Below, piece by piece: positions 1 through 64,000 of a stretch of DNA of 64,000 nt. The notes under the pieces are model-generated. The model was not told where the DNA came from. It did not search any database and worked only from the letters and a program-made list of their open reading frames with translations. Each line of letters begins with the position of its first letter. Positions within the stretch are counted from its first letter, which is position 1. Made by a program: the position numbers and the translations under genes. Origin of the DNA: Amycolatopsis rubida (lineage in GTDB: Bacteria; Actinomycetota; Actinomycetes; Mycobacteriales; Pseudonocardiaceae); the NCBI RefSeq assembly GCF_900115345.1, contig NZ_FOWC01000014.1:62001-126000 (forward strand), read 5' to 3'.

Positions 1-1115
1 CGTCGACCATGACGTCCGCCGCCGAAGTGCTGGGGCTGACCCTGCCCGGCGCGGCCTCGATCCCGGCGGTCGATTCCGCGCACCACCGGATGGCCGCGGC
101 GAGCGGTGCGCGAATCGTGGGCATGGTGTGGGAAGACCTCACGATCGCGAAGATCCTCGACGAGCGCGCGTACGCCGACGCGATCACGACCGTGCTGGCG
201 CTCGGCGGGTCGACCAACGCGGTGATCCACCTGATCGCGATGGCCGGGCGCAGCGGGATTTCGCTGTCGCTGCGGGATTTCGACGCGATCGCGCGCCGGG
301 TGCCGGTGCTGGCGAACATCCGGCCGGGCGGCGACGGTCTGATGGAGGACTTCTATTACGCGGGCGGTCTGCCCGGGCTGCTGTCCCGCTTGACCGACCT
401 GCTGCACCTCGACCGGATCACCGTCACCGGACGTCGGCTCGCCGATTCTCTCGCCGACGCCCGCGTGCACGACGACGACGTGATCCGCCCGCGCGGCAAC
501 CCGGTCGCCAGCGAGGGCGGCGTGGCCGTGCTGCGCGGCAACCTCGCTCCCGGCGGCGCGGTGATCAAGCACATCGCCGCCGATCCCGCTCTGCTCACCC
601 ACACAGGTCCGGCAGTGGTTTTCGACAACTACAAGGACTTGAAGGAGCGCATCGACGACCCGGCGCTGGGCATCACCGCTGATTCCGTATTGGTGCTGCG
701 AGGATCCGGTCCGCTCGGCGGTCCCGGGATGCCCGAGTACGGCATGCTGCCGATCCCGGCACATCTGCTGGAACAAGGCGTGCGGGACATGGTGCGGATC
801 TCCGACGCCCGGATGAGCGGCACCAGTTACGGCGCGTGCGTGCTGCACGTGGCACCGGAATCGCACGTCGGCGGGCCGCTCGCGCTGGTCCGCGACGGCG
901 ACCTGATCACCCTGGACGTGCCCGCCCGGACGTTGCAGTTGCAGGTGGACGACGCCGAGCTGGAGCGTCGTCTCGCTTCGTGGGCCGCCCCTGCGCCGCG
1001 GTTCGAGCGGGGTTACGGTGCGCTGTACGCGGAGCACATCACGCAGGCCGACGAGGGCTGCGACTTCGACTTCCTCGCCCGCGCCGGCTCCAATCCGGAA
1101 CCGGACGCAGGGTGA
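1..1115 (+). CDS. IlvD/Edd family dehydratase, C-terminal part (5' end outside window)
   Basis: The reading frame is open from base 3 and must begin upstream, since the first ATG (base 9) lies inside the conserved core. About 370 residues are visible. Motifs typical of the dihydroxy-acid/aldonate dehydratase fold are present: GGSTNAVIHL near residue 67, LMEDFYYAGGLP near 114, and SDARMSGTSYG near 265 followed by LHVAPES. Members dehydrate 2,3-dihydroxy acids using an Fe-S cluster, whose N-terminal cysteines are not in view. The FYYAGG and ARMSGTSYG variants resemble sugar-acid (aldonate) dehydratases more than biosynthetic IlvD; this is a family-level inference. A long hairpin follows two bases after the stop. 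Confidence 0.85.
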   Translation, partial: STMTSAAEVLGLTLPGAASIPAVDSAHHRMAAASGARIVGMVWEDLTIAKILDERAYADAITTVLALGGSTNAVIHLIAMAGRSGISLSLRDFDAIARRVPVLANIRPGGDGLMEDFYYAGGLPGLLSRLTDLLHLDRITVTGRRLADSLADARVHDDDVIRPRGNPVASEGGVAVLRGNLAPGGAVIKHIAADPALLTHTGPAVVFDNYKDLKERIDDPALGITADSVLVLRGSGPLGGPGMPEYGMLPIPAHLLEQGVRDMVRISDARMSGTSYGACVLHVAPESHVGGPLALVRDGDLITLDVPARTLQLQVDDAELERRLASWAAPAPRFERGYGALYAEHITQADEGCDFDFLARAGSNPEPDAG

Positions 1116-1116
1116 G

Positions 1117-1164
1117 CGTCGTGAGTGCTGGCGCCGGTGAGAACCGGTGCCAGCACTCACGACG
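1117..1164 (+). terminator. 22-bp-arm hairpin after the dehydratase gene
   Basis: The left arm 1117-1138 pairs with the right arm 1143-1164 over 22 bp with one G/A mismatch, around a GAGA loop. It begins immediately after the dehydratase stop codon. No T-run follows, so it would act as a stem-type terminator or a mobile palindromic repeat rather than a classical intrinsic terminator. Confidence 0.7.
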
Positions 1165-1263
1165 AAGGGTGACCGGTTTGTTCCGCTGGGGGCAGTAGTC
1201 CGGCATGTCCGGCTCGGCCCGTACGCTGTGCACCTGACCGCAGCGAATCGAAGGGGTCGTGAG

Positions 1264-3039
1264 GTGCAGTACGAACCGCGCTGGCCGGAAACCGACAGCG
1301 ACCAGACCGAGGTCCTGCCGGTCGTACCACCGGAGGAACCTCCGTCGCCGCCGCGAAGGCGCGGCCTGCGCAAAGCGGGCTGGATCAGCGGCGGCGTGCT
1401 CGGCGTCCTGGTCGTCGCGTACCTCATCGACCTGCTGACCAGCCAGGGCCGGGTGCCGCGCGGCGTCGTCGTGGCCGGCGTGGACGTCGGCGGGCTGGAG
1501 CGGCCGGTCGCCGAACGCGAACTGCGCGGGAAGATCGAGCCCCGGCTCACCCAGCCGCTCACCGTCACCGCGGGCAACGCGCGCACCAAGCTGTCGCCGA
1601 CCGAGGCCGGGCTGGGCCTCGACTGGAGCGGCACCCTCGACCAGGCGGGCGACCAGCCGGTCAACCCCTTCACCCGGCTCACGTCGTTCTTCAGCACGCG
1701 CGAACTGGGCGTCGTGTCGCACGTCGAGGCCGCGAAGCTCGACCCGGCGCTCGAGGACCTGCGCGGCCGCGTCGACCGGGCACCGGCCGAGGGCACGATC
1801 CGGTTCGACGGCACCACGCCAGTCGCGGTCCCGCCGCAGTCCGGGCAGAAGCTGGACGTCGCGGCGGCGCGGGCGAAGGTGCTGAGCGGCTGGGCTTCGG
1901 GCAGCGAACTGACGCTCCCGGTCGCGCCGGCGCCGGTGCGCACCACTGCCGAGGGCGTTCAGCGTGCGCTCGCCGAGTTCGCCAAGCCCGCGGTGTCCGC
2001 GCCGATCATCGTCAAGGGCGAAGGCGCGGACGCGACGCTGACGCCGGAGCAGATCGCCGGTGCGCTCACGTTCGTGCCCGCCGACGGCGGCGGCCTCGCC
2101 CCGCGGATCGACCCGAAGAAGGTCACCGACGCGCTCGCGCCGCAGCTGAAGTCCACCGAGCAGGAGGGCAAGGACGCGGCCATCGCGTTCTCCGGCGGAA
2201 AACCGGTCGTCGAGCCGTCCGCGGACGGCAACACGGTCGACTGGGAGCAGAGCCTCAAGCCGCTGCCCACCACGCTGAAGCAGGCCGACAGCCGCGAACT
2301 GAAGGCGATCTACAAGAAGACGCCCGCGAAGGTGACCACCGAGCAGGCGGACAAGCTGGGCGTCAAGGAAGTCATCGGCGAATTCAGCACCGGCGGGTTC
2401 GCCGCCGACTCCGGCACGAACATCCGGGTGGTCGCCGAGAAGGTGAACGGCGCGATCGTGAAGCCGGGAGAAACGTTCAGCCTCAACGGATTCACCGGTC
2501 CGCGCGGACGTCCGCAGGGCTACGTCGAGGCGGGCGTGATCGAGAACGGCGCGCCCGCCCGCGAGGTCGGCGGCGGCATTTCGCAGTTCGCCACCACGCT
2601 GTACAACGCGGCGTACTTCTCCGGGATGAAGGACGCCGGGCACAAGGAACACAGCTACTACATCAGCCGCTACCCGGCCGCGCGCGAGGCAACGGTGTTC
2701 CAGAACCCCAACGGCGCCAGCGTGATCGACCTGAAGTTCACCAACGACTCGGACACCGGCGTGGCGATCCAGACCGTCTGGACGTCGTCGTCGATCACCG
2801 TGAAGCTGTGGGGCACCAAGCGGTACACCGTCGAGTCGGTCCCCGGCGAGCGCACGAATCCGACGCCGCCGACGACGAAACCGGGTCCGGCGGAGAACTG
2901 CCACGCGTCCAGCGGCGCGCCCGGTTTCACCGCGAGCGACACCCGGATCCTGCGCGACGCCTCGTCGGGCCGGGAGGTTTCGCGGCACACGCGGTCGGTC
3001 CGCTACAACCCGCAGCCGAAGATCACCTGCGGGGAGTAG
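1264..3039 (+). CDS. VanW/YoaR-type membrane-anchored cell-wall protein
   Basis: Protein of about 591 residues. GTG at 1264 is chosen because AAGGGG lies about 8 bases upstream; an ATG at 1147 in the same frame falls inside the upstream hairpin. A proline- and arginine-rich cytoplasmic tail is followed by one membrane segment (around residues 38-58, GGVLGVLVVAYLIDLL). Then come two repeats resembling the putative peptidoglycan-binding YoaR domain, and a C-terminal VanW domain with SGTNIRVVAEKVNG and REVGGGISQFATTLYNAAY. Members are extracytoplasmic and linked to cell-wall biology, but their biochemical role is unknown. The tail contains a Thr/Pro-rich linker and two cysteines (ENCHA, ITCGE) that could form a disulfide. 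The gene converges on the TetR gene with a 17-bp overlap. Confidence 0.85.
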   Translation: MQYEPRWPETDSDQTEVLPVVPPEEPPSPPRRRGLRKAGWISGGVLGVLVVAYLIDLLTSQGRVPRGVVVAGVDVGGLERPVAERELRGKIEPRLTQPLTVTAGNARTKLSPTEAGLGLDWSGTLDQAGDQPVNPFTRLTSFFSTRELGVVSHVEAAKLDPALEDLRGRVDRAPAEGTIRFDGTTPVAVPPQSGQKLDVAAARAKVLSGWASGSELTLPVAPAPVRTTAEGVQRALAEFAKPAVSAPIIVKGEGADATLTPEQIAGALTFVPADGGGLAPRIDPKKVTDALAPQLKSTEQEGKDAAIAFSGGKPVVEPSADGNTVDWEQSLKPLPTTLKQADSRELKAIYKKTPAKVTTEQADKLGVKEVIGEFSTGGFAADSGTNIRVVAEKVNGAIVKPGETFSLNGFTGPRGRPQGYVEAGVIENGAPAREVGGGISQFATTLYNAAYFSGMKDAGHKEHSYYISRYPAAREATVFQNPNGASVIDLKFTNDSDTGVAIQTVWTSSSITVKLWGTKRYTVESVPGERTNPTPPTTKPGPAENCHASSGAPGFTASDTRILRDASSGREVSRHTRSVRYNPQPKITCGE

Positions 3040-3700
3040 CGAGTCGCTGCATCGTGGCGGCTACCGCGAGGTCGACGGCGAAGGCGAACTCCGCTTCGTG
3101 ATCGCATCGCGCCAGCTGCGGCGCGGATCCGACCACGGCGGGAAGCCCGGTCTGCTCCAATTCGGCGCGGCGGCGGGCGATTCCGGCTTCGTCAGTGACA
3201 CCGAACGCCGGCCCCGCGCCCGCCTCGCGCAGGAGCGAGCCGACGACGACGGCCAGGAGCGAGCGCAGCAGGTGCACCGCCTCTTCGGGCGACGCACCTG
3301 CCTTGCGCAGCACTGAAAGCACCGCCTCGACCGGAGCGAGCGCGGCGATCGACGGCAACTGCCTGGTTAGGACCAGCGCGGCGGCCTGCGGGTGCGCACG
3401 GGTTGCTTTCCGGAACGACTGGGCGATCGCGCCGAGGTCTTCCTCGGGCTGTCCGGTCAGCGCGGGGAGGTCGATCCCGCCCAGGACGTGACCCGCGATG
3501 GCGTCGAGCAAAGCTTCTTTGCCGTCGATGTGGTGGTAGAGGCTCTTCGCGTCCACGCCAAGACGCTGCGCGACAGTCCGCATGCTCACCGCTGCCGCTC
3601 CGTCGGCGTCGACTGCTTCCAGCGCGGCCGTCAGGATCGCCTCCCGCGACAGCCTGGCGTCTCCCTTGCGCGGGCGTCCCCGGCGCGTCGTCGTGTTCAC
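3023..3700 (-). CDS. TetR family transcriptional regulator
   Basis: Protein of about 225 residues starting at GTG 3700 (VNTTTRRGRPRKGD). The frame extends upstream, but that stretch would cross the divergent promoter. The N-terminal helix-turn-helix is clear: EAILTAALEAVDADGAAAVS, then TVAQRLGVDAKSLYHHIDGKEALLDAI, the pattern of TetR members with the C1-type ligand domain. It is divergently transcribed from the NTF2-like gene at 3780. An imperfect palindrome with TTAA ends lies in the 79-bp gap, so autoregulation and control of the neighbour are likely. The effector is unknown. Confidence 0.85.
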   Translation of the reverse strand: MNTTTRRGRPRKGDARLSREAILTAALEAVDADGAAAVSMRTVAQRLGVDAKSLYHHIDGKEALLDAIAGHVLGGIDLPALTGQPEEDLGAIAQSFRKATRAHPQAAALVLTRQLPSIAALAPVEAVLSVLRKAGASPEEAVHLLRSLLAVVVGSLLREAGAGPAFGVTDEAGIARRRAELEQTGLPAVVGSAPQLARCDHEAEFAFAVDLAVAATMQRLATPRR

Positions 3701-3723
3701 GGCTCCATCATGGCGCACTTGCG

Positions 3724-3745
3724 TTAAACCCACAGCGTGGATTAA
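3724..3745. promoter_or_regulatory. Candidate TetR operator between divergent genes
   Basis: An imperfect inverted repeat TTAAACC-N8-GGATTAA sits in the gap between the TetR gene (start 3700) and the NTF2-like gene (start 3780). Its position and symmetry fit a dimeric TetR site overlapping both promoters. Assignment is by context only. Confidence 0.45.
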
Positions 3746-3779
3746 ATTGCGGCTTCGCTCTCCCGGCTTGGAGGAACCC

Positions 3780-4337
3780 GTGGACCCGTTGGCCATCCCC
3801 GCGCCCGAAGTGCTGCGCGCCCGGCACAAGCTCGTCCTCGACCACTTCCAGGACGAGGTGCGCCAGGACTGGGACGAGGTGCTGGCGACGTTCCCGCACC
3901 CGCACTACGAAATCGTGCCGACGATGACCGTGCACGACGGCGATTCCGCGGTGCGCGGCTACTACGACGAAACGCGCCGCGCTTTTCCCGATCAAGACCA
4001 CGAAATCATCGCGCTGCGGCACAGCGCCGATGCGGTCATCGTCGAGTTCTGGCTTCTGGGCACGCATCGCGGGCCGCTCGGGAAAATTCCGCCGACCGGG
4101 CAGCGGTTCCGGGTCCGGATGACCGCGTACTTCCTCTTCGACGCTGACGAACAACTGGTGTGCGAACGCATCTACTTCGACACGCTCACCATGCTCCGCC
4201 AGCTGCTGCGCGCGTACGACGTCCGGAAACCCGCGTCCTGGCCCAAACTGGTTCGCACGGTGCGCGGGCTGCTGGCGATGTCCGGGACCCCGGACCCGCG
4301 GCTTTCCGACACCACTCCGCCCGCGTTTTGTCGGTGA
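3780..4337 (+). CDS. SnoaL/NTF2-like family protein
   Basis: Protein of 185 residues from GTG 3780, with GGAGG five bases upstream. The sequence has the alpha+beta cone pattern of SnoaL-like polyketide cyclase/NTF2-like proteins: a long N-terminal helix (HFQDEVRQDWDEVLATFPHPHYEI), then GYYDETRRAFPDQDHEI, VIVEFWLLGTHRGPL, and RFRVRMTAYFLFD with a terminal CERIYFD strand. Families of this fold bind small hydrophobic ligands or catalyse isomerisation or ester cyclisation; the exact activity cannot be told. It is divergent from the TetR gene, which probably controls it. Confidence 0.7.
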   Translation: MDPLAIPAPEVLRARHKLVLDHFQDEVRQDWDEVLATFPHPHYEIVPTMTVHDGDSAVRGYYDETRRAFPDQDHEIIALRHSADAVIVEFWLLGTHRGPLGKIPPTGQRFRVRMTAYFLFDADEQLVCERIYFDTLTMLRQLLRAYDVRKPASWPKLVRTVRGLLAMSGTPDPRLSDTTPPAFCR

Positions 4338-4379
4338 CCCCGCGTACAGTCAGGCGCACACCACGGGAAGGGGGAACCG

Positions 4380-5150
4380 GTGTCCGACGACGCGGCCATG
4401 GGGCTTTACGGACTCACCAAACGGTTCGGGACCACGCTGGCGGTAGACGATGTGCGGCTGGAAGTGCCGCGGGGGTCGTTCTTCGGCCTCGTCGGCCCCA
4501 ACGGAGCCGGGAAAACGACGTCGCTGTCGATGGCGGTCGGCCTGCTTCGGCCCGACGCCGGCGAAGCGCGCGTGTTCGGCGTGGACGTCTGGCGGGAACC
4601 GGAACGGGCGAAAAGCCTGATCGGCGTCCTCCCGGACGGTTTGTCCATTCCGGAGCGGCTCACCGGACGCGAACTGCTGACGTACATGGGCCTGCTGCGC
4701 GGGCTCGCGCCGGACACGGTCGCCGAACGCGCCCAGGAACTGCTCGGCGTGCTGGAGCTGACCGACGCCGAGCGCACCCTCGTCATCGACTATTCCGCGG
4801 GCATGCGCAAGAAGATCGGCCTCGCGACCGCGTTGCTGCACGGTCCCCGGCTGCTCGTGCTGGACGAGCCGTTCGAGGCAGTGGACCCGGTTTCGGCGTC
4901 GACGATCCGCACGATCCTGCAGCGGTTCGTCGCATCCGGCGGCGCGGTCGTGCTGTCGAGCCACGTGATGGCGTTGGTGGAACAGCTGTGCAGCCACGTC
5001 GCGGTGATCACGCGCGGACGCGTCGTCGCCGCGGGCGCGGTGGCTGACGTGCGGGGCGAAGGCACGCTGGAAGACGCGTTCGTGCACATTGTCGGCGGGC
5101 GGACCGGTGGAGCGGAGGGGCTGGCGTGGTTGGCGTCCTCGTCCGACTGA
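4380..5150 (+). CDS. ABC transporter ATP-binding protein
   Basis: Protein of 256 residues, GTG start at 4380 behind a GGAAGGGGG ribosome site. Walker A is GPNGAGKTTS (about residue 40), the signature is the divergent YSAGMRKK, Walker B is LLVLDEP followed by FEAVDP, and the switch histidine is in VLSSHVMALV. This single-domain architecture is that of the CcmA/DRA-type exporters that pair with a membrane subunit. The stop lies inside the first codons of the permease at 5126 (25-bp overlap), so the two are translationally coupled. The substrate is not predictable. Confidence 0.9.
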   Translation: MSDDAAMGLYGLTKRFGTTLAVDDVRLEVPRGSFFGLVGPNGAGKTTSLSMAVGLLRPDAGEARVFGVDVWREPERAKSLIGVLPDGLSIPERLTGRELLTYMGLLRGLAPDTVAERAQELLGVLELTDAERTLVIDYSAGMRKKIGLATALLHGPRLLVLDEPFEAVDPVSASTIRTILQRFVASGGAVVLSSHVMALVEQLCSHVAVITRGRVVAAGAVADVRGEGTLEDAFVHIVGGRTGGAEGLAWLASSSD

Positions 5151-6712
5151 AGATGCGGGTCCTGCGCAATTCGCTGCGCGGGCGGCAGATCGCCGGAATA
5201 ATCGTCGGCGGCGTCTTCGGGCTGCTGGCGGCCGCGTTCACGATCGGCGTCGCGGTGTTCCCGGCTCCGGAAGCGCGGATCACCGTAGACCTGCTCACCT
5301 CGGTCTACGCGGTGTGGATGGCGGGCTGGGTGCTCGCGCCGATCGCGACCGGCGGCGGCGACGACACCCTGCGGCCGGAACACTTCGCGCTGCTGCCGAT
5401 CGGCCGCCGCAAGCTGGCGGTCGGCCTGCTCGCGGCGAGCTTCGTGGGCATCACCGCGTTGGTGAGCCTGCTGGCGTTCCTCGGCTTGGTGTTCTACGGG
5501 CTGCGGTTCGGAGCCGGCGCCGCGCTCGTCGGTCTCGTGTTCACCGTGCTGCAGCTGGCGTTCGTAGTGCTGCTGTACCGCGTGGTGATGGCCGCGCTCG
5601 GTGCGCTGCTGACCTCGCGCAAGGGCAAGGAACTGGGCATCATCCTGGTGGCGCTCACCGGATTGTCCGGCGTCGCGGTGAACTACGTGATGAACAGCGT
5701 CGGCCCGGCCATCGTCAGCGGCCGGATGCCCGGCTTCGTCAGCGTCATGCACGCCCTTCCCTCGGGCTGGGGCACTCTCGCGGTGCACGCGGCCGGAGCC
5801 GGCGAATGGGGCACTGTCGGCGGTCTCTTCGCCGCGTTGCTCGCCGTCGTGGCGGTTCTGGTCGTGCTCTGGGGCGCTCTGCTGGCCCGCCAGGTCACCA
5901 CCCCGTCGTTCCGCGGTGCCTCCCGCACCCGCGCGAAGAGCACCCGCACGCGACGCAGCCTGCTGCCCGCGACTCCGGTCGGCGCCGTGGCCCGCAAGGA
6001 GCTGCACACCTGGTGGCGAGACGCCCGCCGACGCGTCGCCCTGCTGTCGACGCTGCTGATCGGCTTCGTCATCACCGTCGTGCCAGCCCTGTCCGGCGGC
6101 GGTGGCCGGTCGGTGATGCTGCCGTATTTCGGTGTCGCAGTAGTGCTTTTCGCCTCGATGCAGTCCGGCAACCTGTACGGAATGGACGGCAGCGCCCTGT
6201 GGCACACGCTGGTCGTCCCCGGAGCCGAACGCGCCGACATCCGCGGCCGCCAGCTGGCGTGGGCCCTGATCGTCGCACCCGTGGCCGTGGTGCTGGCCCT
6301 GGTCCTGCCCGGCGTCACCGGCGTACCAGGCGCGTACCCATGGGTCCTCGGCCTGGTCCCGGCCACACTGGGCGCCGGCGCCGGGGTCCTGATGCTGCAA
6401 TCGGTCTTCCTGGCCTTCCCCCTGCCGGATCAACGCCGCAGCGGCAGCCCGTGGTCGTCCGGCGGACGCCCCGGGTGCGCCCGAGCCGCCCTGATGCTGG
6501 CGACCACGCTGCTCATCGTGCTCGGTGCGATGCCGGTGGTGGCGCTGTGCGTGGCCGGGAAGCTGGCGGACCTGCCGGTGCTGCAGTGGCTCGGCATCCC
6601 CGCCGGGATCGCGACCGGCGTCGCGCTGGCGTGGTGGTGGGGTTCGCTCGCCCAGCAACGGCTGGTGACGCGGGGCCCGGAGCTGCTGGCGACCGTCTCC
6701 AAGGAACGGTGA
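5126..6712 (+). CDS. ABC transporter permease
   Basis: Integral membrane protein of 528 residues (GTG start), overlapping the upstream ATPase by 25 bp. It shows about twelve hydrophobic segments in two blocks, separated by a basic loop near residues 265-295 ([20 protein letters not shown]). A cytoplasmic [10 protein letters not shown] segment resembles the coupling region of ABC-2-like permeases. With 4380-5150 it should form an exporter or membrane-modifying ABC system; the ligand is unknown. Confidence 0.85.
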
Positions 6713-6889
6713 CGGATTTTCTTGCCGAGGTGTCGGATGGTGTCGCACGCGTTCGTGGCCACGAGCGGTCCCGCTGTTTGAGGAGTTCGCCAGGAAGCAG
6801 TAGCTGCTGGCCGTCCAGGGAGACGAAACCACGCTGGAGGCCGGTGCCGGGCTGGCCGCCGCACCACCAAGGGCACCGACGACAGGAAG

Positions 6890-7110
6890 CCGCCGGTGCC
6901 TGGGTATTCGTCGGCGGCTTGCGCCCCGCGCACGCCATCACCGTCGTCCGCCCCGCCAACGGCACCAGCACGATGACCGACGGCCCGTTCGCCGAAACGA
7001 AGGAGCAGCTGGACGGCTTTGGGGTGATCCAGTGGTGGACCGCCCCATCGAGTACGCCCGTTCGCCAACGGCCCCGAGGACGTTGCGTGCCGCTGGACGC
7101 GGTCTGCTGA
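6890..7110 (+). pseudogene. YCII/DGPF-domain protein remnant
   Basis: The frame reads [11 protein letters not shown], a VVRPANG segment and [17 protein letters not shown], the hallmark of YCII-related (DGPF) proteins that often accompany ECF sigma factors. No start codon or N-terminal half is found upstream. Homology is lost soon after GVIQ; a second frame ([11 protein letters not shown]) may continue it. I read it as a truncated, frameshifted relic in the decayed patch between the ABC permease and the PIG-L gene. Confidence 0.6.
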
Positions 7111-7149
7111 GCCGAGCACGGCCGCTTCCCGCGGCCCGTCGGCCGCTCT

Positions 7150-8497
7150 CCTTCGGGGCAGCGCCGCCAACGATTCCTCCAGTGCCGTGTCCGGAAGTTC
7201 GTTGTCGACCATGTCGCCCGCCAGATACGCGCCATACGCGGGCAGGTCGAGGTGCGCGTGTCCGCAGAGCGCTGTCAGGATCACCTTCTCTTCGCCGGAC
7301 TCCTTGCAGCGCAACGCTTCTTGGATGCACGCGGCCAACGCGTGCGTCGGCTCGGGCACGGGAATGATGCCTTCCGTGCGGGCGAACTGCACACCCGCGG
7401 CGAAGCATTCCTGCTGGCCGATCGCGAGCGCCTCGACGAGACCCAGCTCGTAGATGTGCGAGATCAGCGGCGACATGCCGTGGTAGCGCAGGCCGCCGGC
7501 GTGGATCGGGTCCGGGATGAAGCCGTGGCCGAGCGTGTGCATATTCAGCAGGGGCGTGAGGCCGGCGGTGTCGCCGAAGTCGTAGGCGTAGCGGCCGCGG
7601 GTGAGGGAGGGGCAGGCGGCCGGTTCGACCGCGCGGATCACCGGGTTCATCCGGCCCGGCCAGTTTTTCCCGCAGGAACGGGAAAGCGAGCCCGCCGAAG
7701 TCGGAGCCGCCGCCGGTGCAGCCGACGAGCACGTCCGGGGTGTCGCCGGCCAGTTCGAACTGCCGAAGCGGTTCCTCGCCGATCACCGTCTGGTGCAGCA
7801 GCACGTGGTTGAGCACGCTGCCCAGCGCGTACCACGCACCCGGATCCACCGCGGCCTGTTCGACGGCTTCGCTGATCGCGATCCCGAGGCTGCCCGTCGA
7901 CCGCGGGTTCTCCGCCAGGATTGCCCGGCCCGCGGTGGTACGGTCCGATGGACTCGGGTACACCTGCGCGCCGAAGGTCTCCATCATCAGCTTGCGGTAC
8001 GGCTTCTGGTCGTACGACGCGCGCACCCGCCAGACCTCGCAGGACAACCCGAACGTGGCGCACGCGAACGTCGGCGCGCTTCCCCACTGCCCGGCCCCGG
8101 TCTCGGTGGTGAGCCGGGTGACGCCCTCGGCCGCGTTGCAGAACGCCTGCGGCGCAGCGGTGTTCAGCTTGTGCGAGCCGACCGGGCTGACGCCCTCGTA
8201 CTGGTAGAAGATCCGGGCCGGGTTCCGAGCGCCTTCTCCAGCCTGCGGGCGCGGTAGAGCGGGGACGGACGCCAGAGCCGGTAGACGTCCCGGACTTCCT
8301 CGGGAATGTCGAGGTAGCGCTCGGTGGTGACTTCCTGCTCGATGAGCGCCTGCGGGAACAGCGGAGCCAGGTCCGCGGGCTCGCGGGTTCCCGGGTGCAG
8401 CGGCGGAGGGCGGCGGCTCGGGCAGGTCCGGCACCACGTTGTACCACTACGCCGGGAGATCGGCCTCGTCCAGGAGGCATTTCGTGCGTTCTGCCAT
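7150..8497 (-). pseudogene. trpB2: TrpB2-type tryptophan synthase beta chain, multiply disrupted
   Basis: Translated fragments in two frames assemble into an almost full TrpB2. The start is [16 protein letters not shown] at 8497, then an amber TAG (8447-8449) before [12 protein letters not shown] frameshift near 8405 leads to [19 protein letters not shown]; a second near 8225 leads to [12 protein letters not shown]-like sequence retaining the PLP lysine (GSHKLNT). A third near 7655 leads to [15 protein letters not shown] and [20 protein letters not shown]. The product would make tryptophan from indole and serine. One nonsense codon and three frameshifts make it a pseudogene unless the sequence is poor here; long intact genes elsewhere argue against general sequencing error. 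Confidence 0.85.
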
Positions 8498-8564
8498 GAC
8501 GCCTTCTCGGACCGGCGGATCCCAGCGTAAGCCGGGCGGCGGGAGAAGCCAACCGCCGGAGCGC

Positions 8565-8581
8565 GCGAGGGGACCCCTCGC
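8565..8581. repeat. Short perfect palindrome GCGAGGGG-A-CCCCTCGC
   Basis: A perfect 8-1-8 palindrome lies upstream of the PIG-L gene and next to the decayed trpB2 start. It may be a small terminator or an interspersed palindromic element; no T-run follows. Confidence 0.5.
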
Positions 8582-8706
8582 ACCGATAAAGCGGCAGGTC
8601 CGCCCGGGTAGCCGGCCTGTCCACAATGGAGGGTGTGGCTGATTCCCCGGAAGCCGTTTCGGGTGGGCGCCGGTTTTTGTCGGTGGGTGCCGGTAGGTTC
8701 GCTGGC

Positions 8707-9486
8707 ATGGCGACATTGGTGACGTTCCACGCCCACCCGGACGACGAGGCGATCATGACCGGCGGCGTGATGCGCAAAGCGGCCGACGAGGGGCACCGGG
8801 TGGTGCTCGTGGTGGCCACGCGCGGAGAAAAGGGCGAGATCCCCGAGGGCCTGCTCGGCGACGGCGAGCAGCTCGCGGACCGCCGGGTGCAGGAGACGCG
8901 GGCAGCGGCCGAGGTGCTGGGCGTCTCGCGAGTGGAGTTCCTGGGATACCAGGACTCCGGGATGATGGGCGACCCTTCCAACGACGGCCCGGACACGTTC
9001 TGGAGCGCGCCGGTCGAGGAAGCAGCGGAGCGGCTGGCGGCGATCTTGCGCGCGGAGTCGGCCGACGTGCTCACGGTGTACGACGATTTCGGCGTCTACG
9101 GCCACCCGGACCACATCCAGGTGCACCGAGTCGGCATGCGCGCGGCCGAACTCGCGGGCACGCCGCGGGTCTACCAGGGCTCGGCGAACCGCGACCAGAT
9201 GCGCCGAGCCGCCGAAGCCGCGCGCGCGGCGGGCGAGGAAGGCGGCCCGGACGAGGACATGATCATCGGGAAACCGGAAGCCGAGCTGACGGCCGAAGTG
9301 GACGTCACGGCGTACCTGAAGGTGAAGCGGGCGGCGATGCGGGCGCATCGGAGCCAGATCAGCGAGGAGTCGTTCTTCCTGGCGCTGCCGGACGACAAGT
9401 TCGGCGAGGCATTCGGGACGGAATGGTTCATCCGGGAAGGACAGGGGCCGGGGGTGACGGAGACGGATCTGATGAACGGCCGGTGA
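8707..9486 (+). CDS. PIG-L family deacetylase (mycothiol-type LmbE fold)
   Basis: Zinc-dependent N-acetyl-sugar deacetylase family, 259 residues from ATG 8707. An in-frame ATG at 8626 would add 27 poorly conserved residues. The metal site AHPDDEA is at about residues 10-16, and the distal HPDHIQVHR supplies the third ligand. [11 protein letters not shown] follows the first motif. Family members in actinomycetes include the mycothiol enzymes MshB and Mca and antibiotic GlcNAc deacetylases. No thiol genes adjoin, so the substrate stays open. It stands alone between a decayed region and a repeat tract. Confidence 0.85.
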
Positions 9487-9618
9487 CCGGGACTGGCCAG
9501 CCGTAGGGCGAGGGGCTCCGGGCGGGTTGCTGGGTCCGGGATCCGTTCGAGCAACCGCCGGGCGTGAGCTGCCGCCCGGACGGCGACCCCGCGACCAGCT
9601 CGGCGAACCATCGGACGC

Positions 9619-9760
9619 GGGTTGCCGTCACGAGCCGCACACCCGGGACAAGGCCCGGGCCAAGCCCGCGCGCCCGGATTGCCATCGCGAGCCGCAGGCC
9701 CGGGACAAGCCCGGGGCCAAGCCCGCGAGTGCAGGTTGCCGTCGCGAGCCAGACATCGGC
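9619..9760. repeat. 57-bp tandem repeat, about 2.5 copies
   Basis: Copies begin at 9619, 9676 and 9733 with GG(G/A)TTGCC(G/A)TC(A/G)CGAGCC. The first two continue through CCCGGGACAAG and GGGCCAAGCCCGCG. The period is a multiple of three, so all frames stay open across it, but no known motif appears. Confidence 0.75.
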
Positions 9761-9918
9761 ACGGGTGTGCTCTCGAACCGAGCCATTTTCATGGACCGCG
9801 GAACTGAGGCGGGCTCGGGCGAGATGTCGGGCGGTGGCATTCCGGCACGGATCGGAGGTCCGGAGCCGGCCATCGTAGCCGGTACCCGGTATGCGGCGAG
9901 CCGTCCGCTGGCTGGGCG

Positions 9919-10115
9919 GAAGCGACCGCCTAGCGTGGGCGGCGATCCACGAGCACCCTCGAACTGCGCCCTCCCCGCACAAGACCACATGCACCGACGC
10001 CGCGGACCCCAGCTCAAGTCGACTCGACAGAAGCGACCCACCCAACCTCGACAGCGATCCACGAGCACCCCGAACTACGCCCTCCCACACAAGACCACAT
10101 GCACCGATGTCGCGG
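9919..10115. repeat. 111-bp imperfect tandem duplication
   Basis: Two copies start with GAAGCGACC at 9919 and 10030. The best conserved part is GCGATCCACGAGCACCC, then GAACT(G/A)CGCCCTCCC and CACAAGACCACATGCACCGA, up to TCGCGGA or CGCGGA. The rest of the unit has diverged. No coding function is evident. Confidence 0.75.
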
Positions 10116-10181
10116 AGGCTTGAGTCGCGGACGTGTTCCACCGTTCGCCGCAGACTCGCGGGCGTGAGCTGCCCGCAAGCA

Positions 10182-10664
10182 TCATGCGGGCCCCGCAGTC
10201 TCCCCTACTCGGGCCGAGGCCAGGCGGACTGCGTCCAGGATCTTCTCGTATCCCGTGCAGCGACACAGGTTCCCCGCCAACGCCTCGCGGATCTCCGGAT
10301 CCGAAGGGGCACCCGCCCGGTGCACCAGTTCGTGCGCGGCGACGATCAACCCCGGCGTGCAGAAGCCGCACTGCACAGCACCGGCGTCGACGAAGGCTTG
10401 CTGTACCGCGTCCAGCTGGTCGCCGTCCGCGAGGCCTTCTACGGTGCGGACGTTCCTGCCCTCGGCTTGGCCTGCCGCGACCAGGCACGAACACACTGGG
10501 GTACCGTCCAAATACACTGTGCAGGAACCGCATTCGCCTTGTTCGCAGGCGTTTTTCGAGCCCGGCAAACCCAGTTGGTCGCGCAGCACGAAGAGCAGGC
10601 TCTGTCCCTCCCACACCTCGTCGACGGTGCGCGGCTCGTCATTGACAGTGAGGTTCAGGCGCAT
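10182..10664 (-). CDS. (2Fe-2S) subunit of a xanthine-dehydrogenase-type molybdenum hydroxylase
   Basis: Protein of 160 residues from ATG 10664. The N-terminal plant-type ferredoxin domain has CEQGECGSCTVYLDG with a distal CSC. The C-terminal four-helix domain carries CGFCTPG and CRCTGY, together binding two 2Fe-2S clusters. In the XDH/CO-dehydrogenase family this small subunit carries electrons from the molybdenum centre to FAD. Its start overlaps the stop of the FAD subunit by 10 bp, and it is the last gene of the minus-strand unit 14108-10182. The substrate cannot be told from this subunit. Confidence 0.95.
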   Translation of the reverse strand: MRLNLTVNDEPRTVDEVWEGQSLLFVLRDQLGLPGSKNACEQGECGSCTVYLDGTPVCSCLVAAGQAEGRNVRTVEGLADGDQLDAVQQAFVDAGAVQCGFCTPGLIVAAHELVHRAGAPSDPEIREALAGNLCRCTGYEKILDAVRLASARVGETAGPA

Positions 10665-11533
10665 TTCGGCTGCCCGCCTTTCCGATAGTCTTCCCAGGCC
10701 CAGCTCAACGTCCGGCGGGCCAGTACGGCAATCGCGTGGATGCGGTAGTCGGCGCTGCCCCGGACGTCGTCGATCGGGGACGCGGCGCTCGCGGCCAGTT
10801 CGCCGAAGCGGCGGACAACCGTGTCCGGCAGCGGAGTGCGGGAGGTCCACGCATCAGACAGGGCGTCGCGGAGGAAGTCTTCTGCGGCGGTCGCTCGCCG
10901 CGGGGTCGGGGCGGCGGAACCGACGGCGGCGCCTATCCAGCCGGTTTCCGGGGCCAGGTCCAGGGCGAATGAGCACACTGCGATGACCATCGCGTTGCGG
11001 GTGCCGACTTTCGCGAACTGCTGTGGGCCGGTCGCCACCGGGAGGTGGACAGCGGCGATCAGCTCGTCGGGGGCCAGTGCGTTGCGCTTGACGCCTTGGT
11101 AGAACTCTGTCGCCGGGATCAGCCGGGTGCCGCGGACGGACGCGATCTCGATCGTTGCGTCGCAGGCCAGGAGCATCGGGTGGGTGTCGCCGGCGGGAGA
11201 GGCCGCGCCCAGGTTTCCGCCGACGGTGCCCCGGTTGCGGATCTGCGGGGAGCCGACGGTGCGGCTCGCCATCGCCAGGCCGGGGAGGCGAGTGCCTAGC
11301 TCGGTGATGATTCGCGTGTACGACACGCCCGCGCCCAGGCGGATCCGGCCGTCTTTCTCGGTCCACCCGGCCAGGTCCTCGATCCGGGTGAGGTCCAGCA
11401 GCGCGGTCGGGCGGCGGTGGTCGAAGTTGAGTTCGACCAGGACGTCGGTGCCGCCGGCAAGGGGGACGGCGTCCGGGCGGTCGGACTTGGCGGCCAGGGC
11501 TTCGGCCCAGGTCGCGGGGGTCAGGAAATCCAC
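10655..11533 (-). CDS. FAD-binding subunit of molybdenum hydroxylase
   Basis: Protein of 292 residues with the CoxM/XdhB fold. It starts MDFLTPATWAEAL; the FAD pyrophosphate loop is VPLAGGTDVLVELN (about residues 23-36), with a second contact region TVGGNLGAASPAGDT. It passes electrons from the Fe-S subunit to NAD+ or another acceptor. Its stop overlaps the start of the 2Fe-2S subunit, but 250 bp separate it from the upstream large-subunit gene, and that gap is filled with a 28-bp minisatellite. Confidence 0.93.
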   Translation of the reverse strand: MDFLTPATWAEALAAKSDRPDAVPLAGGTDVLVELNFDHRRPTALLDLTRIEDLAGWTEKDGRIRLGAGVSYTRIITELGTRLPGLAMASRTVGSPQIRNRGTVGGNLGAASPAGDTHPMLLACDATIEIASVRGTRLIPATEFYQGVKRNALAPDELIAAVHLPVATGPQQFAKVGTRNAMVIAVCSFALDLAPETGWIGAAVGSAAPTPRRATAAEDFLRDALSDAWTSRTPLPDTVVRRFGELAASAASPIDDVRGSADYRIHAIAVLARRTLSWAWEDYRKGGQPKCA

Positions 11534-11612
11534 GGGGCACCTCCAGGAGGCGGCTGCCGGTCAGGGACGGAAAAGAGGGGCGGGATCGTGGGCCTGGCGA
11601 GGAGCGGGGGGG

Positions 11613-11724
11613 GAGGCCAGGCCAAAGCGGAGCGGGGAGAGAGGCCAGGCCAAAGCGGAGCGGGGAGAGAGGCCAGGCCAAAGCGGAGCGGGGAGAGAGG
11701 CCAGGCCAAAGCGGAGCGGAGAAA
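11613..11724. repeat. 28-bp minisatellite, four copies
   Basis: The unit begins GAGGCCAGGCCAAAGCGGAG and recurs at 11613, 11641, 11669 and 11697; the first three are nearly identical and the last ends in GAGAAA. Because 28 is not a multiple of three, it cannot encode a regular peptide repeat. It lies in the 250-bp gap between the molybdenum and FAD subunit genes of one operon. Confidence 0.9.
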
Positions 11725-11783
11725 AGGCCCCGCCGGACCGCTGCGCACGAGGTGGTCGGCCAGCACGCGAGGGGCCACCGCGC

Positions 11784-14108
11784 TCACGAAGCGGCACGGC
11801 CCTCGGCTAGCGCGATGTCGTCCGGGCGGATGGGGGCGTTCGGCAAGGGCAGGCCGGTCGCGGAGCGGAGGGCGTTCAGGATCGCGGGGGTCGACGACAG
11901 GGTCGGCGGCTCGCCCACGCCGTTCAGGCCGTACGGCGAGTCCGGGTGCGGGAATTCGAACAGGCTGATCGGCATCGGCGGGACGTCCAGCACGGTCGGG
12001 ATCAGGTAGTCCGTGAAGGACGGGTTGCGCACCCGGCCCTCGCGATCGACCAGGATTTCCTCCATCAAAGCCAACCCAAGTCCCTGTACGCTGCCGCCTT
12101 CGATTTGGCCTTCGACGGCCAGCGGGTTCATCGCCTTGCCGACGTCCTGCGCGGTCGCCAGCTCGACTACCTTCACCAAACCCAGTTCGACATCCACGTC
12201 CACCACGGCTCGGTGGGCGGCGAAGGCGAAAGCGATGTGCGCGTTGCCCTGACCGGTTTCCGGGTCGATGCCTTGGGTGGGGCGGTGGTGGTATTCGAAG
12301 GTGTGCGAGACGGTGTCCGAACCTACGAGGTCGGCGATAGGGCACACCGGATCTCCGCCGCTGTCCAGGACGTGGTCATTGCCGAGCGACAGGGCTGAAG
12401 CTGGCAGGCTGCAGGCGTCAGCGGCGCGGCGCAGGAGTTCCCGGGCGATGTGGCGGCAGGCGCCTTGCACGGCGCCGGTCGACATCCACGTCATGCGGGA
12501 AGCGGACGCGGAACCAGCGTCGCCGATGTGGGTGTCGGCGGGGAGGACGACTACCCGGGAAACGCCCAGTTCCGTGCTCGCTACCTGTGACTGCACCGTG
12601 GTGACGCCTTGTCCGCATTCCGCGGCCGCGGTGTGCACCGAGACCACCGGGGCACCGTTCACCACGGTCAAGGCGACTCGGGCCGTCGAAATGTCGTCGA
12701 CGCCTCCGGAGTAGCCGATCGCTTTCACCCCGACCGCGTAGCCGACTCCGCGACGCACCCCCTCGCCGTGCGTCGTGTTGGCGGCTCCGCCGGGCAGGGA
12801 AAGCAAATCCGCAGCACCGGCCGGCGGCAGCGGACGGTCGCGAAGGGCTTGCAGCAGTTCCGCGACCGGGGCTGGGCCGTCGACGGCTTGGCCGGTGGGC
12901 AGGACGGTACCCGTGGTCATGGAGTTGCGGAGGCGCAATTCCATCGGGTCCATGCCTAGTTCGCGCGCCAGTTTGTCCATATTGGACTCGCAGCCGTATG
13001 CCGATTGGACTGCGCCGAAACCGCGCATTGCGCCGCAGGGCGGGTTGTTCGTGAAGACCGCCAGGCCGTCGATTTCGGCATTCGGGACTTCGTACGCGCC
13101 GGTGACGAAATAGCAGGCGTTGGCGATGACTACCGGCGAAGTCGAGGTGTATGCGCCACCGTCCAAAATCAGGCGGGCTTTGACATAGACCAGACGGCCG
13201 TCCTTGGTGGCACCGTGTTCGTAACGCATCTTGGCCGGATGGCGGTGTACGTGGCCGAAGAAGGATTCGTAGCGGTTGTAGGACATCTTGACCGGACGGC
13301 CGAGCCGCAGGGCGAGCATGCAGGCGTGCACGTGGACCGAGAGGTCCTCTCGGCCGCCGAAAGCGCCGCCGACACCTGCCAGGGTCAGTCGCACTTTTTC
13401 TGTTGGCAAGCCCAGACACGGGGCCAGTTGTTCGAGGTCTTTGTGCAGCCATTGCGAGGAAACGTAGAGTTCGACGCCACCGTCCTCGGAAGGAATCGCC
13501 AGGCCGGATTCCGGGCCCAGGAAAGCCTGGTCCTGCATGCCGACTTCGTACTCGCCGGTGACGACGACATCCGCTTCGGCGCGGGCTCGTGCCGGATCGC
13601 CGTGCCGGATTTTCACGTGCCGCACCAGGTTGCCGTCCGGATGAATCGGGCGGACGCCCTTGTCCAGGACCGTCGTCGGATCGGTGACCGGGTCAAGCGG
13701 TTCGTAGTCGACGATGATCAGTTTCGCCGCCTGACGGGCGGTTTCCGGGTCGTCGGCGGCGACCAGCGCCACCGGTTCGCCGTGGTAGCGGACCTCGTCG
13801 ACGGCGAGGACCGGCTGATCGGCGGATTTCATGCCATACGTTTTCGCACCGGGCACGTCCTCGTGGGTGAGCACGGCGTGCACGCCTGGCTGGGCGAGGG
13901 CCTTGCTCGTGTCGACGGACCGGATCCGCGCTGCCGCGTACGGGCTGCGCAGCGTGGTCGCCCAGACCATGCCCTCGATCCACAAATCCGACGAATAGGC
14001 GAACCTGCCGGTCACCTTGGCGGTGCCGTCCGGACGGAGGGCGCTTTCGCCCACCCCGGCGGCTTTCCCGGTTTCCGCGGCGCGTACCAGCGAGTCCACA
14101 GTGACCAC
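11784..14108 (-). CDS. Molybdopterin-binding large subunit, xanthine dehydrogenase family
   Basis: Protein of 774 residues; GTG 14108 has AGGAAAG about six bases upstream. The aldehyde oxidase/XDH hammerhead domain occupies the N-terminus (GTAKVTGRFAYSSDL). The cofactor-binding domains show GVGGAFGGRED (about residue 240), PCGAMRGFGAVQ (about 345) and the catalytic glutamate region GVGEPP near the C-terminus. It hydroxylates an N-heteroaromatic ring or aldehyde with water. Purine is the commonest substrate, but this architecture also serves pterins, pyrimidines and other azaarenes. It is first in the minus-strand unit and divergent from the LacI gene, which sits 82 bp away. Confidence 0.93.
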   Translation of the reverse strand: MVTVDSLVRAAETGKAAGVGESALRPDGTAKVTGRFAYSSDLWIEGMVWATTLRSPYAAARIRSVDTSKALAQPGVHAVLTHEDVPGAKTYGMKSADQPVLAVDEVRYHGEPVALVAADDPETARQAAKLIIVDYEPLDPVTDPTTVLDKGVRPIHPDGNLVRHVKIRHGDPARARAEADVVVTGEYEVGMQDQAFLGPESGLAIPSEDGGVELYVSSQWLHKDLEQLAPCLGLPTEKVRLTLAGVGGAFGGREDLSVHVHACMLALRLGRPVKMSYNRYESFFGHVHRHPAKMRYEHGATKDGRLVYVKARLILDGGAYTSTSPVVIANACYFVTGAYEVPNAEIDGLAVFTNNPPCGAMRGFGAVQSAYGCESNMDKLARELGMDPMELRLRNSMTTGTVLPTGQAVDGPAPVAELLQALRDRPLPPAGAADLLSLPGGAANTTHGEGVRRGVGYAVGVKAIGYSGGVDDISTARVALTVVNGAPVVSVHTAAAECGQGVTTVQSQVASTELGVSRVVVLPADTHIGDAGSASASRMTWMSTGAVQGACRHIARELLRRAADACSLPASALSLGNDHVLDSGGDPVCPIADLVGSDTVSHTFEYHHRPTQGIDPETGQGNAHIAFAFAAHRAVVDVDVELGLVKVVELATAQDVGKAMNPLAVEGQIEGGSVQGLGLALMEEILVDREGRVRNPSFTDYLIPTVLDVPPMPISLFEFPHPDSPYGLNGVGEPPTLSSTPAILNALRSATGLPLPNAPIRPDDIALAEGRAAS

Positions 14109-14136
14109 CAGCTTTCCTGCGTTGCCGACCGCACGG

Positions 14137-14165
14137 ATTCAACACGTGTAGATCGGGACTGTCAA
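14137..14165 (-). promoter_or_regulatory. Promoter of the molybdenum hydroxylase operon with embedded LacI-type site
   Basis: Read on the minus strand, TTGACA (14165-14160), a 17-bp spacer and TTGAAT (14142-14137) make a near-consensus sigma-70-type promoter. The perfect palindrome ACACGTGT (14142-14149) lies at the 3' end of the spacer, where a LacI-family dimer would block polymerase. The LacI gene begins at 14191 on the other strand. Confidence 0.6.
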
Positions 14166-14190
14166 CGGCTCTTCGGGTATCGTCCGGCGC

Positions 14191-15186
14191 ATGCAGCGGG
14201 TCACCCGGGACGATGTCGCACGGCTGGCGGGCACCTCGCCGGCCGTGGTCAGTTACGTGCTCAACAACGGCCCGCGTCCGGTCGCGCCCGCCACGCGAGC
14301 GCGGGTCGAACAAGCGATCGCCGAGCTCGGCTACCGGCCGAATCTCGTCGCGCGGGCGTTACGCTCCACCCGCAGCAACGTGCTCGGGCTGGTCGTGCCG
14401 GACAGCAGCGAGGGCTACTTCACCCAGCTCACCCATGCGGTCGAGCGGGCCGCGTTCGCTCGCGGATCCCTGGTGCTGCTCGGGAATTCGGCGTTCTCCC
14501 GGGATCAGGAGCTGCGGTACGCCGAATCGCTGGCGAACATGCGCGTGGACGGTCTGCTGCTGGTCCGCGCCGAGGTCGCCGGAGCGGCGGCCACCCACTC
14601 CGCTTTGGACGTTCCGGTCGTCTACCTGCATCACCACGCCCCGGCCGGCACTGCCGCGCCGTCGGTGGTGCTGGACAACAAAACGGGCGGACGGTTGACC
14701 ACCGAACACCTGCTCGGGCACGGCTACCGGGAGATCGGCTGCCTCACCGGAACCGCGCGGTCCGGGCCGGTGGCCGAGCGGGCCCGAGGCTGGACCGAGG
14801 CGATGCGGGCGGCGAAGCGGAGCGCGGGCAACGTCGTCCGCACCGGTCTCGATCGGCATGCCGCACGGGCCGACATCCGGCGTTGGTTGCAGTCGCCGGA
14901 GCGGCCGCGCGCGATCATGGCGACGGCGGACGGGCTGGCGCTCGACACGCTGACGGTCGCGGCGGAACTCGGCTTGAGCGTGCCGAAAGACCTTGCGGTG
15001 ATCGGCTTCGGCGGCACCGACGCCGCCGCGCACAGCTGGCCCGCGCTGTCCACTGCCGGACATTCCTTCGACGATTTCGCCGACGCCGCGGTGTCCACTC
15101 TGGACCAGCTCCGCGACAACACCCAGCCGGAAGACCGCATCCTCGACGTCCGCCTGACCGCGCGCGCCAGCTGCGGGTGCGACTGA
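14191..15186 (+). CDS. LacI family transcriptional regulator
   Basis: Protein of 331 residues. The N-terminal headpiece is VTRDDVARLAGTSPAVVSYV with hinge helix PNLVARALRSTRSNVLGLVV, followed by a periplasmic-binding-protein-like effector domain (VPDSSEGYFTQL; MATADGLALDTL; VIGFGGTDAA). Such regulators usually repress catabolic genes and release DNA on binding the substrate or an intermediate. It is divergent from the molybdenum hydroxylase operon and convergent with the amidohydrolase gene (25-bp gap). A CAACAC(G/A)TG motif occurs in both adjacent intergenic regions, suggesting one regulon. Confidence 0.92.
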   Translation: MQRVTRDDVARLAGTSPAVVSYVLNNGPRPVAPATRARVEQAIAELGYRPNLVARALRSTRSNVLGLVVPDSSEGYFTQLTHAVERAAFARGSLVLLGNSAFSRDQELRYAESLANMRVDGLLLVRAEVAGAAATHSALDVPVVYLHHHAPAGTAAPSVVLDNKTGGRLTTEHLLGHGYREIGCLTGTARSGPVAERARGWTEAMRAAKRSAGNVVRTGLDRHAARADIRRWLQSPERPRAIMATADGLALDTLTVAAELGLSVPKDLAVIGFGGTDAAAHSWPALSTAGHSFDDFADAAVSTLDQLRDNTQPEDRILDVRLTARASCGCD

Positions 15187-15211
15187 ACTCGCAACTGACG
15201 CGCCGACGGAA

Positions 15212-16195
15212 TCAGGAGTTAGCGGCCTCTGCCCACGCTGAAGGCGTATAGCCGAGATAATGCGACGCGTGCGTATTCGCCGCGGAAGCCTGCGGAAGGT
15301 CGCCGCGCAAGTACGCCTCGGCTTCCGCCTTGTCCTTCGGCGGCGGCGTCGGCGCGAGGCCGAGCAGCTTGGCCATGTTGTTGCCGAGGTAGCCCTCCAG
15401 GTCGTCCTCGGACAGGTTCAGGCCCTGCGGCGGCTGGTGGCACAGCACTTCCAGCTCCCGCGCCCACATGCCGGGCTCGTTCGGCGGCGAATCGGTGCCG
15501 AAGACCAGGTCGCTCTTCTTCATCTCCTTGGCGAATTCGACGATCCGCGACTGCAGCAGCCAGCCCGATTCGCCGATCACGTTCGGCGAGTCCTGGATCA
15601 TCCAGAACGCCTCGAAACAGTAGACGCCGCCGGTCTGGATGCCGAAATGGCCGAGAATGAACGTGACGTTCGGGAACTCGCGGATGATCGGGTAGAACTG
15701 GGTCGGGATCGAGTACGGCCCGTCCCCGGTGTGGATCAGCACGATCACGCCGAGTTCGTCGCACACCCGCAGCACCGGCCGCAGCCAGTCCAGCGCCCGG
15801 TCCGGGCGGTAGGAGTGCATGTTGGCGTGCAGCTTCAGCATCTTGTAGCCGTATTCCTTCACGTGGAAGGCCAGCTCCGCCGCGCCGTTTTCCGGCCCGA
15901 ACCGCGGGTTGTACATGAAGTTGCCGACGAACCGGTCCGGATACCGCTGCACCAGCGAGGTCACGTACGCCTGGTATTCGCGGATGCCTTCACGGCCGGT
16001 TTTGTTGCCCTCGCGCCAGGTCGTGTTGCCCGGCGGCGGCATGATGCAGCTGACGTCCACGCGCCGCGGCTTGCCGTTGATCCAGAATGGACCGTCCATC
16101 ATTTCCAGCGTGCGCTCGCCGGTGAACGGGGTTCCGGTGTGCCGCCAGGCTTCGTCGACGAGATTCGTCGGATGGACATGGGTATCGATAATCAC
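15212..16195 (-). CDS. Amidohydrolase-2 (ACMSD-like) family metal enzyme
   Basis: Protein of 327 residues; GTG 16195 is preceded by AAGGAGA. The TIM-barrel metal motif DTHVHP is at residues 4-9, with KLHANMH mid-sequence, LGHFG (about residue 205) and the terminal FGTDSPPNEP aspartate. The family contains hydrolases and non-oxidative decarboxylases such as ACMSD and isoorotate decarboxylase. In this cluster either ring opening or decarboxylation of a heteroaromatic acid would fit; I cannot decide. It is divergent from the deaminase operon, sharing a 340-bp control region. Confidence 0.8.
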   Translation of the reverse strand: MIIDTHVHPTNLVDEAWRHTGTPFTGERTLEMMDGPFWINGKPRRVDVSCIMPPPGNTTWREGNKTGREGIREYQAYVTSLVQRYPDRFVGNFMYNPRFGPENGAAELAFHVKEYGYKMLKLHANMHSYRPDRALDWLRPVLRVCDELGVIVLIHTGDGPYSIPTQFYPIIREFPNVTFILGHFGIQTGGVYCFEAFWMIQDSPNVIGESGWLLQSRIVEFAKEMKKSDLVFGTDSPPNEPGMWARELEVLCHQPPQGLNLSEDDLEGYLGNNMAKLLGLAPTPPPKDKAEAEAYLRGDLPQASAANTHASHYLGYTPSAWAEAANS

Positions 16196-16317
16196 CGGAT
16201 GTCTCCTTACGCAAGACTTGAGTAAAGGACTCCCCGGCCGCGCTTCACCGCACCTACGGGACCCGGAAGCGCGATCCGCGCTCCGGCGCAACCGAGTGCA
16301 ACATCTTCGCCGCCCGG

Positions 16318-16323
16318 TGTCAA
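16318..16323 (-). promoter_or_regulatory. Possible -35 box and LacI half-site for the amidohydrolase gene
   Basis: TTGACA on the minus strand overlaps a CAACACATGATCG stretch (16321-16333) resembling CAACACGTGTAGATCG at the xdh promoter (14140-14155). No good -10 is visible, so the promoter itself is weakly supported. Confidence 0.35.
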
Positions 16324-16373
16324 CACATGATCGCCGGATGCGTTGCGCGGCAAGACTTTTCCAGACGATGCTC

Positions 16374-16402
16374 TTGACACCGGTGCCGCGAGGGCTTTGC
16401 AT
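16374..16402 (+). promoter_or_regulatory. Candidate promoter of the deaminase-permease-UbiXD operon
   Basis: TTGACA (16374-16379), a 17-bp spacer and TTGCAT (16397-16402) precede the deaminase gene by 134 bp. The remaining leader up to 16535 is GC-rich with no recognised riboswitch. Confidence 0.5.
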
Positions 16403-16535
16403 TGAACGACCCGGCGGTGCTGCCGGGCGCCGGTGACCTCCCGTTTCGGGCCAACCGTTCGGCCAAGTGCCTCCAGCCGCGCGCTGGAGACGACCGCCGG
16501 GCCGGGTCCGACCCCGCCCGGGGAAGGGCGGCCCG

Positions 16536-17942
16536 ATGTCGGCTGCGGAACCGGAACCCTGCGATCTCCTGCTGACCGGCGGCACCGTGGTGACCGTCGA
16601 CGACCAGCGCACTGTCCACGACAACGGCCACGTCGCGATCATCGGCGGCCGGATCGCCGGGGTCGGCGAAGGACCTGGCACCGAGCGCTGGCACGCCGCC
16701 GAGGTCATCGACTGTCGCGGGAAAGCCGTGCTGCCCGGTCTGGTCGACGGGCACAACCACCTCTACCAGGCGCTCGCTCGCGGGCTCGGCGAAGGCATGT
16801 CGATCGTGCCGTGGCTGTGCGAGTTCATGTGGCCGTATTCGATCGCGATCACCGGGCCCGAAGCAGTGGCCGGGGCACGGCTCGGCGCGGTCGAAGCGTT
16901 GCGGGCCGGCATCACGACGGTGATCGACAACCATTACGCGCCAAGCGATCTTGAAACGACGCTCGCCGTCGCCGACGTCATCGAGGAGGCCGGGCTGCGC
17001 GGTGCGGTCGCGCGCGGCATGCTGGGCGAACGCACCGAAATCGCCGATCGCCGAGGACAGCCGATCGAGCTGTTCCGCTATTCCAGCGAGGACGAATTCG
17101 CGATCACCCGCGAGGCGATGGAGCACCGGCCGCCGGCCGCCAAGGTCGCGGTGTGGCCCGCCGCGCTCAACCTCTGTTACGTGGAGCAAAAACTCGTCCG
17201 CCGGACGGTCGAACTGGCCCGGGAATTCGGCACTCGCTGGCACACCCATTGCTGCGAGAGCGAAACCGATCCGGTCAGCTACCTCGAAACCCACGGGGTG
17301 CGGCCGGTCGAATGGCTCGCGAAAGAAGGCCTGCTCGACGAACGGGCCACGCTCGCGCACGCGATTTGGCTCGACGAAGCCGAAATCGAGCAGGTCGCGG
17401 CAACCGGCGCGGGAGTTTCGCACAACCCGGCGTCCAACGGCTACCTCGCGTCCGGTACCGCGCGGATCGCGAGCATGCGCAAGCAGCACGTCCCGGTCGC
17501 GCTGGGCACCGACGGTCCCAGCTGCGGCCATCGGCAAGATCTTTTCGAGGCCATGAAACTCAGCGTCTTCGGCCAGCGAACGGCCACTTTGGACCCGACG
17601 GCGCTGCGGGCCGAGGACGCGCTGGAAATGGCCACCCGCGATGGGGCCCGTTACGCCGGAATCGACGCGGGCGTGCTGAGCGAGGGCAAACTCGCCGACG
17701 TCATCGTGACCGCGCTCGACCGTCCGCACGTGCGCCCGGTGCACCGGGCGGTCGCCGCGCTCGTCTACTCCGCCCGCGGGTCCGATGTGGAGCTGACGAT
17801 CGTGGGCGGGGAGATCGTCTACCGCGCCGGACAGTGCGTCCGCGTCGACGAAGCGGCCGCCGCCGACGAAGCGGAACGGCACGCGGCCCGGCTGCTGGAA
17901 CGCAGCGGCATGGGCGGACTGCTCACTCCCTGGGCGCGGTGA
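16536..17942 (+). CDS. COG0402-type amidohydrolase (nucleobase/heteroaromatic deaminase)
   Basis: Protein of 468 residues; ATG 16536 follows a GGGGAAGGG ribosome site. It has the composite beta-sandwich plus TIM-barrel layout: VDGHNHLYQALARG (first two metal histidines, about residue 70), WHTHCCESETD (about 235), TLAHAIWLDEAEI, GVSHNPASNG, and VALGTDGPSCGHRQD (metal aspartate, about 325). The family includes guanine, 8-oxoguanine, cytosine, isoxanthopterin and S-adenosylhomocysteine deaminases and s-triazine hydrolases. The CGHRQD sequence after the aspartate differs from the usual SxSND form. Next to two NCS2 permeases and an XDH, ring deamination is the best guess. First gene of the operon running to 23873. 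Confidence 0.85.
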   Translation: MSAAEPEPCDLLLTGGTVVTVDDQRTVHDNGHVAIIGGRIAGVGEGPGTERWHAAEVIDCRGKAVLPGLVDGHNHLYQALARGLGEGMSIVPWLCEFMWPYSIAITGPEAVAGARLGAVEALRAGITTVIDNHYAPSDLETTLAVADVIEEAGLRGAVARGMLGERTEIADRRGQPIELFRYSSEDEFAITREAMEHRPPAAKVAVWPAALNLCYVEQKLVRRTVELAREFGTRWHTHCCESETDPVSYLETHGVRPVEWLAKEGLLDERATLAHAIWLDEAEIEQVAATGAGVSHNPASNGYLASGTARIASMRKQHVPVALGTDGPSCGHRQDLFEAMKLSVFGQRTATLDPTALRAEDALEMATRDGARYAGIDAGVLSEGKLADVIVTALDRPHVRPVHRAVAALVYSARGSDVELTIVGGEIVYRAGQCVRVDEAAAADEAERHAARLLERSGMGGLLTPWAR

Positions 17943-17977
17943 TCCGCGCTCCCCCTTTCCCCGCTGTGGAGGAAACC

Positions 17978-19339
17978 ATGCGATTCCGTCCGCGCACCAC
18001 CCGAGCCGAAGCCACCACCCGCGACGCGGTCGACACCGTCCCCCGGTTCCGGCAGATGCTCCCGCTCGGCATCCAGCACCTGCTGGTCGCCTATTCCGGA
18101 ATGGTCACCGTCCCGCTGCTGATCGGGCTCGGCGTCGGCCTGTCCACCGCGCAGATCGCCACGCTTGTCACGGCGAACGTGCTGGTCAGCGGCATCGCGA
18201 CGCTATTGCAGACGCTCGGGATCGGCAACGTCGGCGTCCGGCTGCCGATCGTGATGGGCTCGACCTTCACCGGCATCACCCCGGCCATCATCGTCGGCAA
18301 GGAGGCCGGGCTGCCCGCGGTCTTCGGCGCGACGATCGTCGCCGGACTGCTGACCTGGCTGGTCGCGCCGTGGTTCAGCAAGCTGATCCGGTTCTTCCCG
18401 CCGATCGTGACCGGGACGATCATCGCGATCATCGGATTTTCGCTGCTGCCCTCCACCGCGACGCTGATCGCCGGGTCCAACCCCAGTGCGTCCGACCACG
18501 GTTCGGCCGGACGGCTGATTCTCGGGCTGGGCACCATCGCGGCGACGGTCTGTTTGGAACGGTTCGCCCCGCCCGCAGTGCGCCGTTTCGCGATCCTGAT
18601 CGCGCTGGCCGCCGGCACTCTCGTGGCGATTCCGCTCGGCATGGCCGACTTCAGCTCGGTCGGGCAGGCGGACTGGGTCGGCCTCGTCAAGCCCTTCGAG
18701 TTCGGCCTGCCGACGTTCGCGTTGTCCGCGTTGCTGCCGATGATCATCGTGCAGCTGGTGAACATGGTGGAATCGACCGGCGACACGCTCGCCATCGGGC
18801 AGATCGCCGGCCGCGCCGTCGGACCGCGCGAGATTTCCCGGGCGCTGCGCGCGGACGGGATCGGCACCGCGTTCGCGGGCGTTTTCGGCTCGTTCACCGT
18901 CGTCACCTTCGGCGAGAACGTCGGGCTGGTCAGCATCACCCGTGTGATGAGCCGGTTCGTGGTGGCCACCGCGGGCGCGGTGCTGGTGCTCATGAGCCTG
19001 GTGCCGAAACTCGGCGCGGCCGTCGCGTCGCTGCCCGGGCCGGTGCTCGGCGGCGTCGGCGTGGTCATGTTCGGCACTGTCGGAGCGGTCGGCCTGCGCA
19101 TCATGAGCCAGGCGGATCTGAGCAACGGCCGCAATATCCTGATCGTCGCCATCTCGTTCGGCTTCGGGCTGCTGCCGGTCGGCGCGCCGGAGTTCTACCA
19201 GCATCTGCCGGTTGTCGTGCAGACCGTGCTGACGAGCGGCATCGCCGCCGGCGGCATCGCGGCGTTCCTGCTGAACCTCGTGCTCAACCGCCGCGAGCGG
19301 GCTCCGCGCACCGGGCCGGAAGCCGCGCCCGGGTATTGA
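17978..19339 (+). CDS. NCS2 (nucleobase:cation symporter-2) permease, uracil-type signature
   Basis: Protein of 453 residues; ATG 17978 follows GGAGGAAACC. Fourteen hydrophobic segments are expected for the UraA fold. TM1 has GIQHLLVAYSG, TM8 VNMVESTGDTLAIGQ and TM10 the NAT signature GENVGLVSITR. The leading E and terminal R of that signature are those of UraA-type uracil permeases, while VESTGD in TM8 is more purine-like. It takes up a base-like molecule with protons. It is 35 bp downstream of the deaminase gene and 211 bp before a second NCS2 gene of different signature. Confidence 0.92.
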   Translation: MRFRPRTTRAEATTRDAVDTVPRFRQMLPLGIQHLLVAYSGMVTVPLLIGLGVGLSTAQIATLVTANVLVSGIATLLQTLGIGNVGVRLPIVMGSTFTGITPAIIVGKEAGLPAVFGATIVAGLLTWLVAPWFSKLIRFFPPIVTGTIIAIIGFSLLPSTATLIAGSNPSASDHGSAGRLILGLGTIAATVCLERFAPPAVRRFAILIALAAGTLVAIPLGMADFSSVGQADWVGLVKPFEFGLPTFALSALLPMIIVQLVNMVESTGDTLAIGQIAGRAVGPREISRALRADGIGTAFAGVFGSFTVVTFGENVGLVSITRVMSRFVVATAGAVLVLMSLVPKLGAAVASLPGPVLGGVGVVMFGTVGAVGLRIMSQADLSNGRNILIVAISFGFGLLPVGAPEFYQHLPVVVQTVLTSGIAAGGIAAFLLNLVLNRRERAPRTGPEAAPGY

Positions 19340-19550
19340 CCCTCGGCGGCTTCCGATGCACCATAGTCGAAACTCCTTGCAGGGAAGGAAAAATCTTCGG
19401 ACATCCCCTAACCCCGTAGGTGCGGCGGCAGGATTCGCGCGCGGCCGGGGGTCATCGCCGCCGGCAGCCCGTCCGGCTCCGGCGACGCCCCGCGATCCGC
19501 CCGGCCCGGCCGTTTGCCCGGCCCCGCCGGCCCAACGAGGTGAGGGAATC

Positions 19551-20912
19551 ATGGCCAGTCACCCGTCTCCCCCGTCCCCGGTGGACGAACGTCCCCGATT
19601 CGGCCCGCTGGTGCTGCTGGGTTTGCAGCACGTGCTCGTGATGTACGCCGGTGTCGTCGTGGTGCCGATCGTGGTCGGCGCCGGACTCGGGCTGCCGCAG
19701 TCGCAGATCGCCGACCTGGTCAGCGTCGACCTGGTGCTCGCCGGGATCGGCACCATGCTGCAGGCGTTCGGCGTCTGGAAATTCGGCATCCGGATGCCGC
19801 TCGTGGTCGGTGCCGCGTCCAACGGAATCGTCCCGATGGTGCTGATCGGCAGCACGCAGGGGCTGTCCACAGTGTATGGCTCGCTGCTCGTGGTCGGCGT
19901 GGTCTGGGTGCTGATCGCGCCGTTGTTCAGCAAACTGCTCAAGCTGTTCCCGGAAGTCGTCACCGGAACCGTCATCACCTTGATCGGGCTGACCCTGATT
20001 CCGGTCGGGCTGAAGCTCATCGCCGGTTCCGATCCGTCCGCGCACAACTACGGTGCGCCAGCGAATCTCGCGCTCGCCGGGTTCACGCTCGCGCTGATCG
20101 CGGTGTTCTACCGGGTGTTTCGCGGTCTGCTCGGCCAGCTCGCGATGCTGATCGCGCTGACCGTCGGGGCGATCGTCGGCTGGCTGACCGGGCTGGGCTC
20201 TCTCGCCGGAGTCGCCAACGGCCCCGTTTTCGGATTGCTGAAACCACTGCACTACGGAGCGTTGCATTTCGACATTCCGTCAATTCTGCTGTTCCTGGTG
20301 ATCGTTTTCGTGCTGATGGTCGAGGCGTCCGGACAGGGCCTCGCCGTCGGGCAGGTGGTCGGCAAGAAGGTCGGACCGCGCGACATCGCCAATCTGCTCC
20401 GGGTGGACGGACTGCTCACCGCACTCAGCGGCGTGTTCAACGGTTTCGCCTACACCACCTTCGGCCAGAACATCGGACTCGTCGCGCTGACGAAGGTGCG
20501 CAGCCGGTATCCGGTCGCGGTCGGCGGGGTGATTCTCATCGTTTTCGGGGTGGTGCAACCGGTCGGCCGGGTGATCGCGGCGATCCCGCAACCAGTGATC
20601 GGCGCGGCCGCGGTCGCCACGTTCGCGGCGCTGACCGTGTCCGGCATTCAGCTGCTGTCCCGAGTGGACTTCAACCAGACCGGCAATCTGGTGATCGTCA
20701 TGCTGTCGCTCGGCGTCGGCCTGATCCCGGCTGGCGCCCCGGACTTCTACCAGCAGTTTCCCTTTGCCGCTCAAGTTTTCCTCAAGAGCGGCGTGGCTAC
20801 CGGAACCGTACTGGCGGTCCTGCTGAATCTGCTTTTCTTCGCTGTCCGGAAACGACGGCCGGAAGAACCGCTCGTGCACCGAGAACCCGCCGCAAAGCTT
20901 TCCCAGTCCTGA
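19551..20912 (+). CDS. NCS2 permease, purine-type signature
   Basis: Protein of 453 residues; ATG 19551 follows GAGGTGAGGG. The membrane pattern matches the neighbour (GLQHVLVMYAG in TM1). The TM10 NAT signature is GQNIGLVALTK, with Q instead of E, as in xanthine/urate carriers. TM8 reads VLMVEASGQGLAVGQ, where the aspartate after SG is replaced by Q. The two permeases therefore probably carry different ligands, for instance substrate and a related base or product. Nine bases separate it from the UbiX gene, so it belongs to the same operon. The 211-bp gap upstream could hold an extra promoter, but none is clear. Confidence 0.92.
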   Translation: MASHPSPPSPVDERPRFGPLVLLGLQHVLVMYAGVVVVPIVVGAGLGLPQSQIADLVSVDLVLAGIGTMLQAFGVWKFGIRMPLVVGAASNGIVPMVLIGSTQGLSTVYGSLLVVGVVWVLIAPLFSKLLKLFPEVVTGTVITLIGLTLIPVGLKLIAGSDPSAHNYGAPANLALAGFTLALIAVFYRVFRGLLGQLAMLIALTVGAIVGWLTGLGSLAGVANGPVFGLLKPLHYGALHFDIPSILLFLVIVFVLMVEASGQGLAVGQVVGKKVGPRDIANLLRVDGLLTALSGVFNGFAYTTFGQNIGLVALTKVRSRYPVAVGGVILIVFGVVQPVGRVIAAIPQPVIGAAAVATFAALTVSGIQLLSRVDFNQTGNLVIVMLSLGVGLIPAGAPDFYQQFPFAAQVFLKSGVATGTVLAVLLNLLFFAVRKRRPEEPLVHREPAAKLSQS

Positions 20913-20921
20913 AAGGGCGTC

Positions 20922-21527
20922 ATGGGCACCGAACCGCAGCGGCCCCGGCTGATCGTCGGCATCACCGGGGCCAGCGGACCGCACCTGGCTGTCCACCTGC
21001 TGACCGCGCTGCGCGAGCTCGGCACGGTGGAAACGCATCTGGTCATGTCGCGAGCCGCGCACCGCACCATCGAACTGGAAACCGGCATGCCGCCCGCCGA
21101 GGTCGCCGAACTGGCCGACGTCCGCCATGCGCGCGGGGACATCGCCGCGTCGATCGCGTCCGGTTCCTTTCGCACCATGGGCATGGTCGTCGTGCCGTGC
21201 TCGATGAAAACCGTCGCCGGGATCGCCCACGGCTACAGCGACGAGCTGCTCGTGCGCGCCGCCGACGTCACGCTGAAAGAACGCCGTCCGCTCGTGCTGG
21301 TGGCCAGGGAGACCCCGTTGAGCCTCGTGCACCTGCGCAATCTGGTGGCGGTGACCGAGGCGGGCGCGACCGTGCTGCCGCCGGTACCCGCCTTCTACCA
21401 CCAGCCCGAGTCCATTGAGGACATCCTCGCCCACCTGAGCGGCAAGGTGCTCGACCAGTTCGGCATCGAGAACGAACTGTTCGCGCGCTGGCAGGGGCCG
21501 CCCGTCTCGCAAGGAGTTTCGCGGTGA
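20922..21527 (+). CDS. ubiX: UbiX-like flavin prenyltransferase
   Basis: Protein of 201 residues of the UbiX/Pad1 flavoprotein fold. It has IVGITGASGPHLAVHLL (FMN-binding loop, residues 10-26), the central VVVPCSMKTVAGIAHGYSDELLVRAADVTLKERRPLVL, and PAFYHQPESIEDI near the C-terminus. UbiX attaches a dimethylallyl group to FMN, making prenyl-FMN, the cofactor of UbiD decarboxylases. The next gene is a UbiD whose GTG start overlaps this stop by 4 bp, so the pair is self-contained. ATG 20922 has GAAAGGG upstream. Confidence 0.93.
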   Translation: MGTEPQRPRLIVGITGASGPHLAVHLLTALRELGTVETHLVMSRAAHRTIELETGMPPAEVAELADVRHARGDIAASIASGSFRTMGMVVVPCSMKTVAGIAHGYSDELLVRAADVTLKERRPLVLVARETPLSLVHLRNLVAVTEAGATVLPPVPAFYHQPESIEDILAHLSGKVLDQFGIENELFARWQGPPVSQGVSR

Positions 21528-22879
21528 ACCAGGATCCGCACGCTTTCCTCGCCCAGTATCGCCGCGATTTTCCCGAAGACGTGCTCGTCCTCGACGATCC
21601 CGTCCCGGCCGACGAGGGCGTCACCGGGGTGATTTACGAACTCGCCGCGGCCGGACGGCACGAGATGGTGCTGTGCCGGAAGGTGACCGGACTTGACGTG
21701 CCGGTGGTCAGCAACATGTTCGCTTCGCGGCAACGCATCGCGCGCATGCTCGAAACCGGACCGTCCGGTTTGCACAGTGCCTACCAGCAGCGAGCACTCC
21801 GGGCGGTGCCGCCGCGAGCGGTCGACAGCGGGCCGGTGCTGGACGACGTGACAACGGATGTCGACGTGGCGGCCATCCCGATGCTCCGGCACTTCGCCAG
21901 CGACCGCTCCCGCTACGTCACCAGCGGAATCATCGTCGCGGAGGATCCGGACACCGGCGTCGGCAACCTGAGCTATCACCGGGCGATGCCGCATTCCCGC
22001 ACCGAACTGGCGACCAGTCTCCATTCTCGCGGGGATCTGTGGCGGATGCTGCAAAAGTACGCCGAACGCGGCGAGCCGATGCCGGTCGCGATGGTGCTCG
22101 GCGGACATCCGTTGTTCATGCTGGCCGCGTCCGCGCGAGTCGGCTACGACGTGGACGAGCGCGCGGTGGCCGGCGGGCTGTTCGGCGAACCGCTGGAACT
22201 CGTGCGTACCCCGCGGCACGGCATCGGCGTCCCGGCTTGGTCGGACTTCGTGCTGGAAGGCACGATCGACGCCTCCGAGCACGCGGACGAAGGCCCGTTC
22301 GGCGAGTTCTCCGGCTATTCCTCGAATCGCTCGACCAACAACCTGCTCCGCGTCCAGACCGTCCTGCGCCGCTCCGACGCCATGCTCATCGACGTCGTCG
22401 GCGGCAATACTGACGAGCATCTGAACCTCGCGCGGGTGCCACGAGAATCGGAGATGGCGGAGAAACTCAGAGCGCGCTTCCCGGACGTCACCGCCGTGCA
22501 CTATCCGACGTCCGGCACGCACTTCCATTGCTACGTCGCGCTACGCCAGCGACGACCGGGTCAAGCCCGGCAGGTAATGCTCGGCCTGCTCGGCTGGGAC
22601 CCGTATGTGAAGACCGTGATCGCGGTGGACGAAGACGTCGACGTCACCAGTGACAGCGCCGTCCTCTGGGCACTCGCCACGCATTTCCAGCCGCACCAGG
22701 ACTTGTTCACTGTGGACGGTCTGCCCGGCTCGCCGCTCGACCCGTCCTCGGGCTCCGACGGCACGACGTCCCGGATGGGCCTGGACGCGACCCGCGGCCC
22801 GCACTTCGACGGCAACCGCATTGTCGTCTCCGCGGAAGCACGCCAGCACGCTCGCCGGATTCTCGGCGGGAACGTTTAA
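21524..22879 (+). CDS. ubiD: UbiD family prenyl-FMN-dependent (de)carboxylase
   Basis: Protein of 451 residues. Family hallmarks include [37 protein letters not shown], and the active-site block [14 protein letters not shown] (about residues 247-260), which carries the conserved glutamates. [20 protein letters not shown] and [23 protein letters not shown] (metal/prFMN binding) follow. UbiD enzymes remove or add CO2 on aromatic, heteroaromatic or acrylic acids. Its placement with NCS2 permeases, a deaminase and a molybdenum hydroxylase implies an N-heteroaromatic carboxylic acid, an inference from context. Translationally coupled to ubiX (GTGA overlap). Confidence 0.93.
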
Positions 22880-22892
22880 GGAGGGAATCATC

Positions 22893-23873
22893 ATGGCCAC
22901 AATCCCGGTGACCGTACTGACCGGCTTTCTCGGCTCCGGCAAGACCACGCTCGTCAACCACATCCTCACCGCGAACCACGGGCACCGGATCGCGGTGATC
23001 GAGAACGAGTTCGGCGAGATCCCGATCGACAACGCGCTCGTGCTCGGCGGCGACGAGAAGATCATCGAAATGAGCAATGGCTGCTGCCTGTGCTGCACCG
23101 CGCGCACCGATCTGATCGAAATCCTGCAGTCGCTGCTGCGCCGCCGCGAACAGTTCGACCGGATTCTCATCGAGACCAGCGGCATGGCCGATCCGAACCC
23201 GGTCGCGCAGACGTTCTTCGTGGACGACGAGGTGTCTTCGGCCTTCGCGCTGGACGCGATCGTGACGCTGGTCGACGCGCGGCACGTCGGCAGCCATCTC
23301 CAGGAGGGCGAACACGACGGGGTCGGCGGCCAGGTGAGCAACCAGATCGCGTTCGCCGACCGGATCGTGCTCAACAAGATCGACCTGGTCACCGCGCCGG
23401 AAATCGAGGAACTGCGCACGCGGCTTCGCTCGGTCAACGCGACCGCGGACATCCTCACCTCCACCTACGGCAGCGTTGACCTGGACGACATCCTCGGCAT
23501 CAACGCCTTCGACCTGAACCGCACCGTCGCGGCCGACCCGGACTGGCTCGAAGACGAATCGCACCACCACGACCCGACGCTGGAATCGGTGTCCATCGAA
23601 CTCGACTATCCCCTGGACCGCACCGCGTTCGAGCAGTGGCTCACCGCTTTGCTGGCCGAACGCGGCGACGACCTGTACCGGTTCAAGGGAATCCTCGCCT
23701 TCGACCGCAAGACGGTGCTGCAGGGCGTGCATCGGATCTACGAACTGACCGATGCCGGTGAATGGGGCGCCACGCCCCCGGTCAGCAAGCTCGTCCTCAT
23801 CGGCCGGAACCTCGACCGCACGGAGCTGACCGGCACCGTGTCCCATTGCAGTTTGGCCGCGGCCGGGCAGTGA
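22893..23873 (+). CDS. COG0523 (CobW/G3E) GTPase, putative metallochaperone
   Basis: Protein of 326 residues from ATG 22893 (AAGGAGGG upstream). Walker A is [11 protein letters not shown], the Cys-rich metal site is GCCLCCTA (about residues 64-71, the CxCC type), ETSGMADP follows, and the guanine motif is NKID. A histidine stretch (ESHHHDP, about 221-227) separates the CobW C-terminal domain. COG0523 proteins deliver zinc, cobalt or other metals to client enzymes. Here the likely clients are the operon's metal-dependent deaminase or the amidohydrolase rather than cobalamin synthesis, because the gene is the last member of the catabolic operon and lies 27 kb from the cob genes. Confidence 0.9.
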
Positions 23874-24146
23874 TTCAGGCGAGTGCCGCGGTCGACGAGC
23901 TGGCCCGGAAAGCCCAGGCAGGTCACGCTGACCAGCGTGCACCCGGTGGTGAACGCCGCCGCGAGGGCCGGCTCGCCGGAGGCGGCCACGCAGATCACCG
24001 TGCGCACAACGTCCTCCGGGGTCGCGCCTGCCTGAGCGAGCGCGACCCCGATGTTGGCGACGACCTGGTCCACCTGCGCTGGGGACCACCTTGCCGTCGA
24101 AGGTCAGCGGACACTGGCCGGCGAGGTGCACGCGGTGCTCGCGTGG
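23874..24146 (-). pseudogene. RidA/YjgF family remnant
   Basis: Two frames together give a RidA-like protein: EHRVHLAGQCPLTFDGKVVP near 24146-24080, then after a frameshift VVANIGVALAQAGATPEDVV and a C-terminal LGFPGQLVD. A second one-base shift near 23893 would restore a stop at 23876. The N-terminus is missing. RidA enzymes deaminate reactive enamines or imines; pyrimidine operons carry one (RutC), which makes a former role in this cluster conceivable. It now appears inactive. Confidence 0.7.
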
Positions 24147-24249
24147 GGTGGATGCGGGGAGGGCGGGTTCTGCCGTTGAATGGTCACGAGGCGGATCGTC
24201 GCTCGCCGCAGCGGCGTTCCGCCACGGGATTTCCACGACGGGAGGACGT

Positions 24250-25215
24250 ATGCGCAGGACCATCGACTGGGCCGACGGGGCGATCGTGATCGTGGACCAG
24301 GTCGCGCTTCCGGGCGAGTACCGCACGCTCACGCTGCGCACGGTGACCGAGCTGGTCGACGCGATCCAGCGACTGGCCGTCCGCGGAGCACCGGCGTTGG
24401 GAGCGGCGGGCGCTTTGGGGGTCGCGCTGGCGGCCCGTCAGGGCGGGGATGTGCGGGCGGAGGCGGACCGGATCGCGCACGCCCGGCCGACGGCGGTCAA
24501 CCTGGCTTGGGGCGTTTCCCGGGCACTGGACCGGTTGCCCGACGGCGCCGACGCGGTGCTCGCGGAGGCACAAGCGATGCTCGACGAGGACGAGCAGCGC
24601 AACCGCGCGGCGTCGGCGAACGCGGCGGAGGTCGTGCTGGGTGCGTGCCCGCGCAGGCCGTTGCGGCTGCTCAGCCACTGCAACGCCGGGCACTTGGCGA
24701 CCGTCGCGTGGGGCACCGCGCTCGGGGTCGTCTGGCACCTGCACGCACGCGGACTGGTGGAATCGGTGCTGGTGGACGAGACACGGCCATTGCTGCAGGG
24801 GTCCCGGCTGACCGCTTGGGAACTCGAGCAGGCCGGAGTGCCCTACCGCGTGCAGCCGGACGGCGCGGCGGCCGCGGCGATGGCGCGCGGACTGGTCGAC
24901 TGTGTGCTGGCCGGCGCGGACCGGATCGCGGCGAACGGCGACGTGGCCAACAAAATCGGCACCTACGGGTTGGCCATTTCGGCCGCGCACCACGGTGTTC
25001 CGTTCGTGGTGGTCGCACCGACGTCCACAGTGGACAAAAGCATCGCCGCCGGGACGGACATCGACATCGAGGAACGTGCGCCGTCCGAGCTGACGGAGTT
25101 CGGCGGGGCGCGGGTCGCGCCGAAGGGGGCGGCGGTGTTCAACCCGGCCTTCGACGTCACGCCGGCAGCGCTCATCACCGCGGTGGTCACCGAGGACGGC
25201 GTGTTCCGTTCGTGA
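24250..25215 (+). CDS. mtnA: MtnA-like S-methyl-5-thioribose-1-phosphate isomerase
   Basis: Protein of 321 residues; ATG 24250 follows GGGAGGAC. It belongs to the aIF2B/MtnA aldose-ketose isomerase family: VRGAPALGAAGALG (substrate-binding loop, about residues 44-57), SHCNAGHLATVAWGTALG with the catalytic cysteine (about residue 142), VDETRPLLQGSRLTAWEL, and LAGADRIAANGDVANKIGTY with the catalytic aspartate. MtnA converts methylthioribose-1-phosphate to the ribulose form in methionine salvage. No other salvage genes adjoin, so related phosphates such as 5-deoxyribose-1-phosphate are possible. Confidence 0.88.
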   Translation: MRRTIDWADGAIVIVDQVALPGEYRTLTLRTVTELVDAIQRLAVRGAPALGAAGALGVALAARQGGDVRAEADRIAHARPTAVNLAWGVSRALDRLPDGADAVLAEAQAMLDEDEQRNRAASANAAEVVLGACPRRPLRLLSHCNAGHLATVAWGTALGVVWHLHARGLVESVLVDETRPLLQGSRLTAWELEQAGVPYRVQPDGAAAAAMARGLVDCVLAGADRIAANGDVANKIGTYGLAISAAHHGVPFVVVAPTSTVDKSIAAGTDIDIEERAPSELTEFGGARVAPKGAAVFNPAFDVTPAALITAVVTEDGVFRS

Positions 25216-25264
25216 GCCTGACGCCGGAGAAGCCGTGGGGGCCCTCGCGAACCGCCCGCGAGAG

Positions 25265-25480
25265 CTACGGGCGTGGGCCGACGACCTCGGCCCCGTCCCG
25301 CACGGTGATCGCCATCGCGGGGCAGGAATCCGCCGCGTCCAGCACGGTTTCGTCCGGTTCCACCGTCTCAGCGACAGCCCGCGCGGTCGCGCCGTCCAGC
25401 ACGAACGTCTCCGGCAGCAACGCCGCGCACATCCCGCTGCCGATGCACGTCCCCCCGTCGACCTCGATCTTCCAGGTCAT
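25265..25480 (-). CDS. Small [3Fe-4S]-type ferredoxin
   Basis: Protein of 71 residues from ATG 25480. Cysteines at residues 12 (TCIGSG), 18 (MCA) and 53 (SCPAMAI) give the three-ligand pattern of P450-associated actinobacterial ferredoxins; the second position of a 4Fe-4S motif is missing. It follows the P450 stop by two bases and almost certainly supplies its electrons. Confidence 0.92.
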   Translation of the reverse strand: MTWKIEVDGGTCIGSGMCAALLPETFVLDGATARAVAETVEPDETVLDAADSCPAMAITVRDGAEVVGPRP

Positions 25481-25482
25481 CG

Positions 25483-26673
25483 TCACCACCCTATCGGCAT
25501 CGACCGCGGCCCGCGAACCAGCATCTGCGTCTTCCACTCAATATCCCCGGCGAGCCGCAGTCCCGGCAACTCCCGGGTCAACGCCCGCAACGCCTCCTGC
25601 AGTTCCAGCCGTGCGAGCGGAGCACCCAGACAGTGGTGCACCCCGTGCCCGAATCCGAGATGGTGGTTGTCCCCGCGGTCCAGAACGAGCTGGTCCGCGG
25701 TGGCGAACCGCAGCCGGTCGCGGTTGGCCGCACCGATCGCCACCAGCACCGGTTCCCCCTGGCGCACCAGGACATCGCCGACCTCGACGTCCTCGGTCGC
25801 GTACCGGGCGAACCCAGCACCGGCGCCGAGCGGCACGAAGCGAAGCAGTTCCTCCACCGCAGCCGGGATGAGCGACGGGTCCGCGCACAACCGGTCCCAG
25901 TGCTCGTGCTGGTCCAGCAGCGCATACACGAAGTTGGGAATCTGGCTGGCAGTCGTTTCGTGGCCGGCGACCAGAATCCCGACGCACAGGTCCACCAGCT
26001 CCAGCTCCGTGAGCCGGTCCCGCACGTCCCGGGCCTCGATGAGCGCGGTCATCAGATCGTCCTGCGGCTGCGCACGGTGCTCGGCAATCAACCCAGCCAT
26101 GTACGCCCGCAGCTCCTCGCGGCTGCGCTCCGACTCCTCCGGCGTGAGCCGCGTCGTCGACAATGCCGCGTCGCTCCACTCGCGGAACTGCGGCCGGTCC
26201 GCCACCGGCACGCCGAGCAGCTCGCAGATCACCGCGACCGGGATCGGCAGTGCGTACAGATCGACCAGGTCAGCCGGTTGCCCGTGCTCCCGCAGTTCCT
26301 TGATCAGGTCGTCAGCCAGCCGCGCGACCCGCGGGCGCAGTTCTTCGACCCGCCGCGCGGTGAAGGCCTTCGCGACGAGGGTGCGCAGCCGGGTGTGATC
26401 CGGCGGGTCCATCGAGAGGATGCCGCCCGGACGCCGGTACTCCGACATCCGCGGTTCGTCGCTTTCCTGCGCCAGCGCGCGGGAAAACCGCCGGTCCCCG
26501 AGCACGAGACGCGCGTCGGCGTAGCGGGTGGCGAGCCAGGCGGCCTCGCCGTGCGGCATCTGGACGCGGATCATCCCGGCGTTCTCGCGGGCGGCGGTGT
26601 AGGCCTCGTTGAGCGCGAGGCCCGCCTCCTCGTTGAACGGGTAGGCGAGCGGTTCGGTGTGCGTGGTGGTCAT
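25483..26673 (-). CDS. Cytochrome P450
   Basis: Class I bacterial P450 of 396 residues. The oxygen-activating I-helix is VAGHETTAS (about residue 235), the K-helix ExxR is EELLRF, and the heme-binding loop is FGHGVHHCLGAPLAR (cysteine about residue 346). PPDHTRLRTLVAKAFTARRVE precedes. It is co-transcribed with the ferredoxin, giving a complete redox-input pair except for the reductase. A perfect 18-bp palindrome lies 24-41 bp upstream of its start, suggesting TetR-type repression. The substrate is unknown. Confidence 0.95.
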   Translation of the reverse strand: MTTTHTEPLAYPFNEEAGLALNEAYTAARENAGMIRVQMPHGEAAWLATRYADARLVLGDRRFSRALAQESDEPRMSEYRRPGGILSMDPPDHTRLRTLVAKAFTARRVEELRPRVARLADDLIKELREHGQPADLVDLYALPIPVAVICELLGVPVADRPQFREWSDAALSTTRLTPEESERSREELRAYMAGLIAEHRAQPQDDLMTALIEARDVRDRLTELELVDLCVGILVAGHETTASQIPNFVYALLDQHEHWDRLCADPSLIPAAVEELLRFVPLGAGAGFARYATEDVEVGDVLVRQGEPVLVAIGAANRDRLRFATADQLVLDRGDNHHLGFGHGVHHCLGAPLARLELQEALRALTRELPGLRLAGDIEWKTQMLVRGPRSMPIGW

Positions 26674-26696
26674 GCCAACGACTCCCCGGATCCCTT

Positions 26697-26714
26697 TGTA
26701 AGCAGGTGCTTACA
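26697..26714. promoter_or_regulatory. Perfect palindromic operator upstream of the P450 gene
   Basis: TGTAAGCA-GG-TGCTTACA has 8-bp arms, in the form typical of TetR-family operators. It sits between the divergent P450 (start 26673) and methyltransferase (start 26797) genes. No regulator gene adjoins it. Confidence 0.6.
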
Positions 26715-26796
26715 TGCCTACACCTGAGGTCGGCCGCGCGTCAATCCGCCAGGAGCTTCCGGAAAATCCCGAGACAGCCGCCCTAGGCTCGATCCG

Positions 26797-27513
26797 GTGA
26801 CGTGGACGAACGATGCCGCCGTCCAGCAGTGGAACTCCGGGAGCGCCCGGGCATCGATGGAAGCGACCGCCGAGCGCGGGGACTTCGCCAACCAGCATCT
26901 GCTCAACCCGGTCCTCCTGCGGCTGCTCGGCGACGTGCGCGGCCGGCGGGTGCTGGACGCGGGCTGCGGCAACGGATACTTCAGCCGGATGCTCGCCGGG
27001 CGCGGGGCCGAGGTCACCGGGGTCGAACCGGCGGAGAGCCTGATTTCGTTCGCGCGGGAGAAATCCACGGATGTTTCCTACGTGCGGGCGGAGCTCGCCC
27101 GGTTGCCGGAACTCGAACCGTTCGACGCTGTCGTGTACAGCATGGTGCTGACGGCGATTCCCGGGTGGAAGCCCGCGATGCGCGCCTGCGTCGAGGCGGT
27201 GCGCCCGGGCGGGCTGTTCGTGTTCGCCATCACGCACCCGGCGTTCGAGGAGTTGTCCGGCATCTGGCGGAAGTACGGCGAGTACCGCCAGAAGGAGCAT
27301 CTGGCGGAATACGAGATCGCCGGGCGGGACGCGTCCGGCTTCCACCGGCCGATTTCCGCCTACCTCACCGAAGTGGCCGCACCCGGATGCCGGCTGCGGG
27401 AGGTCGTCGAGCCGGGGCTGGATCCCGCGGTGGCGGACGGGATCGAAAGTTACCTGCGCATGCCGAACTTCTTGCTCGTTTCGGCCGAAACCGCCTGCCC
27501 GCTCAGCCCATAG
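26797..27513 (+). CDS. Class I SAM-dependent methyltransferase
   Basis: Protein of 238 residues from GTG 26797. The Rossmann SAM-binding motif I is [17 protein letters not shown] (about residues 52-68), motif II is [11 protein letters not shown], and the post-motif III region is [18 protein letters not shown]. It fits the broad Methyltransf_11/25 group acting on small molecules. The acceptor is not predictable. It is divergent from the P450 operon and shares its 123-bp control region. Confidence 0.85.
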
Positions 27514-27559
27514 CCGCTTCCCGAACGAACCGGCCGCGACCGGGTTGCCGCGAAGCCGC

Positions 27560-28242
27560 CCTGCCGGATTTGCTCGCGGAAGGCGACGACCTCGACGCGG
27601 TGGTGTCCGCCGAACCCGACTGGTCGAGACCGACCCCGGCGGGGGGATGGACGATCGCCCATCAGATCGCGCATCTTGCGGCAGCCGACGCGAACGTCGT
27701 CCTCGCTGGCCGCCAGCCGGAGAAGTTCGCCGCGGTGCTGGACGAAGACGCCGACGCGCGGCCGAGGGAGCCGCGCGACCGCGTGCGGAGTTGCTGGACC
27801 ATTGGCGCGCCGGCCGTGCCGAAGCGGCGGCGGTGCTCGGCGAGGTCCCGCTGGACCAGGCGTTTCCGTGGTACCGCTCGCTCGCGGTGGCGCTTCGGCT
27901 GATGGAAACGTGGGCGCACGGGCAGGACATCTTCGACACCGTGCGCGTCGAGCGCCGTCCGACCGGTTCAAGCACATCGCCGCGCTGGGCGTGGCCGGGC
28001 GCGGGCTGTCGTTCCACGCCGCCCGGCTGCCGCTGCCGACCGCGCCGATCCGGGTCGAACTGACCAGCCCCGAGTGGGTCGTCTGGGGTGGGGGCCCGGA
28101 CGACGCCGCACAGCGGATCCGGGGCAGCGCAAGGGATTTCTGCCTTCGCCTCACCCAGCACCGCGGCTTGGCCGAAACCGGGCTGGCCGCGATCGGCGAG
28201 GACGCGAAGGCGTGGCTGGAGAACGCCCGAGTGTTCCTCTAA
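27560..28242 (+). pseudogene. TIGR03084-type (DinB/MDMPI-like) metal-binding protein, frameshifted
   Basis: Three reading frames join to give one protein: [20 protein letters not shown] and [20 protein letters not shown], a shift near 27770, then [19 protein letters not shown] and [13 protein letters not shown]. After a second shift near 27965 it continues RFKHIAALGVAGRGLSFHA to the stop at 28240-28242. The histidines of the helical-bundle metal site remain ([14 protein letters not shown]), but the frame is broken twice. Its 3' end touches the convergent membrane-protein gene. Confidence 0.75.
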
Positions 28243-28634
28243 TGCCTCGGCCGCAGCAACGCGACCCCCGCCGACAACGCACTTGTCGACGCGACGTGAA
28301 TCGCCAGCGCCTTCCGATTCGGCGCCCACACCCCCGTCGTCGGGCCACCAGACCACATCGCCGCCACGAAACCGCCTGCGGCACAAGCCATTGCCCGCCA
28401 CAGCGCGGGCGAGCGATCCCGTCCGGCCGCCAAACCGGCGCCCACCGCACCGAAAGCGCCCGCGGTGATCAGGGCTTCGCGGGCCATGTGGTACTGCACG
28501 TGACCTTCGCCGTGGCGGACCTCCGGTGCGCGGTAGCTCGGATCGGTGATGTGCGTGACCGTCTGCCACACCGAGGGCGCGGCGGCGGCCAGGCCCGCGA
28601 CGATGGCCGCCGCACCAAGGGTTTCCCGCTTCAT
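28239..28634 (-). CDS. Small four-helix membrane protein of unknown function
   Basis: Protein of 131 residues from ATG 28634. Hydrophobic segments lie at about residues 6-22, 55-69, 80-95 and 108-125, separated by short charged loops; the first loop contains YRAPEVRHGEGHVQYH with several histidines. No domain is recognised with confidence. It overlaps the MarR stop by 4 bp (ATGA), so it is co-translated with that regulator and may be part of its response, as are the divergent monooxygenase and exporter. Confidence 0.7.
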   Translation of the reverse strand: MKRETLGAAAIVAGLAAAAPSVWQTVTHITDPSYRAPEVRHGEGHVQYHMAREALITAGAFGAVGAGLAAGRDRSPALWRAMACAAGGFVAAMWSGGPTTGVWAPNRKALAIHVASTSALSAGVALLRPRH

Positions 28635-29143
28635 TGCTCGTCCTTTCCTTTGAGGTGGTGCGAGACCCGCCGCAGCGCGTCGTTCACCACGTCGATGGTT
28701 TCCGGGTCGAGAGCCTTCGCGATTTCGCGTTCGATCTCCGTCTTGAGCTCGAACGACGCGAGCGCCTGCCGCTTGCCTTCCGCGGTGAGGGAGACGAGCA
28801 CCGAACGCCGGTCGTCCGGGTCCTTGTCGCGGCGGACCCAGCCGCGCGCCTCCAGCCGGGTGATCCGGTGCGTGACCGAACCCGAGGTCAGCTCGACCGC
28901 CGTCATCACCTGCCCCGGCGTCAGCCGGTGCCCGGGCGCGCGCTTGAGCGCGGCGAGCATCTCCAGCTCCCACAGCTCGATCCCGTGCGCGGACAGTTCG
29001 CGGCGCATGGCCAGTTCCAGCTGGTGCGCGACCCGCCGCAGCCGGTAGGACAGCGACTTCGCGCCGAGCACGTCCTCGCCGCCGCCGCCGCGCCGGACGG
29101 CGTCCACCAGGTCGTCGACCGCGTCCCGGGGCGCAGTGTTCAC
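28631..29143 (-). CDS. MarR family transcriptional regulator
   Basis: Protein of 170 residues. GTG 29143 (VNTAPRDAV) is preferred because AAAGGG lies about nine bases upstream and the alternative ATG (29167) is inside the operator. The winged helix is clear: HGIELWELEMLAALKRAPG, LTPGQVMTAVELTSGSVTHR (recognition helix) and the wing DPDDRRSVLVSLTAEGK. Phenolic or drug-like ligands usually release MarR proteins. Two copies of a CTYGACATCAAG palindrome occupy the 91-bp gap to the divergent monooxygenase gene. Confidence 0.92.
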   Translation of the reverse strand: MNTAPRDAVDDLVDAVRRGGGGEDVLGAKSLSYRLRRVAHQLELAMRRELSAHGIELWELEMLAALKRAPGHRLTPGQVMTAVELTSGSVTHRITRLEARGWVRRDKDPDDRRSVLVSLTAEGKRQALASFELKTEIEREIAKALDPETIDVVNDALRRVSHHLKGKDEQ

Positions 29144-29159
29144 CGGCGCAGCCCTTTCT

Positions 29160-29198
29160 CTCGACATCAAGACAGTGAGAGAATACCTTGACATCAAG
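29160..29198. promoter_or_regulatory. Two MarR-type operators, CTYGACATCAAG
   Basis: CTCGACATCAAG (29160-29171) and CTTGACATCAAG (29187-29198) are near-palindromes of the form CTTGA-N2-TCAAG. Their centres are 27 bp apart, between the divergent MarR and monooxygenase genes. Placement and form fit dual repression by the adjacent MarR protein. Confidence 0.7.
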
Positions 29199-29234
29199 AG
29201 AGTTCGCCAGCGGAACATCGACAAAGGGGGAAAT

Positions 29235-30671
29235 ATGGACATCGAGGTCGCGGTGATCGGCGCCGGACCGGTGGGCATGACGGCGGCCGCGTTCCTGTGT
29301 CAAGCCGGGGTCGCGGTCCGGGTCTTCGAGGCGGATCCGGACCGCGCGGCGCAGTCGAGGGCGACGACGATCCACCCGCGCACCCTCGAGGTTTTCGACT
29401 CGATCCCGCACGAGCGGGGGTCGCTGGCCGCACGCCTGGTCGCTGCCGGGAATCCGGTGCCTGCCGCGCATTTCGCGACCCTGCCGAACCGGTTGGACTA
29501 CAGCGGGCTCGACACCTCGTTCCCGTTCGTGCTCCTGCTGCCGCAGCCGGAAACCGAGCGGCTGCTCGCCGAGCATCTCGCCGGGCAGGGCGTCGTGGTC
29601 GAGCCCGGGTGGAAACTCGCCGACCTGACGCAGGACGGGCAAGGCGTCACCATCGTCTCGGAAACCGGTGACACCCGGCGGGCCGGTTACGTCGTCGGCG
29701 CGGACGGCGCACACAGCGCGACCCGGCACGCACTCGGCCTCGGCTTCCCCGGAACTCCCGCATCCACCATGGGATTCCTCGCCGACGTCAAGCTGGAACG
29801 CCCGCCGGCCCAGCCGCACAACTGGGATCACGAACGCGGCTCGTACAGCGTTCTGCCGCTGCCCGGCGGCATTCACCGCATCTTCGGCCACGAACCCGGC
29901 GACGTCGGCCTCACGCCGGAGGAAGCCGCGCGCCGCCAGGCCCAGATCCCCGACGAGGCCGAACTGCGTGCGACGCTCAAACGGCTCACTGACGACGATT
30001 TCGGCATCACCGAGGTGCTGTGGTCGTCTCGGACCGGCGACACCACGCGCCATGTCGAGCAGTACCGTACCGGCCGGGTGTTCCTCGCCGGAGACGCCGC
30101 GCACGTCCACCTTCCGGCAGGCGGCCAGGGGCTCAACGTCGGCGTGCAGGACGCGGCGAACCTCGCGTGGAAGCTCGCCGCGGAGGTGCGGGGACGCGCG
30201 CCGCGGCGGATCGTCGACGGCCCGCAGTCCTACGACGCCGAACGCCGCCCCATCGCGGCCCGGCTCGCGGCGAACACCCTCGCCCAGGCCGCGCTCATGG
30301 GCACCTTCACGCCGGGCGGAAAAGCGTTGCGGGACTTGATGTCCGACCTCATCGGGCGCAACGGCGACACCGCGGACGAGCTGCGCGGCTGGCTGTCCGG
30401 GCTGGACGTTTCCTACGCCGAAGACGGCAGCCTCGCCGGCCGTCGAGTACCCAACCTCCCGCTCGCCGACGGTCGCACCCTCCATCGTGCGCTGCGGCCG
30501 GACCGGTTCACTCTCGTGGCTTTCGGCGCCACCGCCGCAGCCGGCGAGCATGTCGTGCGCTCGACCCGAGACTGGCACGGCTTGGCCGCCGTCCTCGTCC
30601 GCCCGGACGGATACGCCGCCGAAGTCTGGACCGCGGGCGAAGAGATCACCACCGGCTGGACGGAGCACTGA
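29235..30671 (+). CDS. FAD-dependent aromatic monooxygenase
   Basis: Protein of 478 residues; ATG 29235 follows AAAGGGGGAAAT. It belongs to the group A (PHBH-fold) flavin hydroxylases: GAGPVGMTAAAFLCQAG (FAD-binding dinucleotide fold, residues 8-24), VGADGAHSATRHALG (DG motif, about 155) and RVFLAGDAAHVHLPAGGQGLN (GD motif, about 278). The C-terminal thioredoxin-like extension is present in part. Family relatives hydroxylate phenols, polyketides or rifampicin. The stop is followed directly by the ATG of an MFS exporter gene, making a MarR-controlled modify-and-export unit. Confidence 0.9.
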   Translation: MDIEVAVIGAGPVGMTAAAFLCQAGVAVRVFEADPDRAAQSRATTIHPRTLEVFDSIPHERGSLAARLVAAGNPVPAAHFATLPNRLDYSGLDTSFPFVLLLPQPETERLLAEHLAGQGVVVEPGWKLADLTQDGQGVTIVSETGDTRRAGYVVGADGAHSATRHALGLGFPGTPASTMGFLADVKLERPPAQPHNWDHERGSYSVLPLPGGIHRIFGHEPGDVGLTPEEAARRQAQIPDEAELRATLKRLTDDDFGITEVLWSSRTGDTTRHVEQYRTGRVFLAGDAAHVHLPAGGQGLNVGVQDAANLAWKLAAEVRGRAPRRIVDGPQSYDAERRPIAARLAANTLAQAALMGTFTPGGKALRDLMSDLIGRNGDTADELRGWLSGLDVSYAEDGSLAGRRVPNLPLADGRTLHRALRPDRFTLVAFGATAAAGEHVVRSTRDWHGLAAVLVRPDGYAAEVWTAGEEITTGWTEH

Positions 30672-32090
30672 ATGGGAGCCGGCACCGCACGCGGCCGTTT
30701 CGGCATTCTCGCGATCCTCTGCTCCAGCATCCTCGTGGTCGCGATGGACAACACGATCGTCAACGTCGCGCTCCCGGTCATCCGCACCGATCTCGACGCG
30801 TCGATCAACGGCCTGCAATGGACGATCGACTCCTACACGCTCGTGATCGCCTGTTTCCTCATGCTCGGCGGGGCCACCGGAGACCGCCTGGGGCGCAAGC
30901 GAACCTTCCTGGCCGGACTGGTCCTTTTCGGACTCGGCTCGCTGCTGTGCAGTGTGGCCCCGTCGATCGGCTGGCTGGTCGCCGCGCGGATCGTGCAGGC
31001 GCTCGGCGGCGCGATGCTGAACCCGGTCGCGATGTCGATCATCACGAACGTCTTCGCCGACCCCGGCGAGCGGGCGCGGGCGATCGGGGTGTGGGGGTCG
31101 ATCGTCGGGATCTCGCTGGGCGTCGGCCCGGTGCTCGGCGGCGTGCTGACCGAGAGCATCGGCTGGCGGGCGATTTTCTGGGTCAACGTGCCGGTGGTCG
31201 TCGCGGCGCTCGCGCTGACCGCGCGCTACGTGCCGGAATCGCGGGCGCCGCACCCCCGTCGCCCGGATCCGGTGGGACAGGTGCTGGTCGTGGTGCTGCT
31301 CGGGTCGGCGGTGACCGCGGCGATCGAAGGCCAGCGGCTGGGCTGGGGTTCGCCGGCGATCCTCGGACTGGCCGGGCTCGGCGGGCTTGCCTTGCTCGCG
31401 CTGATCCGCTGGGAACTCCGCCGCCGGGAACCGCTGGTGGAGCTGCGCTTCTTCCGGAGTGCGCCGTTCTCGTCGGCCACGATCAGCGCGGTATGCGGGC
31501 TCGCCGCGTTCGGCACGTTCCTGTTCTTGTCGCCCCTGTACCTCCAGGACGAGCGCGGGCTGTCGGCGTTGCAATCCGGTCTGATGCTGCTGCCGGCCGC
31601 CGTGGCCGTGACGATCGCCGCACCGCTGTCCGGCCGTCTCGTCGCCACGCGCGGCGCGCGGATTCCGCTGCTGGCCGCGGGGATCTCGATGACGGTCGTC
31701 GCCGTCTTGCTCACCACCGCCTCCGGTGCCACGCCGCTGTGGATGCTCGCGATCGCGTACGGGGTGTTCGGCCTGGGCTTCGGGCTGCTGAATCCGCCTG
31801 TCACCAACGCCGCGGTCAGCGGCATGCCCCGCTCCCAGGCCGGAGTCGCCGCCGCGGTCGCGTCCACCTCCCGGCAGGTCGGGCAGACACTCGGCGTCGC
31901 GGTCGCGGGCAGCATTCTCGCCGCCGCAGCCACCCCGCTCACCGGATACGCCACCGCCTGGTGGGCCGTCGCGGGCGGGACCACGGTGATCATCGCGCTC
32001 GCCATCCTCGCCACCACGGCTCGGGCGCGAGCGGGAGCCGAACGGGTAGCCCGCCGTTTCGCCGACGAGCCGCTCACCGAACCGGTCTAA
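30672..32090 (+). CDS. MFS transporter, DHA2 (EmrB/QacA) drug exporter type
   Basis: Protein of 472 residues with about fourteen membrane helices. It has the DHA2 motif C-like GIWGSIVGISLGVGPVLGG form (here GVWGSIVG...LGVGPVLGG), MDNTIVNVALPVI in TM1 and GDRLGRKR in the first cytoplasmic loop (motif A). It uses the proton gradient to export lipophilic compounds. It starts on the base after the monooxygenase stop, so both respond to the MarR regulator. Confidence 0.92.
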   Translation: MGAGTARGRFGILAILCSSILVVAMDNTIVNVALPVIRTDLDASINGLQWTIDSYTLVIACFLMLGGATGDRLGRKRTFLAGLVLFGLGSLLCSVAPSIGWLVAARIVQALGGAMLNPVAMSIITNVFADPGERARAIGVWGSIVGISLGVGPVLGGVLTESIGWRAIFWVNVPVVVAALALTARYVPESRAPHPRRPDPVGQVLVVVLLGSAVTAAIEGQRLGWGSPAILGLAGLGGLALLALIRWELRRREPLVELRFFRSAPFSSATISAVCGLAAFGTFLFLSPLYLQDERGLSALQSGLMLLPAAVAVTIAAPLSGRLVATRGARIPLLAAGISMTVVAVLLTTASGATPLWMLAIAYGVFGLGFGLLNPPVTNAAVSGMPRSQAGVAAAVASTSRQVGQTLGVAVAGSILAAAATPLTGYATAWWAVAGGTTVIIALAILATTARARAGAERVARRFADEPLTEPV

Positions 32091-32217
32091 CCGGGGCGGG
32101 GTGAATCGGGCAGAGCCGTGGTCCTTCCGTCGCCTGTCCCGATCAACGGCCCCATGACGGTGCGGGCGTCTCCAGAGTGGAAGATGCCCGCACCGTCGGA
32201 GGAAAGGCGCCATCCGC

Positions 32218-33426
32218 ATGTCCACCCCGCCCGAGACCCCGGCCCTTCCGACCACCCGCCCGGCCGGCTGCCCGTTCGATCCGCCCGCCGAGTACGCCGC
32301 GCTGCGGGAGACCTCGCCGGTGTCGCGGGTCCGCTGCCCGGCCGGGTTCGACACCTGGCTGGTCACCCGTTACGACGACGTCCGCGCCGTGCTCGCCGAT
32401 CCGGCGTTCAGTTCGCGCGGAGCCTCCTCCGCGCACGTCAAAGCCGATCTGGACCCCTACGACGAGGTCGGCCCGGGGTCGATCATCCAGCTCGACGGCG
32501 CGGAGCATTCCCGGCTGCGCAAGATGGTCGTCGCCGAGTTCACCGTGCGGCGGGTGGAGCGGCTGCGCGAGTACGTCCGCGAGCAGGTCGAACGGCACCT
32601 CGACGCCATGCTCGCCAAACCCGGCCGTGCCGACCTGGTCCAGGACTTCGCGCTGCCGATCCCGTCGCTGGCGATCTGCGAGCTGCTCGGCGTCCCGTAC
32701 GCCGACCGCGAGCTGTTCCAGCGCCAGAGCAGCCTGCTGGTCAGCACCGGCCAGGACGCGGGCACCACGGATCAGGCGTTCCGCGAACTGGCCGGTTACC
32801 TGGGCGCCCTGTTCGGCGGCAAACAACGGGACCCGCGGGACGACCTGTTCAGCAAGCTCATCGTCCGTGCCGAGGCGTCCGGCGAGCCGCTCGACCTGGA
32901 CGAGCTGGTCATGCTCGGCCTCAGCCTGCTGGTGGCCGGGCACGAAACCACCGCTAACATGATCGCGCTCAGCGCGCTCTTGCTGCTGGAACACCCGGAC
33001 CAGCGCGCGCAAGCCCTCGCCGATCCGCCGCGCGCGGTCGAGGAGCTGCTCCGGTACCTGTCGGTCGTGCAGTTCGGTGTGCTGCGGTACGCCACCGAGG
33101 AGGTCAAGGTCGGCGACCAGACGATCGCCGCGGGTGACTGGCTGATCGCCGCGCTGAACTCGGCCAACCGCGACGAGGATCGTTATCCGCAGGCCGGCCA
33201 GCTGGACTTCACCCGCGAATCGCCGCGCACGCACGTCGCCTTCGGGTTCGGCGCGCACCAGTGCGTCGGCCAGCAGCTCGCACGGGTCGAAATGCAGGAA
33301 GCGTTCACCGCGTTGTTCCGCCGCGTGCCCGGCCTGTGCCTGGCAGTGCCGAAGGAATCTTTGGCGTACAAGCACAACACGCTCGTCTACGGCCCCGAGG
33401 AGCTGCCGGTCGCCTGGTCCGCGTAG
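32218..33426 (+). CDS. Cytochrome P450 (CYP105-like)
   Basis: Protein of 402 residues. Its features are DGAEHSRLRKMVVAEFTVRR in the C-helix, I-helix VAGHETTANM (about residue 240), ExxR EELLRY, and heme loop FGFGAHQCVGQQLAR (cysteine about residue 350). These sequence blocks resemble the CYP105 group of drug- and polyketide-oxidising actinobacterial enzymes, by recollection rather than search. No ferredoxin gene adjoins, so partners must come from elsewhere. A TetR gene follows 100 bp downstream, separated by a decamer repeat array. Confidence 0.93.
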   Translation: MSTPPETPALPTTRPAGCPFDPPAEYAALRETSPVSRVRCPAGFDTWLVTRYDDVRAVLADPAFSSRGASSAHVKADLDPYDEVGPGSIIQLDGAEHSRLRKMVVAEFTVRRVERLREYVREQVERHLDAMLAKPGRADLVQDFALPIPSLAICELLGVPYADRELFQRQSSLLVSTGQDAGTTDQAFRELAGYLGALFGGKQRDPRDDLFSKLIVRAEASGEPLDLDELVMLGLSLLVAGHETTANMIALSALLLLEHPDQRAQALADPPRAVEELLRYLSVVQFGVLRYATEEVKVGDQTIAAGDWLIAALNSANRDEDRYPQAGQLDFTRESPRTHVAFGFGAHQCVGQQLARVEMQEAFTALFRRVPGLCLAVPKESLAYKHNTLVYGPEELPVAWSA

Positions 33427-33467
33427 TTCGTCCGGCCGATCCGCGACCCCTCGGGTTAACCTCGTCG

Positions 33468-33517
33468 CGCACACCAGCGCACACCAGCGCACACCAGCGC
33501 ACACCAGCGCACACCAG
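33468..33517. repeat. Five tandem copies of CGCACACCAG before a TetR gene
   Basis: Five perfect 10-bp direct repeats end immediately before the GGGGGA ribosome site of the TetR gene (ATG 33527). The 10-bp period equals roughly one helical turn. Copy number could vary by slippage and would then change promoter or leader spacing. Confidence 0.9.
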
Positions 33518-33526
33518 GGGGAACCG

Positions 33527-34093
33527 ATGGACGCGGACCAGCCTTCGCGCAAACGCGACGCGACGGCGACCAAGGCCGCGCTGCTGGACGCCGCGGCCGA
33601 ACTGTTCGCCGACCGCGGCTTCGACCGCACGACGGTGCGCGACATCGCGAACCGCGCGGGTGTCAACCAGGCGCTGCTGTTCCGGTACTTCGGCAGCAAA
33701 GACGCGTTGTTCGAGCACGTGATGGCACGCGGCGGCCTGGCCCAGGTCGAGACGACCCCGCCGGAACGGCTGTTCTCCGCGGCGCTGCGGAGCCTCCTCG
33801 AACGCGACGACCCGGCGTCCCGCTCGATCGAGACCTACCTGCGGTCCTCGGGCACCGACCGCGCCGACGAGGCGCTGCGCGCGCAACTCGACGCCGAGTA
33901 CACCCGCGCGCTGTCCGGGCTCACCGACGCGCCGGACGCCGAACTCCGCGCCGACCTCGCGATGGCCTGGCTGCTCGGCATCGGGCTGGTCCGCTCGATC
34001 ACCCGCAAGGACCCGCTCGCCACCGCGCCCGCCGACGAGATCGAGCGGCTCATCGGCCCGGCTGTGCGCACCCTGCTCGAACGCAGCAAGTAG
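33527..34093 (+). CDS. TetR family transcriptional regulator
   Basis: Protein of 188 residues from ATG 33527. The DNA-binding domain is textbook: AALLDAAAELFADRGFDRTT, VRDIANRAGVNQALLFRYFG and SKDALFEHVM. The effector domain has the C-terminal arrangement common in actinobacterial TetRs (RADLAMAWLLGIGLVRS). Its natural target may be the upstream P450 or itself; the palindrome at 26697 is a possible remote site. Its leader holds the decamer array. Confidence 0.92.
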   Translation: MDADQPSRKRDATATKAALLDAAAELFADRGFDRTTVRDIANRAGVNQALLFRYFGSKDALFEHVMARGGLAQVETTPPERLFSAALRSLLERDDPASRSIETYLRSSGTDRADEALRAQLDAEYTRALSGLTDAPDAELRADLAMAWLLGIGLVRSITRKDPLATAPADEIERLIGPAVRTLLERSK

Positions 34094-34713
34094 CTCGCCG
34101 CCCGCGCTGACCGGAGAAGTCCGTGAAGGGACCCCTCCCGGCTGTCGCGGAATGCCGTCGGTCTTGACGCAGCTTGAGTTCCTGGCGTTGGCACCGAAGT
34201 CCGCGAGGGGCGCTTTGGGGAATCGAAGACCAGTCCCAAGCCTGGCGGCCGCGGACTGTCCATAAAGGACGTCAACCTCAGCTGGATGCCCGCTTGATGC
34301 CCATCTGACCGTTTCCGCCGGCCGGTTGGCGGACCCCCTGTCCACAGTGCACTCTGTGCGCGACTATCTGACGGTCACCTGCGAAGCGCGCGGCGCGCCG
34401 GAATACGAGTTCGCCGCGGTCGGCTCGTTCGTTTCGAGCGGCGAATCGGCATTTCCGCGGAGTCTTCCGCTCGCTCGCGGTTGCCCTCCCGCCGTTGCCT
34501 CGCGCCCCCGCTTCCGCACGGGTACCCGCTCCGCAGGAACCTACTTTCGTATCCCTCGCGAACGCATGGCGGGGCGCATGAGGGGCACCCCCGAGAATAC
34601 CCGCGACATACCCCCGTAAAAAGGAGTGAAATACGCGACAATCCGCCACTCGCGACGGACACTGGAACCGTTCCCGGGGTACACCAGGGGCCGGGACAGA
34701 AGGAGGAACCGCC
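34094..34713. other. 620-bp intergenic region without a convincing gene
   Basis: No frame shows a recognisable family. A partial direct repeat GAAGTCCGTGAAGGG (34116) and GAAGTCCGCGAGGGG (34196) is present. Short open frames on both strands lack ribosome sites. The 3' part carries the leader and ribosome site (AAGGAGGAACC) of the small gene at 34714. Confidence 0.5.
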
Positions 34714-34968
34714 GTGACTGCCGAGTTGAACCATCGGGAGCGGGCAACCCTGCGTGCTGTCGCCGAAGGGCACGCGGAAATCAGCTGCAGCTGCGAACCG
34801 GATCTGTTCGTCGACGGGCTGAGCTGCTGCGACCAAGGGACGGTCCGCGATCTCGTCCGCAAGGGCCTGATCGAACCCGCCGAGTGCGGAGCGTACGGCG
34901 CGCGAGTGCGCGCGGTGCTCACCGAGGCCGGGGTGCGGGCGTTGGGCGGAAAGCCCGTCGCGGCTTGA
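34714..34968 (+). CDS. Small Cys-containing protein of unknown function
   Basis: Protein of 84 residues from GTG 34714, with a strong GAAGGAGGA ribosome site. The N-terminal half reads as a helix (HRERATLRAVAEGHAEI), followed by a CSCEPDLFVDGLSCCDQ cluster of four cysteines and then a winged-helix-like second half (VRDLVRKGLIEP, RAVLTEAGVRAL). The cysteines could bind zinc or an iron-sulfur cluster. I do not recognise the family; the ribosome site and codon use support translation. Confidence 0.7.
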   Translation: MTAELNHRERATLRAVAEGHAEISCSCEPDLFVDGLSCCDQGTVRDLVRKGLIEPAECGAYGARVRAVLTEAGVRALGGKPVAA

Positions 34969-34995
34969 TCTTCCGAGCCTGAGCCGGGGTGCGGG

Positions 34996-35622
34996 CTATC
35001 GGCGCACCCACTCCTCCCCCAGCTCGGCCGCCACCGCCTCGCCGCCGGTGAGGTCGGCCAGCCAGCTGCTGAATCGGTCTTCCTCGCCGGGAGCCAGCCC
35101 GACCTCGAAGTGCGCCGCCGCCTCGAATCGCGTCTCGTGCAGCACGTACGGCGAGGCGCGGAGATCGTTTTCGAAGCGGCCCGCCCGGGTGTAGTCCATC
35201 GTTACCTCGAACAGCCGCAATCGCCGGTACTCGACCAGGCCTATCGCGTCGAGCGCGTCCGACACCGCTTGCCCGTACGCGCGGATCAACCCGCCCGCAC
35301 CGAGCAGCACCCCGCCGAAATGCCGCGACACCACCGCGACCGTGCCGGTGACTTCGCGGCGGCGCAACACCTCCAGCATCGGCACCCCGGCCGTCCCGGC
35401 GGGCTCGCCGTCGTCGCTCGAACGCTGGGTACGGCCGTCCGGGCCGAGGACGAACGCGTGACAGTGGTGCCGCGCCGCGGGCTCCGCGCGCCGGCGGGCC
35501 GAAATGACCTCCCGCGCGGCCGCTTCGCCGTCGACCGGAGCGAGCGCGCACAGGAACCGTGAACGCCTTATTTCGATCTCGTGCAGCCCGGCCACTGCCA
35601 CGGACAGATAACGATCAGTCAT
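34996..35622 (-). CDS. YigZ/IMPACT family protein
   Basis: Protein of 208 residues. The UPF0029/IMPACT N-terminal domain shows EIEIRRSRFLCALAPV, HHCHAFVLGPDG, QRSSDDGEPAGTAGVPML and VVSRHFGGVLLGAGGLIRAY, all characteristic. A DUF1949-like C-terminal domain follows. Eukaryotic IMPACT regulates GCN2; the bacterial function is unknown, though nucleic-acid binding has been proposed. It is convergent with the small Cys-containing gene. Confidence 0.93.
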   Translation of the reverse strand: MTDRYLSVAVAGLHEIEIRRSRFLCALAPVDGEAAAREVISARRRAEPAARHHCHAFVLGPDGRTQRSSDDGEPAGTAGVPMLEVLRRREVTGTVAVVSRHFGGVLLGAGGLIRAYGQAVSDALDAIGLVEYRRLRLFEVTMDYTRAGRFENDLRASPYVLHETRFEAAAHFEVGLAPGEEDRFSSWLADLTGGEAVAAELGEEWVRR

Positions 35623-36173
35623 CGGCGGTCCCCCTCACGCCCCCCAGTCAACCAGCAGCGAACGCGGGGTTGACACCGGGCATGCAGGCAGGTTTACGCA
35701 GGTCAGCGGCTTCGCTGACCGAGTGGCGGGAGAGACGGCCCGACATATGGGAGTACCCCGGAGAGCGTCAACGTATGCGTGGCCTTTCCCACGAGAGCGC
35801 GATGACGTATGTCGATCACAGCGAATTCACACTATCGTCATAAGACCCGGCGAACCCGGGAGTCACCACCACGCGCCCCGGCTGGCCCCCACCACACAGG
35901 CTGACCGACCCCGGCGCGTGTGCCTGTACAGCGACGTGCAGAACTTTTTCCGCCGCCCATCGCCGTGCGGTGACAAACCATCCGGCACCCGGCCCGGTCG
36001 TCGACCGGCCGCGCATCGCGACGCAGTGCCGCGCCCCGCGAGAGCGAAGACACCGGATGGTTTCCCTTCTCGACTGACCATCGCGGTTTCGGACCACTTC
36101 GTTAACCGGTTCAGTGATGAACCCCATTCGGAGTGAAAGAAACCGTGCCAACGCCCTTGGGAGGCGGCCAGCC
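35623..36173. other. 551-bp gltB upstream region with structured leader element
   Basis: No gene is supported. An 11-bp inverted repeat AAACCATCCGG (35975-35985) and CCGGATGGTTT (36053-36063) encloses 67 bases that include the palindrome CCGGTCG-T-CGACCGG (35994-36008). This predicts a closed multi-branched RNA structure ending about 110 bases before the gltB start. It matches no riboswitch I know. GTG 36114 and ATG 36117 lie in frame downstream of it. Confidence 0.5.
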
Positions 36174-39100
36174 GTGACCCACCGTTCGAGCACCCCGGCC
36201 ACTGACGGCCTCTACGACCCCGCTTACGAGCACGATGCCTGCGGGGTGGCGTTCGTCGCGGACCTGACCGGTCGCCGAGACCATCAGATCGTGGCGAAAG
36301 CCCTTGTCGCGCTGAAAAATCTGGAACATCGCGGGGCACGCGGGGCGGAACCGGACACCGGGGACGGCGCGGGCCTGCTCATCCAGGTGCCCGACGCGTT
36401 CTACCGCGAGGTCGCCGGGTTCGAGCTGCCACCGGCTGGCAGCTACGCCGTCGGCACCGCGTTCCTGCCGCAGGACGAAAAGCGCCGCGGCCGCGCCATG
36501 ACCACCATCGAGCGGATCGCCGCCGAGGAGGACATGCGCGTGGTGGGCTGGCGCGAGCTGCCGGTCGACACCGCGCACTGCGGCCCGACCGCCGCGCAGA
36601 CCATGCCGCACTTCACCCAGCTGTTCCTGGCCGGGCGGAAGAACAACCTCGACGGCCTCGCCCTTGAGCGCGCCGCTTTCTGCGTGCGCAAGCGCGCCGA
36701 GCACGAGCTGGTCGAGGATGACGTGTACTTCCCGTCGCTGTCCTCGCGGACGATCGTCTACAAGGGAATGCTGACCGAGCCGCAGGTCGAGAAGTTCTTC
36801 CTCGACCTCGCCGACGAGCGCGTGACGAGCGCCATCGGCCTGGTGCACTCGCGCTTCTCCACCAACACTTTCCCGTCGTGGCCGCTCGCGCACCCGTACC
36901 GCTACGTGGCGCACAACGGCGAGATCAACACGCTCAAGGGCAACCGCAACTGGATGGACGCCCGCGAGGCGCTGCTGGAGACCGACCTGGTCCCGGGCGA
37001 CCTCAAGCGGATCTACCCGGTCATCACGCGCGGCGCGAGCGACTCGGCGTCCTTCGACGAGGTGCTGGAACTGCTCCATCTCGGCGGCCGGTCGCTGCCG
37101 CATTCGGTGCTGATGATGATCCCGGAGGCGTGGGAGAACCATCAGGAAATGGACCCCGCGCGCCGCGCCTTCTACGAATTCCACTCCACGCTGATGGAGC
37201 CGTGGGACGGACCGGCGCTGGTGGCGTTCACCGACGGCGCGCAGATCGGCGCGGTGCTGGACCGCAACGGCCTGCGCCCCGGCCGCTACTGGGTCACCGA
37301 CGACGGGCTCGTGGTGCTCGCCAGCGAGGTCGGCGTGCTGGAGCTGGACCAGGCCAAGATCGTCCGCAAGGGACGGCTGGAGCCGGGCCGGATGTTCCTC
37401 GTGGACACCGTCGCGGGCCGGATCGTCGAGGACGAGGAGATCAAGGGCCAGCTGGCTTCCGAGCACCCGTACGACGAATGGGTCGACGCCGGCCTGCTCC
37501 GCCTGGAGGAACTGCCCGAGCGCGACCGCGAGGTCCCGCTGCACGCCGCGCTCGTGCGCCGGCAGCAGGCGTTCGGCTACACCGAGGAAGAGCTGGAAAC
37601 CATCCTGGAGCCGATGGCCCGCACCGGCGCGGAGCCGATCGGCTCGATGGGCAACGATTCGCCGCTCGCGTCCCTTTCGTCGCGTTCGCGTCCGTTGTTC
37701 GACTACTTCATCCAGCTCTTCGCCCAGGTGACCAACCCGCCGCTGGACGCGATCCGCGAGGAGCTGGTGACCGCGCTGGGCACGCAGATCGGCGCGGAGC
37801 CGAACCTGCTGGCCGCGGACGCTTCCTCCTGCCGCCGGATCGTGCTGCCGTTCCCGGTGCTGGACAACGACCAGCTCGCGAAACTGGTGCACGTCAACGA
37901 CGACGGCGACCTGCCGGAGTTCCAGGCGGTCACCGTCATGGGCCGGTACAAGGTGCACGGCGGCGGCGAGGCGCTGGTGCAGCGGCTCGACGAGATCCGC
38001 TCCGAGGTGTCCGAGGCGATCGAGGACGGCGCGCGGCTGATCGTGCTGTCCGACCGCGGGGTCGACGCCGACCACGCGCCGATCCCGTCGCTGCTGCTCA
38101 CCGGCGCGGTGCACCACCACCTGGTGCGGGAGAAGACGCGCACGCAGGTCGGCCTCATCGTCGAGGCGGGCGACGCGCGCGAGGTGCACCACATCGCGCT
38201 GCTGGTCGGCTACGGCGTGGCCGCGGTGAACCCGTACCTGGCGATGGCGACGGTCGAGGAGATGGCGCACGGCGGCCTCATCCCGGGCGTGACTCCCAAG
38301 CAGGCCACCACGAACCTCATCAAGGCGCTCGGCAAGGGTGTCCGCAAGACCATGTCCAAGATGGGCGTGTCCACTGTGGCCTCGTACACCGGCGCGCAGA
38401 TCTTCGAGGCGGTCGGCCTCGGCGCCGAGGTGATCGACACCTGTTTCACCGGAACCACTTCGCGGCTCGGCGGCGTCGGCTTCGACACGCTCGCCGAGGA
38501 GGTTTCGCAGCGGCACGTGCGGGCCTTCCCGGTCGACGGCGTCCGGGCGAGCCACCGCGAGCTGGAAACCGGCGCGGACTACCAGTGGCGGCGCGAAGGC
38601 GAACCGCACCTGTTCAACCCGCAGACGGTGTTCAAGCTGCAGCACTCCACGCGCGCCGGGAAGTACGACGTCTTCAAGGAGTACACGAAGGCAGTCAACG
38701 ACCAGGCCGAGAAGCTGCTGACGCTGCGCGGGCTGTTCGACTTCAAGTTCGGCGACCGCACGCCGGTGCCGATCGAGGAGGTCGAGCCGGTTTCGGAGAT
38801 CGTGAAGCGGTTCGCCACCGGGGCCATCTCGTACGGCTCGATCTCGATGGAAATGCACCAGACGCTGGCGATCGCGATGAACCGCCTCGGCGGAAAGTCG
38901 AACACCGGGGAGGGCGGCGAGGACCCGGAGCGGCTGTACGACCCGGAGCGGCGCAGCGCGGTCAAGCAGGTCGCCAGCGGCCGGTTCGGCGTCACCAGCG
39001 AATACCTGGTGAACTCCGACGACATCCAGATCAAGATGGCGCAGGGCGCGAAGCCCGGCGAGGGCGGGCAGCTGCCCGGCGGCAAGGTGTACCCGTGGAT

Positions 39101-40706
39101 CGCGAAGACGCGGCATTCCACGCCGGGCGTCGGGCTGATCTCCCCGCCGCCGCACCACGACATCTATTCCATCGAGGACCTGGCGCAGCTGATCCACGAC
39201 CTCAAGAACGCCAACCCGGACGCGCGCATCCACGTGAAGCTCGTGTCCGAGGTCGGCGTCGGCACGGTCGCGGCGGGCGTGTCCAAGGCGCACGCGGACG
39301 TCGTGCTGATCTCCGGCCACGACGGCGGGACCGGCGCCTCGCCGCTGTCCTCGATCAAGCACGCGGGCGGACCGTGGGAGCTGGGCCTGGCCGAAACGCA
39401 GCAGACGCTGCTGGCCAACCGGCTGCGCGACCGGATCGTGGTGCAGACCGACGGCCAGCTCAAGACCGGCCGCGACGTCGTGATCGCGATGCTGCTCGGC
39501 GCCGAGGAGTTCGGGTTCGCGACCGCGCCGCTGGTGGTGTCGGGCTGCGTCATGATGCGCGTGTGCCACCTCGACACCTGTCCGGTCGGCGTCGCGACGC
39601 AGAACCCGAAGCTGCGCGAGAAGTTCAGCGGCAAGGCGGAGTACGTGGTGAACTTCTTCGAGTTCATCGCCCAGGAGGTCCGGGAGTACCTGGCGGAGCT
39701 GGGTTTCCGGTCCGTCGAGGAGGCCATCGGCCACGCCGAGCTGCTCGACAAGCGCAAGGCAGTCGAGCACTGGAAGGCCGCCGGGCTCGACCTGTCGCCG
39801 ATCTTCCACGTGCCCGAACTGCCGCCGCGCGCGGTGCGCCACCAGAGCGTCAAGCAGGACCACGGGCTGGACAAGGCACTGGACAACACGCTGATCCAGC
39901 TCGCCGAGGGCGCGCTGGCGGCGGGCGACAAGGTGCGGCTGGAACTGCCGGTGCGCAACGTGAACCGGACCGTCGGCACCATGCTCGGCTCGGAGCTGAC
40001 CAAGAAGTGGGGCGGCGAAGGGCTTCCCGACGACACCATCGACGTCACCTTCACCGGCACCGCGGGCCAGTCGTTCGGCGCCTTCGTGCCGAAGGGCATC
40101 ACGCTGCGGCTCTACGGCGACGGCAACGACTACGTCGGCAAGGGCCTGTCCGGCGGGCGGATCATCGTGCGGCCGCCGAAGGAATCGCCGATCGTGGCCG
40201 AGGACCACATCATCGCGGGCAACGTGATCGCCTACGGGGCCACGAGCGGCGAGATCTTCCTCCGCGGCCAGGTGGGCGAACGGTTCTGCGTGCGCAACTC
40301 GGGCGCGCTGGCGGTCGTCGAGGGCGTGGGCGACCACGGCGGCGAGTACATGACCGGCGGCCGGATGGTCGTGCTGGGCAAGATCGGCCGCAACTTCGCG
40401 GCGGGCATGTCCGGCGGTCTCGCGTACGTGCTGGATCTGCCGGCGCACCGGGTCAACCCGGAGATGGTCGACATCGACCCGCTGGACACCGCGGACGTGG
40501 ACTTCCTCCGCGAAACCATCGAAAAGCATTACAACGAAACCGAATCCGCCGTCGCGCGGGCCTTGCTGGCGGACTGGGACAGTGCGGTCGACCGGTTCGG
40601 CAAGGTCATGCCGAAGGACTACAAGCGCGTCCTCGCCGCCCAGGTGGCCGCGGAGCGCGATGGCCGGGACGTGAACGAGGCGATCATGGAGGCAGCTCAT
40701 GGCTGA
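36174..40706 (+). CDS. gltB: Glutamate synthase (NADPH) large subunit
   Basis: About 1,510 residues. GTG 36174 ([12 protein letters not shown]) is chosen because GGGAGG lies nine bases upstream; GTG 36114 would add 20 residues. The class II amidotransferase domain opens with the nucleophilic cysteine in [11 protein letters not shown]. The FMN-binding synthase barrel carries [15 protein letters not shown] and [14 protein letters not shown], the [3Fe-4S] site is [13 protein letters not shown], and a C-terminal beta-helix GXGXG domain follows. The enzyme transfers the glutamine amide nitrogen to 2-oxoglutarate. Its stop overlaps ATG 40699 of a bridging mini-ORF leading to gltD. Confidence 0.98.
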
Positions 40707-40779
40707 CAATCGCGAAGCCAGTTATGAGTGCCGACTGGGTGCGGGTATCCCGCAGAACACGGAGGCCGCACATGGCTGA
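40699..40779 (+). CDS. 26-residue bridging ORF at the gltB-gltD junction
   Basis: ATG 40699 overlaps the gltB stop within ATGGCTGA, and this ORF's own stop (40777-40779) overlaps the gltD start within an identical ATGGCTGA at 40772. It starts MADNREAS and ends TEAAHG, the same ends as gltD and gltB respectively. The arrangement looks like a 73-bp tandem duplication of the original overlapping junction. It would let ribosomes be handed from gltB to gltD; a functional peptide is unlikely. Confidence 0.5.
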
Positions 40780-42223
40780 CCCCAAGGGCTTTCTGACCAC
40801 CACGCGCGAGGAACCCAAGCGGCGTCCGGTGGACCTGCGGCTGATGGACTGGCGAGAGGTCTACGAGGACTTCGCGACGACCAAGCTGGAAAAGCAGGCC
40901 GGGCGCTGCATGGACTGCGGAATCCCGTTCTGTCACCAGGGCTGTCCGCTCGGGAACCTGATCCCGGAGTGGAACACGCTGGTGTGGCGTGAAGACTGGC
41001 AGCAGGCCGCGGACCGGCTGCACGCCACGAACAACTTCCCGGAGTTCACCGGCACGCTGTGCCCGGCGCCGTGCGAAACCGCGTGCGTGCTCGGCATCAA
41101 CGACGACCCGGTGTCGATCAAGCGGGTCGAGATCTCGATCATCGACCGGGCCTTCGAGGAAGGCTGGGTCACGCCGCAGGTTCCGGTCGCGAAGACGGGC
41201 AAGAAGGTCGCCGTCGTCGGGTCCGGTCCGTCCGGGCTGGCCGCGGCGCAGCAGCTGACCCGCGCGGGCCACACTGTCGTGGTCTACGAGCGCGCGGACA
41301 AGATCGGCGGGCTGCTGCGGTACGGCATTCCCGAGTTCAAGATGGAGAAGTTCCGCCTCGACCGCCGCCTCGACCAGATGCGGGCCGAGGGCACGGAATT
41401 CCGGACGTCGGTGAACGTCGGCGTGGACGTCACCGTCGAGCAGCTGAAGTCCGGCCACGACGCGGTGGTGCTGGCGGGCGGCGCGACGGCGTGGCGCGAC
41501 CTGCCGATCGAGGGCCGTTCGGCCGAGGGCGTCTACCAGGCGATGGAGTTCCTGCCGCCGGCCAACCGGGTCGCGGCGGGAGAGCTTGAGGAGTCGCCGT
41601 ACTCGGCCAAGGGCCTCGACGTCGTGGTCATCGGCGGCGGCGACACCGGCGCGGACTGCGTCGGCACGGCGCACCGGCAGGGCGCGAAGTCGGTGACCCA
41701 GCTGGAGATCATGCCGAAGCCGCCGGAGTCGCGTTCGGACGCGCACCCGTGGCCGACGTATCCGATGATCTACCGGGTCACCTCCGCCCACGAGGAGGGC
41801 GGCGAGCGGCTGTACTCGGTCAACACCCAGGAGTTCCTGTCCGACGAGGACGGACGGGTGCGTGCGCTGAAGCTGGTCGAGGTGCGCAACGAGGGCGGCA
41901 AGTTCGTGCCGGTCGAGGGCACCGAAACCGAGCTGCCCGCGCAGCTGGTGCTGCTGGCGATGGGTTTCCTCGGCCCGCAGCGCGAGGGCCTGCTGACCGA
42001 ACTGGGCGTGGAGCTGGACCAGCGCGGCAACGTCGTGCGGGACAAGAACTTCCAGACCACTGTGGACAATGTGTTCGTGGCGGGCGACATGGGCCGCGGG
42101 CAGTCGCTGATCGTGTGGGCGATCGCGGAGGGCCGCTCGTGCGCGGCAGGCGTGGACGCCCTCCTGACCGGCCGGGGCGTGCTCCCGGCCCCGATCGCGC
42201 CGACGGACCGGCCGATCTCCTGA
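40772..42223 (+). CDS. gltD: Glutamate synthase small subunit
   Basis: Protein of 483 residues from ATG 40772 with GGAGG nine bases upstream. N-terminal cysteine clusters CMDCGIPFCHQGCPLG and CPAPCETACVLG bind 4Fe-4S clusters. The FAD motif is VVGSGPSGLAAAQQL (about residue 150) and the NADPH motif is VIGGGDTGADCVG (about 290). A final FAD contact is VFVAGDMGRGQSLIVWAI. It passes electrons from NADPH to GltB. An intrinsic terminator follows at 42317. Confidence 0.98.
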   Translation: MADPKGFLTTTREEPKRRPVDLRLMDWREVYEDFATTKLEKQAGRCMDCGIPFCHQGCPLGNLIPEWNTLVWREDWQQAADRLHATNNFPEFTGTLCPAPCETACVLGINDDPVSIKRVEISIIDRAFEEGWVTPQVPVAKTGKKVAVVGSGPSGLAAAQQLTRAGHTVVVYERADKIGGLLRYGIPEFKMEKFRLDRRLDQMRAEGTEFRTSVNVGVDVTVEQLKSGHDAVVLAGGATAWRDLPIEGRSAEGVYQAMEFLPPANRVAAGELEESPYSAKGLDVVVIGGGDTGADCVGTAHRQGAKSVTQLEIMPKPPESRSDAHPWPTYPMIYRVTSAHEEGGERLYSVNTQEFLSDEDGRVRALKLVEVRNEGGKFVPVEGTETELPAQLVLLAMGFLGPQREGLLTELGVELDQRGNVVRDKNFQTTVDNVFVAGDMGRGQSLIVWAIAEGRSCAAGVDALLTGRGVLPAPIAPTDRPIS

Positions 42224-42316
42224 GGACTCGGAGCGGGCGCGTCAACGTCGCCGCGCCTGCTCCGTTCAGTTTCGGGATCAGCGCGGCACTGCCGCCGCGC
42301 TGGCCCCGGCTGCCGG

Positions 42317-42355
42317 GCGGGTGCGACAACGACGTCGCACCCGCCTTTCTTATTT
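42317..42355 (+). terminator. Intrinsic terminator of gltBD
   Basis: A perfect 11-bp stem GCGGGTGCGAC/GTCGCACCCGC with a 6-base loop is followed by CTTTCTTATTT. It lies between the convergent gltD and amidohydrolase genes; the tail overlaps the last codons of the latter. Confidence 0.9.
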
Positions 42356-44005
42356 CGCGGCCCCGTCGTTGTAGACGACCTCGCCGCCCACCACAGTCGC
42401 GCCGACGCCGATCTCACCGATCTTCGCCGAGTCGACCGCCAGCAGATCGTCGCTCAACACCGTGAAGTCGGCGAGCTTCCCCCGGCTCAGCGTGCCCTTG
42501 ACGGCCTCCTCATGCACCGCGTACGCCGAACCGACCGTGTACGCGCGCAACGCCTCCAACGCAGTCACCGCTTCCTCCGGCGCGATCGGCTGCCCCGACG
42601 CGGTCCGGCGGTTGACCATGTCGTGGATGCTCAGCAACGGCGACGCCGCGACCACCGGAGCGTCCGTACTGCCCGGCAGCACCACCCCGGCGTCGAGGAA
42701 GCTCCGCATCCGATACGCCAGGCGACTGCGTTCCGGGCCAAGCGCGGCGAGGAGCCCATCGCCGATCTCGGACAGGAAACGGCCCTGGGGCACGGGAATC
42801 ACCCCAAGCCGAGCGATCCGAGCGACAGCGGCGTCATCGGCGACCGCGCAGTGTTCGATGCGGTGCCGGACGTCCTCGCGCGGGTACTTCTGCTGAGCTT
42901 CCTCGTACGCGTCGAGCACGGCTCCGAGGGCCGCGTCGCCGATCGCGTGCGTAGCGATCTGCCAGTGGCACCGGTGGGCTTCGAGGATGTAGCGGCGCAG
43001 TTCGTCCGGTTCGAACAGCATCAGCCCCTGGTTGCCGGGGGTGTCCTCGTACTCGCAGCACATCGCGGCGGACCGGCCGATCAGCGAACCGTCGGAGAGG
43101 ATTTTGACCGGGCCGATGCGCAGCCGGTCGTCGCCGACGCCGGTGCGCACGCCGAGGTCGAGCCCGAACCATTCACCGCCCGGTTCAAACGGGCCGCAGT
43201 CGCGCAGTGCGGTGATGTAGGGCATCACTGTCATCCGCACGCCCAGCTGGCCGCGTTCCCTGGTGCGCTGGAAGGAATCGAGGTCGGCGCGGCCATGGCC
43301 GATGCCCTCGACGGTGCCGATGCCGGGTTCGGTGACGCTGGTCAGGCCGTCAGCGAGGGCGGCGTGCGCGCCCGCGGCGATGTTGGCGATGACCTCTTCA
43401 GTCGGCTCGGGGCGCAGCAGGCGATCGACGAGGACGGTCGCGCGTTCCTGCAGCAATCCGGTGGCGCGGCCGTCGTCGTCGCGCACCACGGTGCCGCCCG
43501 GGACATCCGGTACGCCCAGCCGGTCCGGATATCCGGCCAGGGCGAAGGCTTCGGTGCTCGCTACGGCCATGTGCCGCGACGTGTGCGCGAGCCAGACCGG
43601 CCGCCCTCCGGCGGCGCGGTGCAAGGCTTCGGCGGTGGGGTGCGCGCCGATCTTGTTCTGGTCGTAGCCCGCGCCGGTGACCCAGGCGCCGGCGGGCAAG
43701 GTCGCGGCTCGTTCCGCCACCGCGCGGTAAAGCGCGTCGAGGGTCGGCGCGGCCTCGGCGGAGACGTCCAGTTCCCGGATCAGCTTGCCGCGCATGCTCA
43801 AGTGGTGATGCGCGTCGTTGAGGCCGGGGACGACCGGCGCGCCGCCGAGGTCGACCACCACGTCCGCGGCGAGACCGCGGACCTCGTCGTCGAATCCGGC
43901 GATCCGGCCGCCGAGCACGCCCAGCGCGGTCGCTTGCGGACGGTCCCGGTCCAGCGTGGTAAATCGTCCATTGTGGAACAACGCATCGAGACGCACTGGG
44001 CTCAT
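42350..44005 (-). CDS. YtcJ-like amidohydrolase (amidohydrolase-3 family)
   Basis: Protein of 551 residues from ATG 44005. It has the N-terminal LFHNGRFTTLD strand set, GLNDAHHHLSMRG with the HxH metal ligands (about residue 65), HAIGDAALGAVLDA (about 365), HRIEHCAVADD and GSTDAPVVAASPLL with the late aspartate (about 450). Relatives include exoenzyme-regulatory AepA and N-substituted formamide deformylases, so amide hydrolysis of an imported compound is plausible. It overlaps the upstream transporter gene by 4 bp, indicating an uptake-plus-hydrolysis operon under the divergent LysR regulator. Confidence 0.88.
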   Translation of the reverse strand: MSPVRLDALFHNGRFTTLDRDRPQATALGVLGGRIAGFDDEVRGLAADVVVDLGGAPVVPGLNDAHHHLSMRGKLIRELDVSAEAAPTLDALYRAVAERAATLPAGAWVTGAGYDQNKIGAHPTAEALHRAAGGRPVWLAHTSRHMAVASTEAFALAGYPDRLGVPDVPGGTVVRDDDGRATGLLQERATVLVDRLLRPEPTEEVIANIAAGAHAALADGLTSVTEPGIGTVEGIGHGRADLDSFQRTRERGQLGVRMTVMPYITALRDCGPFEPGGEWFGLDLGVRTGVGDDRLRIGPVKILSDGSLIGRSAAMCCEYEDTPGNQGLMLFEPDELRRYILEAHRCHWQIATHAIGDAALGAVLDAYEEAQQKYPREDVRHRIEHCAVADDAAVARIARLGVIPVPQGRFLSEIGDGLLAALGPERSRLAYRMRSFLDAGVVLPGSTDAPVVAASPLLSIHDMVNRRTASGQPIAPEEAVTALEALRAYTVGSAYAVHEEAVKGTLSRGKLADFTVLSDDLLAVDSAKIGEIGVGATVVGGEVVYNDGAAK

Positions 44006-45306
44006 CCTTGTCGGGTCAGGGTTTTCTCGGAGTCGGCGACGGCCGCGGTTCGGCGGGCGAGCGCCAGGACGCAGGTCAGCGTGAGCGTGAGCAGCACGAC
44101 GTGGTAGATGACGACCGGCCAGATCGCGCCGTGCGTCGCGTTGAGCAGCGCCTGCGCGATGAACGGCGTGGTGCCGCCGAAGATGGTGCTGCACAGCTGG
44201 TAGGACAGCGAAATTCCGGTGTAGCGCAGGTGAATCGGGAAGCCGCGGGTGAGGAATCCGGCGAGCACCGCGTAGTAGCCGGAGCCGCATACGGTCGCGA
44301 CCGCGATGCCGGCGAAGGCCAGCCCCGGGTTGCCGGACGCGATCAGCAGGTACATCGGCACGGTCACCACGATGTTGCAGCCCAGCGAGACCGCCATGAA
44401 CCGGGTTTCGCCGACGCGTTCGGCGAGCCGCGCCGCGACCGGCTGCCAGCAGAACTGCACCACGGACGCGCCAAGCAGCACGTACAGCATGGTCTGGCGG
44501 CCGATGCCGAGTTCGTTCGTGGACCAGGCGAGGACGAACGTGTTGCTGAAGTACGCGGCCGCGATGCCCATGATGCTCGCGCCGATGCCGAGCAGCACGG
44601 TTCGCCATGCCGTCCGCAAGACCTCGGCCAACGGCACCTTCGCGACGGCAGCTTTCGCCTTGGCCCGCACGAACTCCGCCGGTTCCTCGACCTTCAGCCG
44701 GATCAGCAAGCCCAGCGCGACCAGCACCCCGGACAGCAGGAACGGCACTCGCCAGCCCCAGGTCAGGAACTGCTCGTCCGGCAACGCGCTCACGGCGAGA
44801 AAGACCACTGTGGACAGAATCGACCCGGCGGGCGAGCCTTGCTGGGCGAACATGGCGAAGTACGACCCGCGTCCGGCGGGCGCGTTCTCGGCGGCGAGCA
44901 CGACCGCGCCGCCCCATTCCCCGCCGACCGCGACGCCTTGCACCGCGCGCAGTGCGACGAGCAGCAACGGCGCGGCGATGCCGATCTTGGCGTACGTCGG
45001 CAGCAGCCCGACCGCGAAGGTCGCGAAACCCATCAGCAGCAGCGTGCCGACCAGCGTGTTCTTGCGCCCGACCCGGTCGCCGAGGTGCCCGAACACGATC
45101 CCGCCCAGCGGCCGGGCGAGAAAGCCGACCCAGAACGTGCCGAACGCGGCGAGCACGCCGGTCGCCGGGTTCAGCCCGGGAAAGAACAGCTTCCCGAAGA
45201 CCAGCGCGGACGCGGTCCCGTACAGGTAGAAGTCGTACCACTCGATCGCCGTCCCGGCGAAGGAGGCGAGCGCGGCCCGGCGGCCGATGGCGGTCTGGTG
45301 GTTCAC
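44002..45306 (-). CDS. MFS metabolite:H+ symporter (MHS family)
   Basis: Protein of 434 residues; GTG 45306 (VNHQTAIGRR) gives the standard MHS N-terminus, upstream codons being absent in relatives. Features are TAIEWYDFYLYGTASALVFG in TM1, GHLGDRVGRKNTL in the first loop, RAVQGVAVGGEWGGAVVLAAE, and the YFSNTFVLAW region. MHS proteins import organic acids or osmolytes with protons. Its stop overlaps the amidohydrolase start (ATGA), and a LysR gene diverges 98 bp upstream. Confidence 0.93.
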   Translation of the reverse strand: MNHQTAIGRRAALASFAGTAIEWYDFYLYGTASALVFGKLFFPGLNPATGVLAAFGTFWVGFLARPLGGIVFGHLGDRVGRKNTLVGTLLLMGFATFAVGLLPTYAKIGIAAPLLLVALRAVQGVAVGGEWGGAVVLAAENAPAGRGSYFAMFAQQGSPAGSILSTVVFLAVSALPDEQFLTWGWRVPFLLSGVLVALGLLIRLKVEEPAEFVRAKAKAAVAKVPLAEVLRTAWRTVLLGIGASIMGIAAAYFSNTFVLAWSTNELGIGRQTMLYVLLGASVVQFCWQPVAARLAERVGETRFMAVSLGCNIVVTVPMYLLIASGNPGLAFAGIAVATVCGSGYYAVLAGFLTRGFPIHLRYTGISLSYQLCSTIFGGTTPFIAQALLNATHGAIWPVVIYHVVLLTLTLTCVLALARRTAAVADSEKTLTRQG

Positions 45307-45404
45307 GGGCAACTCCCTGGCGGCGGTGTTCCTCAGAGTCTTCGTCCCGGGACCTATGCTGTCCAATACCTGTCCGGACCCATTCCGATACCTCGGAGGC
45401 ATAA

Positions 45405-46280
45405 GTGGAACTGCGCGTAGTGCGTTATTTCCTCGCCGTCGCGCGGGAAGGCTCGGTCACCGCCGCGGCGCGCGCGGTGCGGGTCGCGCAACCGTCGCTG
45501 TCGCGGCAGCTTCGCGCGCTGGAAACCGAACTCGGAGTGGCGTTGTTCTCGCGATCGCCGGGCTCGCTGACCCTCAGCGCGGCAGGCACCCGGTTCGTGC
45601 CGATCGCCCAGGACCTGGTGCGCCGGGCGGAGGAGGCGGGCGCGGTGATGGCCGCGATCGGCCGCACCGAGGACACCCCGCTGACGCTCGTCGCGCCGCC
45701 GAGCACAGTGGACAGTCTGCTGGCGCCGTTCATGGCCACCGGCAAAGCCGGACCGGTGCTGCGGGACGCCTTCCCGGTCCCGCCGGACCAGGTTTTCGAC
45801 CGGCTCCTGCACAGCAGCGCCGACCTCGGCATCTCGACGTCCCCGCCGCCCGCGCAGCTGGAAACCGCCGCGCTGGGCCGGGTCCTGGTCAGCGCGCAGG
45901 TCCGGCCCGGCCACCGCTGGTACGCCGCGGAGTCGATCCCGCTGCCCGAGCTGGCCACCGAGCCGTTGCTGGTGATGAACCGCAGCAACGCCGCGCGCCT
46001 GGTCGTGGACGAGGCGTTCCACCGCGCCGGGCTCGTCCCGTCCGAACTGAACGAGACCGGCTCCCCGAGCATCGCCCAAGCCCGCGCCGCCGGCCGCGGC
46101 GAGGTGTGCCTGGTGACCGACCTGGTCCGGTTCGGCCTGCGCTCCGTCCCGATCGAAACCCCCGGCGGGAGGCTGACAGTGCCGCTGTACGCCGGGTGGC
46201 GGCGGGATCACTACGCCCGGCCGTCGATTCTGGCGTTGATCGAAGGGTTACGGGAGTTTCGTGGCGCGTCGGGCACCTGA
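45405..46280 (+). CDS. LysR family transcriptional regulator
   Basis: Protein of 291 residues from GTG 45405, with CGGAGG upstream. The winged helix-turn-helix is ELRVVRYFLAVAREGSVTAA, then RVAQPSLSRQLRALETELGV; the remainder is a type 2 periplasmic-binding-protein effector domain. It is divergent from the MHS transporter/amidohydrolase operon, which it probably activates in response to the substrate. The 98-bp gap contains a repeated ATACCT motif (45366, 45388) that may be part of the binding sites. Confidence 0.92.
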   Translation: MELRVVRYFLAVAREGSVTAAARAVRVAQPSLSRQLRALETELGVALFSRSPGSLTLSAAGTRFVPIAQDLVRRAEEAGAVMAAIGRTEDTPLTLVAPPSTVDSLLAPFMATGKAGPVLRDAFPVPPDQVFDRLLHSSADLGISTSPPPAQLETAALGRVLVSAQVRPGHRWYAAESIPLPELATEPLLVMNRSNAARLVVDEAFHRAGLVPSELNETGSPSIAQARAAGRGEVCLVTDLVRFGLRSVPIETPGGRLTVPLYAGWRRDHYARPSILALIEGLREFRGASGT

Positions 46281-46415
46281 GGGGCAACGGGGTCTGCCCG
46301 GCTGGCGCGGCGGCGACGCGGGCGACCGCCGCCACCAGCACCGCACCCCCGTGCGCTCCACTTCTTCACCCGACTCGGTGACCCGGCGCCCCGATCCGTG
46401 CTAAACAGTGCGGCG

Positions 46416-47654
46416 ATGGGAAAACTGACCCGCCGGGCCCGGGCCACGGCCGACTATCTCTTCTTCGTCGGAGCCGGGGAATGGCCGGTCGCCGTGTCCG
46501 CGCTCGGGGTCGTGCTCGGCGCGGTCACGATCCTGCCGAGCGCGTTCGGCGTCGCCGTGTCGGTTATCGCGCTCCTGCTCGGCCTGCTGACCCTCGTACG
46601 CGACATCCGCTTGCTGCGGAAACGGTGGGCCGGCTACGAGTTCACCGCGATCGTCGCGCCGTTCCCGATCGCCGACACCCCGCCGCCGCATGCCTATCCC
46701 GACGCGCAGTACCTGGCGGTTCCCTCCCGTGGCACCGCATTGGTCAGCGACGCCATCGACGCGTCGCTCACCGAAACCGCCTTCAGCGTCACCGTCGCCG
46801 AGGATCCCTACCGGCTGCCCGCGAAGCTGAAGGCCACCGCGCCGCACGTGCTGCCGTTGCGGGCTCGCGGCCGGTTGCTGTTCAACGGCCCGATCGTCGG
46901 CATGCGCGGCGAACCGCTGCCGGTCGCCGGAGCGCGTCCGGCGCCGATCGTCCTGCATCGCGCCCGGTTCTTCGACGCGATGTGCAGCAACGAACTGGCG
47001 TCCCTGCGCATCACGAACTCCGCCGACGGCCACGAGTACGACCTGCGCAACGAGGAGCTGACCGACTCCTCCGGTGCGCTGAGAACCCTCGCCGCGAGCA
47101 CGCTCGCCGATCTCGTCGGCGTCTCCACGATCGCGTTCACCTCGGACGGCCTGCTCGTCGTGGTCCGCCAGTCGGCCCGCAACTCGGCCAGCGGGCTGCT
47201 GCTCGCGCCGTCCGGAAGCGGCAGCCTGGAACCGCGGGATCTTCTTACCCCGCAGGGAGGAACCCGCCGGACCCTGCACACCGCGGTGTGCGCCGGAATG
47301 GAACGCGAACTGTGCGAAGAGGCGGCCGTCCGGCCCGACGAGATTTCCGGGACGCGGCTGACCGGCTTCGCCCGCTGGCTCGAACGCGGCGCGAAACCGG
47401 AGTTCTTCGGCGTGACCCGGCTGTCGGTCGACAGCACCGAACTGACCAGCCGCCGCACGAAGGGCGCGGAACGGCTTTACAGCTCCGGAGTCACCTTCCT
47501 GGAGATCGATCTGGCCGCGCTAGGCCAGGAACTGACCGACGGCGTACCGGTGGCCGAAGCGAACGCACTGCCGTCCCGGCTGCGCGACGACAGTTCCCTG
47601 CCGCTGCTGCTGTGCCTGCGCAGCGCGGCGCTGCGGTTCAGTACGCGTTCTTGA
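46416..47654 (+). CDS. Membrane-anchored protein with divergent Nudix-like domain
   Basis: About 412 residues from ATG 46416; GTG 46398 in frame is an alternative. Two adjacent membrane segments (about residues 25-65, SALGVVLGAVTILP and VSVIALLLGLLTLV) anchor a long cytoplasmic part. Near residue 295, LHTAVCAGMERELCEEAAV resembles a Nudix box (helix with RExxEE), preceded by TSDGLLVVVRQS as in Nudix strands. The glycine-rich start of the box is not canonical, so activity is uncertain. The last 17 bp overlap the convergent gene at 47638. Confidence 0.65.
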   Translation: MGKLTRRARATADYLFFVGAGEWPVAVSALGVVLGAVTILPSAFGVAVSVIALLLGLLTLVRDIRLLRKRWAGYEFTAIVAPFPIADTPPPHAYPDAQYLAVPSRGTALVSDAIDASLTETAFSVTVAEDPYRLPAKLKATAPHVLPLRARGRLLFNGPIVGMRGEPLPVAGARPAPIVLHRARFFDAMCSNELASLRITNSADGHEYDLRNEELTDSSGALRTLAASTLADLVGVSTIAFTSDGLLVVVRQSARNSASGLLLAPSGSGSLEPRDLLTPQGGTRRTLHTAVCAGMERELCEEAAVRPDEISGTRLTGFARWLERGAKPEFFGVTRLSVDSTELTSRRTKGAERLYSSGVTFLEIDLAALGQELTDGVPVAEANALPSRLRDDSSLPLLLCLRSAALRFSTRS

Positions 47655-48102
47655 TGACGAAGTAGGACCCGCGGATCGTCCCGGCGAGCTTCGACTTCTG
47701 GCGCGCGAACTTGAACTTCCCGTCGAGTTCCCCCGGGACGTCCATCCCGTCGGAAAGCTTGAACCCGACGGCCCGCTTGCCGCCCTCCGCAAGGGTGTAC
47801 ATGACGTTGACCGACAGGCCGCTCTCGTAGAACACGTAGGCGATCCGGATGCCCTCGACCTCGAACTCGGTCGCCTCAAGCGGCCGCGAGGAAATGACGA
47901 GATCGCGTTCTTCCCGGAGAATCCGGTGCACCCAGCCGACGATCTCCGGGACCTCGGCCGCGGGCTCGACGGTGAACACGTGGCCGTACTTGTTCTTGAA
48001 GTAGCGCGCCTCGTTCGCCCGCAGTCCGGCGAGCGCGTCCGCGACCGGGGAGGACTCCAGGCCGGCTGTCGACACGGCGGCGAAATCGACGGCATAGGAC
48101 AT
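47638..48102 (-). CDS. Protein of unknown function (154 residues)
   Basis: The gene starts at ATG 48102 (MSYAVDFAAVS). The sequence is soluble and mixed alpha/beta: RANEARYFKNKYGHVFTVEP, VGWVHRILREERDLVI, RIAYVFYESGLSVNVMYTL and a basic C-terminus (KFKFARQKSKLAGTIRGSYF). I recognise no family. It overlaps the Nudix-like gene tail-to-tail by 17 bp and diverges from the histidine kinase gene. Confidence 0.65.
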   Translation of the reverse strand: MSYAVDFAAVSTAGLESSPVADALAGLRANEARYFKNKYGHVFTVEPAAEVPEIVGWVHRILREERDLVISSRPLEATEFEVEGIRIAYVFYESGLSVNVMYTLAEGGKRAVGFKLSDGMDVPGELDGKFKFARQKSKLAGTIRGSYFVIKNAY

Positions 48103-48255
48103 GTTCCGCACTCCCGGGCTGGGTTTGATCGCGACGCTCGGCAGAATACCCGGGGAAAGCCCTTCGGCAACCGGAGCGCGGCACCGTCCGCCGAACCCCG
48201 ATTTCCCTCGAAGACGCCCAGTGGGGGAATTTCGCGCAGGGCTTACGGTGACGGG

Positions 48256-49350
48256 GTGCGCACCCACCTGATCGACCTGGCCGTGGCGCTCGCCGTGCTC
48301 GGCCTGACGCTGGCCGGCGACCTGCCGGACGCGGACCACCCGTGGTTCTGGCCGGCCGCCGTCGCGGTGATGTTCCTGGCGGTGTTGCTGCGCCGCCGGT
48401 TCCCGCTGCCCGCGATGCTGGTCTCGGTCGGCGTCGCGCTGGCCACGCCGCCGCTGTGGGGCACCTCCGTCACTCTTTACACGGTCGCTTCGCTGCGCGG
48501 GCTCCGCTGGCCGACCGCGGTCGCCGTGCTCGCGGAAACCGGGCTGGTGGTGTCGTTCTCCCGGCCGTCGCGCCTGCCGGACTGGAAGACGTTCGGGCTC
48601 GCCCTGGTCATGGAGGTCGTCGTCCCGGTGCTGGCCGGGCTCTGGATGCACCAGCGCGCGGCCTTGCTCGCGGCCCTGCGCGAGCGCGCGGAGCAGGCCG
48701 AACGCGAGCGCGACCTGCTCGGCGAGCGGGCCGTGACGGCCGAGCGGCGGCGGATCGCGCGCGAGATGCACGACGTGGTCGCGCACCGGGTCAGCATCGT
48801 CGCGCTGCAGGCGGGCGCGCTTTCCGTGCGGGCCAAGGACGACGAGACCGCGCAGCTCGCCGAGGTGATCCGCGAATCGGGTTCCGCCGCGCTCGACGAA
48901 TTGCGCGGCATCCTGAAGGTGCTCCGCGACGACGGCCCGGAGCCGCGTTCGCTGCCGGATCCGACGCTGGGCGGGGTCCGCCAGCTCGCCGACGACCTCG
49001 CCGCCGCCGGTGCGCGGGTGCGCGCCAGCCTGCCGGAACCGATGCCGGACGTGCCCGATCCGATCGGGCGCGCGGCGTACCGGATCGTGCAGGAAGCGCT
49101 CACGAACGCGGCGAAACACGCGCCGGGGACGGCAATCGAGGTGCGCCTGTCCGCTTCCGACGACGACCTGGTGGTCGAGGTGGCCAACCCGCTCGCCGAT
49201 TCGTCCGGGCTGCCCGGCGCGGGCTACGGCGTGATCGGCATGCGCGAGCGCGTCACGCTGACCGGCGGAACGCTCCGCGCCGGTCCGGGCGGCGCGGGCA
49301 GTTACCGGGTGCGGGCCGCGTTCCCGTTGCGAGCGGAGGAATCGTGCTGA
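48256..49350 (+). CDS. NarL-type sensor histidine kinase
   Basis: Protein of 364 residues from GTG 48256. Four to five membrane helices occupy the first 135 residues, then a coiled-coil-like linker (LRERAEQAERERDLLGERAV), the HisKA_3 phosphoacceptor RRIAREMHDVVAHRVSI (about residue 175) and an HATPase domain with YRIVQEALTNAAKHA (N-box) and GYGVIGMRERV (G-box). No extracellular sensor domain is seen, so it probably senses membrane state. The stop overlaps the response-regulator start by 7 bp. Confidence 0.93.
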   Translation: MRTHLIDLAVALAVLGLTLAGDLPDADHPWFWPAAVAVMFLAVLLRRRFPLPAMLVSVGVALATPPLWGTSVTLYTVASLRGLRWPTAVAVLAETGLVVSFSRPSRLPDWKTFGLALVMEVVVPVLAGLWMHQRAALLAALRERAEQAERERDLLGERAVTAERRRIAREMHDVVAHRVSIVALQAGALSVRAKDDETAQLAEVIRESGSAALDELRGILKVLRDDGPEPRSLPDPTLGGVRQLADDLAAAGARVRASLPEPMPDVPDPIGRAAYRIVQEALTNAAKHAPGTAIEVRLSASDDDLVVEVANPLADSSGLPGAGYGVIGMRERVTLTGGTLRAGPGGAGSYRVRAAFPLRAEESC

Positions 49351-49985
49351 AAATCCTGCTGATCGACGACGAGGTGCTCGTGCGCAGCGGCATCCGGATG
49401 ATCCTGGAGTCCGATCCGGGGATCGAGGTGGTCGCGGAAGCGGGCGACGGCCGCGAAGCGCTCGCGCTCGTCCGCGAGCACCGTCCCGACCTGGTGCTCA
49501 CCGACGTGCAGATGCCCGAGGTCGACGGCCTGGAGGTGACCCGGCTGGTGACCGCCGAACCGGACGCGCCCGCAGTCGTCGTGCTGACGACGTTCGACCT
49601 GGACGAGTACGTGCACGAGGCGCTTCGCCGCGGTGCCACGGGTTTCCTGCTGAAAGACACCCCGCCGCGCGAGCTGGTCACAGCGATGCACGTGGTGGGC
49701 AGCGGCGAGGCGATGCTGTCGCCGTCCATCACCCGGCGGCTGCTGACGCACTTCGCCACCGCCGCCACGCCGACGCCCGCCCGCGCCCGGCTCGAACCGC
49801 TGACGCCGCGCGAACGCGAGGTCGCGGTGGCCGTCGCACAGGGTTCGAGCAACGCCGAGATCGCCCGCGGGCTCGGCCTCAGCGAGGCGACCGTGAAGGT
49901 CCACTTGGGACGGATCATGGCCAAGACCGAGGCCGCGAACCGCACACAGGTCGCGATTCTGGTGCACGACGCCGGGCTCGCCTGA
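49344..49985 (+). CDS. NarL/LuxR-type response regulator
   Basis: Protein of 213 residues from GTG 49344 (GAGGAATC upstream). The receiver has the acidic pair IDDE at the start, phosphoacceptor aspartate in LVLTDVQMP (about residue 54) and LLKDTPP with the conserved lysine. The LuxR helix-turn-helix is LTPREREVAVAVAQG and NAEIARGLGLSEATVKVHLG. Cognate partner of the overlapping kinase gene; the regulon is unknown. Similar pairs often control adjacent ABC exporters, but none adjoins. Confidence 0.95.
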   Translation: MLKILLIDDEVLVRSGIRMILESDPGIEVVAEAGDGREALALVREHRPDLVLTDVQMPEVDGLEVTRLVTAEPDAPAVVVLTTFDLDEYVHEALRRGATGFLLKDTPPRELVTAMHVVGSGEAMLSPSITRRLLTHFATAATPTPARARLEPLTPREREVAVAVAQGSSNAEIARGLGLSEATVKVHLGRIMAKTEAANRTQVAILVHDAGLA

Positions 49986-50059
49986 ATCGTCGTCCCGCGC
50001 CGGGTGCCCCGGGTTCTGTGCTCGACGCCGGATCGAGGGCCACTTCCGGAGGGAACCCC

Positions 50060-50152
50060 ATGCCGCCGCCGAAACCGGCCGGCCCGAGCTGCTCGCCCGG
50101 GCAGCACGCGGTGTGCACCGGCTTTCCCGCCACCGGCCGGGTCGTGCACTGA
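50060..50152 (+). CDS. Candidate 30-residue small protein between response regulator and cobQ
   Basis: ATG 50060 is preceded by GGAGGG at five bases, and the frame runs 30 codons to TGA 50150-50152. The peptide is Pro/Gly-rich with two cysteines and two histidines (PSCSPGQHAVCTGF). It fills a 171-bp convergent gap. No family is recognised; the ribosome site is the main support. Confidence 0.35.
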   Translation: MPPPKPAGPSCSPGQHAVCTGFPATGRVVH

Positions 50153-50156
50153 CCGG

Positions 50157-51635
50157 TCAGGGCGCGCCCGGCGGCACGAACGGCAATCCTCCCGGCGCAC
50201 CCGCCTCCGCGAGCGCCATCAGCATCCCGGTGTCCACTTCGGACTGGATCGCGTCGGCCAGCCGGTCCAGCATGTCCTCGCGCAGGTCCGCGAACCCCGG
50301 CGCACCCTCGGCCGCCTGCCATTCGATGCCCGCCTGCGCCGCCGCTTCGGCAAGCCAAGCACGCCGGAACCCGTCGTTTTCCATGGCGCCGTGCCACGTC
50401 GTGCCCCAGACCGGACCGACGCGGTAACCGTCCAAAAACGACTCCGCGTCCGCCGGGCCTGCGCTGCCGTGGTGGATCTCGTACGCGTCCACGCGATGCC
50501 CGCGCCATTCGCCGGCCGGACGGCCGAGCACCTTCTCCGCCGAGAACGTCACGCGCGTCGGCAAGAGCCCAAGTCCTTCTACCAGACCAGCCCCGGATTC
50601 GACATCGTCCTCAATGGACTCCGCGAGCATCTGGTACCCGCCGCAAATCCCCAGCACCGGACGCCCGGCCGCGGCCCGCGCCGTCACCGCGTCCGCCAAA
50701 CCCCTGCCGCGCAACCACTTCAGATCGTCCACAGTGGCCCTCGAACCCGGCAGCACGACCAGATCCGCCGCGGCGACGGTATCCGGATCGGCAGTCAGGC
50801 TCACCGTCACACCGGGCTCCGCCGCGAGTGCGTCCACGTCGGTGGCGTTGGACACCCGCGGGAACCGCACGACCGCGACGCGCAACCCGCGTTGAGCGGC
50901 CTCGTGCCGCCATCCGGCCGCGGCGAGGGCGTCCTCGGAGTCGATCCACACGCGGTCCAGCCACGGCAGCACGCCGAGCACCGGCCGTCCGGTGACCTTC
51001 TCCAGACTGTTCAGACCAGGCCGCAGCAACCCGGCGTCGCCGCGGAATTTGTTCACCAGCCAGCCCGCGACCAGCGCCTGGTCCTCGGCCGACAGCAACG
51101 CGAGCGTGCCGAACATCGCCGCCAGCACCCCGCCGCGGTCGATGTCGCCGACGACCAGCACCGGCAGCGAAAACCGCCGGGCCAGACCCATGTTGACGTA
51201 GTCGCCGGAACGCAGGTTGATCTCCGCCGGACTGCCCGCGCCCTCGCAGACGACCAGGTCGCACCGTTGCCGCAGTTCGGCAAACGCGCTGAAGGCGATC
51301 TCGGCGAGCCCAGCCCGTCCGGTGGCGTACTCCCCGGCTTCGAGGGTGCCGTACGGCTTGCCGAGCGCGACGACGTGACTGCGCCGGTCGCTGCCCGGCT
51401 TGAGCAGCACCGGATTCATCGCCGCTTCCGGCTCCACCCGCGCGGCCCGCGCCTGCAGCCACTGCGCGCGGCCGATCTCCGCACCGTCCGCGCAGACCAT
51501 CGAGTTGTTCGACATGTTCTGCGCCTTGAACGGGGCGACCCGCACTCCGCGCCGCGCGAACCAGCGGCAGATTCCGGCGGTGACCAGGCTTTTCCCGGCG
51601 TCGGAGGTGGTCCCGGCGATCAGCAGCCCGCTCAT
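50157..51635 (-). CDS. cobQ: Cobyric acid synthase
   Basis: Protein of 492 residues. The N-terminal ATP-dependent domain has GTTSDAGKSLVTAGICRWFARR, PFKAQNMSNNS and CEGAGSPAEINL. The C-terminal class I glutaminase carries the nucleophile in GRPVLGICGGYQML (about residue 335) and the histidine region AYEIHHG. It amidates side chains b, d, e and g of adenosylcobyrinic acid diamide with glutamine. ATG 51635 overlaps the cobD stop (ATGA), so the unit cobD-cobQ is coupled. Confidence 0.97.
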   Translation of the reverse strand: MSGLLIAGTTSDAGKSLVTAGICRWFARRGVRVAPFKAQNMSNNSMVCADGAEIGRAQWLQARAARVEPEAAMNPVLLKPGSDRRSHVVALGKPYGTLEAGEYATGRAGLAEIAFSAFAELRQRCDLVVCEGAGSPAEINLRSGDYVNMGLARRFSLPVLVVGDIDRGGVLAAMFGTLALLSAEDQALVAGWLVNKFRGDAGLLRPGLNSLEKVTGRPVLGVLPWLDRVWIDSEDALAAAGWRHEAAQRGLRVAVVRFPRVSNATDVDALAAEPGVTVSLTADPDTVAAADLVVLPGSRATVDDLKWLRGRGLADAVTARAAAGRPVLGICGGYQMLAESIEDDVESGAGLVEGLGLLPTRVTFSAEKVLGRPAGEWRGHRVDAYEIHHGSAGPADAESFLDGYRVGPVWGTTWHGAMENDGFRRAWLAEAAAQAGIEWQAAEGAPGFADLREDMLDRLADAIQSEVDTGMLMALAEAGAPGGLPFVPPGAP

Positions 51636-52636
51636 CCCGCCACCGTAATGCCCGCGGCGGCCGGTCCGGCGGGCCGCCCCGCGCTCCGCGGCCCGCCGGA
51701 CCGGGCCACCGCGATCCCCGCCGCGACCGCCAGCGCCGCCGCCCCGACCAGCCGCGACAACCGCACCGCCCGGCGCAGATCGCTCGCCCCCGGCGGACGT
51801 CCGTCACCCAGCGTGCTCCGCCGCTCGGCCTCGCCGTGATACGTATTCGTGCCGCCGAGCCGGATGTCCAGCGCCCCGGCGAAAGCAGCCTCGACCTGTC
51901 CCGCGTTCGGGCTCGGATGCGCACTCCCGTCGCGTCGCCAAGCCCGCCAGGCCGACCGGGCGTGTCCGCCGGCGAGCGGCGCGGTCACCGTCGTCAGCAC
52001 CGCGCCGACGCGCGCCGGCACCAGATTGGCCCAGTCGTCGGTGCGCGCGGCGAACCAGCCGAAGTCGCGGTGCCGTGCCGAGCGGTAGCCGACCATCGCG
52101 TCGAGGGTGTTCACCGCGCGGTATCCGAGCAGCCCCGGCACGCCCGCGACCGCGCCCCACAGGAGCGGCGCGACGACCGCGTCGGAGGTGTTCTCGGCGA
52201 TCGATTCGGTGGCCGCGCGGGTCAGCTCGGCCGCGTCGAGGCCGGTGGCGTCGCGTGCGCAGAGGTGGCTGAGCCGCTTCCGGGCGGCGGGCAATTCACC
52301 CGATTCGAGTAATCGCGCCATTTCGCGCCCCTCCGCGGCGAGCCCGCGACCGCCCAGGACGGCCCACGTCGCCGCGGCAGTCAGGACAAACTGGACACCT
52401 GGCCGGTTCCGGGCCGCTCTCTCAGCGAGGATTCCGAGCCCGGCCGCCGACCCCGCGCAGACCGCCGCGTACGCCGCCCCGCGCGGCTTGGAATCGGCCC
52501 ACCACCAGCGTTCCAGCTGGCCAGCGGCGGTGCCGAAGGCCGCGACCGGATGTCCCCGGCGCGGATCGCCGAACCAGGCGTCGGCGGCGTATCCGGCGAT
52601 CAGCCCGGCCGCGGTGACGGCTTGTCGGAGTGGCAC
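51632..52636 (-). CDS. cobD: Adenosylcobinamide-phosphate synthase CobD/CbiB
   Basis: Integral membrane protein of 334 residues; GTG 52636 is chosen (VPLRQAVTAAG). Family motifs are AGYAADAWFGDPRRGHPVAAFG, ATESIAENTSDAVVAPLLWG, GYRAVNTLDAMVGYRSARH, PARVGAVLT and PNAGQVEAAFAGAL. It joins aminopropanol (phosphate) to cobyric acid to form cobinamide. It is coupled to cobQ by a 4-bp overlap and is divergent from cobU with about 30 bp between starts, leaving no room for a riboswitch. Confidence 0.95.
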   Translation of the reverse strand: MPLRQAVTAAGLIAGYAADAWFGDPRRGHPVAAFGTAAGQLERWWWADSKPRGAAYAAVCAGSAAGLGILAERAARNRPGVQFVLTAAATWAVLGGRGLAAEGREMARLLESGELPAARKRLSHLCARDATGLDAAELTRAATESIAENTSDAVVAPLLWGAVAGVPGLLGYRAVNTLDAMVGYRSARHRDFGWFAARTDDWANLVPARVGAVLTTVTAPLAGGHARSAWRAWRRDGSAHPSPNAGQVEAAFAGALDIRLGGTNTYHGEAERRSTLGDGRPPGASDLRRAVRLSRLVGAAALAVAAGIAVARSGGPRSAGRPAGPAAAGITVAG

Positions 52637-52672
52637 GTGGCGAACCGTAGCGCTAGGGAGAGAATGCCGGGT

Positions 52673-53278
52673 ATGACCAAGCTGACGCACCGGCTCGCCG
52701 GGTCTCTCGAAACCCTGGCGCAGGCCCTCCGCCGGTACGGACGCGACGACGGCAAGGTGCTCGTTCTCGGCGGGGTTCGCTCGGGCAAGTCGAGGCACGC
52801 GGAGCGGCTCGTCGCGCACCACCCCCACCTCGTGTACGTCGCTCCCGGGCTGCCCCCCTCGGCCGACGACCCGGAATGGGCCGCCCGCGTCGAGGCGCAC
52901 CGGGCCCGCCGCCCGCACCACTGGACGACGGTCGAGACCACCGACCTGGCGACCGTGCTGCGCAACGCGACGAGCCCGCTGCTGATCGACTGTCTCGGGA
53001 CCTGGCTGTCGCGGGTCCTCGACGAGGTCGGCGCGTGGTCGGGCAAAACCGGCTGGGAGCGCAGACTGGACGACCGGCTGGAGGATTTCCTCGCCGCGTG
53101 GAGCCAGGCCCGAGTGCCGATCGTCGCGGTCAGCAACGAAGTCGGCAGCGGTGTGGTGCCCGCAACGGTGTCCGGGCGGCTGTTCCGTGATGTGCTGGGC
53201 GCACTCAACAACCGGGTGTCCGCCGACAGCGACCGGGTTTCGCTCATCGTCGCCGGGCGGGCGCTCGACCTTCCGTGA
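52673..53278 (+). CDS. cobU: Bifunctional adenosylcobinamide kinase/guanylyltransferase
   Basis: About 201 residues from ATG 52673; ATG 52664 in frame is an alternative. Walker A is VLGGVRSGKSRHAERL, with YVAPGL, HRARRPHHWTTVE, LIDCLGTWLSR and VSNEVGSGVVP, all standard. It phosphorylates adenosylcobinamide and then transfers GMP. The first 27 residues precede the usual family start and may be an extension or mis-assigned. Followed by cobT after ten bases. Confidence 0.95.
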   Translation: MTKLTHRLAGSLETLAQALRRYGRDDGKVLVLGGVRSGKSRHAERLVAHHPHLVYVAPGLPPSADDPEWAARVEAHRARRPHHWTTVETTDLATVLRNATSPLLIDCLGTWLSRVLDEVGAWSGKTGWERRLDDRLEDFLAAWSQARVPIVAVSNEVGSGVVPATVSGRLFRDVLGALNNRVSADSDRVSLIVAGRALDLP

Positions 53279-53288
53279 GGAGCCAGCC

Positions 53289-54302
53289 GTGCCGAGTTAC
53301 GCCATCCCCGTCCCGGACGCCGCCGCCCGCGCCGCCGCCTTGGAGCGGCTGGACGGCCTGGTCAAACCGGTCGGCTCGCTCGGCCGGCTGGAAGAACTCG
53401 CGGCCTGGCTGAGCGCCGCGCACGGGGTGGTCCCGCCGCGCCCGCTGGACGACGTCCGCGTGGTCGTCTTCGCCGGCGACCACGGGGTGTCGGCGCAGTC
53501 GGCGTATCCCCGCGAGGTCACGGCGGCGATGGTGCGCGTGTTCCTGGCCGGGCGAAGCGGGGTAACGGTCCTCGCGGCACAGGTCGGGGCTTCTGTGCGG
53601 GTAGCCGACATCGCCGTCGACTGGGACGCCGCGGACGTTCCCGCCGAAGTCACCGCGCACAAGATCCGCCGCGGTTCGGGCGCCATCGACGTCGAGGACG
53701 CTTTGGCTCCCGGCGAGGCGCTCGCGGCTTTTGAGGCGGGCCGTGCCATCGCCGCTTCGGAGTCCGCTGCGGACGTTCTCATCCCGGGCGACATGGGTAT
53801 CGGCAACACCACCGTTTGCGCCGCGGTCGTGGCTTCGGCCCTTGGCCTGCCCGCGGCGGAAGTCGTGGGCACCGGCACCGGGGTGTCCGGTGAGGCTTTG
53901 GAACGCAAGACCTCGGTGGTCGCCGCTGCTGTGTCGCGACGCCCCGTGACCGATCCCTTCGACCGCCTGACCGCCCTCGGCAGCGCCTGCCTCGCCGCGA
54001 CGGCCGGGTTCCTGGTGGAAGCGGCCGTCCGGGGCATCCCCGTGCTGCTGGACGGCATCTTCTCCGCGACGGCGGCGTTGGCGGCCCGGGACATCGCGCC
54101 GGGCGCGGAGCAGTGGTGGCTGGCTGGCCATCGTTCGACGGAGCCGGCGCAAGCGTTTGCGTTGAAGGCGCTGGGGTTGACGCCGATCCTGGACCTGGGT
54201 TTGCGGCTCGGCGAGGGCAGCGGCGCGGTGCAAGCGGTGCCGGCCCTGCGGGCGGCTCGTGCGGTGATCGCGGAGATGGGTTTGCTGGCGGACCTCGGGT
54301 GA
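53289..54302 (+). CDS. cobT: Nicotinate-nucleotide:dimethylbenzimidazole phosphoribosyltransferase
   Basis: Protein of 337 residues; GTG 53289 follows GAGGAG. Its motifs are KPVGSLGRLEELAAWL, VVVFAGDHGVSAQSAYP, PGDMGIGNTTVCAAV, GTGTGVSGEAL, and the catalytic glutamate in GLRLGEGSGAV near the C-terminus. It activates the lower ligand base as its alpha-ribotide for attachment by CobS. A 487-bp repeat-filled gap then separates it from cobS on the same strand. Confidence 0.97.
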   Translation: MPSYAIPVPDAAARAAALERLDGLVKPVGSLGRLEELAAWLSAAHGVVPPRPLDDVRVVVFAGDHGVSAQSAYPREVTAAMVRVFLAGRSGVTVLAAQVGASVRVADIAVDWDAADVPAEVTAHKIRRGSGAIDVEDALAPGEALAAFEAGRAIAASESAADVLIPGDMGIGNTTVCAAVVASALGLPAAEVVGTGTGVSGEALERKTSVVAAAVSRRPVTDPFDRLTALGSACLAATAGFLVEAAVRGIPVLLDGIFSATAALAARDIAPGAEQWWLAGHRSTEPAQAFALKALGLTPILDLGLRLGEGSGAVQAVPALRAARAVIAEMGLLADLG

Positions 54303-54482
54303 CCGGCGTGCAGGGTTCGCCCGGGGATCGGTTCGAGGCTTGGTCCCGCGAGGGCTCCGCGGTTCAGCACAGGGCTCGTTCCTCGGCTCGGCTCGAGGTG
54401 GGGTCCGGCGGCCAGCCCGAAACCCGGATCGTGGCCCGGCTCGGAGTTCGGTTCCGGGTGGGAGCCAACGACGTTCAGCCGG

Positions 54483-54715
54483 CGGCTCGATCGACGGCTC
54501 GATCGACAGCACCGCCGACGGCTCGGCCGACAGCTCAGCCGGCGGCTCGGTGGGCGGCTCAGCCGACAGCACGGCTGGCGGCTCAGCCGACAGCACGGCT
54601 GGCAGCACGGCCGGCGGCTCAGCCGACAGCACGGCCGACAGCTCAGCCGACAGCACGGCCGACAGCTCAGCCGACAGCACGGCCGACAGCTCAGCCGACA
54701 GCACGGTCGGCGGCA
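54483..54715. repeat. Degenerate 12/24-bp minisatellite between cobT and cobS
   Basis: Three near-identical 24-bp units GACAGCTCAGCCGACAGCAC(GGCC) start at 54637, 54661 and 54685, preceded by about 150 bp of degenerate 12-bp versions. In the cobS frame they encode tetrapeptides of the form S-A-D-S, S-A-D-T and G-S-A-D with no stop. In the other strand the frames are also open. The upstream 54303-54482 is GC-rich with no gene. Confidence 0.85.
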
Positions 54716-54744
54716 CGGCGCGCCGAGGACCGCCCCCATGCCAC

Positions 54745-54769
54745 GTTGGGTGCGCTAAACGCACCCAAC
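54745..54769. repeat. Hairpin upstream of cobS
   Basis: A perfect 10-bp stem GTTGGGTGCG/CGCACCCAAC with loop CTAAA lies 21 bp before the cobS start. It could be an interspersed palindrome, a terminator, or an RNA structure near the ribosome site. Confidence 0.65.
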
Positions 54770-54789
54770 ACCACGTCGGGGCGCAACCC

Positions 54790-55545
54790 GTGATCCCGTT
54801 CAGCGACGGCATCCGCCTGGCCGCAGGCACCCTGACCACCGTCCCGGTCCCCGCGCCGCGCACGATCGACCGGCGGGTCGCGGGGGTGGCGATGGTGCTC
54901 GGCCCGCTCGCCGCGCTCCCCCTCGCCGCGGTCGCGGGGCTCATCGTGGCGGGCGGGGTCGCGCTCGGGCTCCCCGCCCTGGCCGTAGCCGCACTGGCGC
55001 TGGGGGCGGTAGCCCTGGGCAGCCGCGGATTGCATCTCGACGGCCTAGCCGACACCGCCGACGGGCTCGGTGCCTCCTATGACCGCGCGAAAGCCCTCGA
55101 CGTCATGCGCCGCGGAGACTCCGGGCCCACCGGTGTCGCGACGCTGCTCTTCGTCCTGCTCGTCCAGACCGGCGCGCTGACCGGCGCGATCGCGCACGGG
55201 CACGGGATCGCCGCCGCGATCCTGTCCGTCCTCTGTGGACGGTGCGTGCTCTCGCTGTGCTGCGCACGAGGGATCCCCTCGGCCCGGCCGGAGGGGTTGG
55301 GCGCGACGGTCGCCGGATCGGTCCCGGTCCTGGTGGCCGCGGTGGTGCTCGTGCTGGCGGCGGGATGTGCCGCGCTGACGCCGGGTTTTCCGTGGTGGCG
55401 CGGGGTTCTCGCGGTGGCGCTCGGGTACGCGGCCGCAGCAGTGCTACTGGCCCGGTGCGTCCAGCGCATCGGCGGAGTGACCGGCGACGTCCTCGGCGGT
55501 TGCGTCGAGGTGGCGGTCGCCGCGGCGCTACTGGCGACCGCCTGA
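54790..55545 (+). CDS. cobS: Adenosylcobinamide-GDP ribazoletransferase (cobalamin synthase)
   Basis: Integral membrane protein of 251 residues from GTG 54790 (VIPFSDGIRLAAGTLTTVPVP), the normal family start and length. Membrane helices alternate with the catalytic motif GLHLDGLADTADGLGAS and RRGDSGPTGVATLL. It joins adenosylcobinamide-GDP and alpha-ribazole to finish cobalamin. The frame is open for 450 bp upstream through the tetrapeptide repeat, so a longer N-terminus cannot be ruled out by stops alone, but the hairpin and lack of conservation favour 54790. No strong ribosome site is visible. Confidence 0.92.
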   Translation: MIPFSDGIRLAAGTLTTVPVPAPRTIDRRVAGVAMVLGPLAALPLAAVAGLIVAGGVALGLPALAVAALALGAVALGSRGLHLDGLADTADGLGASYDRAKALDVMRRGDSGPTGVATLLFVLLVQTGALTGAIAHGHGIAAAILSVLCGRCVLSLCCARGIPSARPEGLGATVAGSVPVLVAAVVLVLAAGCAALTPGFPWWRGVLAVALGYAAAAVLLARCVQRIGGVTGDVLGGCVEVAVAAALLATA

Positions 55546-55599
55546 ATCAGCAAACGAAATCGCCGGCGCGTCCGGCAACGAGGTCGGGGCTTCGTCGAC

Positions 55600-55836
55600 C
55601 TACCAGGCGTATTCCAAACCGGACAGCGCTCCCCAGCTGACCCACGCGAGGATCTCGCCGACATCCGCCACCCAGGCGCGCCGGGGGAACACACCGTTCA
55701 GCTCGCCGTCCGGGACGGCATCGGGCACCGTGAGGTCGACGCTCACCGAACCCGGAGCCCAGGCCGCGACGACTTCCGCCCGGTCTGCTTGCGCGAGCAG
55801 CACCGCGCGCTCATCCGAGTTCAGCGGCCGCGGCAT
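55600..55836 (-). CDS. Small acidic protein of unknown function
   Basis: Protein of 78 residues from ATG 55836: MPRPLNSDERAVLLAQA, then a beta-rich part with VSVDLTVPDAVPDGELNG and a Trp-rich end (AWVSWGALSGLEYAW). The start overlaps the decayed gene just upstream, so the pair may once have been an operon. I do not recognise the family. Confidence 0.5.
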   Translation of the reverse strand: MPRPLNSDERAVLLAQADRAEVVAAWAPGSVSVDLTVPDAVPDGELNGVFPRRAWVADVGEILAWVSWGALSGLEYAW

Positions 55837-55844
55837 ACGAAGAA

Positions 55845-56193
55845 CTCCTCGATCCACGCACTCTCCGCGCGAAGTCGTCGATCGCCGCGTCGGTCTCGGT
55901 GGCCGGACGCACGGCCCTGCGCGGCGTCGTCGATTGCCTGCCGGCCGTCGGAGGTTCGGCAGATCCGCAGCGACCACCGTGCTTCCAGCGAAAGCGACAG
56001 GAACTCGTGCCGTTCTGCCTCCGGGCCGGCCTTCCACATCCGCAGCGCCACGGCAAGTTCCGCCACCGGGAACGACTGCCAGGCGCCAACCGTCGACGAC
56101 CTCCAAGTCGGCTTCCACGTCGACGAAGACGTCGCCCTCGCTCCGGTAATCCAGATCCGAGGTGTCGAAACGGGAGTACGCGAACTCCACCAT
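55845..56193 (-). pseudogene. DUF7878-like protein, frameshifted
   Basis: The N-terminal part reads MVEFAYSRFDTSDLDYRSEG and ADLEVVDGWRLAVV. After a one-base shift near 56068 it continues PVAELAVALRMWKAGPEAER and LEARWSLRICRTSDGR, and after another near 55945 ATETDAAIDDFARRV. The assembled protein resembles DUF7878-type small proteins by memory of the pattern. Two frame breaks make it a likely pseudogene. Confidence 0.5.
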
Positions 56194-56305
56194 CGCCCCC
56201 CACGGCCAAATCCCCCCAGAACACGGCCGGACCGTCCCAGGCTGCGGCGGGAGCTGAATCCGTGTTACCAAGGGAGTGCCCGCGACGTATGACCGAGGGG
56301 ACCTC

Positions 56306-57505
56306 GTGGCACCCAGCTCGCCCGGATCCGCGCACCTTACCCGGCGTCGGCTGTTCCAGTTGTCCGCCGGTCTTCCGGTTCTCGCCACGGCTGCCTGCGG
56401 TTCGACGCCGGACAGCCCAGCTCCGAACCCCGCCGCACCCAAGCCGGACGGAGCGCTCGGAGCGAATTTCAACGCCGATCCGGACACCATGGGCTGGGAC
56501 GAGCTCCGGCGATCCGGCACGAAGTGGGTGCGCGGGTTCACCGCGATGCCCGATCTGGACAAGCACGACGCCGCCGAAAACCCGACGATCAAGAAACTGC
56601 GGCAAGCGGCCGATCGCCAGTACGGCACTGTGCTGTCGCTCAAGTTTCCGTACTTTCCTGATTCCCGCAAACCGATTCCGCGGCCCGGAACCCCGGCGAT
56701 GCAAGCCGATCTCGCGCGGGTCGGCAAAGTGCTGCCCGCGGTCATGGACAAGGTCGACATCCTGGTGATCGGCAATGAGCCGTTCATCGAATGCCCGCAG
56801 TCCGACTGGAACAACGGCGCGCTCAACGAATTCTACGAGACGGTCGCCGCGCACGTGATCAAGCAGCGCAAGGGAAAGACCGTCCTCTACATGGGCGCGC
56901 TCAACAATCTCGAAGATCCCCAGTGGACTGGCACCGGCACGGAACGCTGGATGGCCTACGTCCGCGACACGCCGGAGATCGAGGGCACCGACCTCCATCC
57001 GCACGTCGGCGCGCCGGACCAGGTTCGGGCGTTTCTCGATTACACCCTGCCCAGGCTGGGCGGCAAGAAGTTCCTCGTCACCGAGTTTTCGCTGGTCCAG
57101 CTGTGGAAGAAGCATCTCGCCGACCGGATCTCGGCCGAGTACGCGGGCAAATACCACGTGCCGAAGGACACCAAGGTCTGGCAGGTCATCCGCAACGCGC
57201 TGCACCAGCCGTTCCCCCAGGCGCGGTGGGACGATTTCCTCCGCACCAGCCCGTGGTTCGAGAACAACAAGGGCTTCCTCACCGACCAGATGACGAAGTT
57301 CCGCGCGACCGGCAAGCTCGCCCTCGCCGCCTACGGGATCGATCAGGGCATTGCCGCGCTCAACGGCGGGGACTTCGGACCGGATACCCCGCCGTGGCTC
57401 CTCAACAGCGTGTTCGCACGGGCGACCGTGCAGAAGAATCCCGACGGCACAGCAGCGCCGAATTACGCTTGGCTAGACGAATTCACCGTGCTCCAGAACC
57501 ATTAG
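56306..57505 (+). CDS. Tat-exported lipoprotein with glycoside-hydrolase-like barrel
   Basis: About 399 residues; GTG 56306 is favoured by GAGGGG five bases upstream. The N-terminus has a twin-arginine signal TRRRLFQLSAGLPVLATAAC with a lipobox-like cysteine at residue 31, then a Pro/Ala linker. The body reads as a TIM barrel: GWDELRRSGTKWVRGFT, VDILVIGNEPFIE and KKFLVTEFSLVQLW. The NEP and late TEF glutamates match the acid/base and nucleophile positions of clan GH-A glycosidases, an inference from motifs. The 3' end overlaps cobC tail-to-tail by 23 bp. Confidence 0.7.
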   Translation: MAPSSPGSAHLTRRRLFQLSAGLPVLATAACGSTPDSPAPNPAAPKPDGALGANFNADPDTMGWDELRRSGTKWVRGFTAMPDLDKHDAAENPTIKKLRQAADRQYGTVLSLKFPYFPDSRKPIPRPGTPAMQADLARVGKVLPAVMDKVDILVIGNEPFIECPQSDWNNGALNEFYETVAAHVIKQRKGKTVLYMGALNNLEDPQWTGTGTERWMAYVRDTPEIEGTDLHPHVGAPDQVRAFLDYTLPRLGGKKFLVTEFSLVQLWKKHLADRISAEYAGKYHVPKDTKVWQVIRNALHQPFPQARWDDFLRTSPWFENNKGFLTDQMTKFRATGKLALAAYGIDQGIAALNGGDFGPDTPPWLLNSVFARATVQKNPDGTAAPNYAWLDEFTVLQNH

Positions 57506-58508
57506 CCAGCGCGGCGAGGAAGGCGTCCGTCGTCGCGCGGTCGCGGACCGCAATACGCAGGTGGTCTGCGCCAAGACCAGGGAACGTGTCGCCGCGGCGG
57601 ACGGCGTAGCCTGCTTCGCGCAGTCGCGATCGGACGTCCGCGCCGCCGGGGATTCGGACCAGCACGAACGGGCCGCGCGGGGTGCCGGGTACGGGAATTC
57701 CCAGTGCGGCCAAGCCGGATTCCAGGTAGTCGCGGTCGGCTTCCGCGGCGGCGGCCAGCTTTTCGGCCTCTTCCAGGGCGGCGGGGCGGCAGCAGGCGAC
57801 TGTGGCCACAGCGGCCAAAGTGGACACTGACCAGGGTGGCTGTACCGCGCGCAAACGGGCGATCAGCGATGGCTCGCCGAGCACGTATCCGGCTCGCAGG
57901 CCCGCCAAGCCCCAGGTTTTGGTGAGGCTTCGCAGCACCACCACGCCCGGGATTCGTTCTCCGGCAAGGCTTTCGACTTCGCCGGGGACGGCGTCGAGGA
58001 AAGCTTCGTCCACCGCGAGCACCCGTCCGGGACGCGCCAGGGCCCGCAGCGAATCGGCGGGGTGCAGGACCGACGTCGGGTTGGTCGGGTTGCCGACGAA
58101 GACCAGGTCGGCCGAATCAGGGACCGCGGCGGGAGCCAGGCGGTAACCGTCCGCTTCGGACAGGATGACCCGGTCGACCGGGTGTCCGGCGGCGCGCAGA
58201 GCGGCTTCCGGTTCGGTGAATTGCGGGTGGACCACCACCGCGTGCTCAGCGGGAAGCGAAGCCAGCAGCGTGAACGCTTCCGCGGCACCGGCGGTCACCA
58301 GGACGTCGTCGAAATCCCGGCCGTGCCGGGCGGCGACGGCTTCCGCGGCGCGGGTTGGGTCCGGGTAGGCGGCCAGGTCGTCCAGCGCGGCGGCGAGTTC
58401 CGCACGCAGCCACGAAGGCGGAGCCGGGAGCCGGACGTTCACCGCGAGGTCGACGAGACCCTCGCCGACCTCGCGGTCGCCGTGGTGGTGGAGGTCGTAA
58501 TCAGCCAT
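57483..58508 (-). CDS. cobC: CobC-like threonine-phosphate decarboxylase/aminotransferase
   Basis: Protein of 341 residues, fold-type I PLP enzyme of the histidinol-phosphate aminotransferase branch. It starts MADYDLHHHGDREVGEGLVDLAVNV, the CobC/CobD-like opening. It has VTAGAAEAFTLL, VGNPTNPTSVLHP, the AVDEAFLD aspartate and PLP lysine in RSLTKTWGLAGLRAGY (about residue 200). It supplies the aminopropanol-phosphate side arm. It is last in the operon chlID-cobO-cobB-cobC; its start overlaps the cobB stop by 8 bp. Confidence 0.93.
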   Translation of the reverse strand: MADYDLHHHGDREVGEGLVDLAVNVRLPAPPSWLRAELAAALDDLAAYPDPTRAAEAVAARHGRDFDDVLVTAGAAEAFTLLASLPAEHAVVVHPQFTEPEAALRAAGHPVDRVILSEADGYRLAPAAVPDSADLVFVGNPTNPTSVLHPADSLRALARPGRVLAVDEAFLDAVPGEVESLAGERIPGVVVLRSLTKTWGLAGLRAGYVLGEPSLIARLRAVQPPWSVSTLAAVATVACCRPAALEEAEKLAAAAEADRDYLESGLAALGIPVPGTPRGPFVLVRIPGGADVRSRLREAGYAVRRGDTFPGLGADHLRIAVRDRATTDAFLAALANGSGAR

Positions 58509-59853
58509 GGACCGCTGCCAGGGAATGGGCGCGCACCCGCGAGGCGAACCGGTCCGCCAGTTCGGGATTTCCGGCCCAGTGCACGTGCAGGTAGGACGCG
58601 TGCAGGGAGGCCGAAGCGAACCCGTCCAGGCTGCGATCCCAGCCCCACGCGGCGGTTTCCCCGTGCGCGGGCGTGATTTCGGTGCGGTGGAATTCGTGCC
58701 CGGTGACCCGCTGCCCGGCCGCCGCGAGCACGTTGTCCGCGACCGAGACGGCCCGGCGGTAGCCGAGCTTCCCCCGCGACGTCATGGTCGCATCCGCGGC
58801 GATGGCGCCGACCATCGGCAGCCCGTCCAGCGAACGACACAGGTACAGCAAGCCCGCACATTCCGCGCTCACGGGCATTCCGGCGTCGATCGCCGCGCCG
58901 ACGGCCGTCCGAAGTTCCACATTGGACGACAACTCGGCGGCGTGCACCTCCGGGAATCCGCCGCCGAAGTACAAACCGGCGCACCCCGCAGGCAAGGTCT
59001 TGTCCCGCAAGGGATCGATGTCCACGACGTCGATTCCGCGAGCGGCCAGCAGTTCGATGTTCTCGGCGTAGCGGAAGGTGAACGCCGGACCGCCTGCGGC
59101 GGCGAGGGTCGCACGCGGACCGGCCCACCCCGGACCGGCAGTCCACAACGGACCAGTCAGCGCGGGAGCAGTTCGAGCCACCCGCGCAATGGCTTCGAGA
59201 TCGACCCCAGCGGCGACCCATTCCGCCAGTTCCGGCAGCAACCGCTGGGACTCCGCGGCCCGTTCGGCGGCCGGAACCAGACCGAGGTGCCGGCTCGGCG
59301 CATGCACGTTTTCGTTGCGCCGCAAGGCACCCAGCAACGGAACGCCGGTCGCTTCCAGTGCGGTGACGATCTCGTCCTCGTGCCGTTGCGAGCCCAGTTT
59401 GTTCAGGATCACCCCGGCGAGCCGGACGCGCGTGTCGTACTGCGCGAACCCCAGCACGGTCGCCGCGACGCTGCGCGAAGCCGCCGAAGCATCGACCACC
59501 AGCACGACCGGCGCGTTGAGCAACCGCGCGACATGCGCGGTCGACGCGTAGCCTTCGGTGCCCAAAGCGCCGTCGAAAAGGCCCATCACGCCTTCGATGA
59601 CCGCGATGTCCGCGCCCGCGGAACCGTGGCGCAGCAACGGAACCAGCGTGTCCTCGCCTTGCAGGAACGGGTCCAGGTTACGCGCGGGCCGGCCGGTGGC
59701 GAGCGAATGGTAGCTGGGATCGATGAAGTCCGGGCCGGCCTTGTGCCCGGACACCGCGTGCCCGGCGCTGCGCAACGCGGCCATGAGGCCGGCCGCGATG
59801 GTGGTTTTGCCGTGCCCGGAACCGGGCGCGGCGATGACGACCCGTGCTACCAC
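58501..59853 (-). CDS. cobB: Cobyrinic (hydrogenobyrinic) acid a,c-diamide synthase
   Basis: Protein of 450 residues; GTG 59853 overlaps the cobO stop by 7 bp. The ATP-binding domain is VVIAAPGSGHGKTTIAAGLM, HKAGPDFIDPSYH and VIEGVMGLFDG. The glutaminase domain has LYFGGGFPEVHAAEL and the nucleophile in PVSAECAGLLYL (about residue 330). It amidates the a and c acetates of the corrin ring with glutamine. Confidence 0.96.
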   Translation of the reverse strand: MVARVVIAAPGSGHGKTTIAAGLMAALRSAGHAVSGHKAGPDFIDPSYHSLATGRPARNLDPFLQGEDTLVPLLRHGSAGADIAVIEGVMGLFDGALGTEGYASTAHVARLLNAPVVLVVDASAASRSVAATVLGFAQYDTRVRLAGVILNKLGSQRHEDEIVTALEATGVPLLGALRRNENVHAPSRHLGLVPAAERAAESQRLLPELAEWVAAGVDLEAIARVARTAPALTGPLWTAGPGWAGPRATLAAAGGPAFTFRYAENIELLAARGIDVVDIDPLRDKTLPAGCAGLYFGGGFPEVHAAELSSNVELRTAVGAAIDAGMPVSAECAGLLYLCRSLDGLPMVGAIAADATMTSRGKLGYRRAVSVADNVLAAAGQRVTGHEFHRTEITPAHGETAAWGWDRSLDGFASASLHASYLHVHWAGNPELADRFASRVRAHSLAAVHG

Positions 59854-60461
59854 TCGATCCCCCGCTGGCCCTTCTGCCCGGCGTCCATCGGGTGCTTCAC
59901 TTTCGTCATTTCGGCGACCAGATCCGCGGCCTCGACCAATTCCGGCGGCGCGTAGCGGCCGGTGATCACGACGTGCTGGTGCCCGGGCCGGGCGGCCAAA
60001 GCGGACACCACGTCGTCCACTTCGAGCCAGCCCCATTTGAGCAGGTAGCTGAATTCGTCCAGGACATAGAAATCGTGCGTTTCGGCGGCGAGCCTGCGTT
60101 TGATTTCCGCCCAGCCTTCCCGGGCGTTGGCGGCATGGTCCGCTTCGGAACCCGGCTTGCGCGACCAGCTCCAGCCCTCGCCCATTTTGTGCCACTCGAC
60201 CGGACCGCCCTGCCCGGTGTCGTCGTGCAGCTTCCCGAGCGCCTTGAACGCGGCTTCCTCGCCGACGCGCCATTTCGCCGACTTCACGAACTGGAACACG
60301 CCGATCGACCAGCCCTGGTTCCATGCGCGCAACGCCATGCCGAAGGCCGCGGTCGATTTGCCTTTCATCTCGCCGGTGTGCACGGCGAGCAGCGGACGGT
60401 TGCGGCGCTGCCGGGTGGTGAGCCCGTCCTTCGGCACGACAGCCGGTTTTCCCCGCGGCAT
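59847..60461 (-). CDS. cobO: Cob(I)yrinic acid a,c-diamide adenosyltransferase
   Basis: Protein of 204 residues of the CobA/CobO (BtuR) P-loop family: VHTGEMKGKSTAAFGMALRA (Walker A, about residues 28-47), FQFVKSAKWRVGEE, DFYVLDEFSYLL (Walker B) and VVITGRYAPPELVEAAD. It attaches the 5'-deoxyadenosyl group to cob(I)alamin precursors. ATG 60461 shares its A with the chlID stop (TGATG), giving tight coupling. Confidence 0.97.
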   Translation of the reverse strand: MPRGKPAVVPKDGLTTRQRRNRPLLAVHTGEMKGKSTAAFGMALRAWNQGWSIGVFQFVKSAKWRVGEEAAFKALGKLHDDTGQGGPVEWHKMGEGWSWSRKPGSEADHAANAREGWAEIKRRLAAETHDFYVLDEFSYLLKWGWLEVDDVVSALAARPGHQHVVITGRYAPPELVEAADLVAEMTKVKHPMDAGQKGQRGIEW

Positions 60462-62476
60462 CAGGCAGCCCTTCCCGTCCGTTCGCGCACGGCCGAGGCC
60501 AGCGATTCAGCGGCCACATCGGACAGTGGCACGTGCTCGGCTCCCAGGCGGCCCGCCAGTTCCGCGGCCAGGCCGAGGCGCATCCGGCCGGTCTCGCAGT
60601 CCATCACGATCGTCGTCACGTCGGTGAGCAAACCCGCGGCGGCGTTGGCCCGCGCCACCGCGTCGGAACCGCTCGTGGCGCGGCCGTCGGTGACGAGCAC
60701 CAGCAGCGGCCTGCGGCGCGGATCGCGGATCGCCTCGACCCGCAGCACCCGCGCGGCTTCCAGCAATCCCTCGGCCAGCGGCGTACGGCCGCCGGTCGGC
60801 AAGCCCTCCAGCCGGGCCGCGGCGGCTTCGACGCTGATCGTCGGCGGGAGCGCCAGCTCGGCGTCCGTGCCACGGAAGGTGACCAGACCGACCTTGTCCC
60901 GCCGTTGGTAGGCGTCCAACAGCAGGGACAGCACGGCGGTCTTCACTTCCCGCATCCGCGTCCGCGCGCCCATCGAACCCGACGCGTCCACGCAGAACAG
61001 CACCAGATTGCCTTCGCGGCCTTCGCGCAGCGCGAACCGCAGATCCGCGGACCGCACTTCGAGACCGGCCCCGGATCGGCCCCGCGCCTGCTGATGCGGT
61101 GCGGCGGCACGGATCGTCGCGACCAGATGCGGCCGCCCGTCCCGCACACTGGGCGGCTGCACGCCGATCGTCCGGCCGGTGTCGGTGATCGCGCGCGACC
61201 GACGGCCCCGTTCGCCCTCGCCGGTGCCCTTCACCCGGAACACCCGCGCACGAAAGGTATCCCCGGCGCCGACCGTCTTCTGCGGCGAAGACCCATTGCC
61301 CGAAGGCTCGGAAGGCCCGGAAGACGGAGCGCCCTCGGAAGGGCCGCCGTCGTCCGGAAGCGGCCCGCCGCCGTCCGGACCCGGCCCGCCGCCGGAAGGC
61401 CCGTCGTCGTCCGGTCCGTCCGGAGGCTGCGGCTGCGCATCCTCCAGCGCCTGTTCCAGCTGCTCCTCGGAAATCCCCGGCGCGTCGAACGGATTCCGCC
61501 GCCGCCGGTGCGGCAATGCCAGCCGCGCCGCGACCCGGATGTCCTCGGTGGTGACCTCGGCGCGCCCGGCCCACGCCGCGTGCGCGACCGCCGTCCGCGC
61601 CGTCACGATGTCCGCGCGCATGCCGTCGACCTCGAACGACGCGCACACCTCGGCGATCTGCTGCAGCGCCGCGTCCGGCAGCTTCACCGACGGCAGAAGC
61701 CGTTGCGCCGCCTCGATCTCCGCCGCCAGCGCCGCGTCCGCCGAGGCGTAGCCGTCCGCGAAACCGTCCGGATCCGCTTCGTAGGCCAGCCGCCGCCGGA
61801 CGACCTCGACGCGCTGCTCCGGATCCCGGCTCGACGCGACCTCGACGGTCAGCCCGAACCGGTCGAGCAGCTGCGGCCGCAGCTCGCCCTCCTCCGGGTT
61901 CATCGTCCCGATCAGCACGAACCGCGCCGCGTGCGAAACGGAAACGCCCTCGCGTTCGACCGTCGCCCGGCCCATCGCCGCCGCGTCGAGCAGCGTGTCC
62001 ACCAGATGGTCGTGCAGCAGGTTGACCTCGTCGACGTACAGCAGCCCGCGATGCGCGGCGGCCAGCAGGCCGGGCTGGTAGTCGGTGACGCCCTCGGCCA
62101 GCGCCTTCTCCAGGTTCAGCGAGCCGACGACCCGGTCTTCGGCCGCGCCGACCGGCAGTTCCACCAGCCGCGCCGGCCGCCGGTGCGCGGGAACGCCCGC
62201 CGCGTGCGGGCCGTCCGGGCACGCCGGGTCCGGGCTGACCGGGTCGCAGGAGAACCGGCAGCTGTCCACTACGTCGACGCCCGGCAGCAGCCCGGCGAGC
62301 GCGCGCACCATGGTCGACTTCGCGGTGCCCTTTTCGCCCCGCACCAGTACCCCGCCGACCGCGGGCGAGATCGAGGACAGGACGAGCGCCAGACGCAGGT
62401 CCGGCATCCCGACGACAGCGGTGAACGGATAGGGCTTCAAGAGCACTCCCTCGTGGGTCGGCGTCCGGCCGATCAT
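60461..62476 (-). CDS. Fused ChlI/ChlD-type chelatase subunit (putative cobaltochelatase)
   Basis: Protein of 671 residues from ATG 62476. The N-terminal AAA+ domain has VRGEKGTAKSTMVRALAG (Walker A), GLLYVDEVNLLHDHLVD (Walker B) and IGTMNPEEGELRPQLLDRF. A Pro/Gly/Asp-rich linker (about residues 345-410) leads to an integrin I domain with MIDAS CVDASGSMGARTR. The I and D subunits of magnesium chelatase are thus fused. In actinobacteria that lack bacteriochlorophyll this protein sits in cob operons and is thought to work with CobN to insert cobalt. First gene of the unit with cobO, cobB and cobC. Confidence 0.93.
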   Translation of the reverse strand: MIGRTPTHEGVLLKPYPFTAVVGMPDLRLALVLSSISPAVGGVLVRGEKGTAKSTMVRALAGLLPGVDVVDSCRFSCDPVSPDPACPDGPHAAGVPAHRRPARLVELPVGAAEDRVVGSLNLEKALAEGVTDYQPGLLAAAHRGLLYVDEVNLLHDHLVDTLLDAAAMGRATVEREGVSVSHAARFVLIGTMNPEEGELRPQLLDRFGLTVEVASSRDPEQRVEVVRRRLAYEADPDGFADGYASADAALAAEIEAAQRLLPSVKLPDAALQQIAEVCASFEVDGMRADIVTARTAVAHAAWAGRAEVTTEDIRVAARLALPHRRRRNPFDAPGISEEQLEQALEDAQPQPPDGPDDDGPSGGGPGPDGGGPLPDDGGPSEGAPSSGPSEPSGNGSSPQKTVGAGDTFRARVFRVKGTGEGERGRRSRAITDTGRTIGVQPPSVRDGRPHLVATIRAAAPHQQARGRSGAGLEVRSADLRFALREGREGNLVLFCVDASGSMGARTRMREVKTAVLSLLLDAYQRRDKVGLVTFRGTDAELALPPTISVEAAAARLEGLPTGGRTPLAEGLLEAARVLRVEAIRDPRRRPLLVLVTDGRATSGSDAVARANAAAGLLTDVTTIVMDCETGRMRLGLAAELAGRLGAEHVPLSDVAAESLASAVRERTGRAA

Positions 62477-62510
62477 CGCACAACGAGCCCCTCGCTTAGG
62501 GTGGGAAATC

Positions 62511-63659
62511 GTGCGCGAAGAATCACGCCTGACGGTGGTCGGGATCGGGGCCGACGGGTGGGCCGGGCTCACCCCCGAGGCCCGCGACGCCGTGCGGCAG
62601 GCGGACGTCGTGCTCGGCGCGGAACGGCACCTGGCGACCTTGCCCGAAGGCCTCCGCACCCGGCCTTGGCCGAGCCCGCTGCTTCCCGCGCTCGACGGGA
62701 TCCTGGCCGAGCAGACCGGCCGGGTGTGCGTGCTGGCCAGCGGCGACCCCTTCCTCTCCGGCATCGCCACCACCCTCCGTGACCGCGGCCACGCGCTCGA
62801 AGTCCATCCCTCCGTTTCGTCAGTGACACTGGCTCGCGCACGGCTCGGCTGGTCGTTCGAGGAAACCGAGGTCGTGACGGTCGTCGGCCGCGCCGTCCAC
62901 CGCGTCGCGCGAGCCCTGGCACCCCACCGGAAACTGCTGGTCCTGGGCGGCTCCGCGGCAGAATTGCGCGAGCTGCTCAAGGCCCGCGGGTACGGCGATT
63001 CCGCCCTCACCGCCTTGGAAAACCTCGGCGCGGACGACGAACGGATCTCCGACGGCTGGACCCGCGACCCCGGTCCGCTCACCGTGTTCGCCGTGCTCTG
63101 CGACGGACCCGGGCTCCCGCTCATCGGTCTCCCCGACGATGCCTTCGAGCACGACGGCCAGCTCACCAAACGCGACCTCCGCGCCTCCGCCCTCGCCCGC
63201 CTCGCACCGAACCCGGGCGAACTTCTGTGGGACGTCGGCGCGGGCGCGGGCAGCATCGGCATCGAATGGTCCCGCGCGCATCCGCTGAACCGCGCCGTCG
63301 CGATCGAACGCGACCCCGCGCGCGCCGAACGCATCCAGCGCAACGCCAATACCCTTGGCGTGCCGGAACTACAGGTGGTCACCGGTCCAGCACCCGAAGC
63401 GCTCGCGGGGCTCCCCCGTCCGGACGCGATCTTCGTCGGCGGCGGCCTGACCGTGCCCGGTGTCCTCGACAGGTGTGTCGAAACCGACGCCCGGATCGTC
63501 GCGCACGGTGTCACCCTCGAAGCCGAGCAGATCCTGGCCGCCGCGTACGCCCGGCACGGCGGGGAACTGCAACGGATCTCCGTGGAGCACGCGAAACCGC
63601 TCGGCGGGTACACCGGATGGACGCCGTCCCGAGCAGTCACGCAGTGGAGCTGGAAATGA
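62511..63659 (+). CDS. cobL: Precorrin-6Y C5,15-methyltransferase (decarboxylating)
   Basis: Protein of 382 residues from GTG 62511, a fusion of CbiE and CbiT. The CbiE half has [20 protein letters not shown] and [16 protein letters not shown]. The CbiT half begins around residue 215 with [19 protein letters not shown] and the SAM site [18 protein letters not shown]. It methylates C5 and C15 and decarboxylates the ring C acetate of precorrin-6Y. It is 34 bp from divergent chlID and overlaps cobM by 4 bp. Confidence 0.96.
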
Positions 63660-64000
63660 CCGTTTACTTCATCGGCGCCGGACCGGGCGCGGCCGACCTG
63701 ATCACCGTGCGCGGCCGCGACCTGCTCGCACGCTGCCAGGTGTGCCTGTACCCGGGCAGCATGACGCCGACCGATCTGCTCGCCTACTGCGCGCCGGACG
63801 CCGAACGCGTCGACACCGCCAACCTCAGCCTCGACGAGATCGCCGCGAAACTGATCGAGGCGCATCGAGCCGGGCACGACGTCGCGAGGCTGTGTTCGGG
63901 CGATCCGTCGCTCTACAGCGCGGTCGCCGAGCAGGTGCGGCGGCTGGAACCGGAAGGCGTGCCCTGCGAGGTGGTGCCCGGGGTTCCGGCGTTCGCCGCG
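63656..64000 (+). CDS. cobM: Precorrin-4 C11-methyltransferase, N-terminal part (runs off window)
   Basis: The first 115 codons are present. It opens [20 protein letters not shown], with [15 protein letters not shown] and [16 protein letters not shown] (SAM-binding GDP-S-L-Y motif, about residue 82), then [10 protein letters not shown]. This is the CobM/CbiF class III methyltransferase that methylates C11 of precorrin-4. ATG overlaps the cobL stop (ATGA). The 3' end is outside the window. Confidence 0.95.

Follow-up and report, generated by a model that had tools for sequence, protein, structure and literature searches.

Gene content of the island

The window is the whole stretch of DNA that was analysed: 64,000 nucleotides of the soil bacterium Amycolatopsis rubida (assembly GCF_900115345.1, contig NZ_FOWC01000014.1, positions 62,001-126,000 of the forward strand). 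The island occupies window positions 10182-23873, and all the families that the original prediction had named in it were confirmed with Pfam or NCBIfam models. COG numbers (COG0402, COG0523) are used here as presumed equivalents of these matches. The genes are arranged as follows (window positions):

10182-10661, minus strand: molybdenum hydroxylase Fe-S subunit (PF01799 and PF00111)
10655-11533, minus strand: molybdenum hydroxylase FAD subunit (PF00941 and PF03450)
11784-14054, minus strand: molybdenum hydroxylase Mo subunit, pucD type (TIGR03196, 848.6 bits, cut-off 783.65)
14191-15186, plus strand: LacI-family regulator (PF00356 and PF13377)
15212-16195, minus strand: amidohydrolase-2 (AH2), the signature gene (PF04909, 127.7 bits)
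16536-17942, plus strand: COG0402-type deaminase (PF01979)
17978-19339, plus strand: NCS2 permease no. 1 (TIGR03173, 463.6 bits, cut-off 414.15)
about 19545-20912, plus strand: NCS2 permease no. 2 (TIGR03173, 433.9 bits for the longer ORF 19356-20912, cut-off 414.15)
20922-21527, plus strand: UbiX flavin prenyltransferase (NF004685, 266.6 bits, cut-off 188; TIGR00421, 236.3 bits, cut-off 108.9)
21524-22879, plus strand: UbiD-family decarboxylase (PF01977; TIGR00148, 279 bits, cut-off 244.85)
about 22890-23873, plus strand: CobW/COG0523-type GTPase (PF02492 and PF07683)

Conservation of the gene set

Loci were surveyed around the best 80 of 151 UbiD relatives (20 actinobacterial and 60 proteobacterial loci, 64 of the 80 untruncated), and genes were counted per locus by tblastn. 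Among the untruncated loci of this set, AH2, ubiX, COG0523 and NCS2 genes were each present in 64/64, and the deaminase and the molybdenum hydroxylase each in 63/64, the co-occurrence of ubiX-ubiD with NCS2 and COG0402 genes having been proposed as a check in the original prediction. The grouping is not due to chance, because it recurs over two phyla in which the gene order differs. AH2 and UbiD were found in identical genomes, with none discordant, in both samples: 18 of the 386-390 genomes of the window's own family (Pseudonocardiaceae) and 53 of the 249 Burkholderiaceae. The island genes are a real, conserved unit, as originally predicted, and not a set that lies scattered in relatives.

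In a phylum-wide sample (396 genomes), the single other genome with AH2, G828, also carried UbiD. One 16.5-kb contig of this genome encodes AH2 (78% identity), UbiD (60%), UbiX (60%), the Mo subunit (68%) and the Fe-S subunit (64%), together with a deaminase that is just 30% identical. An ABC-type importer with an NMT1/THI5-type binding protein takes the place of NCS2; neither NCS2 nor COG0523 was found on the contig. The pathway proposed below does not account for an extra UbiD-family gene of G828 (32%). Replacement of UbiD by this relative was considered and rejected: the 60% ortholog lies on the same contig and the 32% gene is additional.

The deaminase was absent within the cut locus in 22/37 Burkholderiaceae loci, which is mostly an effect of where the locus was cut. 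Loss of the gene, considered for 20 of these loci, was rejected: 16 of the 20 genomes have the deaminase 10-14 kb from ubiD and 3 have it on other contigs, leaving one (G628) with no ortholog and a best match of just 39%. No molybdenum hydroxylase was found within six full or near-full-length Burkholderiaceae loci (L111, L113, L115, L132, L134, L135); elsewhere in these genomes, matches to the Pseudomonas-type Mo subunit were found at 64-66% in two and 47-48% in three, and the sixth had none at E<=1e-100. In the actinobacterial loci the FAD and Fe-S subunits lay within 10 kb in just 6 and 5 of the 15 untruncated loci, respectively, and they did not adjoin the Mo gene in L154, L156, L158 and L160.

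Families and proposed functions of the encoded proteins

The Mo subunit exceeds the pucD cut-off and fails the classical xanthine dehydrogenase (XDH) model TIGR02965 (305 bits, cut-off 849.5); a separate, classical XDH is encoded elsewhere in the same genome (938 bits). For the Fe-S subunit, the best NCBIfam match was XdhC_XDHase (173 bits, under the cut-off of 217), and the FAD subunit reached no NCBIfam cut-off. The Mo subunit is proposed as a candidate pterin or lumazine hydroxylase, an enzyme other than the classical XDH of this genome.

Among the NCBIfam matches listed for the window deaminase, no cut-off was reached (PRK12393: 186 bits, cut-off 543); its nearest solved protein was AtzA (188 bits), and 2PAJ scored 111 bits. 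Two proteobacterial cluster deaminases, from Pseudomonas (L093) and Burkholderia (L072), were compared with solved proteins, and both matched best to 2PAJ, which we take to be an isoxanthopterin deaminase (456 and 464 bits; the next solved protein reached 299 and 306 bits). Three proteobacterial cluster deaminases exceeded the PRK12393 cut-off (781-801 bits vs 543). Deaminases of actinobacterial and proteobacterial clusters are 26-32% identical to each other, and a guanine or 8-oxoguanine deaminase cut-off was reached by 0/5 cluster deaminases scanned, where the model was listed. In a passage of PMC5270733, the Sargasso Sea deaminases of Hall 2010 are linked to activity on isoxanthopterin and pterin-6-carboxylate. 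The window enzyme is proposed as a candidate pterin deaminase, a specificity suggested by its position only.

UbiX makes prenylated FMN, and the adjacent UbiD exceeds the Pfam cut-offs for PF01977 (187 bits), PF20696 (115 bits) and PF20695 (35.5 bits). R153, E256 and E261 of UbiD, presumably the catalytic Arg-Glu-Glu triad as in Fdc1, are invariant in an alignment of 21 sequences and present in >=97% of 81. The nearest solved relatives are 6h6v, which we take to be HmfF, and 7p9q (AnInD), with 193 bits to the nearest; both are presumably enzymes of heteroaromatic acids. UbiD is proposed as a candidate xanthine-8-carboxylate decarboxylase.

AH2 matched no NCBIfam family at E<=1e-60 and gave 0 phmmer matches against solved sequences. 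H6, H8, H155, H183 and D235 are invariant in 18/18 actinobacterial copies and in 60/60 proteobacterial copies of paralog p2; the HxH, one His and the Asp are presumably metal ligands accompanied by a catalytic His, by analogy with ACMSD-type enzymes. Proteobacteria carry a further paralog, p1, in which HxH is lost (S and Y) in 60/60 copies. The proposed pathway does not account for this paralog without a metal site; in proteobacteria, AH2 may combine an active subunit with a metal-less one in a heteromer. A profile search placed LigW first (24 bits), and the Foldseek matches listed for the AH2 model included LigW, 2,6-dihydroxybenzoate decarboxylase, ACMSD, IDCase and the hydratase LigJ at 12-18% identity. 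No cycloisomerase was among these listed matches, the nearest being ACMSD-type decarboxylases and LigJ. AH2 is proposed as a candidate tetrahydroxypteridine cycloisomerase (EC 5.5.1.3). A passage of a 2007 paper lists EC 5.5.1.3 as an orphan activity with no sequence (PMC1940265), so that AH2 has no reference sequence for comparison.

Both NCS2 permeases exceed the cut-off of the xanthine permease subfamily, and the CobW/COG0523-type GTPase is a candidate metal supplier to the amidohydrolases. A lacI match was found in 8/20 actinobacterial loci and a GntR/FCD gene in 11 (by clustering, with Pfam on one member). PRK12393 is named among genes associated with xanthine riboswitches in a passage of PMC7373994. 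At Rfam gathering scores, no riboswitch, and so no sign of control of the clusters by a xanthine riboswitch, was found in the window or in the 25 loci scanned (only three tRNAs, in L042). The two divergent intergenic regions showed no convincing common palindrome as a shared operator.

Genes for the onward metabolism of purines accompany some actinobacterial clusters: classical XDH adjoins the cluster in L034, L044 and, by clustering, L049 (Nocardia, Georgenia), and uricase, hydroxyisourate hydrolase, PucR and allantoinase adjoin it in L043/L155 (Pseudonocardia kunmingensis). A separate gene over the 8-oxoguanine deaminase cut-off also adjoins the cluster in L155. The A. rubida genome itself encodes two uricases as well as the classical XDH.

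Proposed pathway and alternative readings

The island probably encodes the breakdown of pterins, whose ring system is found in folates and insect pigments, to a purine (probability about 0.6). The NCS2 permeases would import an oxidised pterin or lumazine, and the COG0402 deaminase would convert the 2-amino to a 2-oxo group (isoxanthopterin to violapterin). The molybdenum hydroxylase would then oxidise the one pyrazine carbon left, to yield 2,4,6,7-tetrahydroxypteridine. AH2, as a divalent-metal amidohydrolase with metal supplied by the COG0523-type GTPase, would use a metal-bound water to attack and open the pyrazine ring, which resembles an oxamide; ring closure by the freed amine at the carbonyl that is left would make the overall reaction an isomerisation to xanthine-8-carboxylate (EC 5.5.1.3). 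UbiD, with prenylated FMN from UbiX, would decarboxylate this product to xanthine, which the classical XDH and uricase encoded elsewhere in the genome would take further by way of urate. Gene families, catalytic residues, conservation and co-occurrence are observed, and the AH2 mechanism, the identity of its metal and every substrate are what we infer. With slightly better than even confidence, AH2 would be the orphan cycloisomerase, UbiD the first enzyme to use prenyl-FMN on a carboxylated purine, and members of at least two phyla would feed pterins into urate metabolism.

The original prediction, degradation of a base-like heteroaromatic carboxylic acid, was right in kind and had a pterin and an oxidised purine among its candidates; an imported carboxylic acid is the less supported part, and the acid probably arises within the pathway, as xanthine-8-carboxylate. 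An imported pterin fits better because of the 2PAJ-type deaminase of the proteobacterial clusters, the dedicated AH2 and the xanthine and urate genes beside some clusters. An unlikely reading is that the imported compound is the 6-carboxylate of a pterin or lumazine, as arises from folate breakdown, and that UbiD decarboxylates it at the outset, before the deaminase and molybdenum hydroxylase act and AH2 opens the ring hydrolytically. No other genes would be needed for it, the solved relatives of UbiD presumably act on heteroaromatic acids, and the second UbiD-family gene of G828 could mean two decarboxylations in some strains. The activity of the Hall 2010 deaminases on pterin-6-carboxylate as well as isoxanthopterin, described in part of PMC5270733, also suits this route, but the strict AH2-UbiD tie and the neighbouring xanthine and urate genes are left unexplained by it.

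The fold neighbours of AH2 and the LigW profile match would suit a non-oxidative decarboxylase that depends on a metal, like ACMSD, LigW and IDCase, with UbiD acting at the other carboxyl of a dicarboxylic heteroaromatic acid whose ring would not be contracted. The likeness is marginal (12-18% identity, 24 bits), however; LigJ is a hydratase among the same neighbours, so the clan does not hold to one chemistry, and we know of no natural pterin or purine dicarboxylate. This makes such a role distinctly improbable. Variation of the deaminases by clade (26-32% between phyla, 30% in G828) leaves some room, on substrates that are themselves inferred, for another purine- or pyrimidine-like heteroaromatic, such as a deazapurine or an isoorotate-type compound, processed by the same deaminate-hydroxylate-open-decarboxylate layout; given the 2PAJ-type deaminases of the proteobacterial clusters and the xanthine/urate outflow genes beside some actinobacterial ones, we regard it as very improbable. 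Least probable of all, and rejected, is the usual breakdown of purines by a deaminase of guanine or 8-oxoguanine, XDH and xanthine permeases, with ubiXD acting on an unrelated phenolic acid and kept nearby by shared regulation, a possibility that the original prediction had raised against itself. The pucD-type Mo subunit and the xanthine-permease scores agree with it, but it leaves unexplained the perfect AH2-UbiD co-occurrence in two samples and the separate classical XDH; no guanine or 8-oxoguanine deaminase cut-off was reached by the five cluster deaminases scanned, where the model was listed, and the L155 gene over the latter is a separate gene next to the cluster.

If pterin catabolism is the true function, the island would supply genes for the sequence-less EC 5.5.1.3 and for the decarboxylase that follows it, extend prenyl-FMN chemistry to purines, explain a nameless amidohydrolase family and provide a route by which bacteria regain nitrogen from pterins, as found in insect pigments and in the waste of folate and biopterin. 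The trait could then be recognised in genomes simply by AH2.

Comparison with known systems

The island UbiD shares its family and R-E-E triad with the prenyl-FMN heteroaromatic decarboxylases 6h6v and AnInD (7p9q), its nearest solved relatives, but forms a subfamily of its own that goes with AH2 and with the catabolism of bases. AH2 shares a predicted fold neighbourhood and the metal-ligand set with ACMSD-type enzymes (LigW, LigJ, 2,6-dihydroxybenzoate decarboxylase, IDCase); it differs from them in its low identity, in having no NCBIfam family and in its tie to a separate decarboxylase, which would make decarboxylation by AH2 redundant. Two proteobacterial cluster deaminases resemble 2PAJ most, whereas the actinobacterial enzyme of the window falls in a different branch of COG0402. 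Some actinobacterial clusters lie next to genes of bacterial purine catabolism (XDH, uricase, allantoinase, PucR), but the molybdenum hydroxylase of the cluster is a non-classical enzyme additional to XDH, and the ordinary route has no step for UbiD or AH2.

The original statement that no described pathway holds the full set agrees with a literature search for the genes, most subscription journals being outside its scope. The chemistry was reportedly described in the 1960s, by McNutt, as the isoxanthopterin pathway of Alcaligenes faecalis with its tetrahydroxypteridine cycloisomerase. The predicted order is the same: deamination, hydroxylation, ring contraction to xanthine-8-carboxylate and decarboxylation to xanthine. 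Whereas McNutt's pathway is, as far as we found, known as activities only, the island proposes AH2 and UbiD as its two missing genes and would assign the decarboxylation to prenylated FMN.

Genes of the island

The window derives from a 9.9 Mb genome, and its nearest named relatives at the island locus are Amycolatopsis (UbiD identity: A. nivea 96%, A. dendrobii 94%, A. orientalis 93%). All the gene families of the N-heteroaromatic catabolic island proposed in the original prediction were borne out by family profile matches, each at its predicted position. The amidohydrolase-2 gene (AH2), proposed here as the tetrahydroxypteridine cycloisomerase, is located as follows:

15212-16195, minus strand: AH2, between LacI and the deaminase

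Both NCS2 permeases exceeded the cut-off of the curated xanthine permease subfamily (463.6 and 433.9 vs 414.15). The molybdenum (Mo) subunit of the Mo-hydroxylase passed the pucD model (848.6 over 783.65) and failed the classical xanthine dehydrogenase (XDH) model (305 vs 849.5).

The island is preceded by a PIG-L/GlcNAc deacetylase family gene (PF02585, 8626-9486), perhaps, at a guess, a mycothiol S-conjugate amidase. Directly 3' of the island is an S-methyl-5-thioribose-1-phosphate isomerase gene (24253-25215; TIGR00512, 381 over 279), which probably lies outside it, because it was matched in only 3/20 actinobacterial loci, all three Amycolatopsis. Beyond this gene is a cytochrome P450 gene (PF00067, 25483-26673, minus strand).

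Conservation of the gene set around UbiD

A genome scan with UbiD, the proposed xanthine-8-carboxylate decarboxylase, yielded 151 relatives; the analysis kept the best 80 (20 actinobacterial, 60 proteobacterial; 63-96% identity to the UbiD of the window). The proteobacterial relatives among these best 80 were mainly from Pseudomonas and Burkholderiaceae. Sixty-four loci were untruncated (15 actinobacterial, 49 proteobacterial), and the co-occurrence of ubiX-ubiD with NCS2 and deaminase genes, which the original prediction had proposed as a check, was upheld in them: AH2, UbiX, COG0523 and NCS2 were each present in 64/64, the deaminase in 63/64 (exception L050, within 10 kb) and the Mo subunit in 63/64 (exception L067). 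Counts that include truncated loci are given below.

Cluster genes in all retained loci, truncated loci included
Gene: actinobacterial (20 loci); proteobacterial (60 loci)
AH2: 18; 60
UbiX: 19; 60
COG0523: 20; 56
NCS2: 19; 56
Deaminase: 18; 55
Mo subunit: 18; 51

The FAD and Fe-S subunits were less constant than the other genes (6/15 and 5/15 untruncated actinobacterial loci, respectively), and in L154, L156, L158 and L160 neither adjoined the Mo gene. Gene order differed between actinobacteria and proteobacteria. AH2 and UbiD are the best-conserved pair, since the proteobacterial proteins are 67-74% (metal-keeping AH2 copy) and 63-68% (UbiD) identical to those of the window, vs 26-32% for the deaminase and 24-27% for the Mo subunit. 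Judged from these sequences, the other steps appear to be filled by differing members of the same families.

Co-occurrence of AH2 and UbiD

The 80 loci had been picked by UbiD, and co-occurrence was therefore examined independently of that choice. In the family of the window, UbiD at 74% identity or above was present in 18/390 genomes (a further 23 carried only 32-39% relatives, E<=1e-60) and AH2 in 18/386 (E<=1e-40); the two sets of 18 were identical. Among Burkholderiaceae, AH2 (E<=1e-60) and UbiD (E<=1e-100) were each found in 53/249 genomes, the same 53. AH2 was present in 1/395 other genomes of a phylum-wide sample (G828).

G828 is a distant member of the phylum with an 81% complete genome. 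A single 16.5-kb contig carries AH2 (78% identical), the Mo subunit (68%), the Fe-S subunit (64%), UbiX (60%) and the UbiD ortholog (60%), together with a GntR regulator, an ABC-transporter ATPase, an NMT1/THI5-type binding protein and a COG0402 deaminase with 30% identity to both other deaminase types. NCS2 and COG0523 were not found on this contig. AH2 and UbiD are thus again together, and the deaminase and importer appear to have been exchanged. A second UbiD-family gene on the same contig (L152:5167-6528, minus strand; 32% to the window UbiD; TIGR00148, 319 bits, cut-off 244.85) perhaps serves a second decarboxylation.

Variation in Burkholderiaceae and Pseudomonas loci

Thirty-seven of the 53 Burkholderiaceae loci were examined in detail. 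All carried a tandem AH2 pair and UbiD (37/37), and most carried UbiX (36), NCS2 (36), COG0523 (35) and the Mo subunit (29). The deaminase count (15) was low largely because of where the loci were cut. In 21 of 23 genomes tested (G632 was left out), a deaminase with 66% identity or more to that of Pseudomonas was present; of the 20 genomes at issue, 16 had it on the ubiD contig at a distance of 10-14 kb and 3 on another contig. The best deaminase match was 39% in G628, and G536, whose locus ends at a contig end, gave a partial 53% match. L148 and L151 share the order UbiX, COG0523, NCS2, deaminase. The Mo-hydroxylase was not found in 8/37 loci, of which two were incomplete; the genomes of the other six gave matches to the Pseudomonas-type Mo subunit at 64-66% (two genomes) or 47-48% (three), or no match at E<=1e-100 (one).

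An arylmalonate decarboxylase/Asp-Glu-hydantoin racemase family gene (PF17645) lies 3' of some Burkholderiaceae clusters (L056:16168-16899, L116:12489-13238). Three families, NCS1-type permease, carbamoylase-type M20 peptidase and amidohydrolase, occur after certain Pseudomonas clusters (Pseudomonas umsongensis L085:18871-20391, L093:17725-19029, L105:11798-13237), with members in 18, 18 and 13 loci, respectively.

Residues of AH2 and UbiD

AH2 residues H6, H8, H155, H183 and D235 were kept in 18/18 actinobacterial proteins and 60/60 second proteobacterial copies. In the proteobacterial loci (L051-L110), the first copy is well conserved and lies just upstream of the other (e.g. L093:7890-8816, plus strand); S and Y replace HxH in 60/60, and Q and Q replace K121/H123. 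This uniform loss of HxH suggests that the paralog is a probable metal-less partner subunit. UbiD retains R153, E256 and E261, and its closest solved relatives are AnInD and 6h6v, which we take to be the furan-dicarboxylate enzyme HmfF.

Deaminases and a probable outlet to xanthine

The best solved match of both proteobacterial cluster deaminases compared was 2PAJ (Pseudomonas 456 bits, Burkholderia 464 bits; runners-up 299 and 306 bits), labelled in the PDB as 'putative cytosine/guanine deaminase' and presumably the isoxanthopterin deaminase described by Hall et al. 2010. The Sargasso Sea deaminases from this study are reported to be active on isoxanthopterin and pterin-6-carboxylate (PMC5270733). 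Three cluster deaminases belong to PRK12393 (781-801 bits, cut-off 543), which is listed with NMT1/THI5-like genes among those downstream of xanthine/urate riboswitches (PMC7373994); no such riboswitch was found in the window or in 25 loci scanned. The window deaminase scored higher against AtzA (188 bits) than against 2PAJ (111 bits), and is a candidate pterin deaminase by its position alone.

Classical XDH genes directly adjoin the cluster in Nocardia colli (L034, 919 bits) and Georgenia (L044, 963 bits; cut-off 849.5), and L049 carries a member of the same sequence cluster. An XdhC-type maturation gene accompanies XDH at all three loci (by Pfam for L049, by clustering for the others). The cluster of Pseudonocardia kunmingensis (L043, L155) continues into NCS2, hydroxyisourate hydrolase, uricase, PucR and allantoinase, with a further Mo-hydroxylase and a gene that passes the 8-oxoguanine deaminase cut-off also beside it. 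The allantoinase, this Mo-hydroxylase and the 8-oxoguanine deaminase-type gene occupy L155:3382-9181, an interval that also holds the FAD subunit (68% identical to that of the window) and the Fe-S subunit (76%), apart from the cluster Mo gene. Such neighbours are a minority among the 15 untruncated actinobacterial loci (XDH 3/15, uricase-type set 1/15). Classical XDH was over cut-off in 11/13 cluster genomes tested. The window's own genome encodes one classical XDH and two uricases elsewhere than the island; the cluster Mo-hydroxylase is therefore a second enzyme, in this genome at least, and xanthine would be a natural outlet, given these genes here and near some clusters.

Proposed pathway and alternatives

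Studies of Alcaligenes faecalis from the 1960s (McNutt; McNutt and Damle) reportedly followed isoxanthopterin via violapterin, tetrahydroxypteridine and xanthine-8-carboxylate to xanthine; the ring-contracting step of this route became EC 5.5.1.3. Such a pathway would need four activities: deamination, hydroxylation, an unusual isomerisation and decarboxylation of a heteroaromatic acid. From the chemistry of its family, UbiD would take the decarboxylation, which leaves the ring contraction to AH2: a metal-bound water would open the oxamide-like ring, and the amine would then reclose it.

AH2 might instead itself be a decarboxylase, as the fold neighbours of its predicted structure are decarboxylases and one hydratase, at 12-18% identity and for a model of modest quality (mean pLDDT 70.4). 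UbiD could also act earlier in the route, on pterin-6-carboxylate; the additional UbiD-family gene in G828 would be compatible with this, and the xanthine and urate genes neighbouring some clusters argue against it.

No gene assignment for the isoxanthopterin pathway was found in the literature searched, which omits most subscription journals. For the proposed contraction of a pterin to a purine ring, substrate and product are isomers and hence share a mass, which one table assigns alternatively to tetrahydroxypteridine or xanthine-8-carboxylate (PMC5941619). The activity to which AH2 would correspond, EC 5.5.1.3, is listed among 228 orphan activities (PMC1940265).
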